From Dasania sp. GY-MA-18 (GTDB taxonomy: Bacteria > Pseudomonadota > Gammaproteobacteria > Pseudomonadales > Dasaniaceae), in assembly GCF_024734385.1 (NCBI RefSeq), contig NZ_JANHAP010000006.1, positions 62,001 to 126,000 on the forward strand: a stretch of 64,000 nucleotides of DNA, written 5' to 3'. Every line of letters starts with the position of its first letter. The stretch's first letter is position 1. Position numbers and translations under genes: made by a program. The notes below the pieces were generated by a model. The model had not been told where the DNA came from, did no database searches, and worked only from the letters and a program-made list of their open reading frames with translations. Below, in pieces: positions 1 to 64,000 of this stretch.

Positions 1-1022
1 CTATTTTTGGTCAAATAGAATATGATTTGACGGATTCATTATTGCTTACAGCAGGTTTACGTTGGACTGATGATGAAAAAGAATTTGATATTACTAGTCA
101 ATGTTTAGAAACAACTTTGCAGGCTGCCAAGGATGTCTTTGGTCCTAACTCTGTTGGCCCTGGTACGGGCGTAGACTGTGCATATCTTGAAAGCTTCGGA
201 GCTGATGTGGTTTTAACCTTGCCGGGTGAGCAAAACTTTGAGCGCCACGATGAAGATTATTCAGGAAAGTTACAATTAGATTACCGCATGGTTGATGATG
301 TTCTTCTATATGCTGGTGTTAGTAGAGGCATGAAAGGCGGCGGTTTTACTGCTCCTTTGGATGGCTTGTTGGCTGAGCCAGCTATGAGCTACGAACCAGA
401 AATATTAACTAGCTATGAAATTGGTATTAAGTCTGAGTGGTGGGATGGCAAGGTACGGCTGAATGCTAGTGCTTTCCAATATGATTATGAAGACTATCAA
501 GGATTTGTTTTTGTTGGCCTAACATCTGTAGTGGTAAACAATGATGCTACTGTAACCGGTGGTGAAATTGAGTTGTATGTTTCTCCTTCTGAGGGATGGG
601 ATATATCACTGGGTGTGGCAATCCTCGATGCCGAAGTTGAAGACGTCACATTCCGTGACGGTGTTACTGTAGAGGACCAAGACAAAACTACATCACCAGA
701 TTTAACGGCCAACTTGCTAATTAGAAAGGGCTGGGATTTAAGTGATGGCGCTGAGTTTGCCGTGCAGGTTGATGGTCAATATATCGATGAGCAGCAGTTA
801 GGTACAGAAAATAGTGATTTGGCGATGACTAGCTCTTACTCCATTTGGAACGCTAGAGTGAGTTACACCACTGAAAACTGGGACGTAGCTGCATTTGTTA
901 AAAATGCGGGTGATAAAGAGTACCGTACCTACGCTTTCGATCTAGAAACGGACTTTGGTTACTCACTAGAAGTTTACGGCCCACCACGCTGGGCAGGCAT
1001 ACAAGCCCAATATCGTTTCTAG
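1..1022 (+). CDS. TonB-dependent receptor, C-terminal part (cut by window edge)
   Basis: The reading frame is open to the first base, so the gene starts upstream and only about the last 340 residues are here. The protein shows alternating aromatic/polar beta-strand pattern of an outer-membrane barrel, with typical receptor phrases such as LLLTAGLRWTDDEKEF near the visible start, YAGVSRGMKGGGF and SYEIGIKSEW, and it ends in YRF, the C-terminal aromatic expected for BAM-dependent insertion. Such receptors import siderophores, vitamins or other large ligands using TonB energy; the ligand cannot be read. A strong terminator follows about 60 bases after the stop, so the gene ends its transcription unit. 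Confidence 0.93.
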   Translation, partial: IFGQIEYDLTDSLLLTAGLRWTDDEKEFDITSQCLETTLQAAKDVFGPNSVGPGTGVDCAYLESFGADVVLTLPGEQNFERHDEDYSGKLQLDYRMVDDVLLYAGVSRGMKGGGFTAPLDGLLAEPAMSYEPEILTSYEIGIKSEWWDGKVRLNASAFQYDYEDYQGFVFVGLTSVVVNNDATVTGGEIELYVSPSEGWDISLGVAILDAEVEDVTFRDGVTVEDQDKTTSPDLTANLLIRKGWDLSDGAEFAVQVDGQYIDEQQLGTENSDLAMTSSYSIWNARVSYTTENWDVAAFVKNAGDKEYRTYAFDLETDFGYSLEVYGPPRWAGIQAQYRF

Positions 1023-1081
1023 AGAGTACTGTTCTAGTTTAAATAGTTAGGCTTATCCCCCTAGGTCTGTATGACTAGTTT

Positions 1082-1108
1082 AGCTGCACCTTTGGGTGCA
1101 GCTTTTTT
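1082..1108 (+). terminator. Rho-independent terminator after the TonB receptor
   Basis: A perfect 9-bp stem AGCTGCACC / GGTGCAGCT with a 4-base loop is followed by a T run. It overlaps the upstream extension of the next reading frame, which argues that the next gene starts further down at 1132. Confidence 0.9.
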
Positions 1109-1131
1109 ACCCCGTATTTTTTGGAGTGCAT

Positions 1132-2211
1132 ATGTGTGCTAAAAGCAATGTAGTGGTCGCTGCTAGCGAGAGTAATGCTGAGCAGCGATCTGTTTTAAGA
1201 GCGGCCTTTTTAGCAGAAACTCGTTACTGCGATTGGCGGCTAGTAGCGCTAAGCGCCGATGCCTCTTTTCGTCGATATTTTCGCCTTAGCCATAATGGCC
1301 AGTCGGTGCTGCTGATGGATTCTCCGCCCGACAGCGAAGATATGGATAGTTATATCAAGGTGGCTCAATACCTGTTAAGTGCCGGTTTACGAGCCCCTAA
1401 AATTTATGCCTTAGATCAAATCAATGGCTTTGCCATTATCGAAGATTTCGGCAATCAAACGTATACCCAGTTATTAGATGCTGGTGAACAGGCAGAGCCA
1501 TTATATCAATTGGCTATAGATGCCTTGGCGCGTTTACATCAGCGCTTGGACATTAAGCAAATTGATATCCCACGCTATGACCAGGGTTATTATCAGGATG
1601 AGGCGTCTTTATTTATTGATTGGTATTGGCCCGCCAGAACCGGCGGTCAAATTTCCGATAATTTACGCCGTGAATATATGGCTATCTGGGATCAACTTCT
1701 GGCCCAGGTTGCTACTGATAATGAATGCATGATTTTACGCGATTATCACGTTGATAATTTGATGGTGATAGCCGGTGAAAGCGGCTTGAATAGTTGCGGC
1801 TTATTAGATTTTCAGGATGCACTAATAGGTTCGCGGGCTTATGACATGGTGTCTTTATTTGAGGATGCCAGGCGTGATGTGGACCAAGCTATGGCGCAGC
1901 GTTTAATAGAAGGCTATCTCAAAGATTTTGGCCCGCAACAGGCAGCCGATTTTCATTATGACTACAACGTATTAGGTGCTCACCGCCATATTAAGATTGT
2001 GGGTATTTTTGTGCGTCTTTGTGTTCGTGATGGCAAATCACATTACTTAGATTATTTACCCAGAGTGCAACGTTTATTGGAGCATTCCTTATTAAAGCCA
2101 GAGATGAAACCGTTAGCGGAATGGCTAGATAGAAACCACCCTGGTTTTGTTTCTGCACCACTGCAGTTTGATGCCCGTATACTCAAAGGCATGCTCTGCG
2201 AAACATTATAA
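1132..2211 (+). CDS. amgK: AmgK-like sugar kinase (aminoglycoside phosphotransferase fold)
   Basis: 359 aa if started at the ATG preceded by GGAG; the longer frame to 1096 would begin inside the terminator. The fold is that of COG3178 kinases: N-terminal ADASFRRYF, glycine-poor ATP loop region, catalytic LRDYHVDNLM around residue 200 and the metal-binding LLDFQDA about 25 residues later, plus the C-terminal GAHRHIKIVGIF. In Pseudomonas and relatives AmgK phosphorylates MurNAc/GlcNAc at C1 during cell-wall recycling and is paired with the uridylyltransferase MurU. Here the partner two genes downstream is a GlmU-type domain instead. The next gene begins 41 bases downstream, consistent with an operon. 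The family call is good; the exact substrate is inferred. Confidence 0.75.
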   Translation: MCAKSNVVVAASESNAEQRSVLRAAFLAETRYCDWRLVALSADASFRRYFRLSHNGQSVLLMDSPPDSEDMDSYIKVAQYLLSAGLRAPKIYALDQINGFAIIEDFGNQTYTQLLDAGEQAEPLYQLAIDALARLHQRLDIKQIDIPRYDQGYYQDEASLFIDWYWPARTGGQISDNLRREYMAIWDQLLAQVATDNECMILRDYHVDNLMVIAGESGLNSCGLLDFQDALIGSRAYDMVSLFEDARRDVDQAMAQRLIEGYLKDFGPQQAADFHYDYNVLGAHRHIKIVGIFVRLCVRDGKSHYLDYLPRVQRLLEHSLLKPEMKPLAEWLDRNHPGFVSAPLQFDARILKGMLCETL

Positions 2212-2252
2212 ATTCATTAAAAGTTAAAGATGTACTGATAGGAAGTAGCGCC

Positions 2253-3770
2253 ATGAACAACAGTGAAAAAAGAAACGGTTTAATCGAATGTGCTGGCAAG
2301 ATTTTTTATAACAATGCCTTGCATGATTCAGTATCAGATGTGCGTATCCCGGTGATTAACCCTGCCACCGAAGAGCAGGTGTCGGAAATTGTTAGCCCCA
2401 CTGAACAAGAAATTGATCATGTTTTAAAAATTGCCAATACTGCACAAAAAAAATGGGCCAATACCGATGCGAAAACCCGCGCCGCGTATTTACATAAAAT
2501 TGCCGACTCCATAGAGCATGCTAATCACCAGCCAGTAGCTGAGGCTATGAGCTTAGAAATGGGCAAGCCCTATCCCGAGGCGTTGGGTGAAATTGCCAAC
2601 GTGGGCCCCATATTTCGCTATATGGCAGAAATGGCTCGTGACGATGGTGGCCATATAGCTGGTACTACCCAGATAGGCTCTTTTCAATACTGCCGCTACG
2701 AACCTTTAGGGGTGAGTGTGCATATTATGCCGTTTAATTTCCCCATTTTATTATTCGCCTGGACTGCAGCGGCTTCCTTGGCTTGCGGTAATGCGTTTGT
2801 GATGAAGCCTGCCGAGGCTACATCTATTAGCTCGTTGATGTTTATGGATCACTTTAAAGTATTGCCAGAGGGTTTGGCAGCCTGCTTAACCGGCAACGCC
2901 AGTGTGGGTAGCCACTTAGTAGCTTCTGACTTAACCCACGCCGTTGCCTTTACCGGTAGTGTTGCTGTTGGTCGCAAGGTCAATATCGCCTGTGCCGAAG
3001 CAATGAAACCCGCAGTGATAGAGGCTGGCGGTAACGATGCCATGATTATTGCCGAATCTGCCGATATAGAAATTGCAGCTGCGGGCAGTATTTGTGCAGC
3101 ATTTCATTTAAGTGGTCAGGTCTGTACCTCTGCGGAACGTTTTTTTGTGGTGGACGCCATACATGATGAATTTGTAGAGGCCTTTGCCAAACGTGCCAAA
3201 GCGCTGCGTATAGGCCACGGTTTAAGTAAGGCCGAGATAGGCCCAGTAGTTAATGTTGCAGCCAGAGATAGAATTAAAAATCTGGTAGATAAAACCGTAG
3301 CCCAAGGTGCAACTGTTGTATGCGGCGGTAAAATCCCGGATGGATTTGATAAGGGCGCTTACTACGAACCCACTATTTTGACCGATGTGACACCGGATAT
3401 GGAGATTATGAACTCGGAAGTATTTGGCCCGGTAGCGGCAATTTGTCGAGTAAAAGATGTGGACGAGGCTATAGCTAAAGCCAACGACTCACAGTTTGGT
3501 TTAGGTGCCTGTATTTTTACTAATGATTTTAAAGAGGCCACTAAAGCCACCGAACAATTACAAACCGGCATGGTGTGGGTGAATAACCCCATGATAGATA
3601 ACGATGCCTTGCCTTTTGGTGGTGCCAAAATGTCGGGCTTGGGCCGCGAGTTGGGCCGTGAAGGCTTGAACGCTTTCCGCCAGAGCAAAATGGTAATACA
3701 GGATGCCGACCCCATTATGCACGACTGGTGGTATCCCTATCCGGATTCAGCTTTTCACCCCGATGCCTAG
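2253..3770 (+). CDS. NAD(P)-dependent aldehyde dehydrogenase
   Basis: 505 aa, full length for the ALDH superfamily. It has the cofactor-binding segment MPFNFPILLFAW, the loop FTGSVAVGRK, the general-base glutamate in IEAGGNDA (the usual ELGGKSP is replaced) and the catalytic cysteine in GQVCTSAERF, followed by EVFGPV and LPFGGAKMSGLGRE. It should oxidise an aldehyde to a carboxylate in the cytoplasm. The GGND variant is unlike the two other aldehyde dehydrogenases of this window. Sitting in one run with a lysine-6-dehydrogenase-like enzyme, it could oxidise an aminoadipate-semialdehyde-like product, but this is inference. Confidence 0.88.
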   Translation: MNNSEKRNGLIECAGKIFYNNALHDSVSDVRIPVINPATEEQVSEIVSPTEQEIDHVLKIANTAQKKWANTDAKTRAAYLHKIADSIEHANHQPVAEAMSLEMGKPYPEALGEIANVGPIFRYMAEMARDDGGHIAGTTQIGSFQYCRYEPLGVSVHIMPFNFPILLFAWTAAASLACGNAFVMKPAEATSISSLMFMDHFKVLPEGLAACLTGNASVGSHLVASDLTHAVAFTGSVAVGRKVNIACAEAMKPAVIEAGGNDAMIIAESADIEIAAAGSICAAFHLSGQVCTSAERFFVVDAIHDEFVEAFAKRAKALRIGHGLSKAEIGPVVNVAARDRIKNLVDKTVAQGATVVCGGKIPDGFDKGAYYEPTILTDVTPDMEIMNSEVFGPVAAICRVKDVDEAIAKANDSQFGLGACIFTNDFKEATKATEQLQTGMVWVNNPMIDNDALPFGGAKMSGLGRELGREGLNAFRQSKMVIQDADPIMHDWWYPYPDSAFHPDA

Positions 3771-3835
3771 CTAGGTGCTGGTTATCAGCAAAAGCCGAAT
3801 ACGAATCATTAATAAGAATTGAAAGAAGAATTGTT

Positions 3836-4570
3836 ATGAGTCAGCAACAAGCAGAAGTCGCCGTAGTGGTGTTAGGCGCGGGTAAGGGCACGCGCATGCA
3901 GTCGGATTTACCCAAGGTGTTACAGCCTTTAAAAGGCCGGCCTTTAATTAGCCATTTATTAACAGCGGTAGATGGTATTAACCCCGATAAGTGCGTAGTG
4001 GTTATAGGCCCCGATATGGATAACGTAAAAGCCTGTGTGGCGCCGCGGTTAACGGCTATACAACATCAGCAGTCGGGCACAGGTGATGCGGTAAAAGCGG
4101 CCAGAGCTATGCTGGAAGATTTTCACGGTGATGTCTTAGTGGTTTATGGCGATACCCCTTTAATTACCACTGCTACTTTGCAACGTTTATTAGACGAGCG
4201 TCATCGTGCTGCCAACCCAGCGGTAGTGGTATTAGGTTTTCGTCCCGATGACCCTTTGCAATATGGCCGCTTAAAAGAGGGGGCCGATGGTGAGCTGGAA
4301 GCTATTGTTGAATTTGTTGATTGTGACGAGCAGTTAAAAGCTTCCAACCTATGTAACTCCGGGGTCATGGCTTTTGACGGCCAATATCTTTTTGAGTTGT
4401 TAGATGCGATCACTAATGATAATTCTAAAGGTGAGTATTACTTAACCGATGTTGTTGCCATTGCGAAAAGCAAAGGCCTTAGCTGTGCCTTTGTGGAAGG
4501 CGATCCACAGGAAGTATTAGGCATTAATACCAAAGCAGAGTTGGCAGAAGTAGAAAGCTTATTGGCTTAA
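3836..4570 (+). CDS. Stand-alone GlmU-type sugar-1-phosphate nucleotidyltransferase
   Basis: 244 aa from the ATG at 3836, which has a GAAAGAAG ribosome site; the frame is open further upstream but overlaps the previous gene. The sequence follows the pyrophosphorylase half of GlmU: VLGAGKGTRMQSDLPKVLQP (nucleotide loop), QSGTGDA, VVYGDTPLI, QYGRL, CNSGVM and KGEYYLTDVV. The left-handed beta-helix acetyltransferase half of true GlmU is absent, so this is not the housekeeping enzyme. With the AmgK-like kinase upstream it could make a UDP-activated amino sugar from a salvaged sugar. It differs from MurU, which has an RmlA-like start. Confidence 0.8.
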   Translation: MSQQQAEVAVVVLGAGKGTRMQSDLPKVLQPLKGRPLISHLLTAVDGINPDKCVVVIGPDMDNVKACVAPRLTAIQHQQSGTGDAVKAARAMLEDFHGDVLVVYGDTPLITTATLQRLLDERHRAANPAVVVLGFRPDDPLQYGRLKEGADGELEAIVEFVDCDEQLKASNLCNSGVMAFDGQYLFELLDAITNDNSKGEYYLTDVVAIAKSKGLSCAFVEGDPQEVLGINTKAELAEVESLLA

Positions 4571-4611
4571 TGCTTGCTGGGCTCATTGAATAATAAAGAA
4601 TAGGTGCCCCC

Positions 4612-5838
4612 ATGAATACCTTAGAAAATAGCGGCGATATATCGGTACAAAAAAATGGTTTGTTAAAAGACTCGCTGCCGGATGACTGGCCCGCCACCTT
4701 AGGTGCTGCGGCTGCAGCCTATGGCATAGGCATGTTGTCTTTATTGGTGTTGCCTTTTTTAATCGGTGCGACCATGAGTTCTTTGGGATTGACTGGTAGC
4801 CAAGCCGGTTGGCTGGGTAGTGCAGAATTAGTTTGTGTCACTATAGGCTCGTTTGCGGTAGCTCCCTGGATAGGTCGTTTGCCGCGGCGTACTTTGGCCA
4901 TGAGTGGCGCGGCTTTGGCCATAGCCGCTAATGTGGTGAGCATGACCAGCTTGTCTTACGAATTGCTAATGTTGTGTCGCGCCATTGCCGGTCTGGGTTG
5001 TGGCTTGGCACTGGCGGCGGGCAACGCTACGGTAGCCAGCTCTAAAAATCCCGAAAAAATGGCAGCGCATATGTCCATCTTTTTTGTGGTGATCATGGTG
5101 GCCCTAATGATGATTTTTGCGCGGGTAGGCGATATGTATGGCTACCAGGGTAGCTATGGTGCATTGGCGGCAACCATAGCCGTGGTTAGTATTTTATTAT
5201 TAGGTTTGCCGCAACACCCTAACGCCAGCGTACAATCCGAAGCCGTTGCCAGCGCTAATAATAAACAGCTGTTTTCCTTGGCGGGCATAGTGATGATGCT
5301 GGCGATGTTTTGCTTTCAAATGCGCGACACCATGTCCTGGGCTTTTGTAGAGCGCATAGGGGCGGGAGTGGGCTATACATCAGCAGAGGTGGGTAATTTA
5401 CTGTCGCTGCAGGCGGTGTTGGGTTTATTGGGGCCGGTTATGGCCACATTAATGGGCTCACGTTTTGGCCTAAAAATCCCAGTGATTATTGGTGTAATGG
5501 GCTCAGGCTTAGTCACGGTAATGGTATTGCTATCCACCGATTCTGTGGCCTTGTATACCGCAACCGTCTCGTTGATTTCTATTAGTTATTTTTATTCTTT
5601 AGCCTACTTAACTTCTTTGGCTGCCGAGCTGGATAAAGATGGCCGCATAGTGGCGGCATCGGGTGGTTTACTGATTGCTGGCTCAGCAGTGGCACCGGTT
5701 ATTTCCGGTTATATTTTAGACGCCGGTGGCTATATGTTAATGGGTTGGGTGGCTGCCGGTGTGGTGGGCCTTACTTTGTTATGTGCCTTAATTGCATTGG
5801 GGACTTTGAATAGCAGTGCTTTAAAGAAGACGGTTTAA
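4612..5838 (+). CDS. Major facilitator superfamily transporter
   Basis: 408 aa with about twelve hydrophobic segments and no signal peptide, typical of MFS_1 permeases. The loop after helix 2 carries a GRLPRRTLAMSG-like form of the MFS motif A. The C-terminal half repeats the pattern after a hydrophilic stretch around residues 200-220. It lies 41 bases after the nucleotidyltransferase and 72 bases before the dehydrogenase, so it probably belongs to the same transcription unit and moves a substrate or product of that pathway. The substrate cannot be deduced. Confidence 0.85.
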   Translation: MNTLENSGDISVQKNGLLKDSLPDDWPATLGAAAAAYGIGMLSLLVLPFLIGATMSSLGLTGSQAGWLGSAELVCVTIGSFAVAPWIGRLPRRTLAMSGAALAIAANVVSMTSLSYELLMLCRAIAGLGCGLALAAGNATVASSKNPEKMAAHMSIFFVVIMVALMMIFARVGDMYGYQGSYGALAATIAVVSILLLGLPQHPNASVQSEAVASANNKQLFSLAGIVMMLAMFCFQMRDTMSWAFVERIGAGVGYTSAEVGNLLSLQAVLGLLGPVMATLMGSRFGLKIPVIIGVMGSGLVTVMVLLSTDSVALYTATVSLISISYFYSLAYLTSLAAELDKDGRIVAASGGLLIAGSAVAPVISGYILDAGGYMLMGWVAAGVVGLTLLCALIALGTLNSSALKKTV

Positions 5839-5910
5839 GTAGCAATGTAGTGCTGCTACCGGCGCTATGGTTTTTGTTTTTAATTAAAATAATGAGATAA
5901 GAGGTTGTAG

Positions 5911-7110
5911 ATGAATATTGTAATTTTAGGTGGCGCTGGCCTTATGGGTTCCGGCACGGTTAGGGATCTGGTTTCTGAATTGTCTTCAGGGGTAGAGAGC
6001 CTAGTGGTAGCTGATGTTTCGCCGCAGCGTATGGATGAGTTGTTAACGGAGTTAAACGATGATCGTATTAGCTCGGTGATTCTTGATGTCACCAATAAAG
6101 AGGCCACCATGGAGTTGCTGCGCAATGCGGATATCTGTATTAATGCGGTGCCGACTTTTGCTGGTTATCAAATGGATATTTTCCATTATTGTTTAGAGGC
6201 TAAAACCCCTTATGTGGATTACGGTGGCATGGGTGTGTATACGGTTAAGCAAAAGAAAGAGCATGCCGAGTGGGAAAAAGCAGGGGTGACGGCGGTATTA
6301 GGTTTAGGTGCCGACCCCGGTATGTCCAACATGACCTGTAAGGCTGTGGCTGAGCGCTTAGATACTATCGATAAAATCAACTTGTACTGGGCTGCTGAAA
6401 TTGAAGGGCCAGAAAACCCCGTACTGGTGCCGCCTTATAGCGAGTCTACGGTATTGGGCGAATACGCTAACAATAGCCAGCAGTTTTTAGACGGTGCTTT
6501 ACGTGAAGTGGGGCCGCAAACCGGTAATGAAATTATCGATTTGCCTGAGCCCTGGGGTAGAACGGAATTTATTTACTCGCAGCATTCTGAGCCGCTAACC
6601 GTGCCTTTTGCGCATGGCTTTGCCGATAAAGGCATTAAAGAGTTTACCTGGAAGCTATCGCTACCCGCTCGTGAGCACGAAGCCTGGGTGGGTATAGTTA
6701 AGGCCGGCTTTGGTGATTTTGATGATCCTATCAATATCAAAGGTGTAGATATTAAACCGGTGGAATATTTGCAGGCGGTAATACGCCGCAATATAGAGCG
6801 CAATAAAGATAAAATCCCTGAGCAGGAAGGCTACGAAATCCACTTTGCTATAGGCGAGGGTATTAAGGACGGTAAAAAAACGCGGGTTAAGTGCGTAGTC
6901 TCATCTAAGCCGGACCCTTTATACGATGCCTATAACGACGCCGCTACCTCTATGAATGTGTCTATAGGTGCGCAGTTATTATTACGCAATGCTTTAAAGC
7001 CCGGAGTCTGGGGCCCTGAAGAATATTACGATGTTGAGGAGTATTTTAAGGAAGTGAAACGCAGACGTTTTCACGTTGAAATTGAAACGAATATCATCGA
7101 AGAGTTATAA
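5911..7110 (+). CDS. Lysine 6-dehydrogenase / saccharopine dehydrogenase-like oxidoreductase
   Basis: 399 aa. The N-terminus is a Rossmann fold with the nucleotide loop ILGGAGLMGSG and an acidic residue at the end of strand 2 (VVADVS), which favours NAD. Further family signs are INAVPTF, YVDYGGM, GLGADPGMSNM and the C-terminal GVWGPEEYYDVEEYF, which resembles the end of bacterial L-lysine 6-dehydrogenases (GVYPPE...). Such enzymes oxidatively deaminate lysine to aminoadipate semialdehyde. Together with the aldehyde dehydrogenase at 2253 this would form a short lysine or diamine oxidation route; related saccharopine-dehydrogenase-type enzymes also act on carboxyspermidine or homospermidine, so the substrate is open. 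Confidence 0.75.
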   Translation: MNIVILGGAGLMGSGTVRDLVSELSSGVESLVVADVSPQRMDELLTELNDDRISSVILDVTNKEATMELLRNADICINAVPTFAGYQMDIFHYCLEAKTPYVDYGGMGVYTVKQKKEHAEWEKAGVTAVLGLGADPGMSNMTCKAVAERLDTIDKINLYWAAEIEGPENPVLVPPYSESTVLGEYANNSQQFLDGALREVGPQTGNEIIDLPEPWGRTEFIYSQHSEPLTVPFAHGFADKGIKEFTWKLSLPAREHEAWVGIVKAGFGDFDDPINIKGVDIKPVEYLQAVIRRNIERNKDKIPEQEGYEIHFAIGEGIKDGKKTRVKCVVSSKPDPLYDAYNDAATSMNVSIGAQLLLRNALKPGVWGPEEYYDVEEYFKEVKRRRFHVEIETNIIEEL

Positions 7111-7134
7111 GCGCTTAGTTGCGTAAGCAGTTTC

Positions 7135-7240
7135 AATCCCACCCAGTCATAGCGGTATTGTAACAATAAGAAAATAAGTAATGCGGGGGGCAATACTTGT
7201 TGAGCTTATTTATACCGTGCCGATTGTGGTGGGATTTTTT
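7135..7240 (+). other. Long structured palindrome (extended hairpin) ending in a T run
   Basis: The gap between the dehydrogenase and the AraC gene folds on itself over about 102 bases. Nested arms seen directly: AATCCCACC (7135-7143) with GGTGGGATT (7228-7236); CAGTC (7144-7148) with GATTG (7222-7226, one wobble); CGGTAT (7153-7158) with ATACCG (7212-7217); AATAAG (7165-7170) with CTTATT (7205-7210); and AAGTAATGC (7176-7184) with GCAATACTT (7190-7198, one mismatch), closing on a G5 loop. Six T residues end the outer arm. It may be an elaborate terminator, a small RNA or a miniature inverted-repeat element. Confidence 0.6.
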
Positions 7241-7341
7241 ATGGTTATATTTTAGCCATTTGCTTTATGCTGCCTTTAGCATAGAATTTGTCGCCCAGTA
7301 GTTTAACTCTCAGGCTTCAAAACTAAGCGGCAAAGGGCGGT

Positions 7342-8115
7342 ATGGCAAAGCACACAGATAATTCAGCGAGCGAGCAAACCCTAGCTATAGTGAGCCGCCA
7401 CCACCAGTATTGGTTACAGGGTGATATCGCTGGCATTATGTCCTTGTATCACCCCGATATACGTTATTTTGATTACCTTAATAACATAGAGATTACCCGC
7501 GACGAGTTAGCCGATTACCTTAGCTTTACCTTGCTTACCCCTAGCCAAGTCACTTTGCAGCATACCGATCGCATTCGCGTGGATGGCGATACAGCATTCA
7601 TTCAATACCAATATTCTATTAAACGTGCCAATAACAAGGCCTATCATTATCGTTCTAGCGAGGCCTTAACGGTGCAGGATGGCAAGATAATTCGCATTAA
7701 TGAATACTCATCCTTAATGCGTTCGCAAGAGGAGTTAAGCAGTACCCAAAAAGGCAAAATAGGCTTGGACGATAGCCGCTTGCAAATACTGCTGCAGGAT
7801 TTAAGTGATTATTTTGAAAAGCACCAACCCTATTTAGATAGCCGGCTAAATTTAGCCCAGGTAGCTCAAGCTACCGGCTATACCCGCAATCAAATCTCCT
7901 ATGCCCTGAATAATGGCCTGCAAAAAAGCTTTTATGAGTATGTGAATTTATCACGCATAGAGCATTTGTTGCTGTTATTACAGCAAGACTCAAATCGTAA
8001 TATTAGCGATGTTGCCTTACAGGTGGGGTTTAATTCCAGCTCCACTTTTTATAAGTTTTTTAAGCAGTTTACTGGTTTAACACCTAAAGCCTATTTAAAA
8101 AACATACAAGCTTGA
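7342..8115 (+). CDS. AraC-family regulator fused to a SnoaL/NTF2-like domain
   Basis: 257 aa. Residues about 10-130 form a SnoaL-like (NTF2 fold) small-molecule pocket: HHQYWLQGDIAGIMSLYHPD at the start and FIQYQYSIK...HYRSSEALTVQDGKI later. Residues about 165-257 are an AraC DNA-binding module with two helix-turn-helix motifs, ending in the signature DVALQVGFNSSSTFYKFFKQ and FTGLTPKAYL. AraC proteins usually carry cupin or other ligand domains; SnoaL is less usual. It probably senses a small ligand and controls the flanking gene run (1132-7110) or the amine oxidase downstream, which is inference from position. Confidence 0.85.
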   Translation: MAKHTDNSASEQTLAIVSRHHQYWLQGDIAGIMSLYHPDIRYFDYLNNIEITRDELADYLSFTLLTPSQVTLQHTDRIRVDGDTAFIQYQYSIKRANNKAYHYRSSEALTVQDGKIIRINEYSSLMRSQEELSSTQKGKIGLDDSRLQILLQDLSDYFEKHQPYLDSRLNLAQVAQATGYTRNQISYALNNGLQKSFYEYVNLSRIEHLLLLLQQDSNRNISDVALQVGFNSSSTFYKFFKQFTGLTPKAYLKNIQA

Positions 8116-8130
8116 GTTAACCCCATAAAA

Positions 8131-8157
8131 AAACCCGGCTGGTGATAAGCCGGGTTT
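8131..8157. terminator. Bidirectional terminator between convergent genes
   Basis: A perfect 10-bp stem AAACCCGGCT / AGCCGGGTTT with a 7-base loop lies between the plus-strand AraC gene and the minus-strand amine oxidase. A runs on one side and T residues on the other fit use in both directions. Confidence 0.88.
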
Positions 8158-8183
8158 GGTGATGGGTTTATAAGGTTAATAGC

Positions 8184-9863
8184 TTAGCTTTGGAAAATTT
8201 CCGTGGCAGCGCGCTCACCTGTTTCTATCGCGCCCTGCAAGAAGCCCCAGTACTCTACCGAGGTGTGCTCACCGCAGAAGTGTACATTGTTTGTGGTTTC
8301 TTTTTCCCATTGCGCACCCCAGAAGCTAGTGAACTGGCCTAGGCCTGGGGTAGCGTAACTACCTTTAGACCAGGGGTTTACTGTCCACTTAGATTTTAAG
8401 GCTTTATTATCGTAAGCCGCAGTAGTGCCAGGGAATACAGGCTCTATTTGGCTTAGGAAGTTATTGACATTAGGGTTGCTGGCATTGCCAAACGGCTGGT
8501 TGCCGCTGAGGTTACGACCTTGATGACCACCTAGGTAATCACACATAACACTGCCGGTGGTGCCGCTGGTTACCTGAGTATCCCATACGGTTACAAAACC
8601 ATCGCCGCCTGAATAACTAACGCCATTCATTTGTATGTCGTGGCCATTAATATTGCGAACAGCATCCCATGGGCGTGAATCAGTTTGTATGTGTATCTTA
8701 CCGTTAGCGCCTATGCTCATTTCATTAATAGCTTGCTGCTTGGCACTGGAGAAGGTGTTCCAGATGGCAGGTGCTATATCCACTTCGCGTAGCTTGGTAA
8801 AGGGCAGAGCCAATACCAGTTTATCAGCGGTGGTGGTACTGCCATCATCGAAGGTGCAGGTATATGGACCTTGCGCGTCACCGCTAATAGCGGTTAAGGC
8901 GCGACCCGTTTCTATAGTATCGGTAGGCAGGTCATCAGCCATGGCATACACCAGCGAGTCGTTGCCGCCTACTATATGGTAGCGCTCATCCGTACCGGCA
9001 ATAGGCAGTGGATTGTTAATTGAGTTCCATGCCATGAGGTAAACCAAGTTTAAACAGGTTTGCTCTTCGGGGGCTAAGCCGTATTCCGAGATTACATCGG
9101 CCTGCATAAGTTGGCCAAAGTTACTGTTGGCGCCTATGCCTACTTCATCTAACCAATCATTAACATTGATATGGTCTAAGCGCACATGCTCGGCGTTGTG
9201 GCTGTCGTAAGTGGGCTGCCAGGGGGCGGCACTTTCGGTATTACCAAAAATGTTGTGTATATTACCCCAATCACTGGTCAGCTGAGCCTCGGTATAAAAT
9301 TGGTTGTTAACATAATAGAGCTCTTCGCCGCCGGGTAAGGCGCCACCGCCTACATCTTCCAGGCTTAGGCCTAGATTGTTAACCAGGTTACGTATGTTGC
9401 TGTGTTCGGTGGAAATTAATTCGCCACCGCGCTCAACATTCATACCATTATCAAAAAAGCCTCTAGTGGTAAAACAGCGGCCACCTATACGGGTATTGGC
9501 TTCATAGATTTTTGAACTAATACCGTATTGCTGTAGGCGGTGGGCACAGCGCAAACCGGCTAAGCCGCCGCCTATGATGGCAACGCCCACATTGCCTGAG
9601 GGTGGCGGTGGTGGTGGCTTTTTACCGGCAAAGCTGGGTGCGGCTGCACCCAAGGCACCGGCTGCAGCTACCCCCATACCCATGTGCTTAACAAATTCAC
9701 GTCGCTCCGTGCGCTGTGCATGTTGAAGTTTTTCTTGCTCTTTTAAGCGATCAAGTAATTCATCCGTAGGAATACCCGTTTGCTTAGAGGTGTTGTGTGC
9801 CCACTGCAAGCGTTTTATTAAACTCGCAATGGGGTTATTTGAGCGGCGTGATTTACGGCCCAT
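8184..9863 (-). CDS. Tat-exported flavin monoamine oxidase, copy 1
   Basis: 559 aa with AGGAGAG ribosome site. Residues 54-80 form a twin-arginine signal (ERREFVKHMG, then a small-residue hydrophobic core ending PSFAG) after an unusually long charged n-region; a proline-rich linker (KKPPPPPP) follows. The mature part is a flavin amine oxidase: FAD dinucleotide-binding IGGGLAGLRCAHRL at about 97, YEANTRIGGRCFT, and the C-terminal FAD motif FCGEHTSVEYWGFLQGAIET. It should oxidise an amine to an aldehyde with release of ammonia and hydrogen peroxide in the periplasm. The paralogue at 10341 aligns end to end. Amine substrate unknown. Confidence 0.92.
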   Translation of the reverse strand: MGRKSRRSNNPIASLIKRLQWAHNTSKQTGIPTDELLDRLKEQEKLQHAQRTERREFVKHMGMGVAAAGALGAAAPSFAGKKPPPPPPSGNVGVAIIGGGLAGLRCAHRLQQYGISSKIYEANTRIGGRCFTTRGFFDNGMNVERGGELISTEHSNIRNLVNNLGLSLEDVGGGALPGGEELYYVNNQFYTEAQLTSDWGNIHNIFGNTESAAPWQPTYDSHNAEHVRLDHINVNDWLDEVGIGANSNFGQLMQADVISEYGLAPEEQTCLNLVYLMAWNSINNPLPIAGTDERYHIVGGNDSLVYAMADDLPTDTIETGRALTAISGDAQGPYTCTFDDGSTTTADKLVLALPFTKLREVDIAPAIWNTFSSAKQQAINEMSIGANGKIHIQTDSRPWDAVRNINGHDIQMNGVSYSGGDGFVTVWDTQVTSGTTGSVMCDYLGGHQGRNLSGNQPFGNASNPNVNNFLSQIEPVFPGTTAAYDNKALKSKWTVNPWSKGSYATPGLGQFTSFWGAQWEKETTNNVHFCGEHTSVEYWGFLQGAIETGERAATEIFQS

Positions 9864-9884
9864 ATAGCTCTCCTATCTTTTCGT

Positions 9885-9910
9885 TAGTCTGTTTTTGTTG
9901 TTAGTAACTA
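9885..9910 (-). promoter_or_regulatory. Conserved leader element upstream of amine oxidase copy 1
   Basis: A 26-base segment here is repeated at 12038-12063 upstream of copy 2 with a single difference (it contains TTAGTAACTA read on the plus strand). Coding sequences of the two copies differ at many silent positions, so this untranslated identity suggests a functional site, such as a regulator-binding or RNA leader element. A CCCC(T)AGGCTG-type motif lies just upstream in both. Confidence 0.5.
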
Positions 9911-10242
9911 AACTACACAGCCTAGGGGGGCGTATGCGTGGCTGATTTAGACGCGTTGATAAATAACGGCAATTTTTTTGTTGTTGTATTTGCCGAAATG
10001 CATTTAGCTAGCGCGGCAAGGATATTGTTACAGCTGGGTGATATAAGCTAATTAAAAAATTTAATAACAGCTATAAATAACTCATAATATAAAATCATGT
10101 TTATGCTAGGTTTTATGATACTGATAGGTATTTTTCTTATTTAATAATAACTTATCTATGATTTGATTATGGCTATTGAAATTAAAAAATGCGGATAATA
10201 AATAATTTGAAATTAAAATATTTTTTGATGAGTTTTTTGATA

Positions 10243-10275
10243 TAAAAAAACCTGCTTTGCAGAACAAGGCAGGTT
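10243..10275 (-). terminator. Terminator of amine oxidase copy 2
   Basis: Read on the minus strand, an 11-bp stem with one wobble pair (outer AACCTGCC / GCAGGTT) encloses a 5-base loop and is followed by a run of T. It lies 66 bases past the stop of the gene at 10341-12023. Confidence 0.8.
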
Positions 10276-10340
10276 ATTTGGCTTTTAACGGTACTATCTC
10301 TAGCACGGTTAATAGTACGGTTAGCTTAGGCCAGATGGGC

Positions 10341-12023
10341 TTAGCCTTGGTGTATCTCAGTAGCGACTCGTTCACCTGTTTCTACAGCACCTTGCAAGAA
10401 GCCCCAGTACTCAACGGAAGTATGCTCACCGCAGAAGTGTACATTATTGCTGGTTTCTTTTTCCCATTGAGCACCCCAGAAACTGGTGAACTGGCCTAGG
10501 CCAGGGGTGGAGTAACTACCTTTAGACCAAGGGTTAACAGACCACTTAGAGGTTAGGGCTTTATTCTCATAAGCGGCAGTGGTGCCGGGGAATACTGGCT
10601 CAATTTGCCCTAAGAACTTATTAACATCTGTTCTCTTAGATGAGCTAAAGGGTTGGCTGCCACTGAGGTTGCGGCCTTGGTGGCCACCTAGGTAGTCACA
10701 CATCACACTGCCAGTCGTGCTGCCATTGACCTGAGTATCCCAAACCGTGACAAAGCCATCACCGCCGGAATAGCTGACGCCATTCATTTGTATATCGTGG
10801 CCGTTAACATTGCGTACCCCGCTCCATGGGCGAGAGTCAGTTTGTACGTGTATTTTACCGTTCGCACCTATACTCATTTCATTAATAGCTTGTTGTTTGG
10901 CGCTAGAGAAGGTGTTCCAAATAGCTGGGGCAATATCTACCTCACGCAGTTTGGTAAAAGGCAGAGCTAACACGAGTTTGTCAGCGGTGGTGGTGCTGCC
11001 ATCACTAAAGGTGCAAGTGTATGGGCCTTGCGCAGCACCGGTAATGGCCGTTAAGGCTTTGCCTGTAACAATGCTGTCGTTGGGTAATTCATCGGCCAAG
11101 GCGTATACCAGGGCATCATTACCGCCGACGATATGGTAGCGTTCATCGGTACCCGCTAGCGGTAAGGGGTTGTTAATAGAGTTCCAAGCCAGCAGATAAA
11201 CCAAGTTTAAACAGGTTTGTTCTTCGGGAGCCAAGCCGTATTCCGAAATGAGATCTGCCTGCATGAGCTGACCAAAGTTACTGTTGGCACCTATCCCTAC
11301 CTGGTCCATCCAGTCATTGGCATTGATATAGTCTAAACGCACATGCTCGGCATTGTGGTTGTCGTAAGTAGGCTGCCATGGGGCAGCGCTTTCGGTATTG
11401 CCAAATAACGGATAAATATCGCGCCAGTCATCTTCCAGCTGTGCCTCGGTGTAGAGCTGGTTATTAACATAATAAAGTTCTTCGCCGCCGGGTAGGGCGC
11501 CGCCGCCTACGTCTTCCAATGTTAAGCCTAAGGCGTTCACTAGATTGCGGGTGGCACTGTGCTCGGTAGAAATAAGCTCGCCGCCGCGCTCCACGTTCAT
11601 ACCATTGTCAAAGAAACCACGGGTAGTGAAACAGCGGCCGCCTATGCGGGTATTGGCCTCATAAATTTTTGAGCTAATGCCGTATTGTTGCAGCCTATGG
11701 GCACAACGCAAACCGGCTAAGCCGCCGCCTATGATGGCTACGCCTACATTGCCAGACGGTGGCGGCTTAGGCTTGCCGCCTTTACCGGCAAAGCTGGGTG
11801 CAGCTGCGCCTAGGGCACCGGCTGCGGCTACCCCCAGGCCCATATGTTTAACAAATTCACGTCGCTCTGCGCGCTGAGCATGTTGAATTTTTTGTTGTTC
11901 TTTTAGGCGGTCCAGCAACTCATCTGCAGGAACGCCAGTTTGTTTTGAAGTTTTATGCGCCCATTGTAAACGTTTGAATAAGTTTACTGCGGGGTTGTCG
12001 GAGCGACGCGATTTACGGCCCAT
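10341..12023 (-). CDS. Tat-exported flavin monoamine oxidase, copy 2
   Basis: 560 aa, same architecture as the copy at 8184: long basic n-region, twin-arginine motif ERREFVKHMG, hydrophobic segment ending SFAG, a KGGKPKPPP linker, the dinucleotide-binding IGGGLAGLRCAHRL, and the C-terminal FCGEHTSVEYWGFLQGAVET. Long blocks of protein are identical between the copies while their codons differ widely, so the duplication is old and both copies are kept by selection. It is divergent from the LysR gene at 12655, which may control it. It probably acts on amines in the periplasm; the two copies may differ in substrate or expression. Confidence 0.92.
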   Translation of the reverse strand: MGRKSRRSDNPAVNLFKRLQWAHKTSKQTGVPADELLDRLKEQQKIQHAQRAERREFVKHMGLGVAAAGALGAAAPSFAGKGGKPKPPPSGNVGVAIIGGGLAGLRCAHRLQQYGISSKIYEANTRIGGRCFTTRGFFDNGMNVERGGELISTEHSATRNLVNALGLTLEDVGGGALPGGEELYYVNNQLYTEAQLEDDWRDIYPLFGNTESAAPWQPTYDNHNAEHVRLDYINANDWMDQVGIGANSNFGQLMQADLISEYGLAPEEQTCLNLVYLLAWNSINNPLPLAGTDERYHIVGGNDALVYALADELPNDSIVTGKALTAITGAAQGPYTCTFSDGSTTTADKLVLALPFTKLREVDIAPAIWNTFSSAKQQAINEMSIGANGKIHVQTDSRPWSGVRNVNGHDIQMNGVSYSGGDGFVTVWDTQVNGSTTGSVMCDYLGGHQGRNLSGSQPFSSSKRTDVNKFLGQIEPVFPGTTAAYENKALTSKWSVNPWSKGSYSTPGLGQFTSFWGAQWEKETSNNVHFCGEHTSVEYWGFLQGAVETGERVATEIHQG

Positions 12024-12654
12024 GTGGCTCTCCTATCTAGTCTATTTTTGTTGTTAGTAACTATGCTGCCAGCCTGGGGAGCAGTTATAAGGCTGGGTGA
12101 TAGGCTATGCTAAAAACAGCGTATTATTGTTATTGCTGTAATGCAGTTAGCGATGCCGTTATTGGATATTGTTATGGTTTTATCAACTGTGCTATTCAAA
12201 TTTTTTAATAAGCGATATTAATCAGGGGTGGCGCAATTTTTTTGGCCGATATTGAAGTGTTGTCGGAACCGTTGCCAGTATGCCTGTTATCTATGAGGAT
12301 GAAATAAACTGCTTTATAAACAAAGGCTTAATGATTTTAAGGGGGTTTGTATTAGTCTGGTTAGGCTTTATAGGGCTGGTTTATTAAAATTACTGATGCT
12401 TAATATCAGTGCTTTTTTTATCAAGTTTGTTAGAAGTTTTTTTGCTATTAACGTTCAAAAAATTTTATAGCAGCTATTATTAAGCAGTAACGCATTTTTA
12501 TATTCCGTTGGCCTAAAATAACGCTGATTACAGTTTAAGTTAAAGCCGCTGTTAGCATTCTAAATCATTGATTTAGTGTGTATAGTTACTTCACTTAGGT
12601 ATCAGGACGGTACGCGTCGCAGTGTCATGGATATAAAAATAATGAATAGCGGAT
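12024..12654. other. Divergent regulatory region between amine oxidase copy 2 and the LysR gene
   Basis: About 630 bases without a convincing gene. The end nearest the oxidase holds the leader element at 12038-12063. The rest is AT-rich and should contain divergent promoters and LysR-binding sites, but I cannot place them with confidence. Confidence 0.5.
12038..12063 (-). promoter_or_regulatory. Conserved leader element upstream of amine oxidase copy 2
   Basis: Partner of the element at 9885-9910: 25 of 26 positions match. It begins 15 bases upstream of the start codon, against 22 in copy 1, so the element is conserved while its spacing is not. Confidence 0.5.
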
Positions 12655-13617
12655 ATGAAATTGATGACAGCCACACGGCACCACCTCTCACATTTATATG
12701 GCTTTTATACTGTAGCTAAACACCACAGCTTTACCCGTGCGGCTGAGGAGCTATGTGTTACTCAGTCGGCGGTGAGCTATCAAATTAAAAAACTAGAGTC
12801 GCTGTTGAATGTGCAGCTATTGGATAGACGCTGCCGCAACACCGTGCGTTTAACCTCTACGGGCGAAATTTTGGCGGCTAAGTGCCAGTCCATTTTTTCA
12901 GAGCTAGATCATTTGTTTGAAAGCCTAAGCGGCAAAAATGTGGGGGGCAGTTTTACCATCGCGGCTCCTACCTGTTTTGGCTCGGTGTTTATGCCCAAGG
13001 TGGCTGCTCGTGTGAAGAGCACACACCCGGATTTAAAATTAAAACTGGCCTTGGAAGATAAGCTGGTAGACATAGTTTCCAATAATATTGATGTGGCGAT
13101 ACGGGTTAATACCTTGGTAGAGGGGCTGCAGTATAAGCCGCTAATGAAGGTGCGCATGCAGTTGGTGGCTTCGCCGGAGTATCAAGCACAGCATGGCATA
13201 GTCGGTGAAGGCAGCGATTTGGCCAATCATCAAATTATTATGGGGCAAATGGACGACAGCGATTGGGCCTCACTATTGTCACAAAACCCAGAGCTAGCCA
13301 TAGCGGCCGACGAGGTTACCTATATTAATAACACCCTGGCTATTTTAGAGGCGGCCAGAGCAGGCTTGGGCATAGGCTATTTACCCTATTATTTGGTGGC
13401 CGATGATTTAGCCCAGGGCAGTTTGGCTACCGTGCTACCAGAGATACACTCTTCCATTACTTACTTTGTTTGCTATGACAAAAGCCTGGAGATGGAACAA
13501 AAGCTTAAAGTGTTGTTAGAGGCTATTAGCAGTACCTTGCACCAGTCTGTGTATGTAGAGGCCTTTGAATGGCTGGCGGCTACGCCAGAAGCGCCTCCGA
13601 TAGAAAGCGTGGGCTAG
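12655..13617 (+). CDS. LysR-family transcriptional regulator
   Basis: 320 aa. The N-terminal winged helix is clear (FYTVAKHHSFTRAAEELCVTQSAVSYQIKKLE split over residues about 17-46), and the effector-binding half begins near residue 95 with GSFTIAAPTCFGSVFMP; the family looks GcvA-like. The start at 12655 or the ATG three codons later are both possible. It lies divergent from amine oxidase copy 2 and upstream of the cupin and PuuB-like oxidase, so it is a good candidate for local control of amine oxidation. Confidence 0.92.
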   Translation: MKLMTATRHHLSHLYGFYTVAKHHSFTRAAEELCVTQSAVSYQIKKLESLLNVQLLDRRCRNTVRLTSTGEILAAKCQSIFSELDHLFESLSGKNVGGSFTIAAPTCFGSVFMPKVAARVKSTHPDLKLKLALEDKLVDIVSNNIDVAIRVNTLVEGLQYKPLMKVRMQLVASPEYQAQHGIVGEGSDLANHQIIMGQMDDSDWASLLSQNPELAIAADEVTYINNTLAILEAARAGLGIGYLPYYLVADDLAQGSLATVLPEIHSSITYFVCYDKSLEMEQKLKVLLEAISSTLHQSVYVEAFEWLAATPEAPPIESVG

Positions 13618-13773
13618 ATTGCTAATATAGTCGGGCTTGCTTGGTCTTTGCCTTGTGCAGCCTTTTTTCGACCGGACCCGCTCGTAAGACAGTTTTAGCA
13701 GCCTGTTTTAAACTCCTCCCTTAATGAGTTCGTACCAATACCCTTAGTAATCCCTTAATAGAGAGGCTTCGCT

Positions 13774-14139
13774 ATGCCTGTAAAACATATATTTTCCTTT
13801 GATAGTCTGCAAAATCAAGCCGGCCAGTCAGTGACTGCACCAGCAGAAGTGATGCTAGGTGGCAATCCCGTGACCACAGATTGGCCTGCCTTTGACAGTG
13901 CCGATGGCCGCGTGAGCATAGGTATATGGGAATCAGAGGAATATCATAAAATCAAACAGCACCCCAATGAGATGGAGTATTGTTATATTTTGGAAGGCAC
14001 TGTGCGTATTTCTGATAAAGAAGGCAACTCGCAAGAGTTTAGCCAGGGCCAGGCCTTTATTGTGCAGCCGGGCTTTGATGGGGTATGGGAGTCCTTAGGT
14101 AAGGTGCGCAAGCACTATATTATTTGCCAGTGTAATTAA
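13774..14139 (+). CDS. Small cupin protein (DUF861-type)
   Basis: 121 aa, a single beta-barrel cupin. The core carries GIWESEEYHKIKQHPNEMEYCYILEG (around residues 50-75) and the second cupin motif GQAFIVQPGFDGVWES. The family (Cupin_3, related to ureidoglycine aminohydrolase) often sits beside DadA/PuuB-type FAD oxidases in amine-degradation loci, as here, where the oxidase starts at 14549. A parallel pair, bicupin plus oxidase, is at 60358-62582. The enzymatic role is not established; a metal-dependent enzyme or binding protein are both possible. Confidence 0.83.
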   Translation: MPVKHIFSFDSLQNQAGQSVTAPAEVMLGGNPVTTDWPAFDSADGRVSIGIWESEEYHKIKQHPNEMEYCYILEGTVRISDKEGNSQEFSQGQAFIVQPGFDGVWESLGKVRKHYIICQCN

Positions 14140-14208
14140 GCACCGCACTAAGCTATAGCGCAGCGGGTATGGATCCGGCCCACCCTAGGGTGCCCTCTCT
14201 TGCTGCGC

Positions 14209-14480
14209 AATTCACCTTGTACGCCGGTATGACAAAGAAAAACGGCCCTGCGTTCCCGTCACTCCGGCGCAGGCCGGAGTCCATAGTGGTAAGTGACATG
14301 GATACCGGCTTACGCCGGTATGACAGAAAAAGAACGGCCTACACCGGCAGACAGAAAACAGAACGGCCCATGCCGGTGTGACAAATACCATCCCCGTCAC
14401 TCCGGCGCAGGCCGGAGTCCATAGTGGTAAGTGATATGGATACCGGTTTACACCGGTATGATAGAAAAACGGCCTGCACC
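14209..14480. repeat. Cluster of REP-like palindromic repeats
   Basis: The gap 14140-14548 has no gene. Two near-identical units of about 75 bases begin at 14257 and 14395 (138 bases apart). Each joins a CTCCGGCGCAGGCCGGAG palindrome to a second one of the ATACCGGC-N4-GCCGGTAT type and ends in TGACAGAAAAA or similar. Partial copies lie at 14218-14240 and 14370-14385. The same short palindrome recurs at 23237-23256, so this is a dispersed family. The small reading frames through it are artefacts. A perfect palindrome CACCCTAGGGTG at 14181-14192 lies just before. Confidence 0.8.
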
Positions 14481-14548
14481 GGCATAACAGATAAACCACT
14501 GGCAGCATTGGTTTCAAACGATTTCGGACAGTAGTGGAGGTATAGCCC

Positions 14549-15964
14549 ATGACCGATTACAACAAACAAACCGTCAGCTTTTGGTTTGATACCCTGGCCG
14601 AGCAAATACAGCCCCGGCCAGCCCTGACCGAAGATATACAGGCCGATGTGGCTATTATTGGTGCCGGTTTTACCGGCCTGTGGACGGCTTATTATCTCAA
14701 TAAGCAACAGCCGGATTTACGCATAGCCATTATCGAATCTGAAACCGCCGGTTTTGGTGCCTCGGGCCGCAATGGCGGTTGGTTAATGGGGGCCATGGCG
14801 GGTAAAACTAAGTACTTGGCTGGGCTGCCAGAGGCAGAGCGGCAGGCTGGTTATCAGCTGATCTTCGGTATTATTGCGGAGGTTAAACAGGTTTTAGCCG
14901 CTGAAAATATAGACTGTGATTTACATCATGGCGGCTCGGTGTATGCCGCTGCCCGTTACCCAGAGCAGCTGGCTTTTCAGCAAGAAGAACTTAAGCATTT
15001 ATATCAGGCTGGTTTGAGCGAGGATGACTATCGCTGGTTGAGTAAGGCCGAGCTGGATGACACCGTGCGCATGCGCAAGGGTATGGGCGGCATATACACC
15101 CCTCACTGTGCGGTAATAAACCCCGCCAAATTGGTAAGAGGCTTAGCCCAGTGCCTAGAGCGCAAAGGCGTCACCATTTATGAGCAAAGCGCCGTCACTC
15201 AAGTGGGCCACAAGCAGTTACAAACAGCACAGGGCAGTGTGCGTGCGGATGTAATAGTGCCTGCCACCGAAGGTTTTGCCGATGAGCTAATGGGGTTAAA
15301 GCGTTATGTATTACCCATACAAAGCCTAATCGTCGCCACCGAGCCTTTAAGCGAATCGCAGTGGGATGAAATAGGCCTGGCCGATAGGCCCACCTTTAGC
15401 GATGCGGGCCGCATGGCCACTTACGGCCAACGCTCGGCCGATGGCCGTATTATTTTTGGTGCGCGTGGTGGCTATATTTATGGGGGTAAAGTACGTCACC
15501 GCTTTGCGCTGACTGACCCAGAGTTTAGAGAGCGCGAGCAAATACTGCGTGATTTATTCCCCAGCCTGGCCAATGTCAATATCACCCATGGCTGGGGCGG
15601 CACCTTAGGCATGGCGCGTAATTTTACCCCTTTTGCCGTCTTTGACGCCAATAGCGGCATAGCCAGTGCCGGTGGTTATGGTGGTGAAGGGGTGGGGGCT
15701 TCCAACTTATTTGGCCGTACCTTGGCTGATATGATCTTGCAAAAGCAAACTGAACTTACCGCCATGCCTTGGGCCTTTAGCCCAGCCACTCATAAAAGTG
15801 CCTTAAAGCGCTGGGAGCCTGAACCCTGCCGCTGGCTAACCTATCAAACCTTGTTAAATGTTTTTTCTTGGGAGGAGGACTTATATAACAAGGGCAAGGC
15901 CCCTGCCTGGCAGCGTAAAGCCGTGGCTGCGGTGTGTGATAAGTTGGCCTTGTTAATGGCCTAG
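14549..15964 (+). CDS. FAD-dependent amine oxidoreductase (DadA/PuuB family), copy A
   Basis: 471 aa, GGAGG ribosome site 10 bases before the ATG. FAD-binding motif VAIIGAGFTGLWTAYYL is at about residue 33, followed by GFGASGRNGGW; the C-terminal part has HGWGGTLGMA and the substrate/FAD closing segment GGYGGEGVGASNLFGR. PuuB-type enzymes oxidise gamma-glutamylputrescine or related amines to aldehydes, with release of ammonia and hydrogen peroxide. No signal peptide, so cytoplasmic. It follows a cupin gene across a repeat-filled gap. Two relatives are at 51061 and 61161. Confidence 0.87.
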   Translation: MTDYNKQTVSFWFDTLAEQIQPRPALTEDIQADVAIIGAGFTGLWTAYYLNKQQPDLRIAIIESETAGFGASGRNGGWLMGAMAGKTKYLAGLPEAERQAGYQLIFGIIAEVKQVLAAENIDCDLHHGGSVYAAARYPEQLAFQQEELKHLYQAGLSEDDYRWLSKAELDDTVRMRKGMGGIYTPHCAVINPAKLVRGLAQCLERKGVTIYEQSAVTQVGHKQLQTAQGSVRADVIVPATEGFADELMGLKRYVLPIQSLIVATEPLSESQWDEIGLADRPTFSDAGRMATYGQRSADGRIIFGARGGYIYGGKVRHRFALTDPEFREREQILRDLFPSLANVNITHGWGGTLGMARNFTPFAVFDANSGIASAGGYGGEGVGASNLFGRTLADMILQKQTELTAMPWAFSPATHKSALKRWEPEPCRWLTYQTLLNVFSWEEDLYNKGKAPAWQRKAVAAVCDKLALLMA

Positions 15965-15985
15965 GGATAATAAAGAAGAAGTAAA

Positions 15986-16009
15986 GGTGAGAGGCTGCGG
16001 CCTCTCACC
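15986..16009. terminator. Hairpin terminator between convergent units
   Basis: Perfect 10-bp stem GGTGAGAGGC / GCCTCTCACC with loop TGCG, between the plus-strand oxidase and the minus-strand small genes. The T-rich side is on the minus strand, so it may mainly end that transcript. Confidence 0.65.
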
Positions 16010-16058
16010 AGCAGTCAATGCTTAGGCTGGGCTTAAACACCCAGCTAAACTGCGGCAC

Positions 16059-16160
16059 TCACATGGCACGGCCTTTTTGCGCGTATTTGAGCTTGCGCGC
16101 TAATTTGCGATTTTTATTATCGCTAAGTTTTTTACTGTCTTTTACTCGTCTGTCTTTCAT
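16059..16160 (-). CDS. Small basic protein, 33 aa (probable)
   Basis: A short reading frame, too small for most gene finders, begins with ATGAAAGAC and has a good AGGTGA ribosome site four bases upstream. It encodes a very basic protein (starts MKDRRVKDSKKLSDNKNR, ends KLKYAQKGRAM). It lies 48 bases after the PA3496-like gene on the same strand, before a hairpin terminator, so it may be co-transcribed. High charge suggests nucleic-acid or ribosome contact, but I do not recognise the family. Confidence 0.5.
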   Translation of the reverse strand: MKDRRVKDSKKLSDNKNRKLARKLKYAQKGRAM

Positions 16161-16208
16161 GATTTCACCTGTAGGCACATGCCATTACAAGAATGCCTTT
16201 GTAGTGAC

Positions 16209-16394
16209 CTAGGCATAAAGGTCGTCGTCGTAAATACCTAATTCATCACGCAATTTCCACAGCTCTATGCGGTCTTCCAGCTCGCGGCGGCGGTTGGTAA
16301 ATAGCGTTTTTTTACTCTCTTCTTCTACATAGTCATCTGCTGAGTCATCAAAGTCATCAGCATCTAGTTCAATGTCGTCGTCATAATCATTCAT
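16209..16394 (-). CDS. PA3496-family small acidic protein
   Basis: 61 aa with a strong GGAGGT ribosome site. The N-terminal half is a run of Asp/Glu (DDDIELDADDFDDSADDY), the C-terminal half is a charged helix ending RDELGIYDDDLYA. This composition and length match the PA3496-type proteins of Pseudomonas and relatives, annotated as putative envelope integrity proteins. Mechanism unknown. It appears to lead a small two-gene unit with the 33-aa basic protein. Confidence 0.75.
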   Translation of the reverse strand: MNDYDDDIELDADDFDDSADDYVEEESKKTLFTNRRRELEDRIELWKLRDELGIYDDDLYA

Positions 16395-16685
16395 AGCCTA
16401 CCTCCAATCATACTCGGGCCACTTTTTGTGGAATATGCCTTGAGTTTTGCCGTTGGTAAAACAAAATTTTTTTTTGTTAATATTAAAAATTACTTATCAA
16501 GGCTTGAGCTGGCAGCAAAGCGGCTGGTGCAAAAATATTTGTGGCTAGCGTATTGTATTCGTTAAAAAACACCCTATAGTGCGCCCTCATTCAGGCTGGC
16601 CTATTAGTAGGATTCCCGCGCCGGTTAGGGCTGGGCCACGCTAATAATTAGTTGGGCGTTAACGGTAACGATAGAGGTAAATAGA

Positions 16686-17189
16686 TTGGCAATGTTTTTT
16701 GATATCAGCCCCTATAATTGGCACTCCATAGCAGTGGCTTTATTTTGCGGCGCGATTATCGGTTTAGAGCGGCAGTTGCGGGGTAAGCCCGTAGGTATAC
16801 GTACCTCCTCGCTGATTATTTTGGGTACCTATTTATTTGTAGCGACCTCGTTTTTAATCAGCGGTGAGCAGGTCGATACCTCGCGGGTAATAGGCCAGGT
16901 GATTACCGGTGTGGGTTTTTTGGGCGCGGGTGTCATGCTAGCTAAAGACGGTGCCGTGGTTGGTGTGACTTCAGCGTCCACCATTTGGGTGCTGGCCTCC
17001 TTAGGAGTGTTGGTAGCCTGTGATCATTTGCTGCCGGCAATTAAGCTATCCATTTTAGTGGTGATGATTTTGTACGGGGTGGATATATTAGAAGAGCGCA
17101 CCGTGCTGTTTAGCCGCGGTGTGCATACCCGGGTTAATCGTTACCGCGAGTCTAAGCGCGGTGACAGGGATAGGCGGCAGGGTGAATAG
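16686..17189 (+). CDS. MgtC/SapB-family membrane protein
   Basis: 167 aa. The N-terminal MgtC domain is clear: ALFCGAIIGLERQLRGKPVGIRTSSLI, then GTYLFVATSF, GQVITGVGFLGAGVML and VTSASTIWVLASLGVL, with about four membrane helices and a short basic tail. The GAGG ribosome site sits 8 bases before a TTG at 16686 and 14 bases before the ATG at 16692, so the TTG start is preferred. Family members modulate P-type ATPases or help growth at low magnesium; the specific role here is unknown. No operon partner. Confidence 0.88.
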   Translation: MAMFFDISPYNWHSIAVALFCGAIIGLERQLRGKPVGIRTSSLIILGTYLFVATSFLISGEQVDTSRVIGQVITGVGFLGAGVMLAKDGAVVGVTSASTIWVLASLGVLVACDHLLPAIKLSILVVMILYGVDILEERTVLFSRGVHTRVNRYRESKRGDRDRRQGE

Positions 17190-17226
17190 CTAACACGGCA
17201 ACTAAGCTCTGGTTTAGCCAGAGCTG

Positions 17227-17892
17227 CTACCTTAGTCTGGATATCACCGGGCTGCTGGGGTCGTTGGCGCTAAACCAGCTGGCTATGCTGTAGCGATCAT
17301 GCTGGGTGGCTAACACCTCATGGGGGAAGTCATTGCTTAAAAACACCGCCACAGTGCCTAGCTGCGGTTGCACGTTTATAGTTTGTTGCTGTTGTTCATC
17401 ATAGATCAGCATCTCACCAGCATCCTGCTCGCGCCAGTTTGGGTTTAGGTAGGCAACAACGGAAACTAGGCGGCTATTATTACCCTGAAATGCGTCGCGG
17501 TGCTTACGGTAAAAAGCACCTACTGGGTAGTGCGAAAAATGGCTTTCAAAATTCGACAAATTTAAAAATAAACGTCGGTTTAGCTGCGTTCTTAACCCGT
17601 CTGCCCAGCTTAGCCACTTGGCCTCTACTGCTGTTTGGCCAGTAATCCATAAAATCTCATCACTGCGTATGGCCGGGTTGTAATGCTTATTATCACCCCT
17701 GCCAACCTCCGCTTTTTTATAGTGACTGGTCGAGGCCTTAGCCTGGCCGTGTAAGGCCATGGCAAAGTCAGCAGCCAGTGCCTGCTCTATAACGCAATAG
17801 CCCTGGCTGTAAAGCTGCTCGGTAATAGTGGCATATTGTTGCTGGGTATTGGTACATAGCTCAAAATTAGCTAGGTCTAAGGCAGAGTTCAT
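17227..17892 (-). CDS. 2-oxoglutarate/Fe(II) dioxygenase (prolyl-4-hydroxylase type)
   Basis: 221 aa from the ATG at 17892, preceded by GAGGA; a GTG eleven codons upstream is possible but has a weaker site. The iron ligands are visible as YRKHRDAF (HxD) and DFPHEVLAT (distal His), and the 2-oxoglutarate-binding Arg is in RYSIASWF. It resembles the SM-20/PKHD oxygenases, which hydroxylate proteins or small molecules. It stands alone between MgtC and a sensor cyclase, so neighbours say little. Confidence 0.85.
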   Translation of the reverse strand: MNSALDLANFELCTNTQQQYATITEQLYSQGYCVIEQALAADFAMALHGQAKASTSHYKKAEVGRGDNKHYNPAIRSDEILWITGQTAVEAKWLSWADGLRTQLNRRLFLNLSNFESHFSHYPVGAFYRKHRDAFQGNNSRLVSVVAYLNPNWREQDAGEMLIYDEQQQQTINVQPQLGTVAVFLSNDFPHEVLATQHDRYSIASWFSANDPSSPVISRLR

Positions 17893-18046
17893 TGCAGTGT
17901 GTATTCCTCGCGGGGCGATAATCACCTGGTAATAATGGCCAATGGCTGGCGGGTAAAAAAAACGGCGAGTATTGGGGTTTAGCTATATGGTGTACAATGA
18001 ATAATTATTGTGAAGTCAATAAAAAATAATGATGCCTGGAGGGCTA

Positions 18047-20020
18047 ATGATAAAAACGGCAAAATTATTATTTAAAATTGTATTGCCCTGGCTAATGCTG
18101 GTTTTTGTTACACCAGGTTATGCTCAGCTTGCCTCTGATCGTCCTTTAGAAAAAGTTAGGTTGCAGCTTAAATGGAAGCACCAGTTTCAGTTTGCAGGCT
18201 TCTATGCTGCATTAAAGCAAGGCTATTATGCTGAAGCGGGTTTTGATGTAGAAATTTTGCCTGTTAATTTTCAGCGTAGCGCCTCAGAAGTGGTGTTGAG
18301 TGGCGATGCGGAATTTGGTGTGGCTGACTCCAGTTTGGTTTTATCTCGTATGCAAGGGCGGCCTGTAGTGATATTGGCGGCTTTGTTTCAACATTCCCCA
18401 CTAGTATTACTGTCAAAACAATCATCTAATATTCTTAGCCCTTTGGAACTGGTGGGCAAGCAGGTGATGTATCAACGCAATATCGATGATGCTGTGTTAA
18501 CCGCGATGTTTACCGAGGTGGGTCTAACTGAGGATCAATACACGCATGTTCCACACAATTTTAAAGATGACGCTTTGATCAATGGCGAGGTTGATGTGAT
18601 GTCGGCCTATATCACGGATCAGACGTTTTATTTTAAAAGCAAAAACATTCCCATTAATATTATTTCTCCCTCGAATTACGGCATAGATTTTTATGGCGAT
18701 ATGTTGTTCACCCACGAAGATTATTTGCTGGCTAATAAAGAGGCTGTGTTGCGATTTCGAGAGGCCAGCCTTAGAGGTTGGGACTACGCTATTAATCATC
18801 CCCAGGATATGGTTGATTGGATAATCAATAATTTAGCAACAGAGAAAACACGCGAACATTTATTGTTTGAGGCGGAAAATACCTTGCGTTTAATAAAGCC
18901 AAAGTTGGTAGAGCTAGGTTATTTTAGTGTTAATCGTTTTGATCGTATTAGCGATATATACATACAACTAGGGCTTGCTGATAAAACGCAAAGCACAAAA
19001 GGGATTGATTACAGAGAGTATTATAGGGATCAGCCTAATTTACAGTGGCTTTATTTACTGTTGGCTGTATTGCTAATTACCGTGTTAGTAGTCATAGGTT
19101 TGTGGATATACAATCACCGTTTAAAAATACAGGTTGTGTTACGTTCAGATGCCCTGGACTCTGCGAGAACTGAGTTGGGTTTTTATTTGGAGGTAGTGGA
19201 TCGCTATGTCATTAATAGTGTTATGGATGAGGATGGCCGCTTGACTAGGGTGTCACGGGCTTTTTGTAAAGCTTCGGGCTATAGCAGTGAACAATTAATC
19301 GGCCGCCATTTTGAAGAACTAGTACACATCTCGCAAAAAAATGAGGTGCATAAAGCTATACACAGTACCTTGGCTAATCGTGGTAGATGGTCTGGAGAGG
19401 TGCTGATGCGGCATAAGGAACAGGGTAATTTTTGGCTTTTTATGGAGTTGGAGGCCTTAATAGATACACAAGGGAAGTTGGCCGGCTTAATGGAAATAAG
19501 CATTAATATTAGTGACAAAAAGCGTATAGAAGAGTTGTCATTTATAGATCCTTTAACAGATGTCTATAATCGTCGAGGTATACAAGATGCTTTTAATAAA
19601 GTGCTTAGTCAGGCTGCTCGCTATAAGAAAGATTTGAGTGTTGTTATTTTTGATATCGATTATTTTAAAAAAATTAATGACAATTATGGCCATATACAAG
19701 GTGATAAGGTCATTAAATCTATCGCTGATATTATGCGGGATAATGTTCGCGGAGCCGATATTCCAGGCCGCTGGGGGGGAGAAGAGTTTCTAATTATATG
19801 CCCTGAAACCAGCCTTGCTGGGGCCTATGCTTTAGCCGAAAAGCTAAGGCGAAAAATTGCCAGCCATGAATTTTGCGATTTGCCGCCACAGAGCTGTTCC
19901 TTTGGGGTAGCTCAATGGTTGGAGAATGACACTTATGAGTCTTTAATTGCTAGGGCCGATGGCTATTTGTATAGGGCTAAAGAAAGAGGGCGTAACTGTA
20001 CAGAAGGGGAAGTGGGCTAA
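18047..20020 (+). CDS. Periplasmic NMT1-type sensor with PAS and GGDEF domains (diguanylate cyclase)
   Basis: 657 aa from the ATG with GGAGGG just upstream. Order: signal peptide (1-27), NMT1/THI5-like solute-binding domain (about 30-300; VRLQLKWKHQFQFAGFYAAL), membrane helix (about 330-352, WLYLLLAVLLITVLVVIGLW), PAS (about 375-495), GGDEF (about 500-655). The active site is GRWGGEEFLI, and an RxxD inhibition site (RGAD) lies five residues before it, so the cyclase should be active and product-inhibited. It would convert two GTP to cyclic di-GMP in response to a periplasmic ligand, perhaps a thiamine-precursor-like or pyrimidine-like compound; the ligand is inferred from the fold only. Confidence 0.92.
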   Translation: MIKTAKLLFKIVLPWLMLVFVTPGYAQLASDRPLEKVRLQLKWKHQFQFAGFYAALKQGYYAEAGFDVEILPVNFQRSASEVVLSGDAEFGVADSSLVLSRMQGRPVVILAALFQHSPLVLLSKQSSNILSPLELVGKQVMYQRNIDDAVLTAMFTEVGLTEDQYTHVPHNFKDDALINGEVDVMSAYITDQTFYFKSKNIPINIISPSNYGIDFYGDMLFTHEDYLLANKEAVLRFREASLRGWDYAINHPQDMVDWIINNLATEKTREHLLFEAENTLRLIKPKLVELGYFSVNRFDRISDIYIQLGLADKTQSTKGIDYREYYRDQPNLQWLYLLLAVLLITVLVVIGLWIYNHRLKIQVVLRSDALDSARTELGFYLEVVDRYVINSVMDEDGRLTRVSRAFCKASGYSSEQLIGRHFEELVHISQKNEVHKAIHSTLANRGRWSGEVLMRHKEQGNFWLFMELEALIDTQGKLAGLMEISINISDKKRIEELSFIDPLTDVYNRRGIQDAFNKVLSQAARYKKDLSVVIFDIDYFKKINDNYGHIQGDKVIKSIADIMRDNVRGADIPGRWGGEEFLIICPETSLAGAYALAEKLRRKIASHEFCDLPPQSCSFGVAQWLENDTYESLIARADGYLYRAKERGRNCTEGEVG

Positions 20021-20139
20021 GCTATACGCCAGAGCCCCCTTTTTTTGGGGTTTTCCACCTAAATGGGGTAGTGTTATTTGATGTTTAATGCCATCTAATA
20101 CTAGCTACAAAGTGTTAAAGTATTAGGCGGTAATTAATA

Positions 20140-20640
20140 ATGAGTGAGTTTGCAGTTTCCCAAATGCTGGGTTTAATAGGCTTGGTGTTTGACTCTTTTT
20201 CTGCGCAGTTTAAGCAGCGTTACCAAGTGTTTGGGGCCATGGCTGTGGGCTCTGTCTTTATTGCCGGGCATTTTTATGTGTTAGAGCAGTACACTGCCGC
20301 AGCTATGTTTGCGGTGGCCTCAGTGCGGCATGTGATTACCATACGCTACCGTCAAAAATTTCTTTACCTGTTATTTGTGGCTAGTGCAGTAGCTTTTGTA
20401 TATGCCACTTATGGCGGCTATTTAAGTGTACTCAGTGGTATAGCCAATCTACTGATGGTCTCGGGTTCTTTTTCACATAAGCAAAAAAATATGCGCTTAT
20501 TATTGATAGCCGGCTCTGCTGTGTGGTTAATCCATAATTTAATCGTGCTTAGCCCGGTGGCTATTTTGTTAGAACTGATGTTTTTGAGTAGTGGCTTGAT
20601 AGGCTATTATCGGCATGTTTATAAGCTAAGTAGGCGGTAG
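20140..20640 (+). CDS. YgjV-family inner membrane protein
   Basis: 166 aa, made almost wholly of five or six membrane helices. The sequence follows the Imp-YgjV family: LGLIGLVFDSFSAQFKQR at the start, AAMFAVASVRHVITIR in the middle, and AVWLIHNLIVLSPVAILLE near the end. Its function is unknown in all species. It is 119 bases after the sensor cyclase and ends before a long hairpin shared with the convergent DUF3422 gene. Confidence 0.85.
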   Translation: MSEFAVSQMLGLIGLVFDSFSAQFKQRYQVFGAMAVGSVFIAGHFYVLEQYTAAAMFAVASVRHVITIRYRQKFLYLLFVASAVAFVYATYGGYLSVLSGIANLLMVSGSFSHKQKNMRLLLIAGSAVWLIHNLIVLSPVAILLELMFLSSGLIGYYRHVYKLSRR

Positions 20641-20656
20641 TGGTTTAGCGTTGGTT

Positions 20657-20695
20657 ACTTGCTAGAGTTGAGCGTTGTACTTAACTCTAGCAAGT
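20657..20695. terminator. Long hairpin between convergent genes
   Basis: Perfect 13-bp inverted repeat ACTTGCTAGAGTT / AACTCTAGCAAGT with a 13-base loop, sitting between the ends of the YgjV and DUF3422 genes. It lacks a strong T run but is well placed as a bidirectional terminator. Confidence 0.7.
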
Positions 20696-20707
20696 TAAAG
20701 AGCTTGG

Positions 20708-22102
20708 CTATTTAACCTTGCTCTCTGCCCCCTTAATGCTGCGCATCATTTTACGCATAGCAGCCCAAGTGATGAGAACTGCAAAGGGCACTGAAATACC
20801 CAGCGCTGTAGTTTTATCTATGTGTATACCTTGGTGCTCAACGGCATCGTAGATATATTCCAGTAAACCCATTAAGTAATAGGCAATGGCGGCTACCGAT
20901 AATCCCTCTACCGTTTGTTGCAGGCGCAGTTGCATGCCGCTGCGGTGATTCATAGAGGTGAGCAGGGCTTGGTTTTGCGCCTCTATAGAAAGTTCTACCC
21001 GGGTACGTAACAAGCTGCTGGTTTGCGCTATACGCAACGATAGGCTTTCCATGCGCTCTTTTACTGCAGCACAGGTTTTTATACCGGGGCCTAAGCGGCG
21101 GCCAATAAACTCTTGCAGGGTTTGGTAGCCGTGCATTTCTTTTTCGTGCAGCTGTTTAAGTCTGGCGTTGACTATGTCGTAGTAGGCGGTGGTAGCACCA
21201 AAACGGTAGTTGGTGTCGGAACGGTATTGTTCGATTTTAGCTGCTAGCTCAGACAGTTCTATCAGCATGCTGTTTTCGTCTATATCTTCGTTAAGGCTGG
21301 CGATGGAGTTGTTAATACTGGCCAGCTTTTCTTCCATTTTTTGTACTTGTGGCGACAGCTTACGAGCTATAGGCAGCGATAATAGTGCCATAATTCTATA
21401 GGTTTCTATCTCTAATACCCGCTGCATTAAGCGGCCAGCCTGGTAACTGTTTAAGCCCTTGTCTATTACCAGCGCACGGCTAAAGCCGTCACTGTGTATG
21501 CGGAAACTGGTGAAAACCTCGGCTTTATTACCCGCCACTTGGCTGCCAGATAAACGCATTTGTTCAAAGGCATTATCCAAATGTTCTTGAGTCATAGACT
21601 CGCTACTTTTAGCCATGGCTAAATGCACGGCGGCCATGGATTGGCCGGGTAATTTTTGCAGCCAATCACGGGGCACGTATTGCAAAGCGCGACCAGTATA
21701 AGGCTGGGTGATAAAAGATTCGGGGTCGGAACCGCTGCATATAAAGGTGTAGGTAGAAAACTCCATATGGCTTTCCCAGCGCAACTCAAAGCCGCCAAAG
21801 TTTTGGTAAAAACAAGAGGCACCCTCAGCTGGCGGGTTAATACTAAAGCGTTGGCATAGCTGAACCAGGTGCTGGTACTCGTCGGCGCGTTGCTCGCGGG
21901 CGACTAATAAGGCGATATGGGTAACACAGCAGGGGGTTTTGACCAGTGGCGAAGGGCGGTTATGCAGCTCTTCGTAAAGTTCGGCGCGGCTGGGGTGTAC
22001 CTCTAATAATATGCCTGAGGAGGTCACTTGTGGGGCTTCACTGTCCGGCGTTTGCTCTTGGTTTAAGGGTTCACCAATAAATTGCTCTTGTTTTGTGGAC
22101 AT
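20708..22102 (-). CDS. DUF3422 membrane-anchored protein
   Basis: 464 aa from MSTKQEQFIG, a start chosen because an AAGGG site precedes it and the 28-residue extension is unlike the family. The conserved N-terminus HPSRAELYEELHNRPSP and the middle HSDGFSRALVIDKGLNSYQAGRLMQR (around residues 210-240) identify DUF3422. Two membrane helices lie near the C-terminus (about 405-450), after a long helical region. Function unknown; in other proteobacteria it is a conserved single gene. Confidence 0.88.
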   Translation of the reverse strand: MSTKQEQFIGEPLNQEQTPDSEAPQVTSSGILLEVHPSRAELYEELHNRPSPLVKTPCCVTHIALLVAREQRADEYQHLVQLCQRFSINPPAEGASCFYQNFGGFELRWESHMEFSTYTFICSGSDPESFITQPYTGRALQYVPRDWLQKLPGQSMAAVHLAMAKSSESMTQEHLDNAFEQMRLSGSQVAGNKAEVFTSFRIHSDGFSRALVIDKGLNSYQAGRLMQRVLEIETYRIMALLSLPIARKLSPQVQKMEEKLASINNSIASLNEDIDENSMLIELSELAAKIEQYRSDTNYRFGATTAYYDIVNARLKQLHEKEMHGYQTLQEFIGRRLGPGIKTCAAVKERMESLSLRIAQTSSLLRTRVELSIEAQNQALLTSMNHRSGMQLRLQQTVEGLSVAAIAYYLMGLLEYIYDAVEHQGIHIDKTTALGISVPFAVLITWAAMRKMMRSIKGAESKVK

Positions 22103-22210
22103 GTAATAAACCCTTAGCCAAATAATTATATACAGAGGCGCTACTTTACTAGCCCAATAAAAAGCGGCATAGCAGCAATCGTGCAATTAGCCCCTAAGTA
22201 TTAGTATTTA

Positions 22211-23194
22211 TTATGAAATTTTAACGACTATACGGCCAAATATGTCGCCCTGTTTAAATTGCGTGATGTAATCGTAGGCCTGTTCCAGGGGGATCTCAGT
22301 AATAAAGTCCTGAGGCAGCTGCAGCTGCCAGTCGCTGGCCAAGCGCTGCCACACGGCTAGACGGCTAGCGTTGCCTACCCCTACCGAGTCTATGCCCAGT
22401 AAATTAATGCCGCGTAAAATAAAGGGGTAAACCGTGGCATTGATTTGTGGCGAGGCCACTAAACCACTGGCAGCCACACTGCCGCCGGGGGCCAAGGTTT
22501 TAAAGATATTGACTAACGTTTCACCGCCTACGCAGTCTATGGCATGTTGCCAGCGCGGCTTGAGCAGGGCTTTGCTGGATGCGTCGGATAGCTGTTGGCG
22601 GTCTATCACCTCGCTGGCCCCTAGTTCTTTGAGTTTGTCGGCGTATTGCGCTTTACCGCTGCTGGCTATGGCCTTATAGCCGCAGCGGGCTAGCAGCGCC
22701 ACGCTTAAACAGCCTACGCCGCCGGTGGCACCGGTCACTAATACGCTGTCGCCGGGTTTGGCCCCCATGGCCTCTAGCTTTAATAAACTTAGCCCGGCGG
22801 TTAGGCCAGCAGTGCCCAATTGCATGGTTTGTTGAGCGCTTAAGCCTTGAGGCAGGGGGATGGCCCAAGCCGCAGGCACGCGTATGTATTGTGATAAGCC
22901 ACCGTCGGTGTGCATACCAAAGTCGTGGCCGGTGACAATCACAGCGTCGCCCTCGGTAAAGTCATCGCTATCGCTGTGCGCAACGGTGCCGACGGCGTCT
23001 ACACCCGGTGTATGGGGGAAGTTTTTGGTAATGCCGGGGTGACCAGAGGTGGATAGGGCATCTTTGTAGTTGAGGCAGCTGTATTGCACTTTGATCAGTA
23101 GCTCACCCGGGGGGAGCTCGTCTACGTGGCGGGTGACGAGTTGGGTTTGGTAGCTGCCGTTGTTTTCAGTGGTGAGTAGTGCTTTGAATTGCAT
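22211..23194 (-). CDS. acuI: YhdH/AcuI-type NADPH acryloyl-CoA reductase
   Basis: 327 aa medium-chain reductase without structural zinc. Family marks are SCLNYKDALSTSGHPGITK near residue 40, PHTPGVDAVGTV, GHDFGMHTDGGLSQY and the NADPH loop VTGATGGVGCLSVALLARCGY. AcuI reduces acryloyl-CoA to propionyl-CoA, protecting the cell from a reactive thioester in DMSP and 3-hydroxypropionate metabolism. Its presence two genes downstream of the propionyl-CoA synthase on the same strand is fitting, because that enzyme makes acryloyl-CoA internally and could leak it. Ortholog status (AcuI versus general quinone reductase) is likely but not proven. Confidence 0.82.
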   Translation of the reverse strand: MQFKALLTTENNGSYQTQLVTRHVDELPPGELLIKVQYSCLNYKDALSTSGHPGITKNFPHTPGVDAVGTVAHSDSDDFTEGDAVIVTGHDFGMHTDGGLSQYIRVPAAWAIPLPQGLSAQQTMQLGTAGLTAGLSLLKLEAMGAKPGDSVLVTGATGGVGCLSVALLARCGYKAIASSGKAQYADKLKELGASEVIDRQQLSDASSKALLKPRWQHAIDCVGGETLVNIFKTLAPGGSVAASGLVASPQINATVYPFILRGINLLGIDSVGVGNASRLAVWQRLASDWQLQLPQDFITEIPLEQAYDYITQFKQGDIFGRIVVKIS

Positions 23195-23236
23195 CGTGGG
23201 TGTTTGCCTTTTTTTGCAATGAAGTTGTTTTTTGTC

Positions 23237-23256
23237 ATACCGGCGAAGGCCGGTAT
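23237..23256. repeat. Solo REP-like palindrome
   Basis: ATACCGGC-N4-GCCGGTAT, the same short palindrome as in the cluster at 14209-14480, lying just upstream of the acuI start on the minus strand. Confidence 0.65.
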
Positions 23257-23289
23257 CTAGTTGCCTGTGATTTTGATCAAGGTTCTATT

Positions 23290-23620
23290 TTATAGTGTTT
23301 TGTTAGGCTTTGTTTCGCCTTGCTAGGCGAGTTCATTTTCTTTGTTTGCCCAAAGAAAACCGAACCAAAAGAAAGGGCACCCTAGTCCGCCGCCCTTCGG
23401 GTTCCCTGTGCTACTCAGAAATTAGCGGCCGCTGCGGAACTCGCATTTTGAAGATACTCAATCTTCAAAATGCTCAGACATCCCTCACTACTTCGTCCCG
23501 TTAAAAATCTCCGTTGCTCGGCGACTCCCAAGGGGAGTTTGGGTGCTTCGTAGTTGTATTTGAAGTGGTTTTTAGAAAGTAAAAGCGACTTCAGATAAAA
23601 CTAAAATCAAATACTACTGG
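23290..23620 (-). repeat. Structured intergenic element resembling a dispersed repeat
   Basis: The gap between acuI and the M20 gene contains no convincing gene. Read on the minus strand it has a G/A-rich core with GACGAAGTAGTGAGGGATG, a perfect 13-bp hairpin (GCATTTTGAAGAT / ATCTTCAAAATGC, 23443-23473, 5-base loop) and a CTTTCTTTTGGTTCGGTTTT segment. I recall this type of sequence as a recurrent non-coding element in marine gammaproteobacterial genomes, where it yields spurious short reading frames; I cannot confirm copy number from one window. Confidence 0.5.
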
Positions 23621-23662
23621 CTTAATTTTCACTAAACCAGCAGCATTTATTTGCAGCTTTTT

Positions 23663-24994
23663 TTAATGCTTTTTTAAAAAATCAACAGCTAGTGTCGACA
23701 GCGCTTCTACCCCTACCTGTAAGGCCGCTTCGTCAGCATAAAAATAGGGCGAATGATTTTTAGCTGCGGTTACGGGGTCTTGGTCGGCGGGTACTATGCC
23801 TAGCATAAAGAAAAACCCCGGTGCTTTTTGTGCCAGGTAAGAAAAATCTTCCGAGCCCATGCTGGCGGGTATGGCTTTGACTCTGTCGCTGCCTAATTGC
23901 TGTTGTAGCTTGGCCACCATTTTGTCGGTGAGTTCAGGATTGTTATAAGTCACCGGGTAGCCGTTTTGAAACTCTACTTCGGCTTTGGCGCCGGTTGCTG
24001 CAGCTATGTGCTCGGCGGTGTGGCGAATTTTATGATGTATTTCTTCCTGTGCATCGGGCATTAGGGTGCGTACTGTTCCCACAATTTCAACCTTATCGGG
24101 GATGATATTAGAGCGTACGCCGCCGGCTATTTTACCCACAGTAACAATGGTGGGGCCTGCGGTGATATTGAGTTGGCGGCTGGGGACAGTCTGTAGCCCA
24201 AGTACGACTTGCGAGGCGGCGACTATGGGGTCTACCCCGCCCCAAGGCATGGCACCGTGGGTTTGTTTGCCTTTAACGGTAATGCTGAAGTCGTCCTGGC
24301 TGGCCATGGCGCTGCCCTTGGTGTAGTAAACACTGCCTACGGGAAAGGGCATAACGTGTAAGCCTATAACGGCATCGGGGGTGGGTTTGCTCATAACCCC
24401 TTGTTTTACCATTAGCTCAGCGCCGCCTTGTTCGCCGGGTGGCGGGCCTTCTTCGGCAGGCTGAAAGATAAACTTAACCGTGCCTGGTAATTGATCGCGC
24501 ATGGAGGCTAATAGCTCGGCTACGCCCATTAATATAGCCACATGGTTGTCGTGGCCGCAGGCGTGCATCACGCCGACTTTTTCACCGTCCATAAGGGTGG
24601 TGACTTTGGAGGCAAAGGGCAGGTCTACCTGCTCGCTAACCGGTAGGGCATCCATATCGGCCCGTATGGCGATGACTGGCGAGGCTTGGTTGCCGCGTAA
24701 AATGCCAACTACACCGGTATGGGCTACCCCGGTTTGTACTTCTATACCGAGTTTTTCTAAATGTTCGGCCACTAATTTGGCGGTTCTGAATTCTCTATTA
24801 CCTAGCTCTGGGTGTTGGTGTATATCGCGGCGCCAAGCTATGACTTGTTGCTCTAGGGCTAGGGATTGCTGTTTTATTTTACTGTTTATATCGCTGGCGG
24901 CCTGCGAGCTAATGGCGCAGCTGGCTGCCAGTAGTAGTGCTAAGCCTTTCAGGCTTGGCAGGCAAGCGCTGGGTTTAGGTAGCCAAATTTTCAT
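23663..24994 (-). CDS. Secreted M20-family amidohydrolase
   Basis: 443 aa, with GGAG before the ATG and a signal peptide (about 1-33, LALLLAASCAISSQA). It belongs to the M20D amidohydrolases (hippurate hydrolase, N-acyl amino acid deacylase): IAWRRDIHQHPELGNREFRTA, metal ligands in MHACGHDNH, FQPAEEGPP and, late, GSEDFSYLAQKAPGFFFMLG. It probably deacylates an N-acylated amino acid or amine in the periplasm with two metal ions. It is preceded by a 334-base gap holding an inverted repeat, so it has its own promoter. Confidence 0.88.
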   Translation of the reverse strand: MKIWLPKPSACLPSLKGLALLLAASCAISSQAASDINSKIKQQSLALEQQVIAWRRDIHQHPELGNREFRTAKLVAEHLEKLGIEVQTGVAHTGVVGILRGNQASPVIAIRADMDALPVSEQVDLPFASKVTTLMDGEKVGVMHACGHDNHVAILMGVAELLASMRDQLPGTVKFIFQPAEEGPPPGEQGGAELMVKQGVMSKPTPDAVIGLHVMPFPVGSVYYTKGSAMASQDDFSITVKGKQTHGAMPWGGVDPIVAASQVVLGLQTVPSRQLNITAGPTIVTVGKIAGGVRSNIIPDKVEIVGTVRTLMPDAQEEIHHKIRHTAEHIAAATGAKAEVEFQNGYPVTYNNPELTDKMVAKLQQQLGSDRVKAIPASMGSEDFSYLAQKAPGFFFMLGIVPADQDPVTAAKNHSPYFYADEAALQVGVEALSTLAVDFLKKH

Positions 24995-25328
24995 CTATAC
25001 ATCTCCAGAATTAGGTCTTGGATGGTTTCAGTGTGCAGTTTGTCATACTGGGTTGGCTAGCTATAGGTTATTAATAAAAGCTAAGACCCTAGCGTCACCC
25101 ATAATGATTCAGGTTTAGCATAGGGTAGCGCTACTTGGGGATATACGCCCCAAGCAGGCTGGTTAATTACCGCAAATGTGGGGCTAATGTTTATAAGCTT
25201 AATAGGCAAGGGGGGCAGAGCTACAAATTGCATCGCAATTTGGACGCCTGCTTTTAAAAGGCGCCCGTAGGCCACAAGGATGCCGAAGGCATTATTGTGG
25301 CCAAGATCTGTCCCCGTAAGCCTGCGGC
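24995..25328. other. Intergenic region with several hairpins and an inverted repeat
   Basis: No gene is evident between the M20 gene and the propionyl-CoA synthase gene. Seen directly: CTTGGGG-N7-CCCCAAG (25134-25154), a candidate operator about 140 bases upstream of the M20 gene; AAATTGCATCGCAATTT (25224-25240); and a two-part hairpin GGCCACAA..ATGCC-GAA-GGCAT..TTGTGGCC (25270-25302). The last may end the propionyl-CoA synthase transcript, though no T run follows. Confidence 0.5.
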
Positions 25329-28300
25329 TTACTGCTCTTGTTCCGCCCACGCCGCCAATAGCTCATCCATGGATTTTAATCCGTGCATGGGTAGGGCGTG
25401 GTTGATAACGGTTTTAACAGCGCCGTTGGTCACCTCGGGCAGGCGGTTTTCCCACATGGCTTGGTGTAGGTTTTCCATCTCATCCCATTCACCTAGGTAG
25501 GGCTCGGGTACTTGTACGGCACCGGCGTCTATCATTTGGTTTAGGCCTAAGATTTCTGCCGCGTTACACAAGTGGGTGCCCACTATGGATGCGGTAGGCA
25601 TCAATATTTGACGCTGACGCATCCACACTTGCGGTGCGTAGAAGCTGTAACGTTTGCCGCCCATGTCACCGGCGTAAATCACTATGCCGGTATGGGGTTT
25701 TACCATCATGGTGGAGGCGAACAGTGAGTCGGTGTGCGCACGCTCTATGATGATGTCGGGCTGGCCGCGGGGGTTGTCCTCAGAGCGCAGCAATTTACCT
25801 ACTGCTTTGCCTATGGGTTTAAGGGTGTTTTCGTTCATTAAACGTACGCACTCTTTAAACTCTGGCGACTCGGGGTTGGGTAAATCAGCCATGGTGTCTG
25901 GCCAGTCGAACTCGGGCTCGCGGCGTTTGATTTCCGCCAAGCTCACTGCGCCTAAAACGGCATCACCAAAGCCCAGTGACATCACAAAATCGCGTTCGGC
26001 ATCGGTGTCGGTAACCACCACTATGCGCAATGATGAGGCGCGGCCAGCTTCTATGGCGGCCAGGGCTTCGTTGTCACGCTGGCCGGTGCGGCTGCCGTAG
26101 AAGATAACCGTGGCCTGGCCGGGGCGGGCTTTGGCTTTGCGTAACATCTCGGTGGCAGAGCAGCTACCGGGCTTGCCTATAAAGGTCATGTGGTAACCGG
26201 CGGAGGCGCCGAAGTAAGTCATCACGCCGTTTTCACCCAGCGCTTGGAAGCTGCGCGGGAAGGCGGTTTCACCGGCGTGGGATAGGCCGTGGGTGCACAG
26301 CTCACCGTCATTAGCTGCGCGTACGGCGTTTAAGAAACCTTCACCTTGTTGCTGCCACTGTGCCCACTGTGAGGGCTCAACAGGTACTTTAGTGAAGCAA
26401 TCTTTAATGGCGGGGTCTTTGCGGTTAATACCCGCAGAGCCTTGCTTGCGCAAGTATTCACAGCGCTCCTCCGACGACACCATGCCGGTGATCTTGGCGC
26501 CAGCGGCCAGGCCTAACTCCACTGACCAAGCGCCGGTACCCGAAGCGGCACCTTCAACAAACATGCGGTCGCCTTGGCGTAACTCTAAGGCGCGGAACAG
26601 GGCACGGTAGGCGGTACCAGCAGGCAGCATATAAGAGCCAGCCGCTTCTAAGCTTAGGTCTGCGGCGGGGGCTATCATCTGCGGGCCCGAGCAAATCATA
26701 AACTGTTGATGTGAGCCGTCTGGCGATTGGTAGCCCTGTATGTGAAAGTCGGTGAACATGGGGTCTACACCGGCGGCAGGGTCTAGCACATCAGATACGC
26801 CTGAATAAACCACTACCAGTTTGCCTACGGCTAAGCGGCCTTCGCTCTGTAGGCCTTCGCCCATTTTCGCCACTATGCCTATGCCGCCAGAGCCGGTGAC
26901 GTGTATATCTTCATCGTGCTCGTCGAACAAGGAGATGGGGATGCCGGTAATGGCCCAGATATCGTTGTAGTTAAGCTCAGAGGTGAGCATATACACCAAA
27001 GCTTCATTAGCTTCTGGCTGCGGTACCGGGATGATTACTTCTTCCTCTACATCTATGGGGTCGCCGTGTTTGGCGGCACCGGTTTGGGCATCACGCACTG
27101 CGGCCTTGGCTAGTTGGTAGGGTGGGATGGGGGTGATACCAGCTAGGTAAGGAGCACCCATGGGCAGCATGTGGCCCTCGGCTATGAGTGCGTCTTTTTC
27201 GCTGATATCTTTGCGGGCGCGGCTGGGCAGGGCGGGTGACTGTTTATCCATAAACAGCTGTATGCCTTTTTTGCCGCCGTTTTCTGCGTCCATAACAAAC
27301 TGGGCGAAGGTGTCTATCTCGCTGTTTAAGCCAGCCTTAAAGCCTTGCTCAAAGCCTAGCTTAACCAAGTTGACTATGGCCTGGGCTACGGGGCCGCGGC
27401 CTGCTTGCTCGGAAGCCTTAAGGCAGATTTGCACATAGTCGTCATCTAAGGTCGCTGTGGGGAAGCTGGCTGTTTGGTTCCAGCGAGCTACCGCCTCGTG
27501 ACGGTTGTTCATGGCCGTGATGGCCGTGCCACTGCCATTGATGGCAGCTTCTCGTGCCAGGGCTTGTGCAGCAGGTAATACGCTGTCAGCGCCAGTGCAG
27601 TACTTATCTACCAAGCCAAATTCATTGGCCTGTTGGCCTTTGATTTGACGGCCTGATAACAACATGGCCATGGCGCGATTCAAACCGGTGATAGCATCAT
27701 CGCCCGCTGCATCCATCAACACTCGCGGTAAACGCTGAGTGCCGCCGTAACCCGGTGGCAGGTACAGGTTGATTTCGGGCTGGCCGAAAATCGTGCGGCT
27801 GTTGGCTACGCGCATATGACAGGCCAGCGCCATCTCGCAGCCACCACCTAGGGCTACGCCCTCAACGGCTGCTATTACGGGCTTGCTCATATTCTCGATC
27901 ATATTGGCAACGGCATGCGCCTTAGAGGGCAATGAGCGCGCAGCGGCGGCATCATGTACGTCTTCTAATAATTGGCGTACGTCGGCACCGGCTACAAAGG
28001 CTTTGTTGCCAGCACCGGCCAACACTACTGCGCCTATGTCTGAGCGACGGGCGATATGGGTAAGGGCGGTTTCCAATTCATCCAATAAACGCTCGGATAA
28101 GGCGTTAACCGGCGGGTTGCTAATAGTGACGGTGGCCACGCGTATGGTTTCACCGTTTTTATCGGCAACCGGTGCATATTCGATGCGCAAAGTGCGGGTG
28201 TTTTCTACTATGGTTTGGCGCTCGGCACGGTCTTGGCCTGCTTGCCATTTAGCCACGGCTGCGCGTATTTCATCTAGGCACTCTGGGTTGCGCAGGGTAG

Positions 28301-30728
28301 AGGTATCACCTAAGTCTTCCCCTAGCACTATGGCTTTTAGGAAGCGGCGCATGTATTTACCGCTGCGAGTTTCTGGGAAAGCCGACAGCGAAATAAAGTC
28401 AGAGGGCACGGCCACCACGCCTTTTTCTTCGCGCACTAATTCTTTTAAGCGGCGCTCGTCGTCGCGGGTGATATGCGAATCGCCCATGGGCAAAATAAAG
28501 GCCAAGGGGGTTAAGCCTTTTTCACTGTGGGGCGCGCCTATAACAATACAGTTACCCACTTTTGATTCGGGGTTTACTTGTTTGTCTTTTAAGATTGCGC
28601 CTTCAATTTCTTCGGTACCCATGCGGTGGCCCGAGACGTTAATAACATCATCAGAGCGGCCGTGTAAGGAGAAGCTGCCATCTTGGTAACTGCGGGCAAA
28701 GTCGCCTTGTAGATAACCGTAAGCTGGAGTGCCATCTTGCTTGCAGTAGCGGCCAAAGTAAGTGCTTTCGAAGCGCGCAATATCACCTTTCCATTCGGGC
28801 TTACCCACATTGGCGGCGTCGCCCCAAACGGTGCGAGCCAAATAGGGGTAGGGGCGGGCGATGACCACTTCGCCTTTTTCATCGTGTTGAGCAGAGCGGA
28901 AAGCCACCCGGCCCTGCGCATTAGCTTCGCCTTGGGGTATCCAGATGTCGCCAAATATCCACGGTAGTGGGTAGGTGTGAGTGTCTGCGCGCAGCGGTAA
29001 ATCTTTGTTGCCGTAGGGGTGGGTCCAGACTATGCCGCCGTGTTCGGTGGCCCAGTAAGAGTTGATGTACTGTGGGGTCATCAACTCCATGGCAAATTCT
29101 TGTACCGAAGGTGAGGTGGGTTCGGCGCAGAAGGTGGCTACTTTTAGTGAGGACATATCGTAGCGCTCAACGTCGGCGCGGTTTTGGTTGTTGGTCATTA
29201 TCCCCTTTAAGAAGGTAGAACCCGCTTTAAATATAGTGACGCCATAGCGCTCGATAATGGATGAGAATCTACCGGTGTGTGGAAACACGGGCGAGCCTTC
29301 GGTTACCACGCTGCTAACCCGCGATGATAGGGCGGCGCTAATCATATAGGACTGGCCGGTGATCCAGCCGGGGTCGGCGATGACCCACATCACGTCTTTG
29401 CCGGGCACAGCATCAAACGCGACTTTCATGGTTTCGGTGATACCGGCGATATAGCCACCGTGTACGTGTACTACGCCTTTAGGTTTGCCGGTAGAGCCTG
29501 AGGTGTAGATGATAAACATGGGGAACTCGGCATCTACCGCTACAGGTGGCACGGATTGATAAAGTGCTGCCACTAAGTCTTGATCGCTTAGCGCGTTTAA
29601 GTCGGCGCGTGAGTTTAGGCCCGCGTTTGTTAGGATTTTTTGCTCGGCGGCGGCTAGTAAATCATGCGCCCACACATCGCGGCCTTCTGACCAAGGCAGG
29701 TCGTTTAGGGCGACGTGGCGCACCACTATCACTTTTTCTACCCGCGCCGGTGAGTTAGAAAGGGCGGCGGCTAATTCGCCGCGCAGTTCGGCGGTGTCTT
29801 CGGCACTGAGTTGCGCTTTGGCTAAAATTTTACCCACTTCACGCATGACTTCGGCGCGGCTTAGGGTGATTTCACTACCTAATACTTCGGTGACGTGAGC
29901 AACGATTTTGTTTTTTAATGCGCCGTCAACGTTGGCATTGGCCAGAATATCTAATGCGGACGTGATAGAGATGTATTTATCCAAAGCCGGGTCGCTATAA
30001 ATTTCTTTAAAGCCCGCTACCTCGGCGTTGCGCGAGGCGCCGTCGGCGGTGATAACCACTTTCGCTCCGGCGTTTTCTATGCGGTCGGATAAGGTTTTAT
30101 CCGAGAAACCACCAAATACCGGGGTGTAGATTACGCCTACCCGCTTGGCGGCTTCGGTCCACACAATTTGCTCCAGTATATTAGGCATGTTGATGGCAAT
30201 GCGGTCACCGCATGTTAAGCCTAGGTCACGCAGGGCTTGCGCGGCGAGTACCGACTGAATCATTAAGTCGCGACGCGACATGCTGTAGTGTTGTACCGGG
30301 CCGCCTTTGCCGTTGTTGGCGGTGGGGTCCCAGCGGTCGCCTTCGTAGAAAAAGGCGGTTTCAGCACCGTGGCCGGCTAATACGTGGCGGTCAACTTCGT
30401 TGAAGGCGGCGTTGGTTTTGCCGCCTATAAACCAGCGGTAAAAGGGCGCTTCGCTTTCGTCCAGGGCGGTGCTCCAAGGTGTCCAGCTGGCTAAGTCAGC
30501 GGGTTTGCCGTTGGCATCCCAGCCGGTCCAGCCGTTGTCGTTTTTTGTTAGCCAGGCGTTTTGTTCGGGGTTAAACCAATGGCAGTTTTTGGCGGCGATG
30601 TCACCGTGAAAGGCGCCTAGGTCTTGTTCGCAGTCGGCGCGCATTTGCTGCCAGTCATCGCCGCTACGTATGGGGTTTTGCATTATGCTGGCTGGTACTT
30701 TGGGGGTGTATGCAGTGTTGTTGCTCAT
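25329..30728 (-). CDS. pcs: Propionyl-CoA synthase (three-domain fusion)
   Basis: 1799 aa, close to the size of known propionyl-CoA synthases (about 1820). Three enzymes are fused. Residues about 1-840 are an acyl-CoA synthetase: IIYTSGSTGKPKG near 408, YWATEHGGIVWTHPYG, and TRSGKYMRR with the acetylatable lysine near 788. Residues about 860-1180 are an enoyl-CoA hydratase: ISNPPVNALSERL, FVAGADVRQL, GVALGGGCEMALA near 959. Residues about 1230-1799 are a crotonyl-CoA-reductase-type NADPH reductase: ELNYNDIWAITG and FVEGAASGTGAWSVELG near 1396. Together they convert 3-hydroxypropionate, ATP, CoA and NADPH to propionyl-CoA through an enclosed acryloyl-CoA. AGGAGA ribosome site; 106 bases after the alcohol dehydrogenase. 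Confidence 0.95.
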   Translation of the reverse strand: MSNNTAYTPKVPASIMQNPIRSGDDWQQMRADCEQDLGAFHGDIAAKNCHWFNPEQNAWLTKNDNGWTGWDANGKPADLASWTPWSTALDESEAPFYRWFIGGKTNAAFNEVDRHVLAGHGAETAFFYEGDRWDPTANNGKGGPVQHYSMSRRDLMIQSVLAAQALRDLGLTCGDRIAINMPNILEQIVWTEAAKRVGVIYTPVFGGFSDKTLSDRIENAGAKVVITADGASRNAEVAGFKEIYSDPALDKYISITSALDILANANVDGALKNKIVAHVTEVLGSEITLSRAEVMREVGKILAKAQLSAEDTAELRGELAAALSNSPARVEKVIVVRHVALNDLPWSEGRDVWAHDLLAAAEQKILTNAGLNSRADLNALSDQDLVAALYQSVPPVAVDAEFPMFIIYTSGSTGKPKGVVHVHGGYIAGITETMKVAFDAVPGKDVMWVIADPGWITGQSYMISAALSSRVSSVVTEGSPVFPHTGRFSSIIERYGVTIFKAGSTFLKGIMTNNQNRADVERYDMSSLKVATFCAEPTSPSVQEFAMELMTPQYINSYWATEHGGIVWTHPYGNKDLPLRADTHTYPLPWIFGDIWIPQGEANAQGRVAFRSAQHDEKGEVVIARPYPYLARTVWGDAANVGKPEWKGDIARFESTYFGRYCKQDGTPAYGYLQGDFARSYQDGSFSLHGRSDDVINVSGHRMGTEEIEGAILKDKQVNPESKVGNCIVIGAPHSEKGLTPLAFILPMGDSHITRDDERRLKELVREEKGVVAVPSDFISLSAFPETRSGKYMRRFLKAIVLGEDLGDTSTLRNPECLDEIRAAVAKWQAGQDRAERQTIVENTRTLRIEYAPVADKNGETIRVATVTISNPPVNALSERLLDELETALTHIARRSDIGAVVLAGAGNKAFVAGADVRQLLEDVHDAAAARSLPSKAHAVANMIENMSKPVIAAVEGVALGGGCEMALACHMRVANSRTIFGQPEINLYLPPGYGGTQRLPRVLMDAAGDDAITGLNRAMAMLLSGRQIKGQQANEFGLVDKYCTGADSVLPAAQALAREAAINGSGTAITAMNNRHEAVARWNQTASFPTATLDDDYVQICLKASEQAGRGPVAQAIVNLVKLGFEQGFKAGLNSEIDTFAQFVMDAENGGKKGIQLFMDKQSPALPSRARKDISEKDALIAEGHMLPMGAPYLAGITPIPPYQLAKAAVRDAQTGAAKHGDPIDVEEEVIIPVPQPEANEALVYMLTSELNYNDIWAITGIPISLFDEHDEDIHVTGSGGIGIVAKMGEGLQSEGRLAVGKLVVVYSGVSDVLDPAAGVDPMFTDFHIQGYQSPDGSHQQFMICSGPQMIAPAADLSLEAAGSYMLPAGTAYRALFRALELRQGDRMFVEGAASGTGAWSVELGLAAGAKITGMVSSEERCEYLRKQGSAGINRKDPAIKDCFTKVPVEPSQWAQWQQQGEGFLNAVRAANDGELCTHGLSHAGETAFPRSFQALGENGVMTYFGASAGYHMTFIGKPGSCSATEMLRKAKARPGQATVIFYGSRTGQRDNEALAAIEAGRASSLRIVVVTDTDAERDFVMSLGFGDAVLGAVSLAEIKRREPEFDWPDTMADLPNPESPEFKECVRLMNENTLKPIGKAVGKLLRSEDNPRGQPDIIIERAHTDSLFASTMMVKPHTGIVIYAGDMGGKRYSFYAPQVWMRQRQILMPTASIVGTHLCNAAEILGLNQMIDAGAVQVPEPYLGEWDEMENLHQAMWENRLPEVTNGAVKTVINHALPMHGLKSMDELLAAWAEQEQ

Positions 30729-30834
30729 GGTATCTCCTACTGGCGTGCGGGCTCTAAGGCTTGCTTAGCCAGAGATGGCTTCAAGTTTAAGGTTAATCAT
30801 TTGCAGAGGCTGCCGCTGTTGCAGCCCTCTGGTA

Positions 30835-32004
30835 TCAGCACACGTTGCTGAAAATTTCTTTATAAATGGCAATGATCTGATCGCTGTCAGGGATTACCGG
30901 GTTGTTGCCGGGTGAGCCTGAGGCTATGGCTTGCTCGGCCATGGTTGGCAGTAAATCCATAAAGCGCTGCCTGTCTATGCCGTATTGCTCTGGGCTGGGC
31001 ACTTCCAGCTCTTGGTTTAGGCGTCGCAGCTCGGCCAGTAATACGGTGTTGGCGGTAGCGTCGTCGCAGTCGGCGGGTACCATTTCCATAGCGCGGGCGC
31101 AGTCGGCGTAGCGCTCTACACAGTGCGGCACCGAAAAGGCGGTTACTGCAGGCAGCAACATGGCGTTGCTTAAGCCGTGGGGCACATGGAAGTTGGCACC
31201 TATAGGGCGGCTCATGCCGTGTACCAGCGCCACGCTGGCATTAGAAAATGCCATGCCCGCCTGGCAGGCACCTAGCATCATGGCTTCGCGGGCCTCGCGG
31301 TTGCTTAGGTCCTCGCAAACTTTACGTATGTTTTTGTAGATGATCTTCATGGCTGCTAGCGCCAGCGCATCGGAGAATAGGTTGGCCTTGCGGCTAACAT
31401 AGGCCTCCATGGCGTGAGTCATGCTGTCTATGCCCGTGTCGGCGGTGAGGCGATAGGGCATGGTGAGGGTCATTTCAAAATCTACCAGTGCTGCTACTGG
31501 CATAAAGGCGCGGCCCATAAGCAGCATTTTTTCGTCGCTCTCGGCATCGGTGATGATGGTGACTTTGGTGGCCTCAGAGCCGGTGCCGGCAGTGGTGGGT
31601 ATGGCGATGATGGGCAGGCCGGGCACGCTGTTGTTGATGGGGGCCTTGTAATCGCGCACGGCACCGCCTTTCACCGCTAGCAAAGAAACGGCCTTGGCGG
31701 TATCCATGGGGCTGCCGCCACCCAAGCCGACTACACAGTCGTAATCGCCTTCGCCTAGCGCGGCTAGGGCTGCGGTAACGGTGGCGGTGGTGGGGTCGTT
31801 GGGTACATCGTTGAACACGCCATAGTTAATATTGGCGGCCTCCAAGGTGTCGGTAACGCGTTTGAGGTAGCCGTATTTGGTGACTACGGGGCCGGTGATA
31901 AATAAAGGTTTGCTCAAGCCCATTTGCGCTAACACATCGGGCAGGCATAGGCTGGCGCCAGCGCCAATTTGCATAATGCCTGGCACTAAGATATTCGAAG
32001 ACAT
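30835..32004 (-). CDS. Iron-containing (group III) alcohol dehydrogenase
   Basis: 389 aa from the ATG at 32004, which has GGAGAG five bases upstream. The NAD(P)-binding GLGGGSPMDTAKA is near residue 97; metal ligands sit in DTGIDSMTHAMEAYVS and GMSRPIGANFHVPHGLSNA. The family includes 1,3-propanediol, lactaldehyde and 4-hydroxybutyrate dehydrogenases. Directly upstream of the propionyl-CoA synthase, it most likely supplies 3-hydroxypropionate by reducing malonate semialdehyde, or oxidises 1,3-propanediol to 3-hydroxypropanal for the aldehyde dehydrogenase at 32620. The two genes probably form one transcript controlled from the long upstream gap. Confidence 0.9.
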   Translation of the reverse strand: MSSNILVPGIMQIGAGASLCLPDVLAQMGLSKPLFITGPVVTKYGYLKRVTDTLEAANINYGVFNDVPNDPTTATVTAALAALGEGDYDCVVGLGGGSPMDTAKAVSLLAVKGGAVRDYKAPINNSVPGLPIIAIPTTAGTGSEATKVTIITDAESDEKMLLMGRAFMPVAALVDFEMTLTMPYRLTADTGIDSMTHAMEAYVSRKANLFSDALALAAMKIIYKNIRKVCEDLSNREAREAMMLGACQAGMAFSNASVALVHGMSRPIGANFHVPHGLSNAMLLPAVTAFSVPHCVERYADCARAMEMVPADCDDATANTVLLAELRRLNQELEVPSPEQYGIDRQRFMDLLPTMAEQAIASGSPGNNPVIPDSDQIIAIYKEIFSNVC

Positions 32005-32372
32005 AAGTCTCTCCATCGGTTGCAATGTCAAATTTAAAAAAATTTAGTTATGGCAATGACTGACGGTGGATGATCAATTCAACGTTAAGGCATTGAATTT
32101 TCACAAAGACATTTGGTGCTGCCTTGCAAAAACTTTACAGAGCTTAGGGTGGGCTCTGGCTTGAGAATGATAGGCGTTTTGACTATCACTGTTGGTGGAA
32201 CACGCCAGTGTATTAACTGGGCAGTGTTCGGGTATGCCTGCGAGGTGTGCCCGCCGGCATGGACTACGAGCGATGGTTAAGGCCAGCTTTTCGGATAGAT
32301 TGGCAGCTTTGCGCATCGGCTCTGCTTACGTTATGAGTACAGTTGATACCCGACATAAGCATTTTTTATGTA

Positions 32373-32392
32373 AACCGAATAATAGTTCGGTT
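32373..32392. promoter_or_regulatory. TetR-type operator candidate (CCGAA-N6-TTCGG)
   Basis: AACCGAA-TAATAG-TTCGGTT is a 20-base palindrome with perfect 7-bp arms. The same core and 6-base spacing appear twice at 52463-52506 in another amine-catabolism promoter. The nearest candidate regulator is the TetR protein at 50338-50982. It lies about 370 bases upstream of the alcohol dehydrogenase start. Confidence 0.6.
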
Positions 32393-32447
32393 AGGTGGCT
32401 AGATACTACAAACAATCCTTACCCAAAAGCAAATACTTTTATCAAAT

Positions 32448-32461
32448 TGTGAATATTCACA
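32448..32461. promoter_or_regulatory. Perfect palindrome, second operator candidate
   Basis: TGTGAATATTCACA is a perfect 14-base palindrome flanked by outer arms ATCAAA (32441-32446) and TTTGAT (32464-32469). It lies in the same gap as the CCGAA operator and could bind a second regulator of the alcohol dehydrogenase/propionyl-CoA synthase genes. Confidence 0.45.
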
Positions 32462-32619
32462 GTTTTGATAGTTGTAGGGAGATCGCTGGTTTTTACGGAA
32501 TAAACGCGCTGGTTTCTTAGAACTTTTTGCAGGGCTGGAACGAGGGGAGGGGGAGTTGTCGGCAGCCAGAGACCGCCGACAGTGCGCTAAATGACTGACA
32601 TTTAGCGCATAGCTTGGGC

Positions 32620-34044
32620 TTATTTAAGGCCTGAAATCGCTTTCACTTCCAGGAAGTCTACAAAGCCATGTGGGCCCCATTCACGGCCGTTACCCGACTG
32701 TTTGAAACCGCCAAAGGGGGTGTCGTAGTCGCCGTAGCTGCCGTTAATGTTGATGTTACCAGCGCGTATGCGTGAGGCCACATAGCGTATGGTTTTTTCA
32801 TCTTTACCCTGTATATAGCCAGCCAGGCCATAAGGGGTGTCGTTGGCTATTGCTATGGCTTCATCCAAAGTGTTGTAAGGGATGATGCAGAACACAGGGC
32901 CAAAGATTTCTTCACGGGCAATAATCATATCGTTATTGCAGTTGGTGAAGATGGTGGGCTTGATGTAATAGCCTTTTTCTAAGCCTTCAGGGCGGCCTGT
33001 GCCACCGCATAATAGCTCTGAACCTTCATCTATGCCGGCCTGGATCAAGCTTTGGATTTTGCTGAATTGTACATCGCTAACCACGGGGCCCATGGTCGTG
33101 CCTTCGGCCTTAGGGTCGCCAGTAACAACTGTGGCGGCGGCTCTGGCTGCAATTTCATTGACTTCAGCTAGTTTGCTGGCAGGGACTAACATACGCGAAG
33201 GAGCGTTACAGGACTGGCCGGTGTTGCTAAACATGTCCAGTGTGCTTTCGGTGATGCATTTTTCTAGATCGGCATCTTCCAATACGATGTTGGCTGATTT
33301 GCCACCTAGCTCTTGAGCTACACGTTTAACGGTAGGGGCAGCGTTTTGTGCCACTAAAGTACCTGCACGGGTAGAGCCGGTGAAAGACACCATATCAATT
33401 TCAGGGTGAGTAGAAATAGCTGTGCCTACTGCTGGGCCATCGCCGTTCACCATGTTGAGTACACCAGCGGGTACGCCTGCTTCGTGCATGATTTTGGTGA
33501 AGACATAGGCAGATAAAGGCGCTACTTCCGAAGGCTTAAGTACCACGGTACAACCCACGGCTAGTGCGGGCGCGACTTTACAGGCGATTTGGTTGATGGG
33601 CCAGTTCCAAGGAGTGATAAAACCACACACACCTATAGGCTCCATCACAATTTCAGAGTTGCCTAGCTCTTCGTTAAATTCGTAGGTTTTTAAGGCTTTA
33701 AGAGCTGACTGAAAGTGACCTAGGCCGGTATGAGCCTGGCCGCCTTTGGCTAGCTTGGTGGGTGCACCCATTTCTTCAGAGATGGCATCGGCCACCTCAT
33801 CGTAGTACTTTTTATAGACCTCGATGATTCTTTCAAGCAGTGCGATGCGCTCTTCGCGGCTGCTATAGCCGTAGCTGTTAAAGGCGGCGCGGGCAGCTTT
33901 AGCGGCTGCGTCAACGTCTGCCTCTGAGCCCATAGAGATTTGCGCACAAACCTCTTCATTGGCGGGGTTGATAACATCTAAGAGCTTGGGCTCTACAGGT
34001 GCTACCCATTGGCCGTTAATGTAAAACTGGTCGTAAATTCGCAT
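32620..34044 (-). CDS. NAD-dependent aldehyde dehydrogenase
   Basis: 474 aa from MRIYDQFYINGQW, with GGAG seven bases upstream. All ALDH marks are present: ITPWNWPINQIACKVAPAL, FTGSTRAG, general base in VAQELGGKSAN, catalytic cysteine in NTGQSCNAPSRM, REEIFGPV and the tail GGFKQSGNGREWG. It is 63 bases after the permease gene on the same strand, so the two are probably one unit. In this context it may oxidise 3-hydroxypropanal, an aminoaldehyde or a gamma-glutamyl aminoaldehyde (the PuuC role). Substrate inferred from neighbours only. Confidence 0.9.
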   Translation of the reverse strand: MRIYDQFYINGQWVAPVEPKLLDVINPANEEVCAQISMGSEADVDAAAKAARAAFNSYGYSSREERIALLERIIEVYKKYYDEVADAISEEMGAPTKLAKGGQAHTGLGHFQSALKALKTYEFNEELGNSEIVMEPIGVCGFITPWNWPINQIACKVAPALAVGCTVVLKPSEVAPLSAYVFTKIMHEAGVPAGVLNMVNGDGPAVGTAISTHPEIDMVSFTGSTRAGTLVAQNAAPTVKRVAQELGGKSANIVLEDADLEKCITESTLDMFSNTGQSCNAPSRMLVPASKLAEVNEIAARAAATVVTGDPKAEGTTMGPVVSDVQFSKIQSLIQAGIDEGSELLCGGTGRPEGLEKGYYIKPTIFTNCNNDMIIAREEIFGPVFCIIPYNTLDEAIAIANDTPYGLAGYIQGKDEKTIRYVASRIRAGNININGSYGDYDTPFGGFKQSGNGREWGPHGFVDFLEVKAISGLK

Positions 34045-34107
34045 GGGGGTACTCCACTTCTTTAGTCCAAATACGCGATTAGGGGCCATTATAAGCTATT
34101 GCTAAGC

Positions 34108-35499
34108 TTATTGGACCTCGGTTTGTGCTGATTGCGGAAACTTATGGTTTTCCGCCTGGCGGATGATGATCTCCCCTAAGCCTAGGGTGAATAACACGCC
34201 GATTAATACTGGCCATTGCACCCCTTCGCCGGGTATGTAAATAAACAGGAATATGGTTAAACCTAGTACCGACATACAGAGGTAGGCTGCCAATTTGGCC
34301 ACGGCGTCACCACCGGGGATTTTATAGGGGCGGGGGTGGTCTGGGTCGGTTTTGCGCATGCGCACAAACGACAACAACATGCCTTGGTAAGGTAATAAGA
34401 AGATTACCGCGCTAAAGGCAAATAGCGACCAGAATAGATCTTCGTTACTGCCTGAAATAAAACCGTATAGCAGCAAGGTGGCGGTGCTTACGGCACCGGT
34501 TAGTATGGCTGCGCCTACAGGCGTGCCGCGGGTGGGGTGCTCTATGCCAAATACTTTGGGTAGCTCGCCATCGTGGGCGGCTTCCGCCGCTGCGCGGTTG
34601 CAACCCAAAGACCAGGTTACACCGTTAGAGAAGAAGGTATATAAAGCAGCAACACCTAAGGCCAGTGCCGTGGCCTGCCCTAAGGGGGATTCACCTAAAA
34701 ATAGGTATAGCGTATCCATTAAACCTTCAACTAGGTTGATGTCGCCAGCGGGTATGGCCGCCAAGATGGCGATGGTGGCAAGTATGTACAGCAGGATGAT
34801 GATAGTAGCTGATAAAAAGATGGCTTTGGGTACATCTTTAGCCGGGTTTTTCATTTCGTCACTACTGGCGCTGATCAGCTCAAAACCCAGCATGCCATAG
34901 ATGATGGCGGGGATGTATTGCAGGCTGCTGCCCAAGTCTGGCGTTAGGGTCTCCCAGTTTAAGGGGTTGGCCATGCCGTGGCTTTGGGTGTAGTTGAGGG
35001 CGCCAAAAATCAGTACTAAAAAGACCACAACTTTTAATATGGCACCGATATTGGGTACCCATTTACCTATATTAAGGGTGATAACGTTAACCCCTACGGC
35101 AATCCAGGTAAGGGCTATGCCCATCATAATCTGGCTGTTTAGCGATAGTTCGGGGTAAAACAGCTGTTTAAATATGCCGGCAAACAGGATAAAGATAGCT
35201 GGCATCCACACTGCAGTGTTAACCCAGTAGCCCCAAGTGGCTCTTGAGGCCCAGCGGCCGCCAAAGGCTTTTTTAATCCAGGCGTAAATGCCGCCCTGTT
35301 CGGGGTAGGCACAGCCCATTTCGGCGCAGATTAAAGCAAAGGGAATAAGAAAGATGCCGCAGAGAAAGACCCACCAAAAAATGCTGGAGGCACCTACAGA
35401 GGCTGCCGCCGCTAAGGTATCTAGTAATAAGATGGCTGAGACGGTAAATAGGACCAAATCTTTTTGGCCTAGCGTTTTAGTGTGATGAGGGGTGCTCAT
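34108..35499 (-). CDS. APC-family amino acid/amine permease
   Basis: 463 aa with about twelve membrane helices and AGGAG before the start. The N-terminal KTLGQKDLVLFTVSAILLLDT and the helix-2/3 region AEMGCAYPEQGGIYAWIKKAFGG are typical of APC transporters; a further family mark is SSDEMKNPAKDVPKAI. It should import an amino acid or polyamine by proton or sodium symport. Its coupling to an aldehyde dehydrogenase, and the nearby propionyl-CoA synthase, suggest a diamine, beta-alanine-like or related substrate. Confidence 0.88.
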   Translation of the reverse strand: MSTPHHTKTLGQKDLVLFTVSAILLLDTLAAAASVGASSIFWWVFLCGIFLIPFALICAEMGCAYPEQGGIYAWIKKAFGGRWASRATWGYWVNTAVWMPAIFILFAGIFKQLFYPELSLNSQIMMGIALTWIAVGVNVITLNIGKWVPNIGAILKVVVFLVLIFGALNYTQSHGMANPLNWETLTPDLGSSLQYIPAIIYGMLGFELISASSDEMKNPAKDVPKAIFLSATIIILLYILATIAILAAIPAGDINLVEGLMDTLYLFLGESPLGQATALALGVAALYTFFSNGVTWSLGCNRAAAEAAHDGELPKVFGIEHPTRGTPVGAAILTGAVSTATLLLYGFISGSNEDLFWSLFAFSAVIFLLPYQGMLLSFVRMRKTDPDHPRPYKIPGGDAVAKLAAYLCMSVLGLTIFLFIYIPGEGVQWPVLIGVLFTLGLGEIIIRQAENHKFPQSAQTEVQ

Positions 35500-35598
35500 A
35501 GTACTCCTGGCCTTGTGGGCGTGGTAAATACTGGATTATCAAAAAAAAGGTTCTACTCTTGTTAGCGTAGCTTGGCATAGCTTTGGGAAAAATGAATT

Positions 35599-35611
35599 AC
35601 CCCAAAGGGGT
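35599..35611. promoter_or_regulatory. Inverted repeat upstream of TonB receptor
   Basis: ACCCC-AAA-GGGGT lies about 217 bases before the receptor start at 35822, in the 322-base gap 35500-35821 that otherwise shows no gene. A close relative (ACCC-CTT-GGGT) lies a similar distance before the receptor at 39025-41490, so a shared regulator is possible. Confidence 0.4.
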
Positions 35612-35821
35612 GGTGCGTTTTTTCCTTTATATGGGCTACAGTTATGCTGACGGTGTATATCATGGAACAGTTATATGCCTAATATCTATAAAAAGAGGTC
35701 TTAAACCTTAGGGGACTATATACAGCTTGAGATGCTGATTTGGTGTGGTTTCACCATGCTAAAGCAAGTCTATAGGCTGCAATGTAGTAACAACATAACA
35801 ATGAAATATTTGAGGCAGATT

Positions 35822-38152
35822 ATGATACCTAGCACATTCATGAATGGCGCTTGTAAGTTGGCCAGTCCCAATCTAAAAAAACTTTTTAAACTCTCAGCCC
35901 TCAGTTTGGCAGTAGCTAGTACATCAGCTTACTCTAAAGTGTTGGAAGAGATGATTGTTACCGTACAAAAGCGTGAGCAAACCATGCAGGATATCCCTGT
36001 AGCGGTTTCGGCCTTTAACGGTGAAGACATGGTAAACATGGGCGTGGGCGATATTCGCGGCCTAGTTGACCTAACCCCAGGCTTTAACGGTAAAACCGAA
36101 GACAGCTTTATTGATGCCTTGGCTATACGTGGCATCGTGACCAACGACTTTGGTATAGGTGGTGATCCATCAGTTGCTATTTTTGTCGATAACGTTTGGG
36201 CTGGCCGTAACGGCGGCGTACAAATGGCGTTTTACGACATGGCTAGAGCCGAGGTTGTTAAAGGTCCACAAAGTACACTATTTGGCCGTAACGCTATCGC
36301 CGGTGGTATTAACATCGTTACCAACGAGCCTAATGAATTAGAAGAAGGTGCGATTGCGGTTACTGTCGATGAGCACGGCTACGATGCTAACGGTATGATT
36401 AACGTGCCTTTAACGGACGAGTGGTTCTTCCGTGCTGCAGCGTTTACTAAAGATGCCGATGGCTGGTTAGAAAACGTAGAGGGTGGCGATGATTTAGGTG
36501 CCAACGAAGTATTTTCTACTCGCTTGGGTTTAAAGTATGCCGGTGAAGATGTAGAAGCCGTTTTCCGTATGGGCTACGAAGATAGAGAGCAAGACGCCTC
36601 TGTTTACTGGACGCCGATTAATGGTTTGCCAGAAGATAAAGTGGCTACAGATTTAGGCTCTGACGGTTTTGATAAGAGTGAGATCTTTAGCGCACAGGCT
36701 AATGTTAGCTGGTTTATTAACTCAGATTACACCATGTTATCGGTTACCGGCTATAAAAGTTATGACTTCGATTACTTAGAGGATTATGACGGTACTAGCA
36801 GTAAAGTAAATAACTATGGCCAGCAGCAAGAAGTTGATTATATCAGCCAAGAGTTTCGCCTAGTGTATGAAGGCGAAGGTAATATCACATGGTTTGCGGG
36901 TATCAGTGCTTACCAAGAAGATATCGATGCGCGCTTTGATTATCAATATGATGAAGATGCTTTATGTGCAGCGATAAGCCAGACTGACTCTGCTGATTTC
37001 TTTGGTCCTGCAACGGGTTGTGCGGATCAAAACTTTGAGGATTATTGGGATGAAGTAACGGTTCAGGGTACTGGTAGCCAAATATCTCAAGCCGATATTC
37101 TTAGTGATAAGTCTGAAGTGTTTCTTGATACGCTAAAAAGCACCGGCTGGTCGGTATACGGCGACATTAACATGATGTTTATGGATGATCGTTTAGGCGT
37201 TACCGTGGGTGGCCGTTACACCATGGATAAGAAAGAGATGGAAATTGAAATCTTGGATTCAGGCGGTGCATTAGGCAATAACTTCGGCGTAGAGTTTTAC
37301 ACCGATGGTGCTGTAAAAGATGACGAAGAGTGGAGCGAGTTTACTCCGCGTTTAGCTGTTAACTTTGATGCAACTGATGACATCTCTGTTTACTATAACT
37401 GGGCTAAAGGCTACAAAACTGGCGGTTATTCTACCTTTGGTGTGTTAAATGATGGTGTTGATGCTAATGGCGCGGCCATAAATCCAATGCCTTTGTCTTT
37501 TGACCCCGAAGAAACCACCAACAATGAAATTGGTATGAAGTCGGTATTACTAGATGGCAGTATGCAGCTTAACCTTGCTTACTTCACTTATAAGTACACT
37601 GACTTACAGTTGATCATTTTCGAAAGTGGTGCGTCTTTAGTTAAAAACCTGGGTGAAGCTGAAACCGAAGGTGTAGAGATGGACGTAAACTGGGCGCCAG
37701 GTGAGCGCTGGAGTATACGTGCGGCTGCAGCTTGGATGGACACCGAGATCACTGAAGAGATAGAAGCTGGTGACGGTAGCAAAGGTAATAAGTTACAAAT
37801 GGCGCCAGATTTTTCGGGCTCTATTATCACTACTTACACCGTACCCGTAGAAAAGGGTGAAGTTTATGTAACCGGTACTTATATCTATCAAGGTGAAGTG
37901 TTTGGTGGACCTGGTAACTTCCAGTCAGCAAAAGTTGATGAGTGGGAGCAGATTGACCTACGCTTCGGCTACCGCAGCTACGATGAGTGGTCGGTAACCT
38001 TGTGGATAGAGAACATCACTAACGAAGAATACTTCGAGCGTGGTTGGGAAAATGCCGATGAGGATAACACCGGTGGTTACGGTGTAGTTAATAGCTTGGT
38101 ATGGCCAAACCGTCCCCGCACTGCTGGTGTTACCTTCGACATGAAGTTCTAA
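35822..38152 (+). CDS. TonB-dependent receptor
   Basis: 776 aa from the ATG at 35822, chosen because GAGG lies six bases upstream; earlier in-frame ATGs give a poor leader. A signal peptide (about 15-38, LFKLSALSLAVASTSAYS) is followed by a plug with EEMIVTVQKREQTMQDIPVA, where the TonB-box-like part lies, and a barrel ending in FDMKF. It is strongly related in its plug (SFIDALAIRGIVTNDFGIGG) to the receptor at 39025. Both probably import related ligands. It ends before a good terminator. Confidence 0.93.
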   Translation: MIPSTFMNGACKLASPNLKKLFKLSALSLAVASTSAYSKVLEEMIVTVQKREQTMQDIPVAVSAFNGEDMVNMGVGDIRGLVDLTPGFNGKTEDSFIDALAIRGIVTNDFGIGGDPSVAIFVDNVWAGRNGGVQMAFYDMARAEVVKGPQSTLFGRNAIAGGINIVTNEPNELEEGAIAVTVDEHGYDANGMINVPLTDEWFFRAAAFTKDADGWLENVEGGDDLGANEVFSTRLGLKYAGEDVEAVFRMGYEDREQDASVYWTPINGLPEDKVATDLGSDGFDKSEIFSAQANVSWFINSDYTMLSVTGYKSYDFDYLEDYDGTSSKVNNYGQQQEVDYISQEFRLVYEGEGNITWFAGISAYQEDIDARFDYQYDEDALCAAISQTDSADFFGPATGCADQNFEDYWDEVTVQGTGSQISQADILSDKSEVFLDTLKSTGWSVYGDINMMFMDDRLGVTVGGRYTMDKKEMEIEILDSGGALGNNFGVEFYTDGAVKDDEEWSEFTPRLAVNFDATDDISVYYNWAKGYKTGGYSTFGVLNDGVDANGAAINPMPLSFDPEETTNNEIGMKSVLLDGSMQLNLAYFTYKYTDLQLIIFESGASLVKNLGEAETEGVEMDVNWAPGERWSIRAAAAWMDTEITEEIEAGDGSKGNKLQMAPDFSGSIITTYTVPVEKGEVYVTGTYIYQGEVFGGPGNFQSAKVDEWEQIDLRFGYRSYDEWSVTLWIENITNEEYFERGWENADEDNTGGYGVVNSLVWPNRPRTAGVTFDMKF

Positions 38153-38197
38153 AATTTATTTTAGCCTAAGTTAATGGGCTAAAATGATTTGTACAAC

Positions 38198-38230
38198 AAA
38201 AGCGAAGCTTTTATAGGCTTCGCTTTTTTT
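38198..38230 (+). terminator. Terminator after TonB receptor
   Basis: Stem AAGCGAAGC / GCTTCGCTT (38200-38208 with 38217-38225) with an 8-base loop and a run of T. Confidence 0.9.
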
Positions 38231-38287
38231 TGTGCTGGTATTTTGTGATACTGATGCCATTAAAATAAAAACTAGAGATTAGTTGTT

Positions 38288-38836
38288 ATGAGTAAACCTT
38301 TTGAATTACTGTGTGCTACTGGTTTTATCACTGAGGCCGAGCAGCAGAAGCTACGCGATATCGCTTTGGATTATTGGCGCCAGGGTGTGCTAGAGGGTAA
38401 CCCCAAAGGCCCACATAGGTATAGAGCCAAAATTTGGGGTACAGAGTATTGCAATGATCTTATTAAGCGCCTGGGTGGCCGTATTATTGAGTTTTTTCAG
38501 TTACAGGGTTGCCCGGTGGATCCGCAGCTGGGGTGGATTATTTCCCTTATAGAAAAAGGTGGCCAGGTACACCCGCATTACGATAAATACCCCTACCATG
38601 ATGAATATAAAGCCAAGCATGTGCGCTGTAATATTATGGTGGATAAAGAAAACGCCAGTGGTAATCCCGTTATTGAAGGGCAAATAGTTGATGTGCCTGA
38701 GCGAGCAGTATGGGGCTTTTTCCCCAGTGAGGCCGAGCATGCCACCCAATTAGTGGATGTGAGTAGGCCGCGTATAGTGTTTCAGTTTGGGTTTGTGGTG
38801 CCGGAGGATTATCATTTTCCGCATAGCGGTAAATGA
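38288..38836 (+). CDS. Small 2-oxoglutarate/Fe(II)-type oxygenase
   Basis: 182 aa. The likely iron-binding HxD is in VHPHYDKYP (around residue 100), the distal histidine in SEAEHATQL and the cofactor arginine in RPRIVFQFGF. Size and motifs resemble the short aspartyl/asparaginyl-hydroxylase-like or prolyl-hydroxylase-like oxygenases that often sit beside TonB receptors in marine bacteria. It lies between two convergent receptors; the substrate is unknown. Confidence 0.72.
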   Translation: MSKPFELLCATGFITEAEQQKLRDIALDYWRQGVLEGNPKGPHRYRAKIWGTEYCNDLIKRLGGRIIEFFQLQGCPVDPQLGWIISLIEKGGQVHPHYDKYPYHDEYKAKHVRCNIMVDKENASGNPVIEGQIVDVPERAVWGFFPSEAEHATQLVDVSRPRIVFQFGFVVPEDYHFPHSGK

Positions 38837-38941
38837 TAAGTGGCAAGCTTTAAGTGGTAAGTTGCAAGTAATAAAGATGAGATAAGATCCGTTTGTTCTT
38901 GGGGCTTGCCGCTTGATGCTTAGAGCTGCCCGCAGGGCATA

Positions 38942-38977
38942 AAAAAGGGCGATAACTGTAAAGTTATCGCCCTTTTT
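38942..38977. terminator. Bidirectional terminator
   Basis: Perfect stem GGGCGATAACT / AGTTATCGCCC with loop GTAA, flanked by A5 and T5, between the plus-strand oxygenase and the minus-strand receptor. Confidence 0.92.
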
Positions 38978-39024
38978 AAAATGAGGTTACTAGCGGCTAG
39001 AGGCTAACCGCTAGTGACTGGGTT

Positions 39025-41490
39025 TTACTCCCACTCGTAACCAAAGTTAACACCGAAAGTACGTGGGCGTTTTTGACCAAAGAAATGAGCGGGTAAAATA
39101 CCGCCATTGTTGTTTTGGCCATCCCAACCTTCTTCATCGGTTAAGTTTTCTACGTACATGCCAACGTTCCAGCCGTTGTCAGAGAAGAAACCGTAGCGGA
39201 AAGCCGCTTCGAACTGAGTGTCGATTTCAGTTTCTTTCAGACCTTCCCAGCCGCCGCCACGTGAAGACTCACCGAATACTTCTAGGCTACCTTTTAGCTC
39301 ACCACCGTCTACTGGCAGTCTGTGGTTAATAACCACGGCGCCAGAGTACTCAGGTGCCCAGAATAGTGGGCTCTTCTCGCAGCCATTTACATCGGCTAAC
39401 CCACAGATAGATTGAAGCTTGGTGGCTTCGCTATCTAAGTAAGATAGGGCAAGGTAAATGCTAAAGTTGTCATTGATAGGCGCTGTAACCGTACCTTCTA
39501 GACCGAAGCTTTCAGATTCACCCACATTTTTTACTGTGGCTGCACCTTGGTCGGTGGCGGTTACTACTTGTAGATCGGTGTACTCGTAGTAGAACGCAGT
39601 TAAGCTAACGTCAGCACGGCCATCAAATAGCGTGTCTTTGTAGCCTATCTCGTAAGAATCTACGACTTCAGGATCAAATAAAATACCACCGTAGCCTTCG
39701 CCTTGCTTGATATCTACGTCATTGATGGGATTGCCGTTTTTGTCTACGCCTAGGCCGTAACCTGCGGGTGTACCATCAGGGCCGGCGATACCAAAGCTGG
39801 CATAGCCACCGGCTTTATAGCCTTCAGTGAAGCTGGCGTATAGCATGGCTTCATCGGTAGGGCGGTAACGTACAATGACGCGGGTTTGGGTGTCAGTCCA
39901 CTCTTCGGTTGGGCCGGTAACAGTGCCGTCAGTAGAGAAACCGTAAGCCCAGTAGTTGCCCAGTTCGCTTTCAGGTGTTGGTACATTGATACCAAAGGTT
40001 TTTTCATCGTAGGTGTGACGAATACCAACTTCAGCTTCCCACTGCTCATTGATCTGGTAGCCTAAGTTGGCGTATACAGACCAGCCTTCGTATTCACCAG
40101 TGATGGTGCCTCGCTCTTCTAACAAGCCGTTGGCGCTGGGCGTGAAAGGTGAGCCATAGTAAGCGTATAAATCCGCACAGCCGGTAAATGTGGTTTGTGA
40201 GTAGCCATAATACTCGGCGTAATAGGCGCCGTAGTACTGACACATATGGTCTTCAGAAGAGTTAAGAATAAACTCGGTTTCGATTTCTTCTTTATAGTAA
40301 GAGGCACCGGCATACCAAGATAATGCACCATCGGTATTAGAGGTTAAGCGCAGCTCTTGCTGGAAGTAATCGCCTGTTTGATCTTGGCCGTAGTTACTTA
40401 AATACAGAGGTGTGCCATCGTAGTCTTCGGTGTAGAAGTAATCGTGATCTTTATAACCTGTGTTAGAGGTTAAAGTGGCAAAGTCAAAATCGTATTCGAT
40501 TTTTAAGCCTAAGGTTAAAATTTCGGCATCGTCATCGTCGCCTTGGCCAATATCGCTGTCTAGAGCAAACTCACCGCCCTTAAGTGGCTGTAATTGAGGA
40601 ATGGCTGCAGTAAGCGCATCCCAGGCATCGCCTTCCTGTACGGCGCGATAAACAGAGCCCGATTGGTTGCGCTCTTCGTATTCAACGAAAGTTTGCACCA
40701 TTAGTTGGTCTTTTTCGTAAGTGGTTGAGAAGCGCAGAGCTGCCTTCTCATGCTCAATCATGTCGTCGCCGTTGTAGTTATAAAACTCAGAAACTGGGTT
40801 GGGCATAGATTGGCTTAAGCTGTTGCCGTCGTATTTATTTTCTATTACACCATCTTCATGAGAGTAATAGGCAGCAACGCGCATAGCGAAGTTGTCATTG
40901 ACGGGGATGTTTTGGGCACCCTCAATAGTGCGGCGATCGTTTTCAGCGAGGTCTACATCAACATAGCCATCGGTACCGCCAATTTGCGCTTTTTGCGTGT
41001 GTACGCTGAATGCACCACCTATAGAGTTACGGCCAAATAGGAAACCTTGTGGGCCACGTAGTATCTCAGAACGCTCCATATCGAAAAGCGAGGTTACCGC
41101 TGAGCCGTTACGGCCTTCGTATAAGTCGTTTTTAAAGAAGGCTGCTGATGGATCACCGCCGATACCGAAATCCTGGGTACGTATACCGCGGATGCTGATG
41201 GCATCAATAAAACTGTCTTGGCTGTTACCGGTAACGCCTGGGGTGAATGATACTAAGTCTTTTACGTCATCCATGTTTACGTCTTTGGTGAAGTTACCAG
41301 AGAACGCGGTAATCGCTAGGGGTACGTCTTGTACAGATTCTGAACGTTTGGTTGCTGTTACCATTACTTCTTCTAGCTCTTGTGCAAAAGCAGAAGGGGT
41401 AAGGGACGTAGCCATAATTGACCCGGCAATTGCCGCGGCTAATTTTGACTTCCTGGCCCGAATAACTCGGGGAGATGATTTCATAGTCAT
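39025..41490 (-). CDS. TonB-dependent receptor
   Basis: 821 aa from the ATG at 41490, preceded by GAGGA. A signal peptide (about 17-37, LAAAIAGSIMATSLTPSAFA) precedes QELEEVMVTATKRSESVQDV, the TonB-box region. The plug has SFIDAISIRGIRTQDFGIGG, nearly the same as the receptor at 35822, and MERSEILRGPQGFLFGRNSI. The barrel ends in FGVNFGYEWE, which lacks the usual final aromatic by two residues. Ligand unknown. The 226-base upstream gap contains the ACCC-CTT-GGGT repeat. Confidence 0.93.
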   Translation of the reverse strand: MTMKSSPRVIRARKSKLAAAIAGSIMATSLTPSAFAQELEEVMVTATKRSESVQDVPLAITAFSGNFTKDVNMDDVKDLVSFTPGVTGNSQDSFIDAISIRGIRTQDFGIGGDPSAAFFKNDLYEGRNGSAVTSLFDMERSEILRGPQGFLFGRNSIGGAFSVHTQKAQIGGTDGYVDVDLAENDRRTIEGAQNIPVNDNFAMRVAAYYSHEDGVIENKYDGNSLSQSMPNPVSEFYNYNGDDMIEHEKAALRFSTTYEKDQLMVQTFVEYEERNQSGSVYRAVQEGDAWDALTAAIPQLQPLKGGEFALDSDIGQGDDDDAEILTLGLKIEYDFDFATLTSNTGYKDHDYFYTEDYDGTPLYLSNYGQDQTGDYFQQELRLTSNTDGALSWYAGASYYKEEIETEFILNSSEDHMCQYYGAYYAEYYGYSQTTFTGCADLYAYYGSPFTPSANGLLEERGTITGEYEGWSVYANLGYQINEQWEAEVGIRHTYDEKTFGINVPTPESELGNYWAYGFSTDGTVTGPTEEWTDTQTRVIVRYRPTDEAMLYASFTEGYKAGGYASFGIAGPDGTPAGYGLGVDKNGNPINDVDIKQGEGYGGILFDPEVVDSYEIGYKDTLFDGRADVSLTAFYYEYTDLQVVTATDQGAATVKNVGESESFGLEGTVTAPINDNFSIYLALSYLDSEATKLQSICGLADVNGCEKSPLFWAPEYSGAVVINHRLPVDGGELKGSLEVFGESSRGGGWEGLKETEIDTQFEAAFRYGFFSDNGWNVGMYVENLTDEEGWDGQNNNGGILPAHFFGQKRPRTFGVNFGYEWE

Positions 41491-41679
41491 AACTATCCTC
41501 ACTGACCTTTAGTTTTATTGTTGTAGTTTTTGGCGTTGATTTATTGGTTTTATTTAAAAGAGCCCTAAGGGAGGCTTTTAAACATGGTACTCAGTGCAGC
41601 CCTTGATTTAGCGGTATTTCACTACATCAATATGCATAAGTAACTGCGCAAGATAACGAATACCCTTAAAAGGTTATAT

Positions 41680-41690
41680 ACCCCTTGGGT
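41680..41690. promoter_or_regulatory. Inverted repeat upstream of second TonB receptor
   Basis: ACCC-CTT-GGGT, about 195 bases before the receptor start at 41490 (minus strand). Read on that strand it gives CCCAAGGGGT, closely matching CCCCAAAGGGGT at 35600-35611. Confidence 0.4.
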
Positions 41691-41716
41691 GTAGGTTTGT
41701 GTGAATATTTGGCATT

Positions 41717-43315
41717 TTAATCGTCGATAGGCACCCCCTGTTCACGTAGTGTGCTAAGCATGGTTGATAATTGTGATTCATAACGCTTCCAGCGCCCTAT
41801 AGAGCGGGTATGGGCGGGTTCGCGCACCTGCACAGAGCTGGCAGTGGATACTGCGGCTTTTTGCTGGTGAAAATTTAAGCAGGCGTCTTCCCAAGGGAGC
41901 TCTAAAAAGTCTATTAAGGCTCTGGCATTGGGCTCTAGGTTACTGGCGGTAGCTTCGTAGGAAATGTCAAAAAATTGCCCCGGGAAGCGTTCGCGCCATA
42001 CACCCATCAGGTGACGGTAGCGGGCGTGATGCCTGGCCATTTCGGCCTGATCGTAGGAGTGTAGATAGGCATCGGCAAATAATTGTTTATAGCTGGCAAA
42101 ACAGGCGTCCATGGGGTTGCGAGTTAAATGCACTATTTTGGCATTGGGTAGAGCCTTTAAGATTAAAGGAATCATCATGTAGTTTTGCGGCAGCTTATCA
42201 ACAAAGCGCGGTTTGCCCCCAGATAGTTTTGCAGTGGTTTGTGAGTACAGGCCACCTATTTTTTCTGGATCTAGCAGAATGGCATCTTTAAATAGTTGTG
42301 GTGAAAAACGACGCGGGTCTTGGTGATTGCTCAGCCTGCGTATAGCCAAGCCAAATTGTTGTAACTCACCAGCTGACTGTACCTGTGAATGGCTAGTGAT
42401 AATTCTTTCTACTAAGGTGGTGCCGGTGCGTGGCTGCCCTAGGACGAATATAGGGGCGTTGTTGCTATGGCCGCTTTTGGCTTGTTCGAACCATTCTTTA
42501 GTGAAAGTGTTTTCAATATGCTTGAAAGTCTCTATTTCATGAGCTTCGTCAAACTCTACTGTTTTGCGCCTGGCTTCAGCGCCTTTACTAAATGCTTCGA
42601 AAGCCTTGTCCCATTCCTGTAGATCTTCGTATTCTTTACCCATAGCATAAAAGTAAAAGGGTAGTGCCCGGGGGTGAATATTTTTTTGCGCAGCTAGCGA
42701 TTGCATGGTCTCTATATGCTTGCTGTCTGTTGCTTTTTTGGCGCCAGATAAGGACCAGTGAGCCTGAGGGCTGTTAGGCTGGATATTAAGGATGCTTTCT
42801 AGGACGGTTTCAGATTCTTTTAGCTTGCCATGATAAACCAGGTTGTTGGCATAATTAAGCATATAAGGCGGGTGATTCGGTTGTAGCTCTATGGCTTTTT
42901 GGAAGCACTTTTGAGCGCTTTCATGCTCGCCCATTTGAGATAGCACGGTGCCTAATAAATCATGGACCATGGGGTCATTGCTGGGATGCTTTAGTGCTTG
43001 TTTTAACGCATTGTCAGCTAGATTAATCTGGCCATCAGACATGCAGAGTTTGGCTATTTGCGCCCACGCGGCGGGGTGGTTGTTTTGTAATTTTGTTACG
43101 GAGTTGAAGGCTTGAAAGGCGGTTTTTCTATCCTGCCCCTCTAATGCAACTAGGCCCACTAAAAAATGTGCTTGCACTAAATCTGGCTTGATGTGTATGG
43201 CTCTTTGGCAGCAGTCAGCGGCTTCTCGAATTCTACCTTGGGTTAAGTGTTCAAACCCCTGCTTTAAAAGTTGTTGCAGCATCTGCTGCTCATTCATTTT
43301 AATTTGTGTATTCAT
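41717..43315 (-). CDS. TPR-sulfotransferase family protein
   Basis: 532 aa. Residues about 10-270 are tetratricopeptide repeats (for example AADCCQRAIHIKPDLVQAHF and AQKCFQKAIELQPNHPPYML). From about residue 290 comes a sulfotransferase domain with the phosphosulfate loop LGQPRTGTTLVERII and the 3-prime-phosphate motif LTRNPMDACFASYKQLF. It should transfer sulfate from PAPS to an unidentified acceptor in the cytoplasm. It follows the LuxR-type gene by 11 bases, so they are one operon. Such proteins often neighbour TonB receptors in marine bacteria. Confidence 0.9.
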   Translation of the reverse strand: MNTQIKMNEQQMLQQLLKQGFEHLTQGRIREAADCCQRAIHIKPDLVQAHFLVGLVALEGQDRKTAFQAFNSVTKLQNNHPAAWAQIAKLCMSDGQINLADNALKQALKHPSNDPMVHDLLGTVLSQMGEHESAQKCFQKAIELQPNHPPYMLNYANNLVYHGKLKESETVLESILNIQPNSPQAHWSLSGAKKATDSKHIETMQSLAAQKNIHPRALPFYFYAMGKEYEDLQEWDKAFEAFSKGAEARRKTVEFDEAHEIETFKHIENTFTKEWFEQAKSGHSNNAPIFVLGQPRTGTTLVERIITSHSQVQSAGELQQFGLAIRRLSNHQDPRRFSPQLFKDAILLDPEKIGGLYSQTTAKLSGGKPRFVDKLPQNYMMIPLILKALPNAKIVHLTRNPMDACFASYKQLFADAYLHSYDQAEMARHHARYRHLMGVWRERFPGQFFDISYEATASNLEPNARALIDFLELPWEDACLNFHQQKAAVSTASSVQVREPAHTRSIGRWKRYESQLSTMLSTLREQGVPIDD

Positions 43316-43326
43316 AATAATTCTTT

Positions 43327-44175
43327 TTATAAGTAGTCTGATAAGGTGTCGCCACCTTTGTATTCATCTATGCTCATGAGGGAGTCTAAGAAGAGGTGGA
43401 ATAGTTCAGACTGTGAGTTGATATCTAGTTTGGCGTAGGCATGCTTTTTATGTAGCTTGACTGTTTCGTTAGAAATGGAAAGCTTTTCTGCCATGGCTTT
43501 GGTGCTATAGCCACGCAAGACTTTGTTGATGACCTGGCTTTCTCGTTCTGTGAGTATGCTGTTGCCAAAGCAATCTAGTGCCGATTGTAAAGGTTTGCGC
43601 AGGTTTTTGTGGCTGGCGGGGGCGGGATTGCTACCATCCCCCCAATGTTTTGTGCTAATGGATTGCACAAAGGGGAGTAAGTCTTTTAGGGTGTTTAAGT
43701 CTTTTTTGTAAAACTTTTCTTTGCTGGTGGTTTTGTTAAGTGAAATATTGATAAAACTATTGTCGCCTACAGGTAGTACATAGCCACACTCATCATGTAC
43801 GCCCGAAAGCCGAAAATAGGTGTTGTAGTATTCGGTTTTTTTGAAGGCGCTAGGTGCTAGCTCTTTAAGTGAAAAAAATCCGTAGTTTTTATCGAAGCCT
43901 GCTAAATAGTATGGGTCTAGTAAAAATGCGCCCTTTATATGTATGTCTAGGTTAATGCTGCCGCCTTTGTCAGGGGAGTCAAAATAGTCTACCTGTGGCA
44001 TTTTTCCATCGGGGTATAGGAAGATGGTGCCGTCATTGGCGGCCGTTAATGCCTTAAGCATTTTGATCAGCTTGCTGGGGAAGTCGCTGTTGCCTACGCT
44101 CTCGACCAGCTCGGCTGAGTGCTGACTAAAGCGGCTAAATAATGATGCTGTGGTGTTGCTGTTGGTATTATTCAT
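43327..44175 (-). CDS. LuxR-type transcriptional regulator
   Basis: 282 aa. The C-terminal 65 residues are a LuxR/GerE helix-turn-helix (LTERESQVINKVLRGYSTKAMAEKL, then SNETVKLHKKHAYAKL). The N-terminal 200 residues lack the conserved acyl-homoserine-lactone pocket residues I would expect and look like an uncharacterised sensor domain. It is the first gene of a unit with the TPR-sulfotransferase and may control that gene and the nearby receptors. Confidence 0.85.
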   Translation of the reverse strand: MNNTNSNTTASLFSRFSQHSAELVESVGNSDFPSKLIKMLKALTAANDGTIFLYPDGKMPQVDYFDSPDKGGSINLDIHIKGAFLLDPYYLAGFDKNYGFFSLKELAPSAFKKTEYYNTYFRLSGVHDECGYVLPVGDNSFINISLNKTTSKEKFYKKDLNTLKDLLPFVQSISTKHWGDGSNPAPASHKNLRKPLQSALDCFGNSILTERESQVINKVLRGYSTKAMAEKLSISNETVKLHKKHAYAKLDINSQSELFHLFLDSLMSIDEYKGGDTLSDYL

Positions 44176-44558
44176 AACAATAAGTGGGGAGCCTGTTTAT
44201 TGTTGTATTAATAGTTTTAAACCTGTGCGCCTTATATTACCAAAGAGCATTAGTGTTGTTAGTGGCACTTTGTTCTGTCCGTGGGCAGCGCCCAAGCTGG
44301 CAATCATTAACGCGAGGTTTAGATTATGCCTTGAAAATGGTGCTAGTTACTCAGCCTAGTCTGTTGCTTGTGTTCAGGGCTGGGCACGCTAAATTGATTT
44401 TTTACTGTCCCTGTGTGCAGGCATTGTCCCTATTGTGGTTATATTGCCTTAGCTGCTGGGTGGGGTGCAACGGTTTAATAAAGTCTAGCGCGGTAATAAG
44501 CGTGTTTGCCGAGTATAAGCTTTATTAAACGTCACTGTAGTGATGCCCAGCAATAGTG
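44176..44558. other. Gene-poor gap
   Basis: About 380 bases between two minus-strand genes. Overlapping short reading frames on the plus strand have no ribosome site and no domain pattern. No terminator, repeat or RNA gene is recognisable; it should contain the promoter for the LuxR-type gene. Confidence 0.5.
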
Positions 44559-45443
44559 TTATGCCGGGCTGTTCTCTTCGCTTAGGGCTTTAGCCTCTTC
44601 CTTTTCTTCATGCCATTCAAAGATGTTCATTTCTATAAAGACAAAGGCCACCAGCCACAAAAAGGCGTCCCAAAAATCGAGGAAGCTGCCTTTGATACCC
44701 CAGTACACCGCACATAGGAAAAGAATGCTGTAGAGTACGGCTTTAATCGCTTTACTCACCCACATAACCGTACCGGCTAGTTTGTCTCTGGATTGTAAGA
44801 AAACATCGATCTCAAGAATGGCGACTACCATTAGCCAGGTTGCTGAGTTGGTCGTTTCAACCAGGGAGAGACGCTGTGTGGCCAGTAGGCTGGCGGGATC
44901 ACTAATAATATTGGTGCCGGCAATTTGTACCAGTTGCTCGCTATTGGCATTGAGCATTTTGCAGCTTTCGGCGGTAATTGCTACGTATTCGTCTATAGAG
45001 ACGACATGGGTGAATTTAGTGCCGATTAATGAACAGGCATCAGGAATAGAGTAGGGGATAAGATTGTGTAGTAATTGGTATTTTTGGGTAAAACCGTAAA
45101 AAGAGAAAATAATAAAGATATAACAGGCCGCGCGGGTGAGGTGTATGCTCCATTTCACGGCGCCTTTGATTTTTGTATCGTCTAGCACATAGGTTTCCAG
45201 CTCGAATAACAATAATAAAATCACCCAAGCAGCGGTATCTATGGTGGCAGTAAAGGCTTCGATGAGTTGAGTGAGCGCTATGCCGTTGGCAAAGGTTTGC
45301 GAACTGGCGCTGTAGTCATCCACAAAAAAATGGTAAATGTTCATGGATAGCAGGCAATAAACGGCGTACTTAAAAAGCTGAAACAGTAGCTGAGTATTAA
45401 TGGCGTTATTGTTGCCAGACGCTGTAGAGGTCATAGTGGTCAT
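44559..45443 (-). CDS. Integral membrane protein of unknown function
   Basis: 294 aa with about six membrane helices: residues about 20-42, 62-84, 98-118, and a second set near 200-275, with a hydrophilic loop of about 75 residues containing two cysteines (PDACSLIG and ESCKML) between them. The tail is charged (EWHEEKEEAKALSEE). Paired helices with WVILLLLFELETYVLDD and WLMVVAILEIDVFLQSRD suggest an internal duplication. I do not recognise a named family; no ribosome site is strong. Neighbours give no clear role. Confidence 0.7.
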   Translation of the reverse strand: MTTMTSTASGNNNAINTQLLFQLFKYAVYCLLSMNIYHFFVDDYSASSQTFANGIALTQLIEAFTATIDTAAWVILLLLFELETYVLDDTKIKGAVKWSIHLTRAACYIFIIFSFYGFTQKYQLLHNLIPYSIPDACSLIGTKFTHVVSIDEYVAITAESCKMLNANSEQLVQIAGTNIISDPASLLATQRLSLVETTNSATWLMVVAILEIDVFLQSRDKLAGTVMWVSKAIKAVLYSILFLCAVYWGIKGSFLDFWDAFLWLVAFVFIEMNIFEWHEEKEEAKALSEENSPA

Positions 45444-45551
45444 CGCGTTGGGGGGCCTTAGTTCATCTTATTATAGGTATTGGTAGTATTTAACTTAGTG
45501 TGTTTACCAAATTTTAAAAATACCCAAATTAGGGGATGCATATTACGGCAT

Positions 45552-45561
45552 TGTGATCACA
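45552..45561. promoter_or_regulatory. GntR operator candidate, distal
   Basis: TGTGATCACA, a perfect palindrome about 180 bases upstream of the GntR gene, matching the palindromes in front of the aminotransferase gene. Confidence 0.5.
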
Positions 45562-45690
45562 TGTTGTGCTGCTAGTATAACTCCCTGTTCTGGCCTGTAG
45601 TAGAGGCTGCAGCCATTATTTTTATCACTTTTATAGCCAGTGGCTGCAATTATTTATGTTTGTACTAAGGGCAGGTATCAGCATACAATC

Positions 45691-45707
45691 TATTTTGATC
45701 ACATTTC
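45691..45707. promoter_or_regulatory. GntR operator candidate, proximal
   Basis: The reverse strand reads GAAATGTGATCAAAATA; the identical 17 bases occur on the plus strand at 46518-46534. It ends 34 bases before the GntR start codon, where it could autoregulate. Confidence 0.65.
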
Positions 45708-45741
45708 GGCGGCTAAATCGGCCCTATAGCGAAACTTCTTT

Positions 45742-46431
45742 ATGAATACAGATGATAAGCCCAGTAGTAATGAGCCTAAAACCCAGCAAGAAAGGGTATA
45801 TATGCAGCTGCGAGAGGCCATATTAAGAGGCAAGTTTGAGCCCGGCCATAGCGTTACCCTGCGGGGTATAGCGGAAATGCTAGGGGTTAGCCTAATGCCG
45901 GTACGTGAGTCACTGCGGCGCTTAACCACCGAAAGGGCGCTGCAATTGCTTAATAACCGCCGTATCACCGTGCCCATGATGACCCCCGAAAAGCTGGAGG
46001 AGTTGTACCAGGCTAGGGTTTCGCTGGAGTCCTATGCCGCCAGCCGCGCCATACAGAACATTGACCCCGAGGCCCTAAGCTATCTTTATGAGGTTAATGA
46101 AAAACATACCCAGTCGATACTCGAAGATAATGTAGAGGACTATATTTACCTTAATTTTGAGTTTCATCGTGAGTTGTACCGCTATGGCCGCTGTGAGGTG
46201 GTGATGCCTTTAATAGAAAGCCTGTGGCTACAAATCGCCCCTTTTATGCGCATGGTACACAGCCAATACCTTACTGAAAGCCGCTTTAATGAGGCTGAGG
46301 ATAAGCATAAAGCCATGCTGACAGCCATAGAGAAAAACAACCCAGCGCAGCTTAAGTACTTGATTCATGACGATATTTTGGATGGCGTCAGACGCTTGCA
46401 GGCCGCTATGGGCTGGCCTATATCCAGTTAA
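45742..46431 (+). CDS. GntR-family regulator (FCD subfamily)
   Basis: 229 aa. The N-terminal winged helix has QLREAILRGKFEPGHSVTLR and MLGVSLMPVRESLRRL; the C-terminal all-helical FCD domain (about 85-215) carries the usual metal/ligand histidines, for example NFEFHRELYRYG. FCD proteins bind small acids or amines and usually repress catabolic genes. Palindromes of the TGTGATCA type lie in front of this gene, of the aminotransferase at 46640 and of the ALDH10 gene at 58383, giving a probable regulon. Confidence 0.92.
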   Translation: MNTDDKPSSNEPKTQQERVYMQLREAILRGKFEPGHSVTLRGIAEMLGVSLMPVRESLRRLTTERALQLLNNRRITVPMMTPEKLEELYQARVSLESYAASRAIQNIDPEALSYLYEVNEKHTQSILEDNVEDYIYLNFEFHRELYRYGRCEVVMPLIESLWLQIAPFMRMVHSQYLTESRFNEAEDKHKAMLTAIEKNNPAQLKYLIHDDILDGVRRLQAAMGWPISS

Positions 46432-46496
46432 GCCAAACTAAAGTGACTAAGTTTTTTGTTTTTAAGGCAAAACTGCTTGTTGACAGCCTTAGGGAG

Positions 46497-46510
46497 AATG
46501 TGATCACATT
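46497..46510. promoter_or_regulatory. GntR operator candidate upstream of aminotransferase, site 1
   Basis: AATGTGATCACATT is a perfect 14-base palindrome 130 bases before the aminotransferase start and just downstream of a TTGACA hexamer (46480-46485). Confidence 0.65.
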
Positions 46511-46517
46511 GCACCCT

Positions 46518-46534
46518 GAAATGTGATCAAAATA
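46518..46534. promoter_or_regulatory. GntR operator candidate upstream of aminotransferase, site 2
   Basis: GAAATGTGATCAAAATA, identical over 17 bases to the inverted copy at 45691-45707. Its centre is 23 bases, about two helical turns, from that of site 1. Confidence 0.68.
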
Positions 46535-46639
46535 AATGGTCTACACTGTGAGCAGTTTTTAGGCAGACAGGCTGTAGGTGAATTTGCTAGACCCACTGAT
46601 TGAGCTTAGGCTCTAACGATGTAATGCAGGAGAAATGAT

Positions 46640-48010
46640 ATGACACAGCATTCAACAAAAGATTTTCAGGCCGCTGATGCGCAGCACTATTTGCACCCCT
46701 TTACCGATTTTAAAGATTTGGCTAGCAAAGGTAGTCGTATCATTACTAAGGCAGAAGGTGCGTATATCTACACCAATGATGGCCAAAAGCTGTTAGACGG
46801 CATGTCAGGTCTGTGGTGTTGTAACCTGGGTTATACCCAGCCTGCTATCAACAAAGCGGTAGCTGACCAAATGAATGAGCTGCCTTACTACAACAGCTTC
46901 TTCCAGTGTTCACACCCTGCAGCGATTGAGCTGTCTAAAGAGTTGGCCAGTGTATCTCCTGCTCACATGAATAATGTGTTCTATACCAACTCAGGTTCTG
47001 AAGGTAATGACACGGTACTACGTTTAGTGCGTCGTTATTGGGATCTAAAAAAGCAGCCTAATAAGCGCGTGATTATCAGCCGCGAGAACGCCTATCACGG
47101 CTCTACTGTTGCGGCAGCCAGCTTGGGTGGTATGAGCTATGTACACAACCAATTCGGTAAACTGCCTAATATAGAGCACGTAGCCCAGCCTTACTGGTTT
47201 AAAGAAGGTGGTGAGCTAAGCCGCGAAGAGTTTGGTGTACAAGCTGCTAAAGCTTTAGAAGACAAAATTCTTGAGTTAGGCGTAGAAAATGTTGCGGCCT
47301 TTATCGCTGAGCCTATTCAAGGTGCGGGTGGTGTTATTATTCCACCTGAGACTTACTGGCCCGAAGTGCAAAAAATCTTAAACAAATACGATATTCTATT
47401 TGTTTCTGATGAGGTTATTTTCGGTTTCGGTCGTACGGGTAAGTGGTTTGGTTGTGACTACTATGGCACTAAGCCAGACCTAATCAACTTCGCTAAAGCT
47501 GTTACCAATGGTTTCCAGCCTCTAGGCGGCGTGATGATAGGTGATAAAGTCGCTGATGTATTAAAATCAGACGGCGGCGAATTTGCCCACGGTTTTACTT
47601 ACTCAGGTCACCCTGCGGCTTGTGCGGCAGCTTTAGCAACGATTAAAATCATGAAAGATGAAAACATCGTTGATAAAGTGGCTAATGATCTTGGCCCATA
47701 CTTTGGTAAGCGTATGGCTGAGCTAAGCGATCACCCCATGGTAGGCGAAGTGCGCACCTTGGGTATGGTTGGTGCAATCGAGCTGGTTAAAAACAAAGAA
47801 ACACGTGAGCGTTATGACTCTGATGGCACTGCCGGTGCAACCTGTAGAGATGCCTCTATAGCCAACGATTTAGTTATGCGTGCAACGGGCGACAATATGA
47901 TTATTGCGCCACCGCTGACTTTAACTCACGAGCAAATCGATGAGTTGGTAACTAAAGCCAAAGCGGCTTTGGATCAGGCTTATGAAACACTACAAGCCAA
48001 ATTTGGCTAA
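46640..48010 (+). CDS. spuC: Putrescine/polyamine:pyruvate aminotransferase (SpuC type)
   Basis: 456 aa class III aminotransferase. It tracks Pseudomonas SpuC closely: HPFTDFKDLASKGSRIITKA, GMSGLWCCNLGY, FYTNSGSEGNDTVLRLVRRY, AAFIAEPIQGAGGVIIPPE, and the PLP lysine in INFAKAVTNGFQPLGGV. The enzyme moves an amino group from putrescine, cadaverine, spermidine or similar amines to pyruvate, giving an aminoaldehyde and alanine; related enzymes also accept beta-alanine. It lies under two GntR-type palindromes, so amines or their products probably induce it. The ALDH10-type dehydrogenase at 58383 is the likely next step. Confidence 0.92.
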   Translation: MTQHSTKDFQAADAQHYLHPFTDFKDLASKGSRIITKAEGAYIYTNDGQKLLDGMSGLWCCNLGYTQPAINKAVADQMNELPYYNSFFQCSHPAAIELSKELASVSPAHMNNVFYTNSGSEGNDTVLRLVRRYWDLKKQPNKRVIISRENAYHGSTVAAASLGGMSYVHNQFGKLPNIEHVAQPYWFKEGGELSREEFGVQAAKALEDKILELGVENVAAFIAEPIQGAGGVIIPPETYWPEVQKILNKYDILFVSDEVIFGFGRTGKWFGCDYYGTKPDLINFAKAVTNGFQPLGGVMIGDKVADVLKSDGGEFAHGFTYSGHPAACAAALATIKIMKDENIVDKVANDLGPYFGKRMAELSDHPMVGEVRTLGMVGAIELVKNKETRERYDSDGTAGATCRDASIANDLVMRATGDNMIIAPPLTLTHEQIDELVTKAKAALDQAYETLQAKFG

Positions 48011-48078
48011 GCTTTGCTTTGCCTTTGTGGCTGGTGCAATATAGTGATGAACGACTAAACTATATTGCTTGCTAATAA

Positions 48079-48115
48079 AACCCTGCTAGATATGATGTTT
48101 GGCAGGGTTTTTTTA
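48079..48115 (+). terminator. Terminator after spuC
   Basis: AACCCTGC (48079-48086) pairs with GCAGGGTT (48102-48109) and a T run follows. A TTG-started extension of the next gene would begin inside it, so the later start at 48147 is preferred. Confidence 0.82.
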
Positions 48116-48146
48116 TGATTCCAAAAATAAAAATATGGAGTGTGCC

Positions 48147-49502
48147 ATGGAGCATTACGGCTTACTAACGTTGCTGCCCACTATTGTGGTGTTGGTTTTG
48201 GCTCTGCTAAGTCAAAGAACCATAGAGTCTGTGATTGCAGGTTCTTTGGTGGCTTTTATTATCACCGATGGCTGGGGCTTTTTGGGGCGTTTATCAGTCA
48301 CCATGCTAGAGGCTTTTCAAAGTGAAACCAATGCTTGGGTGTTACTGGTTTGTGGCTTATATGGCAGCTTTATCGCTTTATTAGTTCGCGGTGGTGGAGC
48401 GCAAGCCTTTGGTGATTTAGTTGCCAAGCGCGTCAATGGTAAAAAAGGCAGCTTGCTGTGCACCTGGTTGTTAGGCTTGGTCATTTTTTTGGATGACTAC
48501 CTCAATTCTTTAACGGTGAGTTCTTCTATGAAAAAAGTCACCGATAAGTTTAAAGTTTCCAGGGAGATGTTGGCTTATGTGGTGGACTCTACCGCTGCGC
48601 CTATTTGTTTGCTGGTGCCAATTTCTACCTGGGCGGTTTATTACGCCGGGCTGTTAGAAAAAAATGGCCTAGCGGAAAGTGGCCAGGGCATGAGCTTATT
48701 TATCGATGCTATTCCCTATATGTTTTACCCCGTTATTGCTGTGTTGATGGTGCCCTTGGTGATTACCGGGGTGATACCGCTGCTGGGAAAAATGAAGGCC
48801 GCCGAACACCGGGCAGAAACCACAGGTCAGCTTGCGCCTGAGCATAGTGAGCATAACGAAGTACGCGATACCTATGTAGAGCAGGAGCTGCACAACCCTA
48901 ATAGTGAGTTGTTTTTTATCCCTATAATCACCTTAATATTTTTCACCATTTGGTTTGATATTGATTTGTTGATGGGGGTGATAGCCGCCACCATGGCTAC
49001 GGTGCTGCAGTACTGGTTAGCAGGGGTGTTAAAACTGTCAGAAATTTTTGACACCATGATGGACGGTTTGAAAACCATGTTGCCGGTATTGGTTATTTTA
49101 ATTTCGGTATTTGTCTTGATAGAGGCGAATAACCACATAGGCTTTACCGCTTATATTATTGAGCATGTAACACCTTTAATGTCGCCTAAAATGCTGCCGG
49201 TGGTGACTTTTGTTTCTATGGCCTTTGTGTCTTTTGTAACCGGCTCAAACTGGGGCGTTTTTGCCATTGCCTTTCCGGCGGTATTCCCTTTGGCTGTGGT
49301 CTTAGATGTGAATATTCCGTTAGTGGCTGGTGCCTTATTGTCGGCCAGCGGCTTTGGTAGCCAAGCTTGTTTTTATAGTGACTCCACCGTGCTGTCGGCG
49401 CAGGGTAGTGGTTGTGGCACGCTGGATCACGCACTTAGTCAATTACCCTATGTGCTGATTGCTGCCGGGGTTTCGGCGTTGGGTTTTTATTGGGTGGCAT
49501 AA
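48147..49502 (+). CDS. NhaC-family sodium/proton antiporter-type transporter
   Basis: 451 aa from the ATG with GGAG seven bases upstream. About eleven to thirteen membrane helices, with NhaC-family landmarks LDDYLNSLTVSSSMKKVTDKFKVSR (split, residues about 115-140), CLLVPISTWAVYYAGLL and FVTGSNWGVFAIAFPAVFPL. A hydrophilic loop near residues 215-255 separates the halves. NhaC relatives exchange sodium for protons, and some move amino acids or organic acids. Following the aminotransferase it may carry an amine or its product, but the terminator in between weakens the operon argument. Confidence 0.83.
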   Translation: MEHYGLLTLLPTIVVLVLALLSQRTIESVIAGSLVAFIITDGWGFLGRLSVTMLEAFQSETNAWVLLVCGLYGSFIALLVRGGGAQAFGDLVAKRVNGKKGSLLCTWLLGLVIFLDDYLNSLTVSSSMKKVTDKFKVSREMLAYVVDSTAAPICLLVPISTWAVYYAGLLEKNGLAESGQGMSLFIDAIPYMFYPVIAVLMVPLVITGVIPLLGKMKAAEHRAETTGQLAPEHSEHNEVRDTYVEQELHNPNSELFFIPIITLIFFTIWFDIDLLMGVIAATMATVLQYWLAGVLKLSEIFDTMMDGLKTMLPVLVILISVFVLIEANNHIGFTAYIIEHVTPLMSPKMLPVVTFVSMAFVSFVTGSNWGVFAIAFPAVFPLAVVLDVNIPLVAGALLSASGFGSQACFYSDSTVLSAQGSGCGTLDHALSQLPYVLIAAGVSALGFYWVA

Positions 49503-49504
49503 GC

Positions 49505-49545
49505 CAGAAAACAGAAAACAGAAAACAGAAAACAGAAAACAGAAA
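49505..49545 (+). repeat. Tandem heptamer repeat (CAGAAAA)
   Basis: Five full copies and one partial copy of CAGAAAA lie directly between the transporter stop and the SDR gene. Such short direct repeats are prone to slippage and could vary spacing. A single related ACAGAAAACAGAA occurs in the repeat cluster near 14350. Confidence 0.85.
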
Positions 49546-49579
49546 TATGAATAATAATATTGATAGACAGAGGTAAGTG

Positions 49580-50335
49580 ATGAGTTTCCAAGATAAGCGC
49601 GTATTAATCACCGGTGGCTCCAGAGGTATAGGCTTAGCTACCGCACAGGAGTTGTTAGAGCGAGGCGCAATAGTAGCGATAAACGGCCGCAGTGCTGCAA
49701 CTGTAGATGAAGGCTATAAAGCCCTAGGTGGCGGTGACAGGGTTATTAAGGTGATAGGCGATGTTGCCACCGTGGCTGGCTGTGAAGCGATAGTGCAGCA
49801 AGCGGTAGCGGCCATGGGTGGCTTGGATGTATTGGTTAACGCTGCAGGAGTGGGCGATCAAATTTCCATAGAAGACACCACCGAGGCGATATGGGATGCG
49901 ACCTTGGATATTAATTTAAAAGGCACATTTTTTTGTTGCCGTGCGGCCTTGCCGGCGTTAAAAGCCAGTGGCGGTAATATTGTGAATATTGCTTCCGATT
50001 CGGGCCTAAAGGGCGAGCCTCTATTGGCAGCTTATTGTGCCTCTAAGGCGGCGGTGGTGAATATGGGTCGCTCTATGGCCTTGGATTTAGCGCCTAGCGT
50101 GCGGGTTAATTGTGTGTGCCCCGGTTATGTGGATACCGATATGGTGCGCCGTGATTATATAGACAGGGCCGCTGACCCAGCCGCAGCTGAGCAGCAGCTT
50201 ATTGAGCTGGCACCACTAAGGCGGCTAGCGGCTCCCAGCGAGATTGCCAAAGCGGTGGCCTATTTAGCTTCTGATGATGCTAAAAATATTACCGGCACGG
50301 CATTGGCTATAGATGGTGGTACCACAGCAGGTTAG
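49580..50335 (+). CDS. Short-chain dehydrogenase/reductase
   Basis: 251 aa from the ATG at 49580 (a GTG one codon earlier is also possible; AGGT lies upstream). Classical SDR: ITGGSRGIGLATAQEL near residue 10, VNAAGVGD, catalytic serine in VNIASDSG and the tyrosine/lysine pair in AAYCASKAAVVNMG, ending with ITGTALAIDGGTTAG. It oxidises or reduces a hydroxyl or keto group with NAD(P). In this setting malonate-semialdehyde or 3-hydroxyacid chemistry is possible, but nothing fixes the substrate. Confidence 0.88.
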   Translation: MSFQDKRVLITGGSRGIGLATAQELLERGAIVAINGRSAATVDEGYKALGGGDRVIKVIGDVATVAGCEAIVQQAVAAMGGLDVLVNAAGVGDQISIEDTTEAIWDATLDINLKGTFFCCRAALPALKASGGNIVNIASDSGLKGEPLLAAYCASKAAVVNMGRSMALDLAPSVRVNCVCPGYVDTDMVRRDYIDRAADPAAAEQQLIELAPLRRLAAPSEIAKAVAYLASDDAKNITGTALAIDGGTTAG

Positions 50336-50337
50336 GC

Positions 50338-50982
50338 TTAAAAATAATTAGCCAGCAGGGCGTTAAGCATTTGATTTAAATCGGCTTCACTTCTGCTGGC
50401 CTTGCGACCCTGCTGATCCACTATGGCCATAGAGCAGATGTATGTAGTTTCGTGGTAAATTCTAGCTATGCGTTCCAGTTCTGTTTTGTTGGCTTTACAG
50501 CCAAAGTGTTTAAAGGCATTGGCTAAGCGTGCCAGCATTAACAGGTCGTGTTGTTCGTCCAGCTGCCTGACCTCGGGTATGGCGTACATGGCTTGTACCA
50601 GCGGCAGTATGCCGCGCTGGCGTTTATACATGGCGATAATTTTATGGGTATAGACTTTAACGTAACTGGCTATATCGCTATGCTCGGCAATATTTTCGTC
50701 TACCGCTGAAATAGTGCGAGTCATTTCATTCAGCCATCGTGAGGCCAGCGCACACAGTATGGCAACTTTATTGGGGTAATAATGATACAGCGACCCCACC
50801 GAAATATTGAGCTCTTTGGCTATGGATATAGTGGTTATGCCATCTATGCCTACGCTGTCTAGCAGCTCGGCGGTGATATCTAATATTTGATCGTGGCGTT
50901 TTTGCGCTCTGGCTTGCCGTGGCTTTCTTCTGGCTGCGGTGCTGTTTTTGCTGTGGCTAACAGCGGCATTATTGGTATTCAT
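50338..50982 (-). CDS. TetR-family transcriptional regulator
   Basis: 214 aa. The N-terminal basic region (RRKPRQARAQKRHDQILDIT) leads into a TetR helix-turn-helix (ITTISIAKELNISVGSLYHYYPNK). The ligand half is helical and unremarkable. It ends two bases from the convergent SDR gene and begins 78 bases downstream of the PuuB-like gene (51061-52347, same strand). It is the best local candidate to bind the CCGAA-N6-TTCGG palindromes at 52463-52506 and 32373-32392. Confidence 0.9.
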   Translation of the reverse strand: MNTNNAAVSHSKNSTAARRKPRQARAQKRHDQILDITAELLDSVGIDGITTISIAKELNISVGSLYHYYPNKVAILCALASRWLNEMTRTISAVDENIAEHSDIASYVKVYTHKIIAMYKRQRGILPLVQAMYAIPEVRQLDEQHDLLMLARLANAFKHFGCKANKTELERIARIYHETTYICSMAIVDQQGRKASRSEADLNQMLNALLANYF

Positions 50983-51060
50983 TTAGCGCGTATATTCCTA
51001 GTCGCTGGCGTAAAGCTCAGGGTGTGTGTGGGTGCTAAGCAACCCTGTTATAAACAAGGG

Positions 51061-52347
51061 CTACAGGCGATCCAGCAGCGAGTAGTATAACATCCCTGCA
51101 ACCAGGCCTGGCCAGCGCAATAGGGTGCCGCCGGGAAAGGTGGGGCTGGGTATTTGGGCAAAGGTGTCAAAGCGCCCAGCGTCACCGGCTATGGCTTCGG
51201 CTAATACCTTACCTGCAAAAACGGAGGTGGGTACGCCGTGGCCGCTGTAGCCCTGTATCACGTAGCAATTATTTTCCAAGCGTTGAAAGTGTGGCATACG
51301 GTTTAAGGTTACTGCTAAGGTGCCGCCCCAGCCATAATCTATGCGCAAGTCTTTTAACTCGGGGTAGTGGCGCAGCATATATTGGCGCACAAAGTTTTTA
51401 ATATCGCGGGGGAAGCGGCGGGTGTAGTTTTCGCCGCCTCCCCACAGCAGGCGATTGTCGCCAGAGAGTTTCCAGTAATTAATGACAAACAGGCTGTCAG
51501 AGACTGATACATCATCGCGATTTATTTTGCGTGCTAAGTCCTCAGGCAATGGCTCGGTGGCCAGCATAAAATTATTGATAGGCATGATTTTGCCCGCTAC
51601 CTTGGGCTCTAACTTTTCTAAATAGCCATTGCAGGCCACTACCATATGGTCGGCTGTGACCGTGGCTTGCTCAGTGTTGATTTTGCAAGGGCTGGCTTTG
51701 CTATAACTGTTAACGCGGCTGTATTCGTAAATTTTCACCCCTTCTTGTTGGGCAGCTTGCGCCAAGCCTAGGGCAAAGTTGAGCGGGTGTAAGTGCCTGC
51801 CGCCCTCGTTGATTTCACCGGCTTGAAATTTATCGTTGCCAAATAGCTCGCTGAGTTCGTCTTTGTCTAAATAGCGTATTTGCTCGTAGCCATATACGCG
51901 CTGCATATGTTCTACGCTTTGTTTGTAATCATCGGCCTCTTTGGCTTTGGTGGTGACGTGGGCATTGCCTGTTTTAAGATCGCAGGCGATGTTGTAGTCA
52001 TTGATTAGTCCTTCTACGGTTTGCACGGCTTCTAAGCTGTACTGCCATAGAGTTTTAGCCCTGTCTTTGCCCAGCATGCTTTCTAGCTCTTGCTGACCTT
52101 TGCGTTGGCCTGTACCTACATGGCCGCCGTTACGGCCAGAGGCGCCCCAGCCTACACGCTCGGCTTCCAGCAACACCACCTGCAAACCTTTTTTGGCTAA
52201 ATGTAAGGCGGTAGATAGGCCGCTGTAACCGCCGCCTATAATACAAACATCGCAGCGTATATCCTGCGCTAGCTGCGGGTAGGGGCTGTGGTTGTTGGCC
52301 GTTGCTGTGTAATAGGAGTCTATATAGCCTTTGCGTTCGCCTGTCAT
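51061..52347 (-). CDS. puuB: FAD-dependent amine oxidoreductase (PuuB family), copy B
   Basis: 428 aa. FAD loop CIIGGGYSGLSTALHLAKKG at about residue 35, LEAERVGWGASGRNGGHVG, then in the C-terminal half DYGWGGTLAVTLNRMPHF and the closing YSGHGVPTSVFAGK. This is closer than copy A to gamma-glutamylputrescine oxidase. It would oxidise gamma-glutamylputrescine to the aldehyde with hydrogen peroxide release. It is divergent from the PuuD/PuuA pair, with the tandem CCGAA operators between, so all three are probably controlled together. Confidence 0.88.
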   Translation of the reverse strand: MTGERKGYIDSYYTATANNHSPYPQLAQDIRCDVCIIGGGYSGLSTALHLAKKGLQVVLLEAERVGWGASGRNGGHVGTGQRKGQQELESMLGKDRAKTLWQYSLEAVQTVEGLINDYNIACDLKTGNAHVTTKAKEADDYKQSVEHMQRVYGYEQIRYLDKDELSELFGNDKFQAGEINEGGRHLHPLNFALGLAQAAQQEGVKIYEYSRVNSYSKASPCKINTEQATVTADHMVVACNGYLEKLEPKVAGKIMPINNFMLATEPLPEDLARKINRDDVSVSDSLFVINYWKLSGDNRLLWGGGENYTRRFPRDIKNFVRQYMLRHYPELKDLRIDYGWGGTLAVTLNRMPHFQRLENNCYVIQGYSGHGVPTSVFAGKVLAEAIAGDAGRFDTFAQIPSPTFPGGTLLRWPGLVAGMLYYSLLDRL

Positions 52348-52462
52348 GTTAACTAACCTGTTTATGCTGTAGTAAAAGAGTGAGCACCCTGCGGCCTGAT
52401 GCTGCGATTAGGCCCCGGCATTGGGGGTGTGGCGCTTCTTTGGGTATTGCTTGGCGTTTTAA

Positions 52463-52506
52463 AACCGAACAATTATTCGGAATAATACTTGAATAATAAT
52501 TCGGTT
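52463..52506. promoter_or_regulatory. Tandem TetR-type operator candidates
   Basis: Site 1 is CCGAA-CAATTA-TTCGG (52465-52480); site 2 is TTGAA-TAATAA-TTCGG (52489-52504), with an imperfect left arm. Their centres are 24 bases apart. They match the palindrome at 32373-32392 in arm sequence and 6-base spacing. They lie in the divergent promoter region of the PuuB-like and PuuD-like genes. Confidence 0.68.
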
Positions 52507-52578
52507 TCTACAATAATCCAAGTTCTATTTATTACTAAGTAAGCCTTAGCTATGGCAAATGAGGCGCTGGAGGGGGGT

Positions 52579-53334
52579 ATGGCAAAGTTATTATTGATTG
52601 CGGTGTTGTGTGACGACAAGCAAATTGGCGCGCATCATTTCCACTCGGTGGGCGACAAATATGTGCGGGCTATAGTCGAATCCATGCAGGCGGTACCGGT
52701 ATTAATACCTGTGTTAGCTGATGATTTGAATGTGGCCGAGCTGCTTAGTCATGTTGATGGCCTACTGTTGCCAGGTTCCTATTCCAATATAGACCCCAGC
52801 CACTATCAGCAGGCAAATGAAGAACAGCAGCCATTGCGTGATCCGGCCCGCGATAGCACGGCCTTTGCCGTTATTGCCGAAGCTCAGCGCATAGGCTTGC
52901 CCATATTTGCCATTTGCCGCGGCTTTCAAGAAGTGAACGTAGCCTTGGGGGGCAGTTTGTATCAGCGTTTGCAAACTGAAGCGGATATTAATGATCACCG
53001 AGAAGATAAAACCCTCCCTTTAGAGCAACAGTATGAAGATGCTCATGCTATAGATTTGGTAGCAGGTGGCTTGTTAGCTAGCAGCTGGGGTAAACCTACA
53101 GCGCAAGTGAACTCTTTGCATCAACAGGGTATTAGGCAGCTGGCGGCGGGCTTAAAAATTGAGGCTGTGGCGGCTGATGGTTTGATAGAGGCTTACTCTA
53201 GCGCCAATCCCGATCACTTTATTTTGGGGGCGCAATGGCACCCAGAGTGGCAAGTTAGTAACAACCCATTTAATTTGAGTTTGTTTAAGTTATTTGAGCA
53301 AGCCTGTAATCAATATAGAAATAAAAAAGCATAA
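52579..53334 (+). CDS. puuD: Gamma-glutamyl-GABA hydrolase (PuuD-type, peptidase C26)
   Basis: 251 aa from the ATG preceded by GGAGGGGGG; a start nine codons upstream lacks such a site. The glutamine-amidotransferase fold shows GLLLPGSYSNIDPSHY, the nucleophile elbow FAICRGFQEVNVALGGSLYQ and the catalytic HPEW near residue 225. PuuD releases glutamate from gamma-glutamyl-GABA, the last step of the gamma-glutamylated putrescine route. Nine bases separate it from the PuuA-like gene, so they are co-transcribed. Confidence 0.9.
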   Translation: MAKLLLIAVLCDDKQIGAHHFHSVGDKYVRAIVESMQAVPVLIPVLADDLNVAELLSHVDGLLLPGSYSNIDPSHYQQANEEQQPLRDPARDSTAFAVIAEAQRIGLPIFAICRGFQEVNVALGGSLYQRLQTEADINDHREDKTLPLEQQYEDAHAIDLVAGGLLASSWGKPTAQVNSLHQQGIRQLAAGLKIEAVAADGLIEAYSSANPDHFILGAQWHPEWQVSNNPFNLSLFKLFEQACNQYRNKKA

Positions 53335-53343
53335 AGGTGTCTT

Positions 53344-54693
53344 ATGAGTAGCAGTACGATAGCAGCCAGTGTCGCAGAGTGGCTAAAACAACACGCCATA
53401 GAAGAGGTGGAGTGTATTATTCCCAATATGGTGGGCAATGCCATAGGCAAGTTTATTTCGCCGGAAGCTTTTTTACAGAACAACAGCCGTATGCCTGAGA
53501 GCTTATTAGCCATGACGGTGACCGGGGACTATGCCGAAGATCACTTTGATTTTATGGATCCCAAAGATATAGACATGTTTTTAACGGCGGATTGCAGCAC
53601 GCTAAGATTAGTGCCCTGGGCAAAAAAACCGACTGCGCAAGTGGTGCATAGCTGTTTCGACAAAAATGGCGTTATGCATCCAGTATCATCACGCGGAGTG
53701 TTGCAACGGGTTTTAAAGCTGTATGCCGATGAAGGCTGGACGCCAGTCGTTGCTCCTGAGATGGAGTTTTATGTTACTGAGCAAAACCTAGACCCTAAAG
53801 AAGAGTTACGGCCGCCAGTAGGTAACAGTGGCCGTCGTGAAACAGCGCCGCCGCCTTTTGGCATTGACGCTATGAATGAATACAGCGATTTTGTGAAAGA
53901 TTTATACGATTGCTGTTATCAACAAAATATCGATGTAGAGGGTTTAGTGCACGAATGTGGCACTGCACAGTTTGAAATTAACTTTAATCACGGTGATGCG
54001 CTATATTTGGCGGATCAGGTGTTCGCGTTTAAACGCACGGTTAGGCAGGTAGCTTTGCAGCACAAACTGCATGCTACATTTATGGCTAAGCCCTATCAAC
54101 ACGAGCCTGGTAGTGCCATGCATATACACCAGAGTGTTTTAGATCAAAGCGGAAAAAATATTTTTGTTGATGAGCAGGGCAATGAAAATGCACGTTTTCT
54201 AAATTTTATAGGGGGTATGCAAAAATACACCCCTTACTGCTTAAGTTTGTATGCGCCTAATATTAATTCCTATAGACGTTACTCTAGCGGCCACTCCGCA
54301 CCGGCTAATATGGAGTGGGGCTATGAAAATCGCAATGTAGGCTTGCGTGTGCCAGAGAGCCCAGCCATAGCCAAGCGGGTAGAAAACCGTTACCCCGGCG
54401 CCGATAGCAATCCCTATTTGGCACTGGCGGCTTCTTTAGCCTGTGGCTATTTAGGTATTAAGCATAAATGCGAAGCCAGCGAGCCGCATAAAGGCGATGC
54501 TGCTGCAGAAGGTATTAAACTGTCCCGCGATTTATTAACCAGTTTAAATTTACTGGATGCCCTACCTGAGTTAGTGGATGTATTTGGTGAAACTTTTGTG
54601 ATGGCATATAAGGCGGTCAAGGCCCATGAGTTTGAAGTGGCCAACCGTGTGGTTACTGCTTGGGAGCGTGAGCACTTATTGTTAAACGTATAA
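53344..54693 (+). CDS. puuA: Gamma-glutamylpolyamine synthetase (PuuA/PauA type, GS family)
   Basis: 449 aa of the glutamine synthetase superfamily. The C-terminal catalytic domain has APEMEFYVTEQNL, GSAMHIHQSV, PANMEWGYENRNVGLRVP and VENRYPGADSNPYLALAA, typical of the PuuA/SpuI branch and unlike housekeeping GlnA, which is longer and has an adenylylation tyrosine loop. It ligates glutamate to putrescine or another amine using ATP, the first step of the gamma-glutamylation route, with PuuB-like and PuuD-like genes next door. A strong terminator follows. Confidence 0.9.
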   Translation: MSSSTIAASVAEWLKQHAIEEVECIIPNMVGNAIGKFISPEAFLQNNSRMPESLLAMTVTGDYAEDHFDFMDPKDIDMFLTADCSTLRLVPWAKKPTAQVVHSCFDKNGVMHPVSSRGVLQRVLKLYADEGWTPVVAPEMEFYVTEQNLDPKEELRPPVGNSGRRETAPPPFGIDAMNEYSDFVKDLYDCCYQQNIDVEGLVHECGTAQFEINFNHGDALYLADQVFAFKRTVRQVALQHKLHATFMAKPYQHEPGSAMHIHQSVLDQSGKNIFVDEQGNENARFLNFIGGMQKYTPYCLSLYAPNINSYRRYSSGHSAPANMEWGYENRNVGLRVPESPAIAKRVENRYPGADSNPYLALAASLACGYLGIKHKCEASEPHKGDAAAEGIKLSRDLLTSLNLLDALPELVDVFGETFVMAYKAVKAHEFEVANRVVTAWEREHLLLNV

Positions 54694-54718
54694 TATTTTT
54701 TGTAGTAGTTAATAGTGT

Positions 54719-54752
54719 AAAGGCCCTTATTGAAAAATAAGGGCCTTTTTAT
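54719..54752 (+). terminator. Terminator after the puuD-puuA operon
   Basis: Perfect 13-bp stem AAAGGCCCTTATT / AATAAGGGCCTTT with loop GAAA and a T run. Confidence 0.93.
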
Positions 54753-54882
54753 TTGAATAAATATAAATTTGAGCTTTAGTTAGTTGTGCAGCGTTGTGGC
54801 TGAGTGTGTCAATTCTAATAATAAATGGTTTGACTGCACGGTATTATTAAATACTTAAGGTCAATGTGAAGGTTGGCGGTAT

Positions 54883-55647
54883 ATGGATTTATCTATAGCT
54901 AGAAAGTTGTTATGGCTAGTTAGTTTTTTTTTCACTGCGGCCAGTTCTGCCGCTAACGAAGTTGTTAGGTTGGTTGCTGATGAATGGTGCCCATTTACCT
55001 GCGCTTACACCCAAGCCCCGCAGGGCATAGGGGTAGATATAGCCAGAAAAATTTTTGAAGATCGTGGTTATCAAGTCACTTATCACACTGCCACCTGGGA
55101 TGAAGCTAAGCGCATGGTTAGTGAAGGGGAAGCAGATATTTTAATCGGTACGGTCAGGGCCGAGACCCCTGATTTACTCTTTCCCGATTATCATTTTTCT
55201 TATAGCCAAAGTTGTTTTTTTAGTCCTAGTGACAGTATTTGGTCTTACCAAGGCTTAAAATCTTTACGACCTAAAAGAGTGGGGGTTATTAGTGGCTACA
55301 GTTATGGTGCAGGCCTGGATGCCTATATGGATAAGGCGCTGGAGCTAGGTATGGCTAAAACCTATGCGAGTACAGAGCAATTATTTGCCGCCTTAAAACG
55401 TGGTGATGTAGATGTGTTTATCGGTGATCAAAAAGTAAGCGAGTACTATGGCCGGCAGTTTCACGCCTCTTTAGCTTACAGAGTGACAGGCTGTCAGCCG
55501 CGCCGCAAATTGTTTTTTGCTGTTAGCCCAGTAGACCGTCAAAAGGGCAATAAACTGATTAAAATTTTAAATGGGAACTTGTTGATAGGTTTAAGAGGCG
55601 GGGGGGTTAAGGCGATACACCAGCAGTATGGCTTTCCATCGTATTAA
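54883..55647 (+). CDS. Periplasmic solute-binding protein (SBP_bac_3-like)
   Basis: 254 aa with a signal peptide (about 1-24, LLWLVSFFFTAASSA). The mature part looks like a family-3 solute-binding protein: LVADEWCPFTCAYTQAPQGIGVDIARKI at the start, then EGEADILIGTVRAE and GDVDVFIGDQKVSEYY. Two cysteines near the N-terminus (WCPFTC) may form a disulfide. No ABC permease or ATPase is adjacent, so it may work with a transporter elsewhere or be a sensor-like orphan. Confidence 0.83.
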   Translation: MDLSIARKLLWLVSFFFTAASSAANEVVRLVADEWCPFTCAYTQAPQGIGVDIARKIFEDRGYQVTYHTATWDEAKRMVSEGEADILIGTVRAETPDLLFPDYHFSYSQSCFFSPSDSIWSYQGLKSLRPKRVGVISGYSYGAGLDAYMDKALELGMAKTYASTEQLFAALKRGDVDVFIGDQKVSEYYGRQFHASLAYRVTGCQPRRKLFFAVSPVDRQKGNKLIKILNGNLLIGLRGGGVKAIHQQYGFPSY

Positions 55648-55737
55648 ATCATCATAAAATGACTGCTAATTACTGCTTAGCTTGCGGTATGATACAGCCT
55701 CTAAGCTATACCTATATAGTCAGAGAGTATTTACCTA

Positions 55738-56370
55738 GTGTTAAGTTTTGAAAGTGTACTTTATATTGCCGGCATGGTGGGCGTTGCGGTATTTGCCATT
55801 AGTGGCGCCCTGGCTGCAGCTGAAGAGAAATTAGATATTTTAAGCTTTGTGCTTTTTGCAACGGTGACCGGCATAGGCGGCGGCACCGTCAGAGACTTAT
55901 TTCTCAATGTGCCGCAGGTGTTTTGGGTGGCTGACCCTTTCTACTTGTACACCACCATTGCGGCCGCAGTGATAACCTATTTCTTTTCCCATTTATTAGT
56001 GTCGATTAGCCGTTCCCTGTTGTGGATGGATGCGGCGGGTTTGGCCTTGTTTAGTGTGCTGGGCACAGCAAAGGCCATGGCCATGAACGTAGATCCAGTG
56101 GTGGCTATAGCCATGGGTATGATTACCCCTACCTTTGGCTCTATAGTCCGCGATATTTTATTGGGCCATAAACTGGTGCTGCTAGAGCCCGAGATTTATG
56201 TGACAGCAGCCTTATTGGGTGGCGGCGGTTACTTTATCTTGCGTGGGGTATTGGCGATAGATGAGGTAACGGCAATTTTACTGGCAGTGGCGGCGGCTTT
56301 TATGTTGCGCGCTGCGGCCATGATCTGGGATTTGCGCTTGCCTAAACTAAAAGACCCGATTAATCCTTAA
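55738..56370 (+). CDS. TRIC/YicG-family membrane protein
   Basis: 210 aa starting at a GTG. Two repeated halves of three membrane helices each, with the glycine-rich signatures FAISGALAAAEEKLDILS and TGIGGGTVRDLFL in the first half and TPTFGSIVRDILLG in the second, followed by a seventh helix near the end. These proteins form trimeric cation or glycine channels/transporters in the inner membrane. It appears to be a single gene, convergent with the hypothetical gene at 56390. Confidence 0.88.
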   Translation: MLSFESVLYIAGMVGVAVFAISGALAAAEEKLDILSFVLFATVTGIGGGTVRDLFLNVPQVFWVADPFYLYTTIAAAVITYFFSHLLVSISRSLLWMDAAGLALFSVLGTAKAMAMNVDPVVAIAMGMITPTFGSIVRDILLGHKLVLLEPEIYVTAALLGGGGYFILRGVLAIDEVTAILLAVAAAFMLRAAAMIWDLRLPKLKDPINP

Positions 56371-56389
56371 TGTTGCTCTAGTTGCCTGC

Positions 56390-56794
56390 CTAAGGTTTAA
56401 AAACTCTAAAGTCCGAGACATAACCCAGGCTCTCCCACACCACGCATTTCACCATGGAATATTCAATACTGGGGAGATTATCCACCATGGTTTTATGGCT
56501 TACCCGGTAATACACGGTGTAGTGTTTACGCTCAGTTTCATGCCGGGATGAAATTTCGTCGTAATATTTACTCACCAAACGCTCGCCAAAGTGATCGTTG
56601 ATTTTTTCTTCACAGGAGTCAGCGGCGTCACCTATGCTGCGTGCTAAGAAACTTTTTTGGATTTCTTTGGGGCCAAATAAAACAACGGTAATGGCAACAG
56701 TGGCGCATAGCACTAAAATAATCGCTATGGCGAGTAGGGTGCTTTTTCCGCCCATATTGGCGCGCAGAGGTACGAGCTTAAATTGTGCTGGCAT
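56390..56794 (-). CDS. Hypothetical membrane-anchored protein
   Basis: 134 aa with one membrane helix near the N-terminus (about 19-40, LLAIAIILVLCATVAITVVLF) and a soluble domain of about 90 residues that would face the periplasm (one Cys near 60, another near 118, possibly a disulfide). An internal start at MGGKSTLL is possible. I do not recognise the family, and neighbours do not help. Confidence 0.6.
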   Translation of the reverse strand: MPAQFKLVPLRANMGGKSTLLAIAIILVLCATVAITVVLFGPKEIQKSFLARSIGDAADSCEEKINDHFGERLVSKYYDEISSRHETERKHYTVYYRVSHKTMVDNLPSIEYSMVKCVVWESLGYVSDFRVFKP

Positions 56795-56968
56795 AGTGGC
56801 TTCTAGCTTCTAATAGTGGCTGCTAATTGTTATTGTTAGTATGACTTTAGCTTACAGCTAAGCTTGCAGTGTAGCGCAAAGCGCTGTTGATGGGTATGAG
56901 CTTGTGCTAAGGTTGCTGGGGTTCGATGTTACATTTCATAATAATAATGCAGGGCTGACTTGCTAGCT

Positions 56969-58192
56969 ATGTTAAACGTTTTTTGGCGCTTATTAATTCC
57001 CATCATATTATTGGCGGCGTCGCTATATGCGGTATTTGAAGTTGGCCGCATTCAGCAACAATACCAGCCTTTGTTGGCCTATTTACCTTACCCCTTGCTG
57101 TTGTTGGCGATGCTATTGGCCCAGCAATTTAATCGCCTGCGTTTATTTGCCGCGGCGGGTATTTTTCTACTGACTTTTATTACTGTGCAAATGGGTTTAC
57201 AGCAGCCCTTAGCTGAACCTCGCCCCTTTTTCTTGTTTACAGCGTTAAGCTTGCTTTTGCCCATTAATTTAACGCTGTTGGCGGTATTACCCGAGCGCGG
57301 GCTTTGGAGTCGTTACGGTTTTGGGTTGATGTTGTGGCTGGCAGCGCAGGCGTTATTACTGGGGCTGCTGCCGGTGGCGTATCTACAGCAACCTTTTCCC
57401 TACCACCACTGGTTTGAGCCACTGCCTATACAGGGCTATTTGCTCTCCTATGCCGCTAGCTTGTTATTTGCTCTGGCCTTATTGGTGATGAGTTTGATGC
57501 TGATATTACGCAAGGGTGAAACAGAGGCGGCTTTATGGGTGTGCCTACTAGCGGTGTTTTTAACTTTATTATTATTTGCTCAAGCCTATATTTCGGCCGT
57601 GCTATTAAGTTGTTGTGCCCTGTGCTTAATGTATTGTTTATTACGCAGCTCACGTGATATGGCGTTTAGGGATGACCTAACTGGCCTGCGCAACCGCCGC
57701 GCTTTTAATGAAAAGCTGCGCTCACTGGCGGGCCATTATGTGATTGCCACCATGGATATAGATCACTTTAAAAAATTCAACGATAGCCATGGCCACGAGG
57801 TAGGGGATGATGTGTTGCGTTTAGTGGCCGCGCACATAGCCAAAGTGGCAGGTGGTGGTGTGCCTTATCGCTATGGTGGCGAGGAGTTTTGTGTGGTGTT
57901 TAGCGGTCGCCAGCCGGCAGCGGCCTGCGCTGTATTTTTAGAGCAGTTGCGGGTGGCTATAGAGGCTTACCCTATAACCTTGCGTAACCAGGCCAGCCGA
58001 CCAGATTCGCAAAAGCAGGGCCAGGGCCAGCGCGGCAGTTCGCGCAAGGCTAAAACTGTTTCGGTAACCATCAGCATAGGGGTGGCCGAGCGCAATGCGC
58101 GTTGGCGCAAAGCGGAGGAGGTACTAAAAGCTTCTGATCAAGCTTTATACAAAGCCAAGAAGCAGGGCAGAAATTGCCTAGTATTGGCTTAG
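56969..58192 (+). CDS. Membrane-bound diguanylate cyclase
   Basis: 407 aa from the ATG at 56969; a TTG three codons earlier is weaker. Residues about 5-225 hold seven or eight membrane helices of unknown sensing role, and about 235-407 a GGDEF domain: FRDDLTGLRNRRAFN, MDIDHFKKFNDSHGHEVGDD and the active site YRYGGEEFCVVF. The position of the RxxD inhibition site holds no such motif, unlike the cyclase at 18047. A basic low-complexity insert (QGQGQRGSSRK) sits inside the domain before ISIGVAE. Makes cyclic di-GMP. Confidence 0.9.
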   Translation: MLNVFWRLLIPIILLAASLYAVFEVGRIQQQYQPLLAYLPYPLLLLAMLLAQQFNRLRLFAAAGIFLLTFITVQMGLQQPLAEPRPFFLFTALSLLLPINLTLLAVLPERGLWSRYGFGLMLWLAAQALLLGLLPVAYLQQPFPYHHWFEPLPIQGYLLSYAASLLFALALLVMSLMLILRKGETEAALWVCLLAVFLTLLLFAQAYISAVLLSCCALCLMYCLLRSSRDMAFRDDLTGLRNRRAFNEKLRSLAGHYVIATMDIDHFKKFNDSHGHEVGDDVLRLVAAHIAKVAGGGVPYRYGGEEFCVVFSGRQPAAACAVFLEQLRVAIEAYPITLRNQASRPDSQKQGQGQRGSSRKAKTVSVTISIGVAERNARWRKAEEVLKASDQALYKAKKQGRNCLVLA

Positions 58193-58227
58193 CTTACTTT
58201 TGCTGACAAAGTACTGTGTGATGGCTG

Positions 58228-58243
58228 TTTTGTGATCAAAAAA
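58228..58243. promoter_or_regulatory. GntR operator candidate upstream of the ALDH10 gene
   Basis: TTTTGTGATCAAAAAA shares TGTGATCAAAA with the aminotransferase site at 46518-46534. It lies 140 bases before the aldehyde dehydrogenase start. Confidence 0.5.
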
Positions 58244-58382
58244 ATAGGCCACTAGCCCTATTTTGGGTATAGACTTTTGGGCCCTCCAATCTTACTATTC
58301 GGCATGATTTTTATGGCCGTTTGCAAAGATGCCAGCAAGAAACATAATTTTAGCGACCCGATAACAGAATTTGGAGGCAGAA

Positions 58383-59849
58383 ATGCAAGATAAACTATTT
58401 ATAAATGGCGAGTGGGTAGCCCCCGAAAACAACGCCACCTTCCCCGTCATCAACCCTGCCACCGAAGAGGTTTTTCACAATGCTCCCGCTGGCAGCGCTA
58501 ACGATGTAGACAAAGCGGTAGAGGCCGCCAGCGCCGCTTTTAAAAGTGACTGGTCTAAAACCACCGGTAAAGAGCGCGCCGTTTACTTGCGTAAAATGGC
58601 CGATGGCATGGAGCGTGACCTGCACAAGCTTACCGAGCTGGAAGTAAAAGATAACGGCAAGCCTTACCCCGAAGCGCAGTGGGATATAGAAGATGCTATA
58701 GGCTGCTTCCGCTACTACGCCAACTTGGCCGAAGAGCTGGATGGCAAATGCGAAGTCACCGAGCTTAGCGATGATAGATTCAAGTCGGAAGTGCGTTATT
58801 CACCAGTAGGTGTGGCCGCTTTGATCACGCCTTGGAACTACCCCATGCTGATGGCCTCTTGGAAGATTGCTCCTGCCATTGCTGCCGGTGCAACCTGTGT
58901 ACTTAAGCCTGCTACCGTAACGCCTATGACGGCGCTAGAGTATGGCGTTTACGCACAAGAAGCTGACTTACCGGCTGGTGTATTAAACATAGTTACTGGC
59001 TTAGGGTCAGTGATTGGTGACCCGCTTACCCAGCACCCTAAAGTCGATAAAGTAGCTTTCACCGGTTCTGTACCTGTGGGTAGCCGCATTATGTCTATGT
59101 GTGCACAAGAAATTAAAAACGTTAGCTTAGAGCTAGGTGGCAAGTCGCCCGTTATTGTATTTGATGATGCCGATATAGAAGGCGCTGTTGAGTGGGTAAT
59201 GTTTGGTATTTTCTGGAACCAAGGCCAGGTGTGTTCAGGTACCTCACGCCTACTGGTACAAGAAGGTATACGCGACAAGTTCTTAAAGCGTCTAAAAGAA
59301 GAAACCGAAAAAATCACCATAGGCGACGGCATGACCGAAGGCACTTTATTGGGCCCATTGGTGAGCGAGAGCCAGTTACGCGGTGTACTAGAGTTTGTTG
59401 ATCACGGCATCGCTACCGGTGTTGAGCTGTTAACCGGCGGCCGCTGTGATGACTTTGAGAAAGGCTACTTTATGAAGCCGACTATTTTCCTAGACCCAGA
59501 TGTAACGGATAAATTATGGGCAGAAGAGATCTTTGGCCCCGTGCTATCGGTTAAATCCTTTAAGACAGAAGAAGAGGCCATAGAGCTGGCTAACGATTCT
59601 ATCTTTGGTTTAGCAGCGGCAGTAATGTCTGGCAGCAAAGAGCGTTGCTCACGTGTTGCCGATGCTATGCGTGCCGGTATTATTTGGGTTAACTGTTCGC
59701 AGCCTACCTTCACCGAAGCGCCATGGGGCGGCTTTAAGCAAAGCGGCATAGGCCGTGAGTTAGGCCGCTGGGGTCTAAATAACTACTTAGAAACCAAGCA
59801 AGTGACCGAGTTTATTAGCCCAGAACCTTGGGGCTGGTATATGAAATAG
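58383..59849 (+). CDS. Aminoaldehyde/betaine aldehyde dehydrogenase (ALDH10-like)
   Basis: 488 aa from the ATG with GGAGG six bases upstream. It has the ALDH10 marks: WDIEDAIGCFRYYANLAEEL, ITPWNYPMLMASWKIAPAI, SLELGGKSPVIVFDDADIEG, and the catalytic cysteine in FWNQGQVCSGTSRLLVQE. The family oxidises 3-aminopropanal, 4-aminobutanal and betaine aldehyde to beta-alanine, GABA and betaine. Under a GntR-type palindrome shared with the spuC-type gene, it is the natural second step after amine transamination. A strong terminator follows. Confidence 0.9.
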   Translation: MQDKLFINGEWVAPENNATFPVINPATEEVFHNAPAGSANDVDKAVEAASAAFKSDWSKTTGKERAVYLRKMADGMERDLHKLTELEVKDNGKPYPEAQWDIEDAIGCFRYYANLAEELDGKCEVTELSDDRFKSEVRYSPVGVAALITPWNYPMLMASWKIAPAIAAGATCVLKPATVTPMTALEYGVYAQEADLPAGVLNIVTGLGSVIGDPLTQHPKVDKVAFTGSVPVGSRIMSMCAQEIKNVSLELGGKSPVIVFDDADIEGAVEWVMFGIFWNQGQVCSGTSRLLVQEGIRDKFLKRLKEETEKITIGDGMTEGTLLGPLVSESQLRGVLEFVDHGIATGVELLTGGRCDDFEKGYFMKPTIFLDPDVTDKLWAEEIFGPVLSVKSFKTEEEAIELANDSIFGLAAAVMSGSKERCSRVADAMRAGIIWVNCSQPTFTEAPWGGFKQSGIGRELGRWGLNNYLETKQVTEFISPEPWGWYMK

Positions 59850-59882
59850 CCCTTAACCAGGCTGTTTTACCCATAAATGAAG

Positions 59883-59916
59883 ACCGCCGATTAAGCCCTT
59901 AATCGGCGGTTTTTTA
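59883..59916 (+). terminator. Terminator after the ALDH10 gene
   Basis: Perfect 12-bp stem ACCGCCGATTAA / TTAATCGGCGGT with a 4-base loop and a T run. Confidence 0.93.
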
Positions 59917-60043
59917 TGTTCAGGATGAACGGGGCGGACGCGGAGACCCACGGCACTCGCTTTGCTCGCGGGGCCAGCTTTGCGCAGGCGTGGTTGGAGG
60001 TCACTTGTAGTAATATAAGTTACAAATTATATTTGGCTGAATA

Positions 60044-60072
60044 TTGAGCTTTTTGTACGGGTGGCCTATAAT
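60044..60072 (+). promoter_or_regulatory. Sigma-70 promoter candidate for the bicupin operon
   Basis: TTGAGC, 17 bases, then TATAAT, a near-consensus pair in the 508-base gap 59850-60357. The transcript would have a leader of about 280 bases before the bicupin gene; that leader shows no known riboswitch to me. The rest of the gap holds only the upstream terminator. Confidence 0.5.
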
Positions 60073-60357
60073 TCTGCCAGTGAGAAACCCTCTTGCTTTT
60101 TATCCTGCTTGGGCGCGCGCTGTATAGGCTTGCCGAGCTAGTGTTTACATTATTGCAAGCGGCAGTTGCGTTATAGCAATAATAACTAGTGCAAAGCTAC
60201 GCTATAGTTTTAGCTCTTAGGTTGATTAACTTATTGTGCCTAAAGGCTAGGGTGGGCAGCTTGTGTTTGAGAGTGATACCCAGCAGACGCTGTGAGCAAG
60301 GCTAGTCATCCGCTTCATAGTATCTGCGCGATTATTATATTTTTTTAAGGTTTTCTA

Positions 60358-61107
60358 ATGTCAGATAAAAGTATTATCCGTTTAAGCACCAACCCTCTCG
60401 GTTTTGGCGAAACTCCTGATGAGCTTAGCCAGGACATGTTTGCCTCTGCTATACCGGCACAGCATTCTTATAGCTACTATGAAAACGATGATATAGGTTT
60501 GTATATAGGCGTGTGGGATACCGATACTATGGTAGAGGCCGCTGGCCCCTATGGCTGCGATGAATTTATGTGGCTGATAGAAGGCGAGTGCGAAATTAAA
60601 AATAACAAAACCGGCGCTATGGAAAAAGTGACAGCCGGTGAACCTTTTATTATCCCCAAAGGTTACGACTGCCAGTGGCATCAAACCGGTTATTTACGTA
60701 AGTTTTTTGTGATCTCTGAGCATCCGCAAGAGTCTATACCCCAGCAGCCTACTTTTGAGGGCATTATTATTCCTCAGGCTGATGCCGCGTTAACGGCTAT
60801 GACGACTACGCCGCCTTTTGCGGTAACCAGCGGTGCTGCGCCGCAAGCGCATATTTGCTACCAAGATGTAACCGGTAAATTTATTTCCGGAACTTGGTTT
60901 AGCGAAGCTTTTGAATCATCAGCGCAAGCCTTTCCCTATAATGAGTTTGCCTATGTACAGGCGGGCTCTATTAGTCTATTTGATGCTGCTGGTAACGAGC
61001 AGCAGTTTAATGCTGGCGATGCGTTTTTTATTGCTGAGGGGGTGGTTTGCCACGCAGTGGTGAAAGATCAGGTAAAACTATTTTTTACCACCGTCGCTTC
61101 TGCTTAA
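60358..61107 (+). CDS. Bicupin protein (DUF861-type)
   Basis: 249 aa with two cupin barrels. The first (about 45-125) has GVWDTDTMVEAAGPYGCDEFMWLIEGE and GEPFIIPKGYDCQWHQ; the second (about 165-245) has GTWFSEAFESSAQAFPYNEF and GDAFFIAEGVVCHA. Metal-ligand histidines are few, so binding rather than catalysis is possible. It lies 53 bases before an FAD amine oxidase gene, mirroring the single-cupin plus oxidase pair at 13774-15964. Confidence 0.83.
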   Translation: MSDKSIIRLSTNPLGFGETPDELSQDMFASAIPAQHSYSYYENDDIGLYIGVWDTDTMVEAAGPYGCDEFMWLIEGECEIKNNKTGAMEKVTAGEPFIIPKGYDCQWHQTGYLRKFFVISEHPQESIPQQPTFEGIIIPQADAALTAMTTTPPFAVTSGAAPQAHICYQDVTGKFISGTWFSEAFESSAQAFPYNEFAYVQAGSISLFDAAGNEQQFNAGDAFFIAEGVVCHAVVKDQVKLFFTTVASA

Positions 61108-61160
61108 AACCCGCTAAAGTATTAATGTAGCCCCCTAATTTTGTTACCAAGAGAGATATT

Positions 61161-62582
61161 ATGCATAAGCACCACGACGCACTAAAAGATGCAGAATTAA
61201 AGCCCCTGTGGCATGACCCTGCGATTATGCCAGAGCCTTTACCTGCCCTTGCCAAAGATGAAAGCTGCGAGCTATTAATCGTGGGTGGTGGTTTTACTGG
61301 CCTGTGGGCTGCTATGCAGGCAAAAGAGCGCAAGCCCGATGCAGATATTATTTTAATTGAAAAAACTTTTGTGGGTGATGGTGCATCGGGCCGCAACGGT
61401 GGCTTTTTAAGTACCAGCGTGGCGCATGGCGAAACCAATACCGAAGCGCAGTTCCCCGGTGAGGCAGATAAGTTAGAAGAGCTGGGCATACAAAACATGA
61501 AAGAGTTTTTAGAGACTCTGGAGCGTTACAACATCGATGCCGAGTACGAGCAAGTGGGTGAAATGGATGTGGCCCTAGATCCAGAATCAGCTCAGCGCTT
61601 ACACGCTGAATATTTAGAGTGTAAAGAGGCTGGTGAGGATGTAGTTTGGTTCGACGAAGAGGCTGTGCGTAAGCAGGTCAACTCACCCACTTTTTTCGGT
61701 GGCTTGTGGCACCGTGATGGTCAGGATGGGGTGATACACCCTGGGCGTTTATGCTGGGGCTTAAAAGATGTGTTGGTTAATCAGCTGGGGGTGCGCATTT
61801 TTGAAAACACCGAAATGTTGGACGTGCAACCCGTAGGCAGTGATGGCATGAAGGCTACTTGTGCAGGCGGTGTTATTAGCAGCAAAAAAGTCTTGTTAGC
61901 GACTAATGCCTATACCAGCAAAATCAGCCGCATACGCAACTCTGTAGTGCCGGTGTGGGATTATCAAATTGCCACTCAGCCATTAACCGCTGAGCAGCTA
62001 GATAAAATTAACTGGGGTAAGCCCGAGTCGCGTCATGCCTTGGCTGACTACAACAATATGTTTCACTACTTCCGGCTAACCAAAGATAATCGTATTACCT
62101 GGGGCGGCGGTGGTGCTGTGCGCTATTACTTTAACCGCGGTATAGATGCGCATTTAATGGATGCGCCTGCCAGGCATGAGCAGTTAGCTGCCGAGTTTTT
62201 TGAAATGTTCCCGCAGTTAGAAGGCGAGATAAAATTTACTCACCGCTGGGGCGGTATTATTGCCACCTCTACTCGTTTTTGCATGGTGCCTGGGGTGATG
62301 TATGACGGCCGCCTGGCTTGGTCTGTGGGCTATACCGGCCATGGTGTGGGCGCGTCACGCTTTGGTGCACGTATAGGTATAGAGCTGTTGGGCTACCAGC
62401 CTAGCGATGTCATTAATATGCAGTTTGTCACCAAAAGAGCTCTGCCCTGGTTTCCCGAGCCTTTCCGTTGGTTGGGGGTGCGCTTTACTCAAAACGCATT
62501 AATTAAAGCGGATCAAAACGGTGGTAAGCGCGGCCTGTGGCTAAAGTTTTTAGATATGCTGGGTCTAGGTTTTACCTGCTAA
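61161..62582 (+). CDS. FAD-dependent amine oxidoreductase (DadA/PuuB family), copy C
   Basis: 473 aa. FAD loop LLIVGGGFTGLWAAMQAKE near residue 40, VGDGASGRNGGFLSTS, HRDGQDGVIHPGRLCWGL, and the C-terminal HRWGGIIATSTRFCMVPG and VGYTGHGVGASRFGAR. It has a longer N-terminus than copy B and a basic C-terminal tail. Probably oxidises an amine or N-substituted amino acid in the cytoplasm. Operon with the bicupin gene; ends at a strong terminator. Confidence 0.87.
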   Translation: MHKHHDALKDAELKPLWHDPAIMPEPLPALAKDESCELLIVGGGFTGLWAAMQAKERKPDADIILIEKTFVGDGASGRNGGFLSTSVAHGETNTEAQFPGEADKLEELGIQNMKEFLETLERYNIDAEYEQVGEMDVALDPESAQRLHAEYLECKEAGEDVVWFDEEAVRKQVNSPTFFGGLWHRDGQDGVIHPGRLCWGLKDVLVNQLGVRIFENTEMLDVQPVGSDGMKATCAGGVISSKKVLLATNAYTSKISRIRNSVVPVWDYQIATQPLTAEQLDKINWGKPESRHALADYNNMFHYFRLTKDNRITWGGGGAVRYYFNRGIDAHLMDAPARHEQLAAEFFEMFPQLEGEIKFTHRWGGIIATSTRFCMVPGVMYDGRLAWSVGYTGHGVGASRFGARIGIELLGYQPSDVINMQFVTKRALPWFPEPFRWLGVRFTQNALIKADQNGGKRGLWLKFLDMLGLGFTC

Positions 62583-62630
62583 ATCAATGGCTTAGCTATG
62601 AAGTCTAGGCGGCAGAAATTAGCCAATAGA

Positions 62631-62665
62631 AAAAAGCGCCCACGCTTAAGCCGGGCGCTTTTTTT
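62631..62665 (+). terminator. Terminator after the bicupin operon
   Basis: Perfect 11-bp stem AAAAAGCGCCC / GGGCGCTTTTT with an 11-base loop and further T residues. Confidence 0.92.
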
Positions 62666-62787
62666 GTGGCTGACCCAAACACTGTTTTAGCTTGCAATTT
62701 ATATTTCTTGTGATACTTTTTGTATGTATATAGATCATTTGATTCATTTGGTGCTGTTAGCGCATTAGCGTGCAAAAGGAGGGGGCG

Positions 62788-63156
62788 ATGAGTGCCGTAC
62801 TAAAAGCCGATGACCAAAGTATTGTCAGCCATGCACTATGCCAGGCTGCCGATCTTATGGGCTTAAAACGTCAACAGCTGGCAATGGTGATAGGTGTATC
62901 TGAACCCACCATGAGTCGTATACGCAACGAGACTTCCGTGGTGCCACAGGGCAAGCCTCTGGAATTGGCGCTATTATTTTTACGGGCCTACCGGGCACTG
63001 TATGCCATTATTGGTGGTGACCCCGCCGCTATGCAGCACTGGCTAAAAACTCCTAACAGCCACTTGGCAGATCAGGCCCCCATAGAGCTACTACAAAAAG
63101 TAGAGGGCATTACTCAGGTAGTACGCTACCTAGATGCCATGCGAGGTCGGGTATAG
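62788..63156 (+). CDS. Xre/MbcA/ParS-type antitoxin
   Basis: 122 aa from the ATG preceded by AGGAGGGGG; an upstream GTG lacks a site. The N-terminal helix-turn-helix (LGLKRQQLAMVIGVSEPTMSRIRN-like, around 25-50) is followed by the DUF2384 toxin-binding part ELALLFLRAYRALYAIIGGD and HWLKTPNSHLA. It neutralises the RES toxin and should repress the operon. Its stop codon overlaps the toxin start by one base. Confidence 0.92.
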   Translation: MSAVLKADDQSIVSHALCQAADLMGLKRQQLAMVIGVSEPTMSRIRNETSVVPQGKPLELALLFLRAYRALYAIIGGDPAAMQHWLKTPNSHLADQAPIELLQKVEGITQVVRYLDAMRGRV

Positions 63157-63884
63157 TGCTGGATTTACAAGGACTGATACAGCCCACCGAAGGATCGATT
63201 TGGCGCGTAGTAGAAACCCAGGAAATAGCCGCCACCCGGGCGATTACCCGCTCCTCCAGTGAGCAGTCACGGTTGGAAGAGCTATTAGAGCAATCCAAGC
63301 CGCCCGTGCCCGCCGACTGCCAGGGCTTGTCCTATTTATTATCTACCCCGTTTCGTTATCCGCCCTTAGATTATGGCTCGCGTTTTGGCAGTACCTTAGA
63401 GAGGGGTATTTTTTATGGTGCTAAAGAGCTAAACACCGCCTTGGCGGAAACCGCAGTTTACCTATGGCTGTTTCAATCGGCCCTGCACGAGCTGGGTCCC
63501 ATGGCGGCGATTAATGACCATCGCACCGCTTTATTAATCCCCTTGGCAAGCAACAGATCGATAGATTTTAGCGCCGCAGAATTAGCTCAACATCATGAGG
63601 CGATTAGCAGCCCCGGTGATTGGTCTTATAGCCAGCGCTTGGGTAGCAGCATGCGCGAATTAGCGGTGCAGTGCTTTTGGTATCCCTCGGCCCGTTTGCA
63701 GGGTGGGGTTAACGCTGGGGTGATTAGCCCGCAGGCCTTTGCCGCTAAAGAACCCAGCGAGCAGCAGCACTGGCAATTAAAACTCAGCCCAGAGAGTTGC
63801 TGGTTTGGCCGCCACAGAAGCGGCCATGAGTTTTATCGTAAAGATTTTTTGCAAGGCAATCGCCTCTTGCATCCTATGGCCTAG
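63156..63884 (+). CDS. RES-domain toxin (NAD-degrading)
   Basis: 242 aa from a GTG overlapping the antitoxin stop. The RES core carries the namesake residues: arginine in YGSRFGSTLERGIFYGA, glutamate in ALAETAVYLWLF, and later a serine in the region around residue 150-190. The C-terminal LSPESCWFGRH closes the domain. RES toxins split NAD and stop growth when the antitoxin is lost. Complete and probably active. About 115 bases to the window end hold no gene. Confidence 0.92.
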   Translation: MLDLQGLIQPTEGSIWRVVETQEIAATRAITRSSSEQSRLEELLEQSKPPVPADCQGLSYLLSTPFRYPPLDYGSRFGSTLERGIFYGAKELNTALAETAVYLWLFQSALHELGPMAAINDHRTALLIPLASNRSIDFSAAELAQHHEAISSPGDWSYSQRLGSSMRELAVQCFWYPSARLQGGVNAGVISPQAFAAKEPSEQQHWQLKLSPESCWFGRHRSGHEFYRKDFLQGNRLLHPMA

Positions 63885-64000
63885 TTTTTGTCACGCCATA
63901 TTTTATTTTTGTTCCTTGATTTTAATAGAACGTCCATATATGCCCCATAAGCGCAGCGAATATTTTGGGCATGACCGGAATAGAACTTTAACCGGACACT

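Follow-up and report, generated by a model that had tools for sequence, protein, structure and literature searches.

The five genes described here are probably one half of a wider gene module for amine catabolism that depends on glycosylation: a sugar would be attached to an amine, the amine oxidised, and the sugar recycled. We put the probability of this reading at about one half. The module, apparently undescribed, occurs in unrelated bacteria and in part in salt-loving archaea. The genes come from Dasania sp. GY-MA-18, within a 64,000-nt stretch (NZ_JANHAP010000006.1, 62,001-126,000) referred to below as the window, whose positions are used throughout. Enzyme families, kinase motifs, operon structure, co-conservation and the exchange of parts for analogues are established by sequence.

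The run and its divergent neighbour

Five ORFs, all real and all on the plus strand, fill positions 1132-7110, with gaps of 41, 65, 41, and 72 bp (overall range 41-72 bp). In order, they encode an AmgK-like (APH-fold) sugar kinase (1132-2211, with an alternative in-frame GTG at 1096), an aldehyde dehydrogenase (ALDH; 2253-3770; Aldedh, 483 bits), a free-standing GlmU uridylyltransferase half (3836-4570, its ATG lying within a longer frame that opens at 3728), an MFS transporter (4612-5838; MFS_1) and a saccharopine dehydrogenase-like oxidoreductase (5911-7110; Sacchrp_dh_NADP plus a weak Sacchrp_dh_C match). The original prediction of a run of kinase, two dehydrogenases, a lone GlmU-type transferase and an MFS carrier is thereby confirmed. 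The unit is wider than these five genes. Downstream it reaches the gene of an AraC-type protein with a fused SnoaL-like domain (7342-8115, plus strand), likely a local regulator, which has the same position in the sister species. Upstream it passes the window edge: the C-terminal part of a TonB-dependent receptor occupies 1-1022 on the plus strand, and the full gene (L071:10797-13022), likely the first of the run, has its start about 1.2 kb before position 1; 109 bp separate its end from the kinase start (1132).

Directly upstream, outside the window, this receptor is accompanied by a divergent operon encoding a GT1-type glycosyltransferase, two EutQ-like cupins and TetR. The original prediction thus viewed half of the locus, its central gene, the glycosyltransferase, being outside the window. 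This glycosyltransferase would explain the presence of genes for making a UDP-sugar. In Dasania sp. GY-MA-18 its gene (G000:C18:59106-60386) is on the reverse strand, opposite to the run. UDPGT and EryCIII-like_C Pfam matches indicate that the GT1 C-terminal donor-binding domain is present, and the score against PDB 7lvy is 178 bits. The nearest solved structures are the mite UGT203A2 and UGT202A2, while the macrolide MGT model TIGR01426 gives 154 bits, under its cut-off of 260. The enzyme shares the GT1 fold and the donor-binding domain with macrolide MGT and the spider-mite UGTs, but differs in being encoded in amine-oxidising operons and in its donor motif, WDGxDN instead of DQxDN.

The best NCBIfam model for the kinase is AmgK NF045698 (238 bits, cut-off 500), followed by 174 bits against NF045759 (cut-off 550). 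The MurU-linked AmgK of the same genome is also under both cut-offs (329 and 121 bits), and the score test is non-discriminating. The catalytic motifs LRDYHVDN and DFQD are intact, with the APH catalytic Asp/Asn kept, and the kinase is proposed to convert a sugar to its 1-phosphate. AmgK is an anomeric kinase for MurNAc and GlcNAc, used together with MurU in cell-wall recycling (PMC5371407). As in that pathway, phosphorylation of a sugar at the anomeric position and then uridylyl transfer would yield a UDP-sugar. However, the module kinase belongs to a different sequence group (motif LRD[YF]HVDNLM), its transferase partner is a GlmU half or a putative UDPGP-fold protein and not MurU, and its operon partners are the glycosyltransferase, ALDH and saccharopine dehydrogenase. 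In Dasania it is not adjacent to MurU, the nearest transferase being the GlmU half. The original prediction had proposed looking for a separate AmgK-MurU pair and a full GlmU in the same genome, and both are present: on another contig (L002) a second AmgK has as its neighbour a MurU that scores above the curated cut-off of its model, and a second GlmU-type gene has a full-length, 466-aa frame. With the partner genes, they bear out the view that plain cell-wall recycling does not fit the run, and that plain lysine degradation does not either.

Against GlmU models, the transferase aligns with the N-terminal half alone (best NF010933, 277 bits, positions 3-241 of 453), in agreement with the original assignment to a GlmU half without its acetyltransferase half, rather than to MurU. 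It scores 162 bits against PDB 9dqf and is closest to alphaproteobacterial GlmU. Like GlmU, it has an N-terminal uridylyltransferase domain with nucleotide- and sugar-binding motifs; unlike GlmU, it lacks the left-handed beta-helix (LbH) acetyltransferase half, the ORF stopping at 4570 with the MFS gene next, and it exists in a genome that already has a complete GlmU. It is proposed to turn a sugar-1-phosphate into a UDP-sugar. Outside this genus the cluster has no GlmU half, and a scan of genome contigs with it as query gave no match. Plasmid matches (at most 59% identity) were rejected as cluster relatives; where annotated, they are full-length alphaproteobacterial GlmU with glmS.

The ALDH is orthologous to those of glycosyltransferase clusters elsewhere (53-63% identity), and the glycosyltransferase is present in all 10 of the 10 plasmid records that match it at E<=1e-150. 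The other dehydrogenase had been called lysine-6-dehydrogenase-like, which holds at the superfamily level only; its nearest solved structure is carboxyspermidine dehydrogenase, at 57 bits. In NCBIfam it is unassigned (best match carboxynorspermidine synthase, 21.7 bits), and no curated lysine or saccharopine dehydrogenase family there fits it. The saccharopine dehydrogenase superfamily acts on C-N bonds of amines. With its saccharopine, lysine 6- and carboxy(nor)spermidine dehydrogenases the protein shares the NAD(P)-binding domain and a weak C-terminal domain match, but it forms its own group outside the NCBIfam equivalogs, with neighbours unlike those of lysine pathways. It is predicted to be an amine (C-N) dehydrogenase giving an aldehyde. 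The MFS gene is part of the module only in this genus, where the carrier may import the substrate, a task that in relatives would fall to a Pot-type ABC importer.

Conservation and exchange of parts

The sister species (G001/L072), the one further genome of this genus that was analysed, has the identical five-gene order (84-97% identity), the TonB receptor in the same position (L072:11025-13301) and the divergent glycosyltransferase-cupin-cupin-TetR operon. The gene-order conservation on which the original prediction was to be judged therefore holds within the genus; outside it the exact order is found nowhere, and the module appears with altered partners. Since a search of the order and class gave no good orthologue of the saccharopine dehydrogenase-like protein outside the genus, wide conservation was sought in other classes. 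Orthologues there are 55-65% identical, and most adjoin a glycosyltransferase; those of Terrarubrum and Acidisoma are without one.

In Rhizobiaceae the order glycosyltransferase-cupin-cupin-(kinase)-ALDH-saccharopine dehydrogenase lies downstream of PotDBCA and GntR. Ruegeria (Roseobacteraceae) and a Shinella plasmid have this cluster minus the saccharopine dehydrogenase, and in one alphaproteobacterial genus a DAO-type flavin oxidase is found where that gene is missing. In haloarchaea, glycosyltransferase, cupin and ALDH are accompanied by a sugar kinase of the ROK type and a phosphosugar mutase resembling GlmM, and the saccharopine dehydrogenase-like gene is absent; in one haloarchaeon the cluster adjoins Puu-type genes. 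PotABCD-type polyamine importers adjoin the glycosyltransferase, cupin and ALDH in Rhizobiaceae, Roseobacteraceae and haloarchaea alike. Some glycosyltransferase-cupin pairs have neither an ALDH nor an amine-oxidising gene among their recognised neighbours.

In five Rhizobiaceae and a Desulfobacterales MAG, the operon with the glycosyltransferase includes a kinase 41-46% identical to that of Dasania; most alphaproteobacterial clusters have none. The Rhizobiaceae with a cluster kinase also retain a separate AmgK-MurU. In the kinase tree, which has long branches, the cluster kinases do not form a single clade (2 changes needed), and among them sits a group of MurU-linked AmgK proteins from one alphaproteobacterial genus. 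Kinase phylogeny by itself gives no clean separation of the cluster kinases.

The Desulfobacterales MAG (L076) has the order Liv importer-glycosyltransferase-kinase-transferase-aldehyde:ferredoxin oxidoreductase-saccharopine dehydrogenase. Here the homologous kinase directly precedes a transferase unrelated to the GlmU half: hhalign found no link between the two, and sequence searches of Pfam and PDB gave the L076 protein no match. A structural model points, with low confidence, to a UDPGP fold. All of the 50 fold matches listed are UDP-sugar pyrophosphorylases (best E 6e-9), for a model built from three sequences only, with pTM 0.55 and low TM-scores. Because a kinase precedes a protein resembling UDP-sugar pyrophosphorylases here as well, the earlier suggestion that kinase and transferase could together make a UDP-sugar gains support. 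A glycosyltransferase search of 157 genomes of the same class yielded no second case.

By sequence comparison, then, module parts are exchanged for functional analogues: the GlmU half for the transferase with the low-confidence UDPGP-fold model, the kinase for a ROK kinase and phosphosugar mutase, the ALDH for an aldehyde:ferredoxin oxidoreductase, and the saccharopine dehydrogenase-like enzyme for a flavin amine oxidase. The module is kept across at least three phyla, and no description of it was found in the literature searched (most subscription papers being outside reach), in keeping with the proposal of an undescribed salvage or modification pathway.

A proposed role for a sugar as a removable tag

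We infer the substrate, donor, catabolic direction, sugar identity and release step as follows. An amine, probably polyamine-like (importer type being only a hint to the substrate), would enter through the TonB receptor and MFS carrier, the counterparts in relatives being PotABCD-type ABC importers. The divergently encoded GT1 enzyme would transfer a sugar from a UDP-sugar to the amine, the saccharopine dehydrogenase-like enzyme would oxidise the C-N bond to give an aldehyde, and the ALDH would convert this to an acid. The sugar would then be freed; the two cupins are candidates for this step, as a guess, and neither a glycosidase nor any other enzyme dedicated to sugar removal was recognised. 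The AmgK-like kinase would rephosphorylate the freed sugar at C1, and the GlmU half would make UDP-sugar from the product, closing the cycle. GlcNAc is favoured, perhaps, as the tag. The full proposal is that a sugar, probably GlcNAc from UDP-GlcNAc, is put on an amine nutrient as a removable tag while the amine is oxidised, a previously undescribed strategy with a dedicated kinase-uridylyltransferase cycle that renews the UDP-sugar, for which Proteobacteria, Desulfobacterota and haloarchaea would have assembled parts that are not homologous. Taken as a whole it is tentative, with somewhat less than an even chance of being right.

Tagging of amines with glutamate ahead of oxidation is known from the gamma-glutamylputrescine (Puu) pathway, and the sugar would be the counterpart of that glutamate; a sugar version was, as far as we found, absent from the literature searched. 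PuuABCD conjugates an amine, oxidises it to an aldehyde and then an acid, and releases the tag, as the module would; it has a linked polyamine importer, as the module has in relatives, and PuuB is a DAO-family flavin oxidase, the family found at the putative amine-oxidising step in one module-bearing genus. Relatives combine a Pot importer, ALDH and saccharopine dehydrogenase or flavin oxidase in one locus, where this genus has an MFS protein as candidate carrier and the saccharopine dehydrogenase-like enzyme as predicted amine dehydrogenase. The differences are that the Puu tag is added by a glutamine synthetase-like ligase and the module tag would be added by a GT1 glycosyltransferase, that oxidation in the module would be mostly by the saccharopine dehydrogenase-like enzyme, and that the module has cupins in place of PuuD, plus dedicated sugar-recycling genes. 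The operon has no glutamine synthetase-like gamma-glutamylation enzyme, the gene of this type in the window lying about 46 kb away (53344-54693). A separate Puu-like gene set is present in the window at about 51-55 kb.

If true, a sugar-tagged counterpart of Puu would be a new way for microbes of soils, the sea and hypersaline habitats to draw nitrogen and carbon from amines. It would give a function to genes annotated merely as glycosyltransferase, cupin, phosphotransferase or saccharopine dehydrogenase, put an AmgK-like kinase to use outside cell-wall recycling, and suggest a catabolic role, in place of detoxification or biosynthesis, for some of the glycosyltransferases of this group that act on small molecules.

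Alternative readings

The module might instead build a glycosylated amine, such as an osmolyte, a signal or a small natural product, with kinase and transferase supplying the donor and the two dehydrogenases shaping the aglycone. A UDP-sugar supply of its own is typical of glycoside biosynthesis, and enzymes of the MGT/UGT type decorate small molecules. We nevertheless consider this unlikely: the module's repeated association with importers of the polyamine type and with GntR/IclR regulators suits uptake and breakdown better, as do the gamma-glutamyl-amine, aminotransferase or flavin oxidase genes linked to it in several genomes, and neither an exporter nor a core scaffold enzyme recurs. Detoxification by glycosylation is the role of macrolide-inactivating MGTs and of spider-mite UGTs, and the two mite enzymes are the nearest solved structures. 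The glycosyltransferase and ALDH could then inactivate toxic amines and aldehydes, the latter being commonly detoxified by ALDHs, while kinase and transferase keep the donor pool full. However, an operon for detoxification would not be expected to include a specific importer, and the swaps of ALDH for aldehyde:ferredoxin oxidoreductase and of saccharopine dehydrogenase for flavin oxidase resemble a metabolic route, leaving this reading rather improbable.

A comparably low probability attaches to salvage of an imported sugar-amine, which would enter through the TonB receptor and be split inside, the kinase and GlmU half taking the sugar, the saccharopine dehydrogenase and ALDH the amine, and the glycosyltransferase forming a separate divergent unit. 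Receptor, carrier, kinase and transferase do share a strand, with the glycosyltransferase on the opposite one, but in Rhizobiaceae and L076 it is on the same strand, just upstream of kinase, ALDH or saccharopine dehydrogenase, and the run contains no hydrolase. That the run is a second MurNAc/GlcNAc recycling route for peptidoglycan, with unrelated dehydrogenases inserted, is very improbable. It would account for an AmgK-like kinase with a GlmU-like transferase, given the role of AmgK and MurU (PMC5371407). Cell-wall recycling was rejected because the genome has an AmgK-MurU pair of its own, apart from the run, as well as a full-length GlmU; moreover, the cluster kinase is accompanied in other genomes by glycosyltransferase, ALDH and saccharopine dehydrogenase, not by MurU. 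Glycosylation-dependent catabolism also fares better than a chance neighbourhood of unrelated genes, to which we give hardly any credence. The confinement of the exact five-gene order to one genus would fit chance, but it was rejected because of conservation across genomes: the same genes, partly in the same order, recur in five Rhizobiaceae and the Desulfobacterales MAG, and some of them in haloarchaea.

The locus and its housekeeping counterparts

The five-gene run of the original prediction is intact, with all genes on the + strand and gaps of 41-72 bp. By family searches, its kinase (1132-2211) has the APH fold with AmgK as nearest family, at a score below the AmgK curated cut-off, followed by an aldehyde dehydrogenase (ALDH, 2253-3770), the N-terminal uridylyltransferase half of GlmU (3836-4570), an MFS carrier (4612-5838) and a saccharopine-dehydrogenase-like enzyme (SDH, 5911-7110) belonging to no curated equivalog. 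As predicted, the second half of GlmU is missing. A separate AmgK-MurU pair and a complete GlmU were to be sought in the same genome, and both are there: a second AmgK adjoins a MurU that scores above its curated cut-off, and GlmU is full-length (466-aa frame). Therefore, the window kinase and GlmU half are not housekeeping copies.

The locus extends upstream past the window edge into the neighboring stretch of the genome (L071). The same run includes a TonB-dependent receptor, whose tail occupies window 1-1022, and ~0.4 kb from the receptor start lies a divergent operon of a GT1-type glycosyltransferase (GT, L071:9103-10386, - strand), two EutQ-like cupins and a TetR-like regulator. Downstream of the five genes comes a regulator of the AraC type with a fused SnoaL-like domain. 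Conservation of the gene order had been left to be checked; the whole ~13 kb arrangement recurs unchanged in a sister species, the one further Dasania genome that was examined.

Two tandem flavin amine oxidases (window 8184-9863 and 10341-12023, - strand), very alike and with twin-arginine-like N-termini, adjoin the module in both Dasania species; none was seen at other clusters. Upstream of the module, a kynureninase-like gene and a 4-hydroxy-2-oxovalerate aldolase/acetaldehyde dehydrogenase pair, recognized by eye (L071:237-3762), may form an island for the degradation of aromatic amino acids.

A proposed sugar-tagged amine route

The sequence evidence covers gene families and motifs, how the operons are built, how far they are conserved and which parts are swapped for analogues. 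From it we propose that an imported amine would be glycosylated by the GT, its C-N bond oxidized to an aldehyde by SDH (or a flavin oxidase), and the aldehyde converted to an acid by ALDH (or aldehyde:ferredoxin oxidoreductase); the sugar would be released, and kinase and uridylyltransferase would then recycle it to UDP-sugar. The route would functionally parallel PuuA-PuuB-PuuC-PuuD, except that the tag is a sugar rather than glutamate. The acceptor is probably an amine because of the Pot-type importers and amine-oxidizing partners, and the route is probably catabolic, with the sugar presumably freed from the conjugate. The cupins, whose DEFCH-type motif is conserved, are candidates for the release step by association alone. 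No description of such a pathway was found in the open-access literature searched. The module would be a form of conjugate-tagged amine catabolism; on a bolder reading, it would be a categorically new strategy.

What speaks most strongly for a pathway is that some parts are replaced by unrelated proteins with similar functions. A Desulfobacterales MAG (L076) has, in this order, a branched-chain-type ABC importer, the GT, the kinase, an unclassified 457-aa protein, an aldehyde:ferredoxin oxidoreductase (in place of ALDH) and SDH. The 457-aa protein has no Pfam, NCBIfam or PDB sequence match. In an AF2 model built from three sequences (pTM 0.55), all 50 PDB fold matches listed are UDP-sugar pyrophosphorylases (Ugp1, UAP1/AGX type), with E of 6e-9 to 2e-6 and low TM-scores. 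The matches suggest that the uridylyltransferase after the kinase comes in two unrelated forms, a GlmU half in Dasania and a UDPGP fold in the MAG. The 457-aa protein (L076:6673-8046) belongs to a family without a Pfam match, of which two further genomes of that class have members outside the cluster (L160:3650-4933, L161:758-2023). An AOR-like gene (26% identity) adjoins the GT in another gammaproteobacterium (L164). The GT of one alphaproteobacterial genus (L121-L124) shares 66-67% identity with that of Dasania; SDH is absent there, and a DAO-family flavin oxidase takes its place in the operon. At L131 and L132, two GTs and a cupin are paired with OYE/trimethylamine-dehydrogenase-type flavoproteins.

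The favored sugar is GlcNAc because the window transferase is a GlmU half with GlmU motifs, among them residues that bind GlcNAc. It is also favored because a haloarchaeal mutase (see the next section) is nearest to archaeal GlmM, and because AmgK is an anomeric kinase of MurNAc and GlcNAc (PMC5371407). A further, speculative reason is the donor motif, WDGxDN in core GTs vs. DQxDN in mite UGTs and the Streptomyces outgroup, which could make room for the 2-acetamido group. Among solved structures, the Dasania GT is nearest to those of spider-mite UGTs (7lvy, 6pnt). These UGTs were acquired from bacteria, and their closest bacterial kin may lie in the GT family of the module.

Spread and looser cases

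In a pattern scan, SDH orthologues (55-65% identity) were found mainly in Rhizobiaceae, which also hold most of the plasmid copies, and in a few alphaproteobacterial MAGs, one Desulfobacterales MAG and one Dehalococcoidia MAG. The Rhizobiaceae order is GntR / PotD-B-C-A importer - GT - cupin - cupin - (kinase) - ALDH - SDH. The kinase directly precedes ALDH, as in the window, at five of these loci (L080, L084, L087, L089, L091), and all five genomes have a MurU-linked AmgK elsewhere as well. In Ruegeria and Shinella HZN7, SDH is missing from the cluster. Clusters of Rhizobiaceae and Ruegeria also carry, next to GntR, a second, divergent GT paralogue (L096:2659-3957, L097:2725-4020, L098:2666-3967). 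Haloarchaeal plasmids carry GT (51% identity) - cupin - ALDH and, beside these, a sugar kinase of the ROK family together with a phosphosugar mutase resembling GlmM. The Natrialba magadii locus adjoins gamma-glutamyl-amine type genes; in Natronorubrum aibiense the neighbors are an aminotransferase and an ABC importer whose binding protein is of the PotD type. On plasmids the GT-ALDH linkage is tight: all 10 records whose ALDH match reaches E<=1e-150 fall within the 11 with a GT of >50% identity, and the eleventh, from Ruegeria, has an ALDH 53% identical in the same operon. The cluster is rare and patchy, its GT occurring in 13/385 alphaproteobacterial genomes, 2/274 gammaproteobacterial and 1/157 in the class of the Desulfobacterales MAG.

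Some findings fit the proposed route less well. The GlmU half is within the cluster in this genus only. In most alphaproteobacterial clusters both the kinase and the transferase are missing, and housekeeping enzymes would have to do their work. In the kinase tree, where long branches were flagged, the cluster kinases are not one clade (two changes are needed), and MurU-linked kinases from one alphaproteobacterial genus are placed between them. Some GT loci have few recognized partners: a cupin only (L125, L126, L130), or just an ABC-ATPase, in some cases together with a cupin (L127, L128, L129). The GT-cupin pair may therefore serve other purposes too. SDH orthologues also occur without GT: those of Terrarubrum (L101) and Acidisoma (L102), 56-57% identical, lie with an LLM flavin monooxygenase, a PucR regulator and an ABC importer, which makes up a distinct, though related, pathway.

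Other genes in the window

A separate Puu-like gamma-glutamyl-polyamine set (51061-54693) comprises a DAO-family flavin oxidase, a PuuD-like hydrolase and a GS-like ligase; an aminotransferase (46640-48010) was noted with it. By eye, a 1799-aa fusion of acyl-CoA synthetase, enoyl-CoA hydratase and reductase (25329-30728, - strand) resembles trimodular propionyl-CoA synthase and, together with an adjoining iron-type alcohol dehydrogenase, suggests 3-hydroxypropionate/acrylate use.
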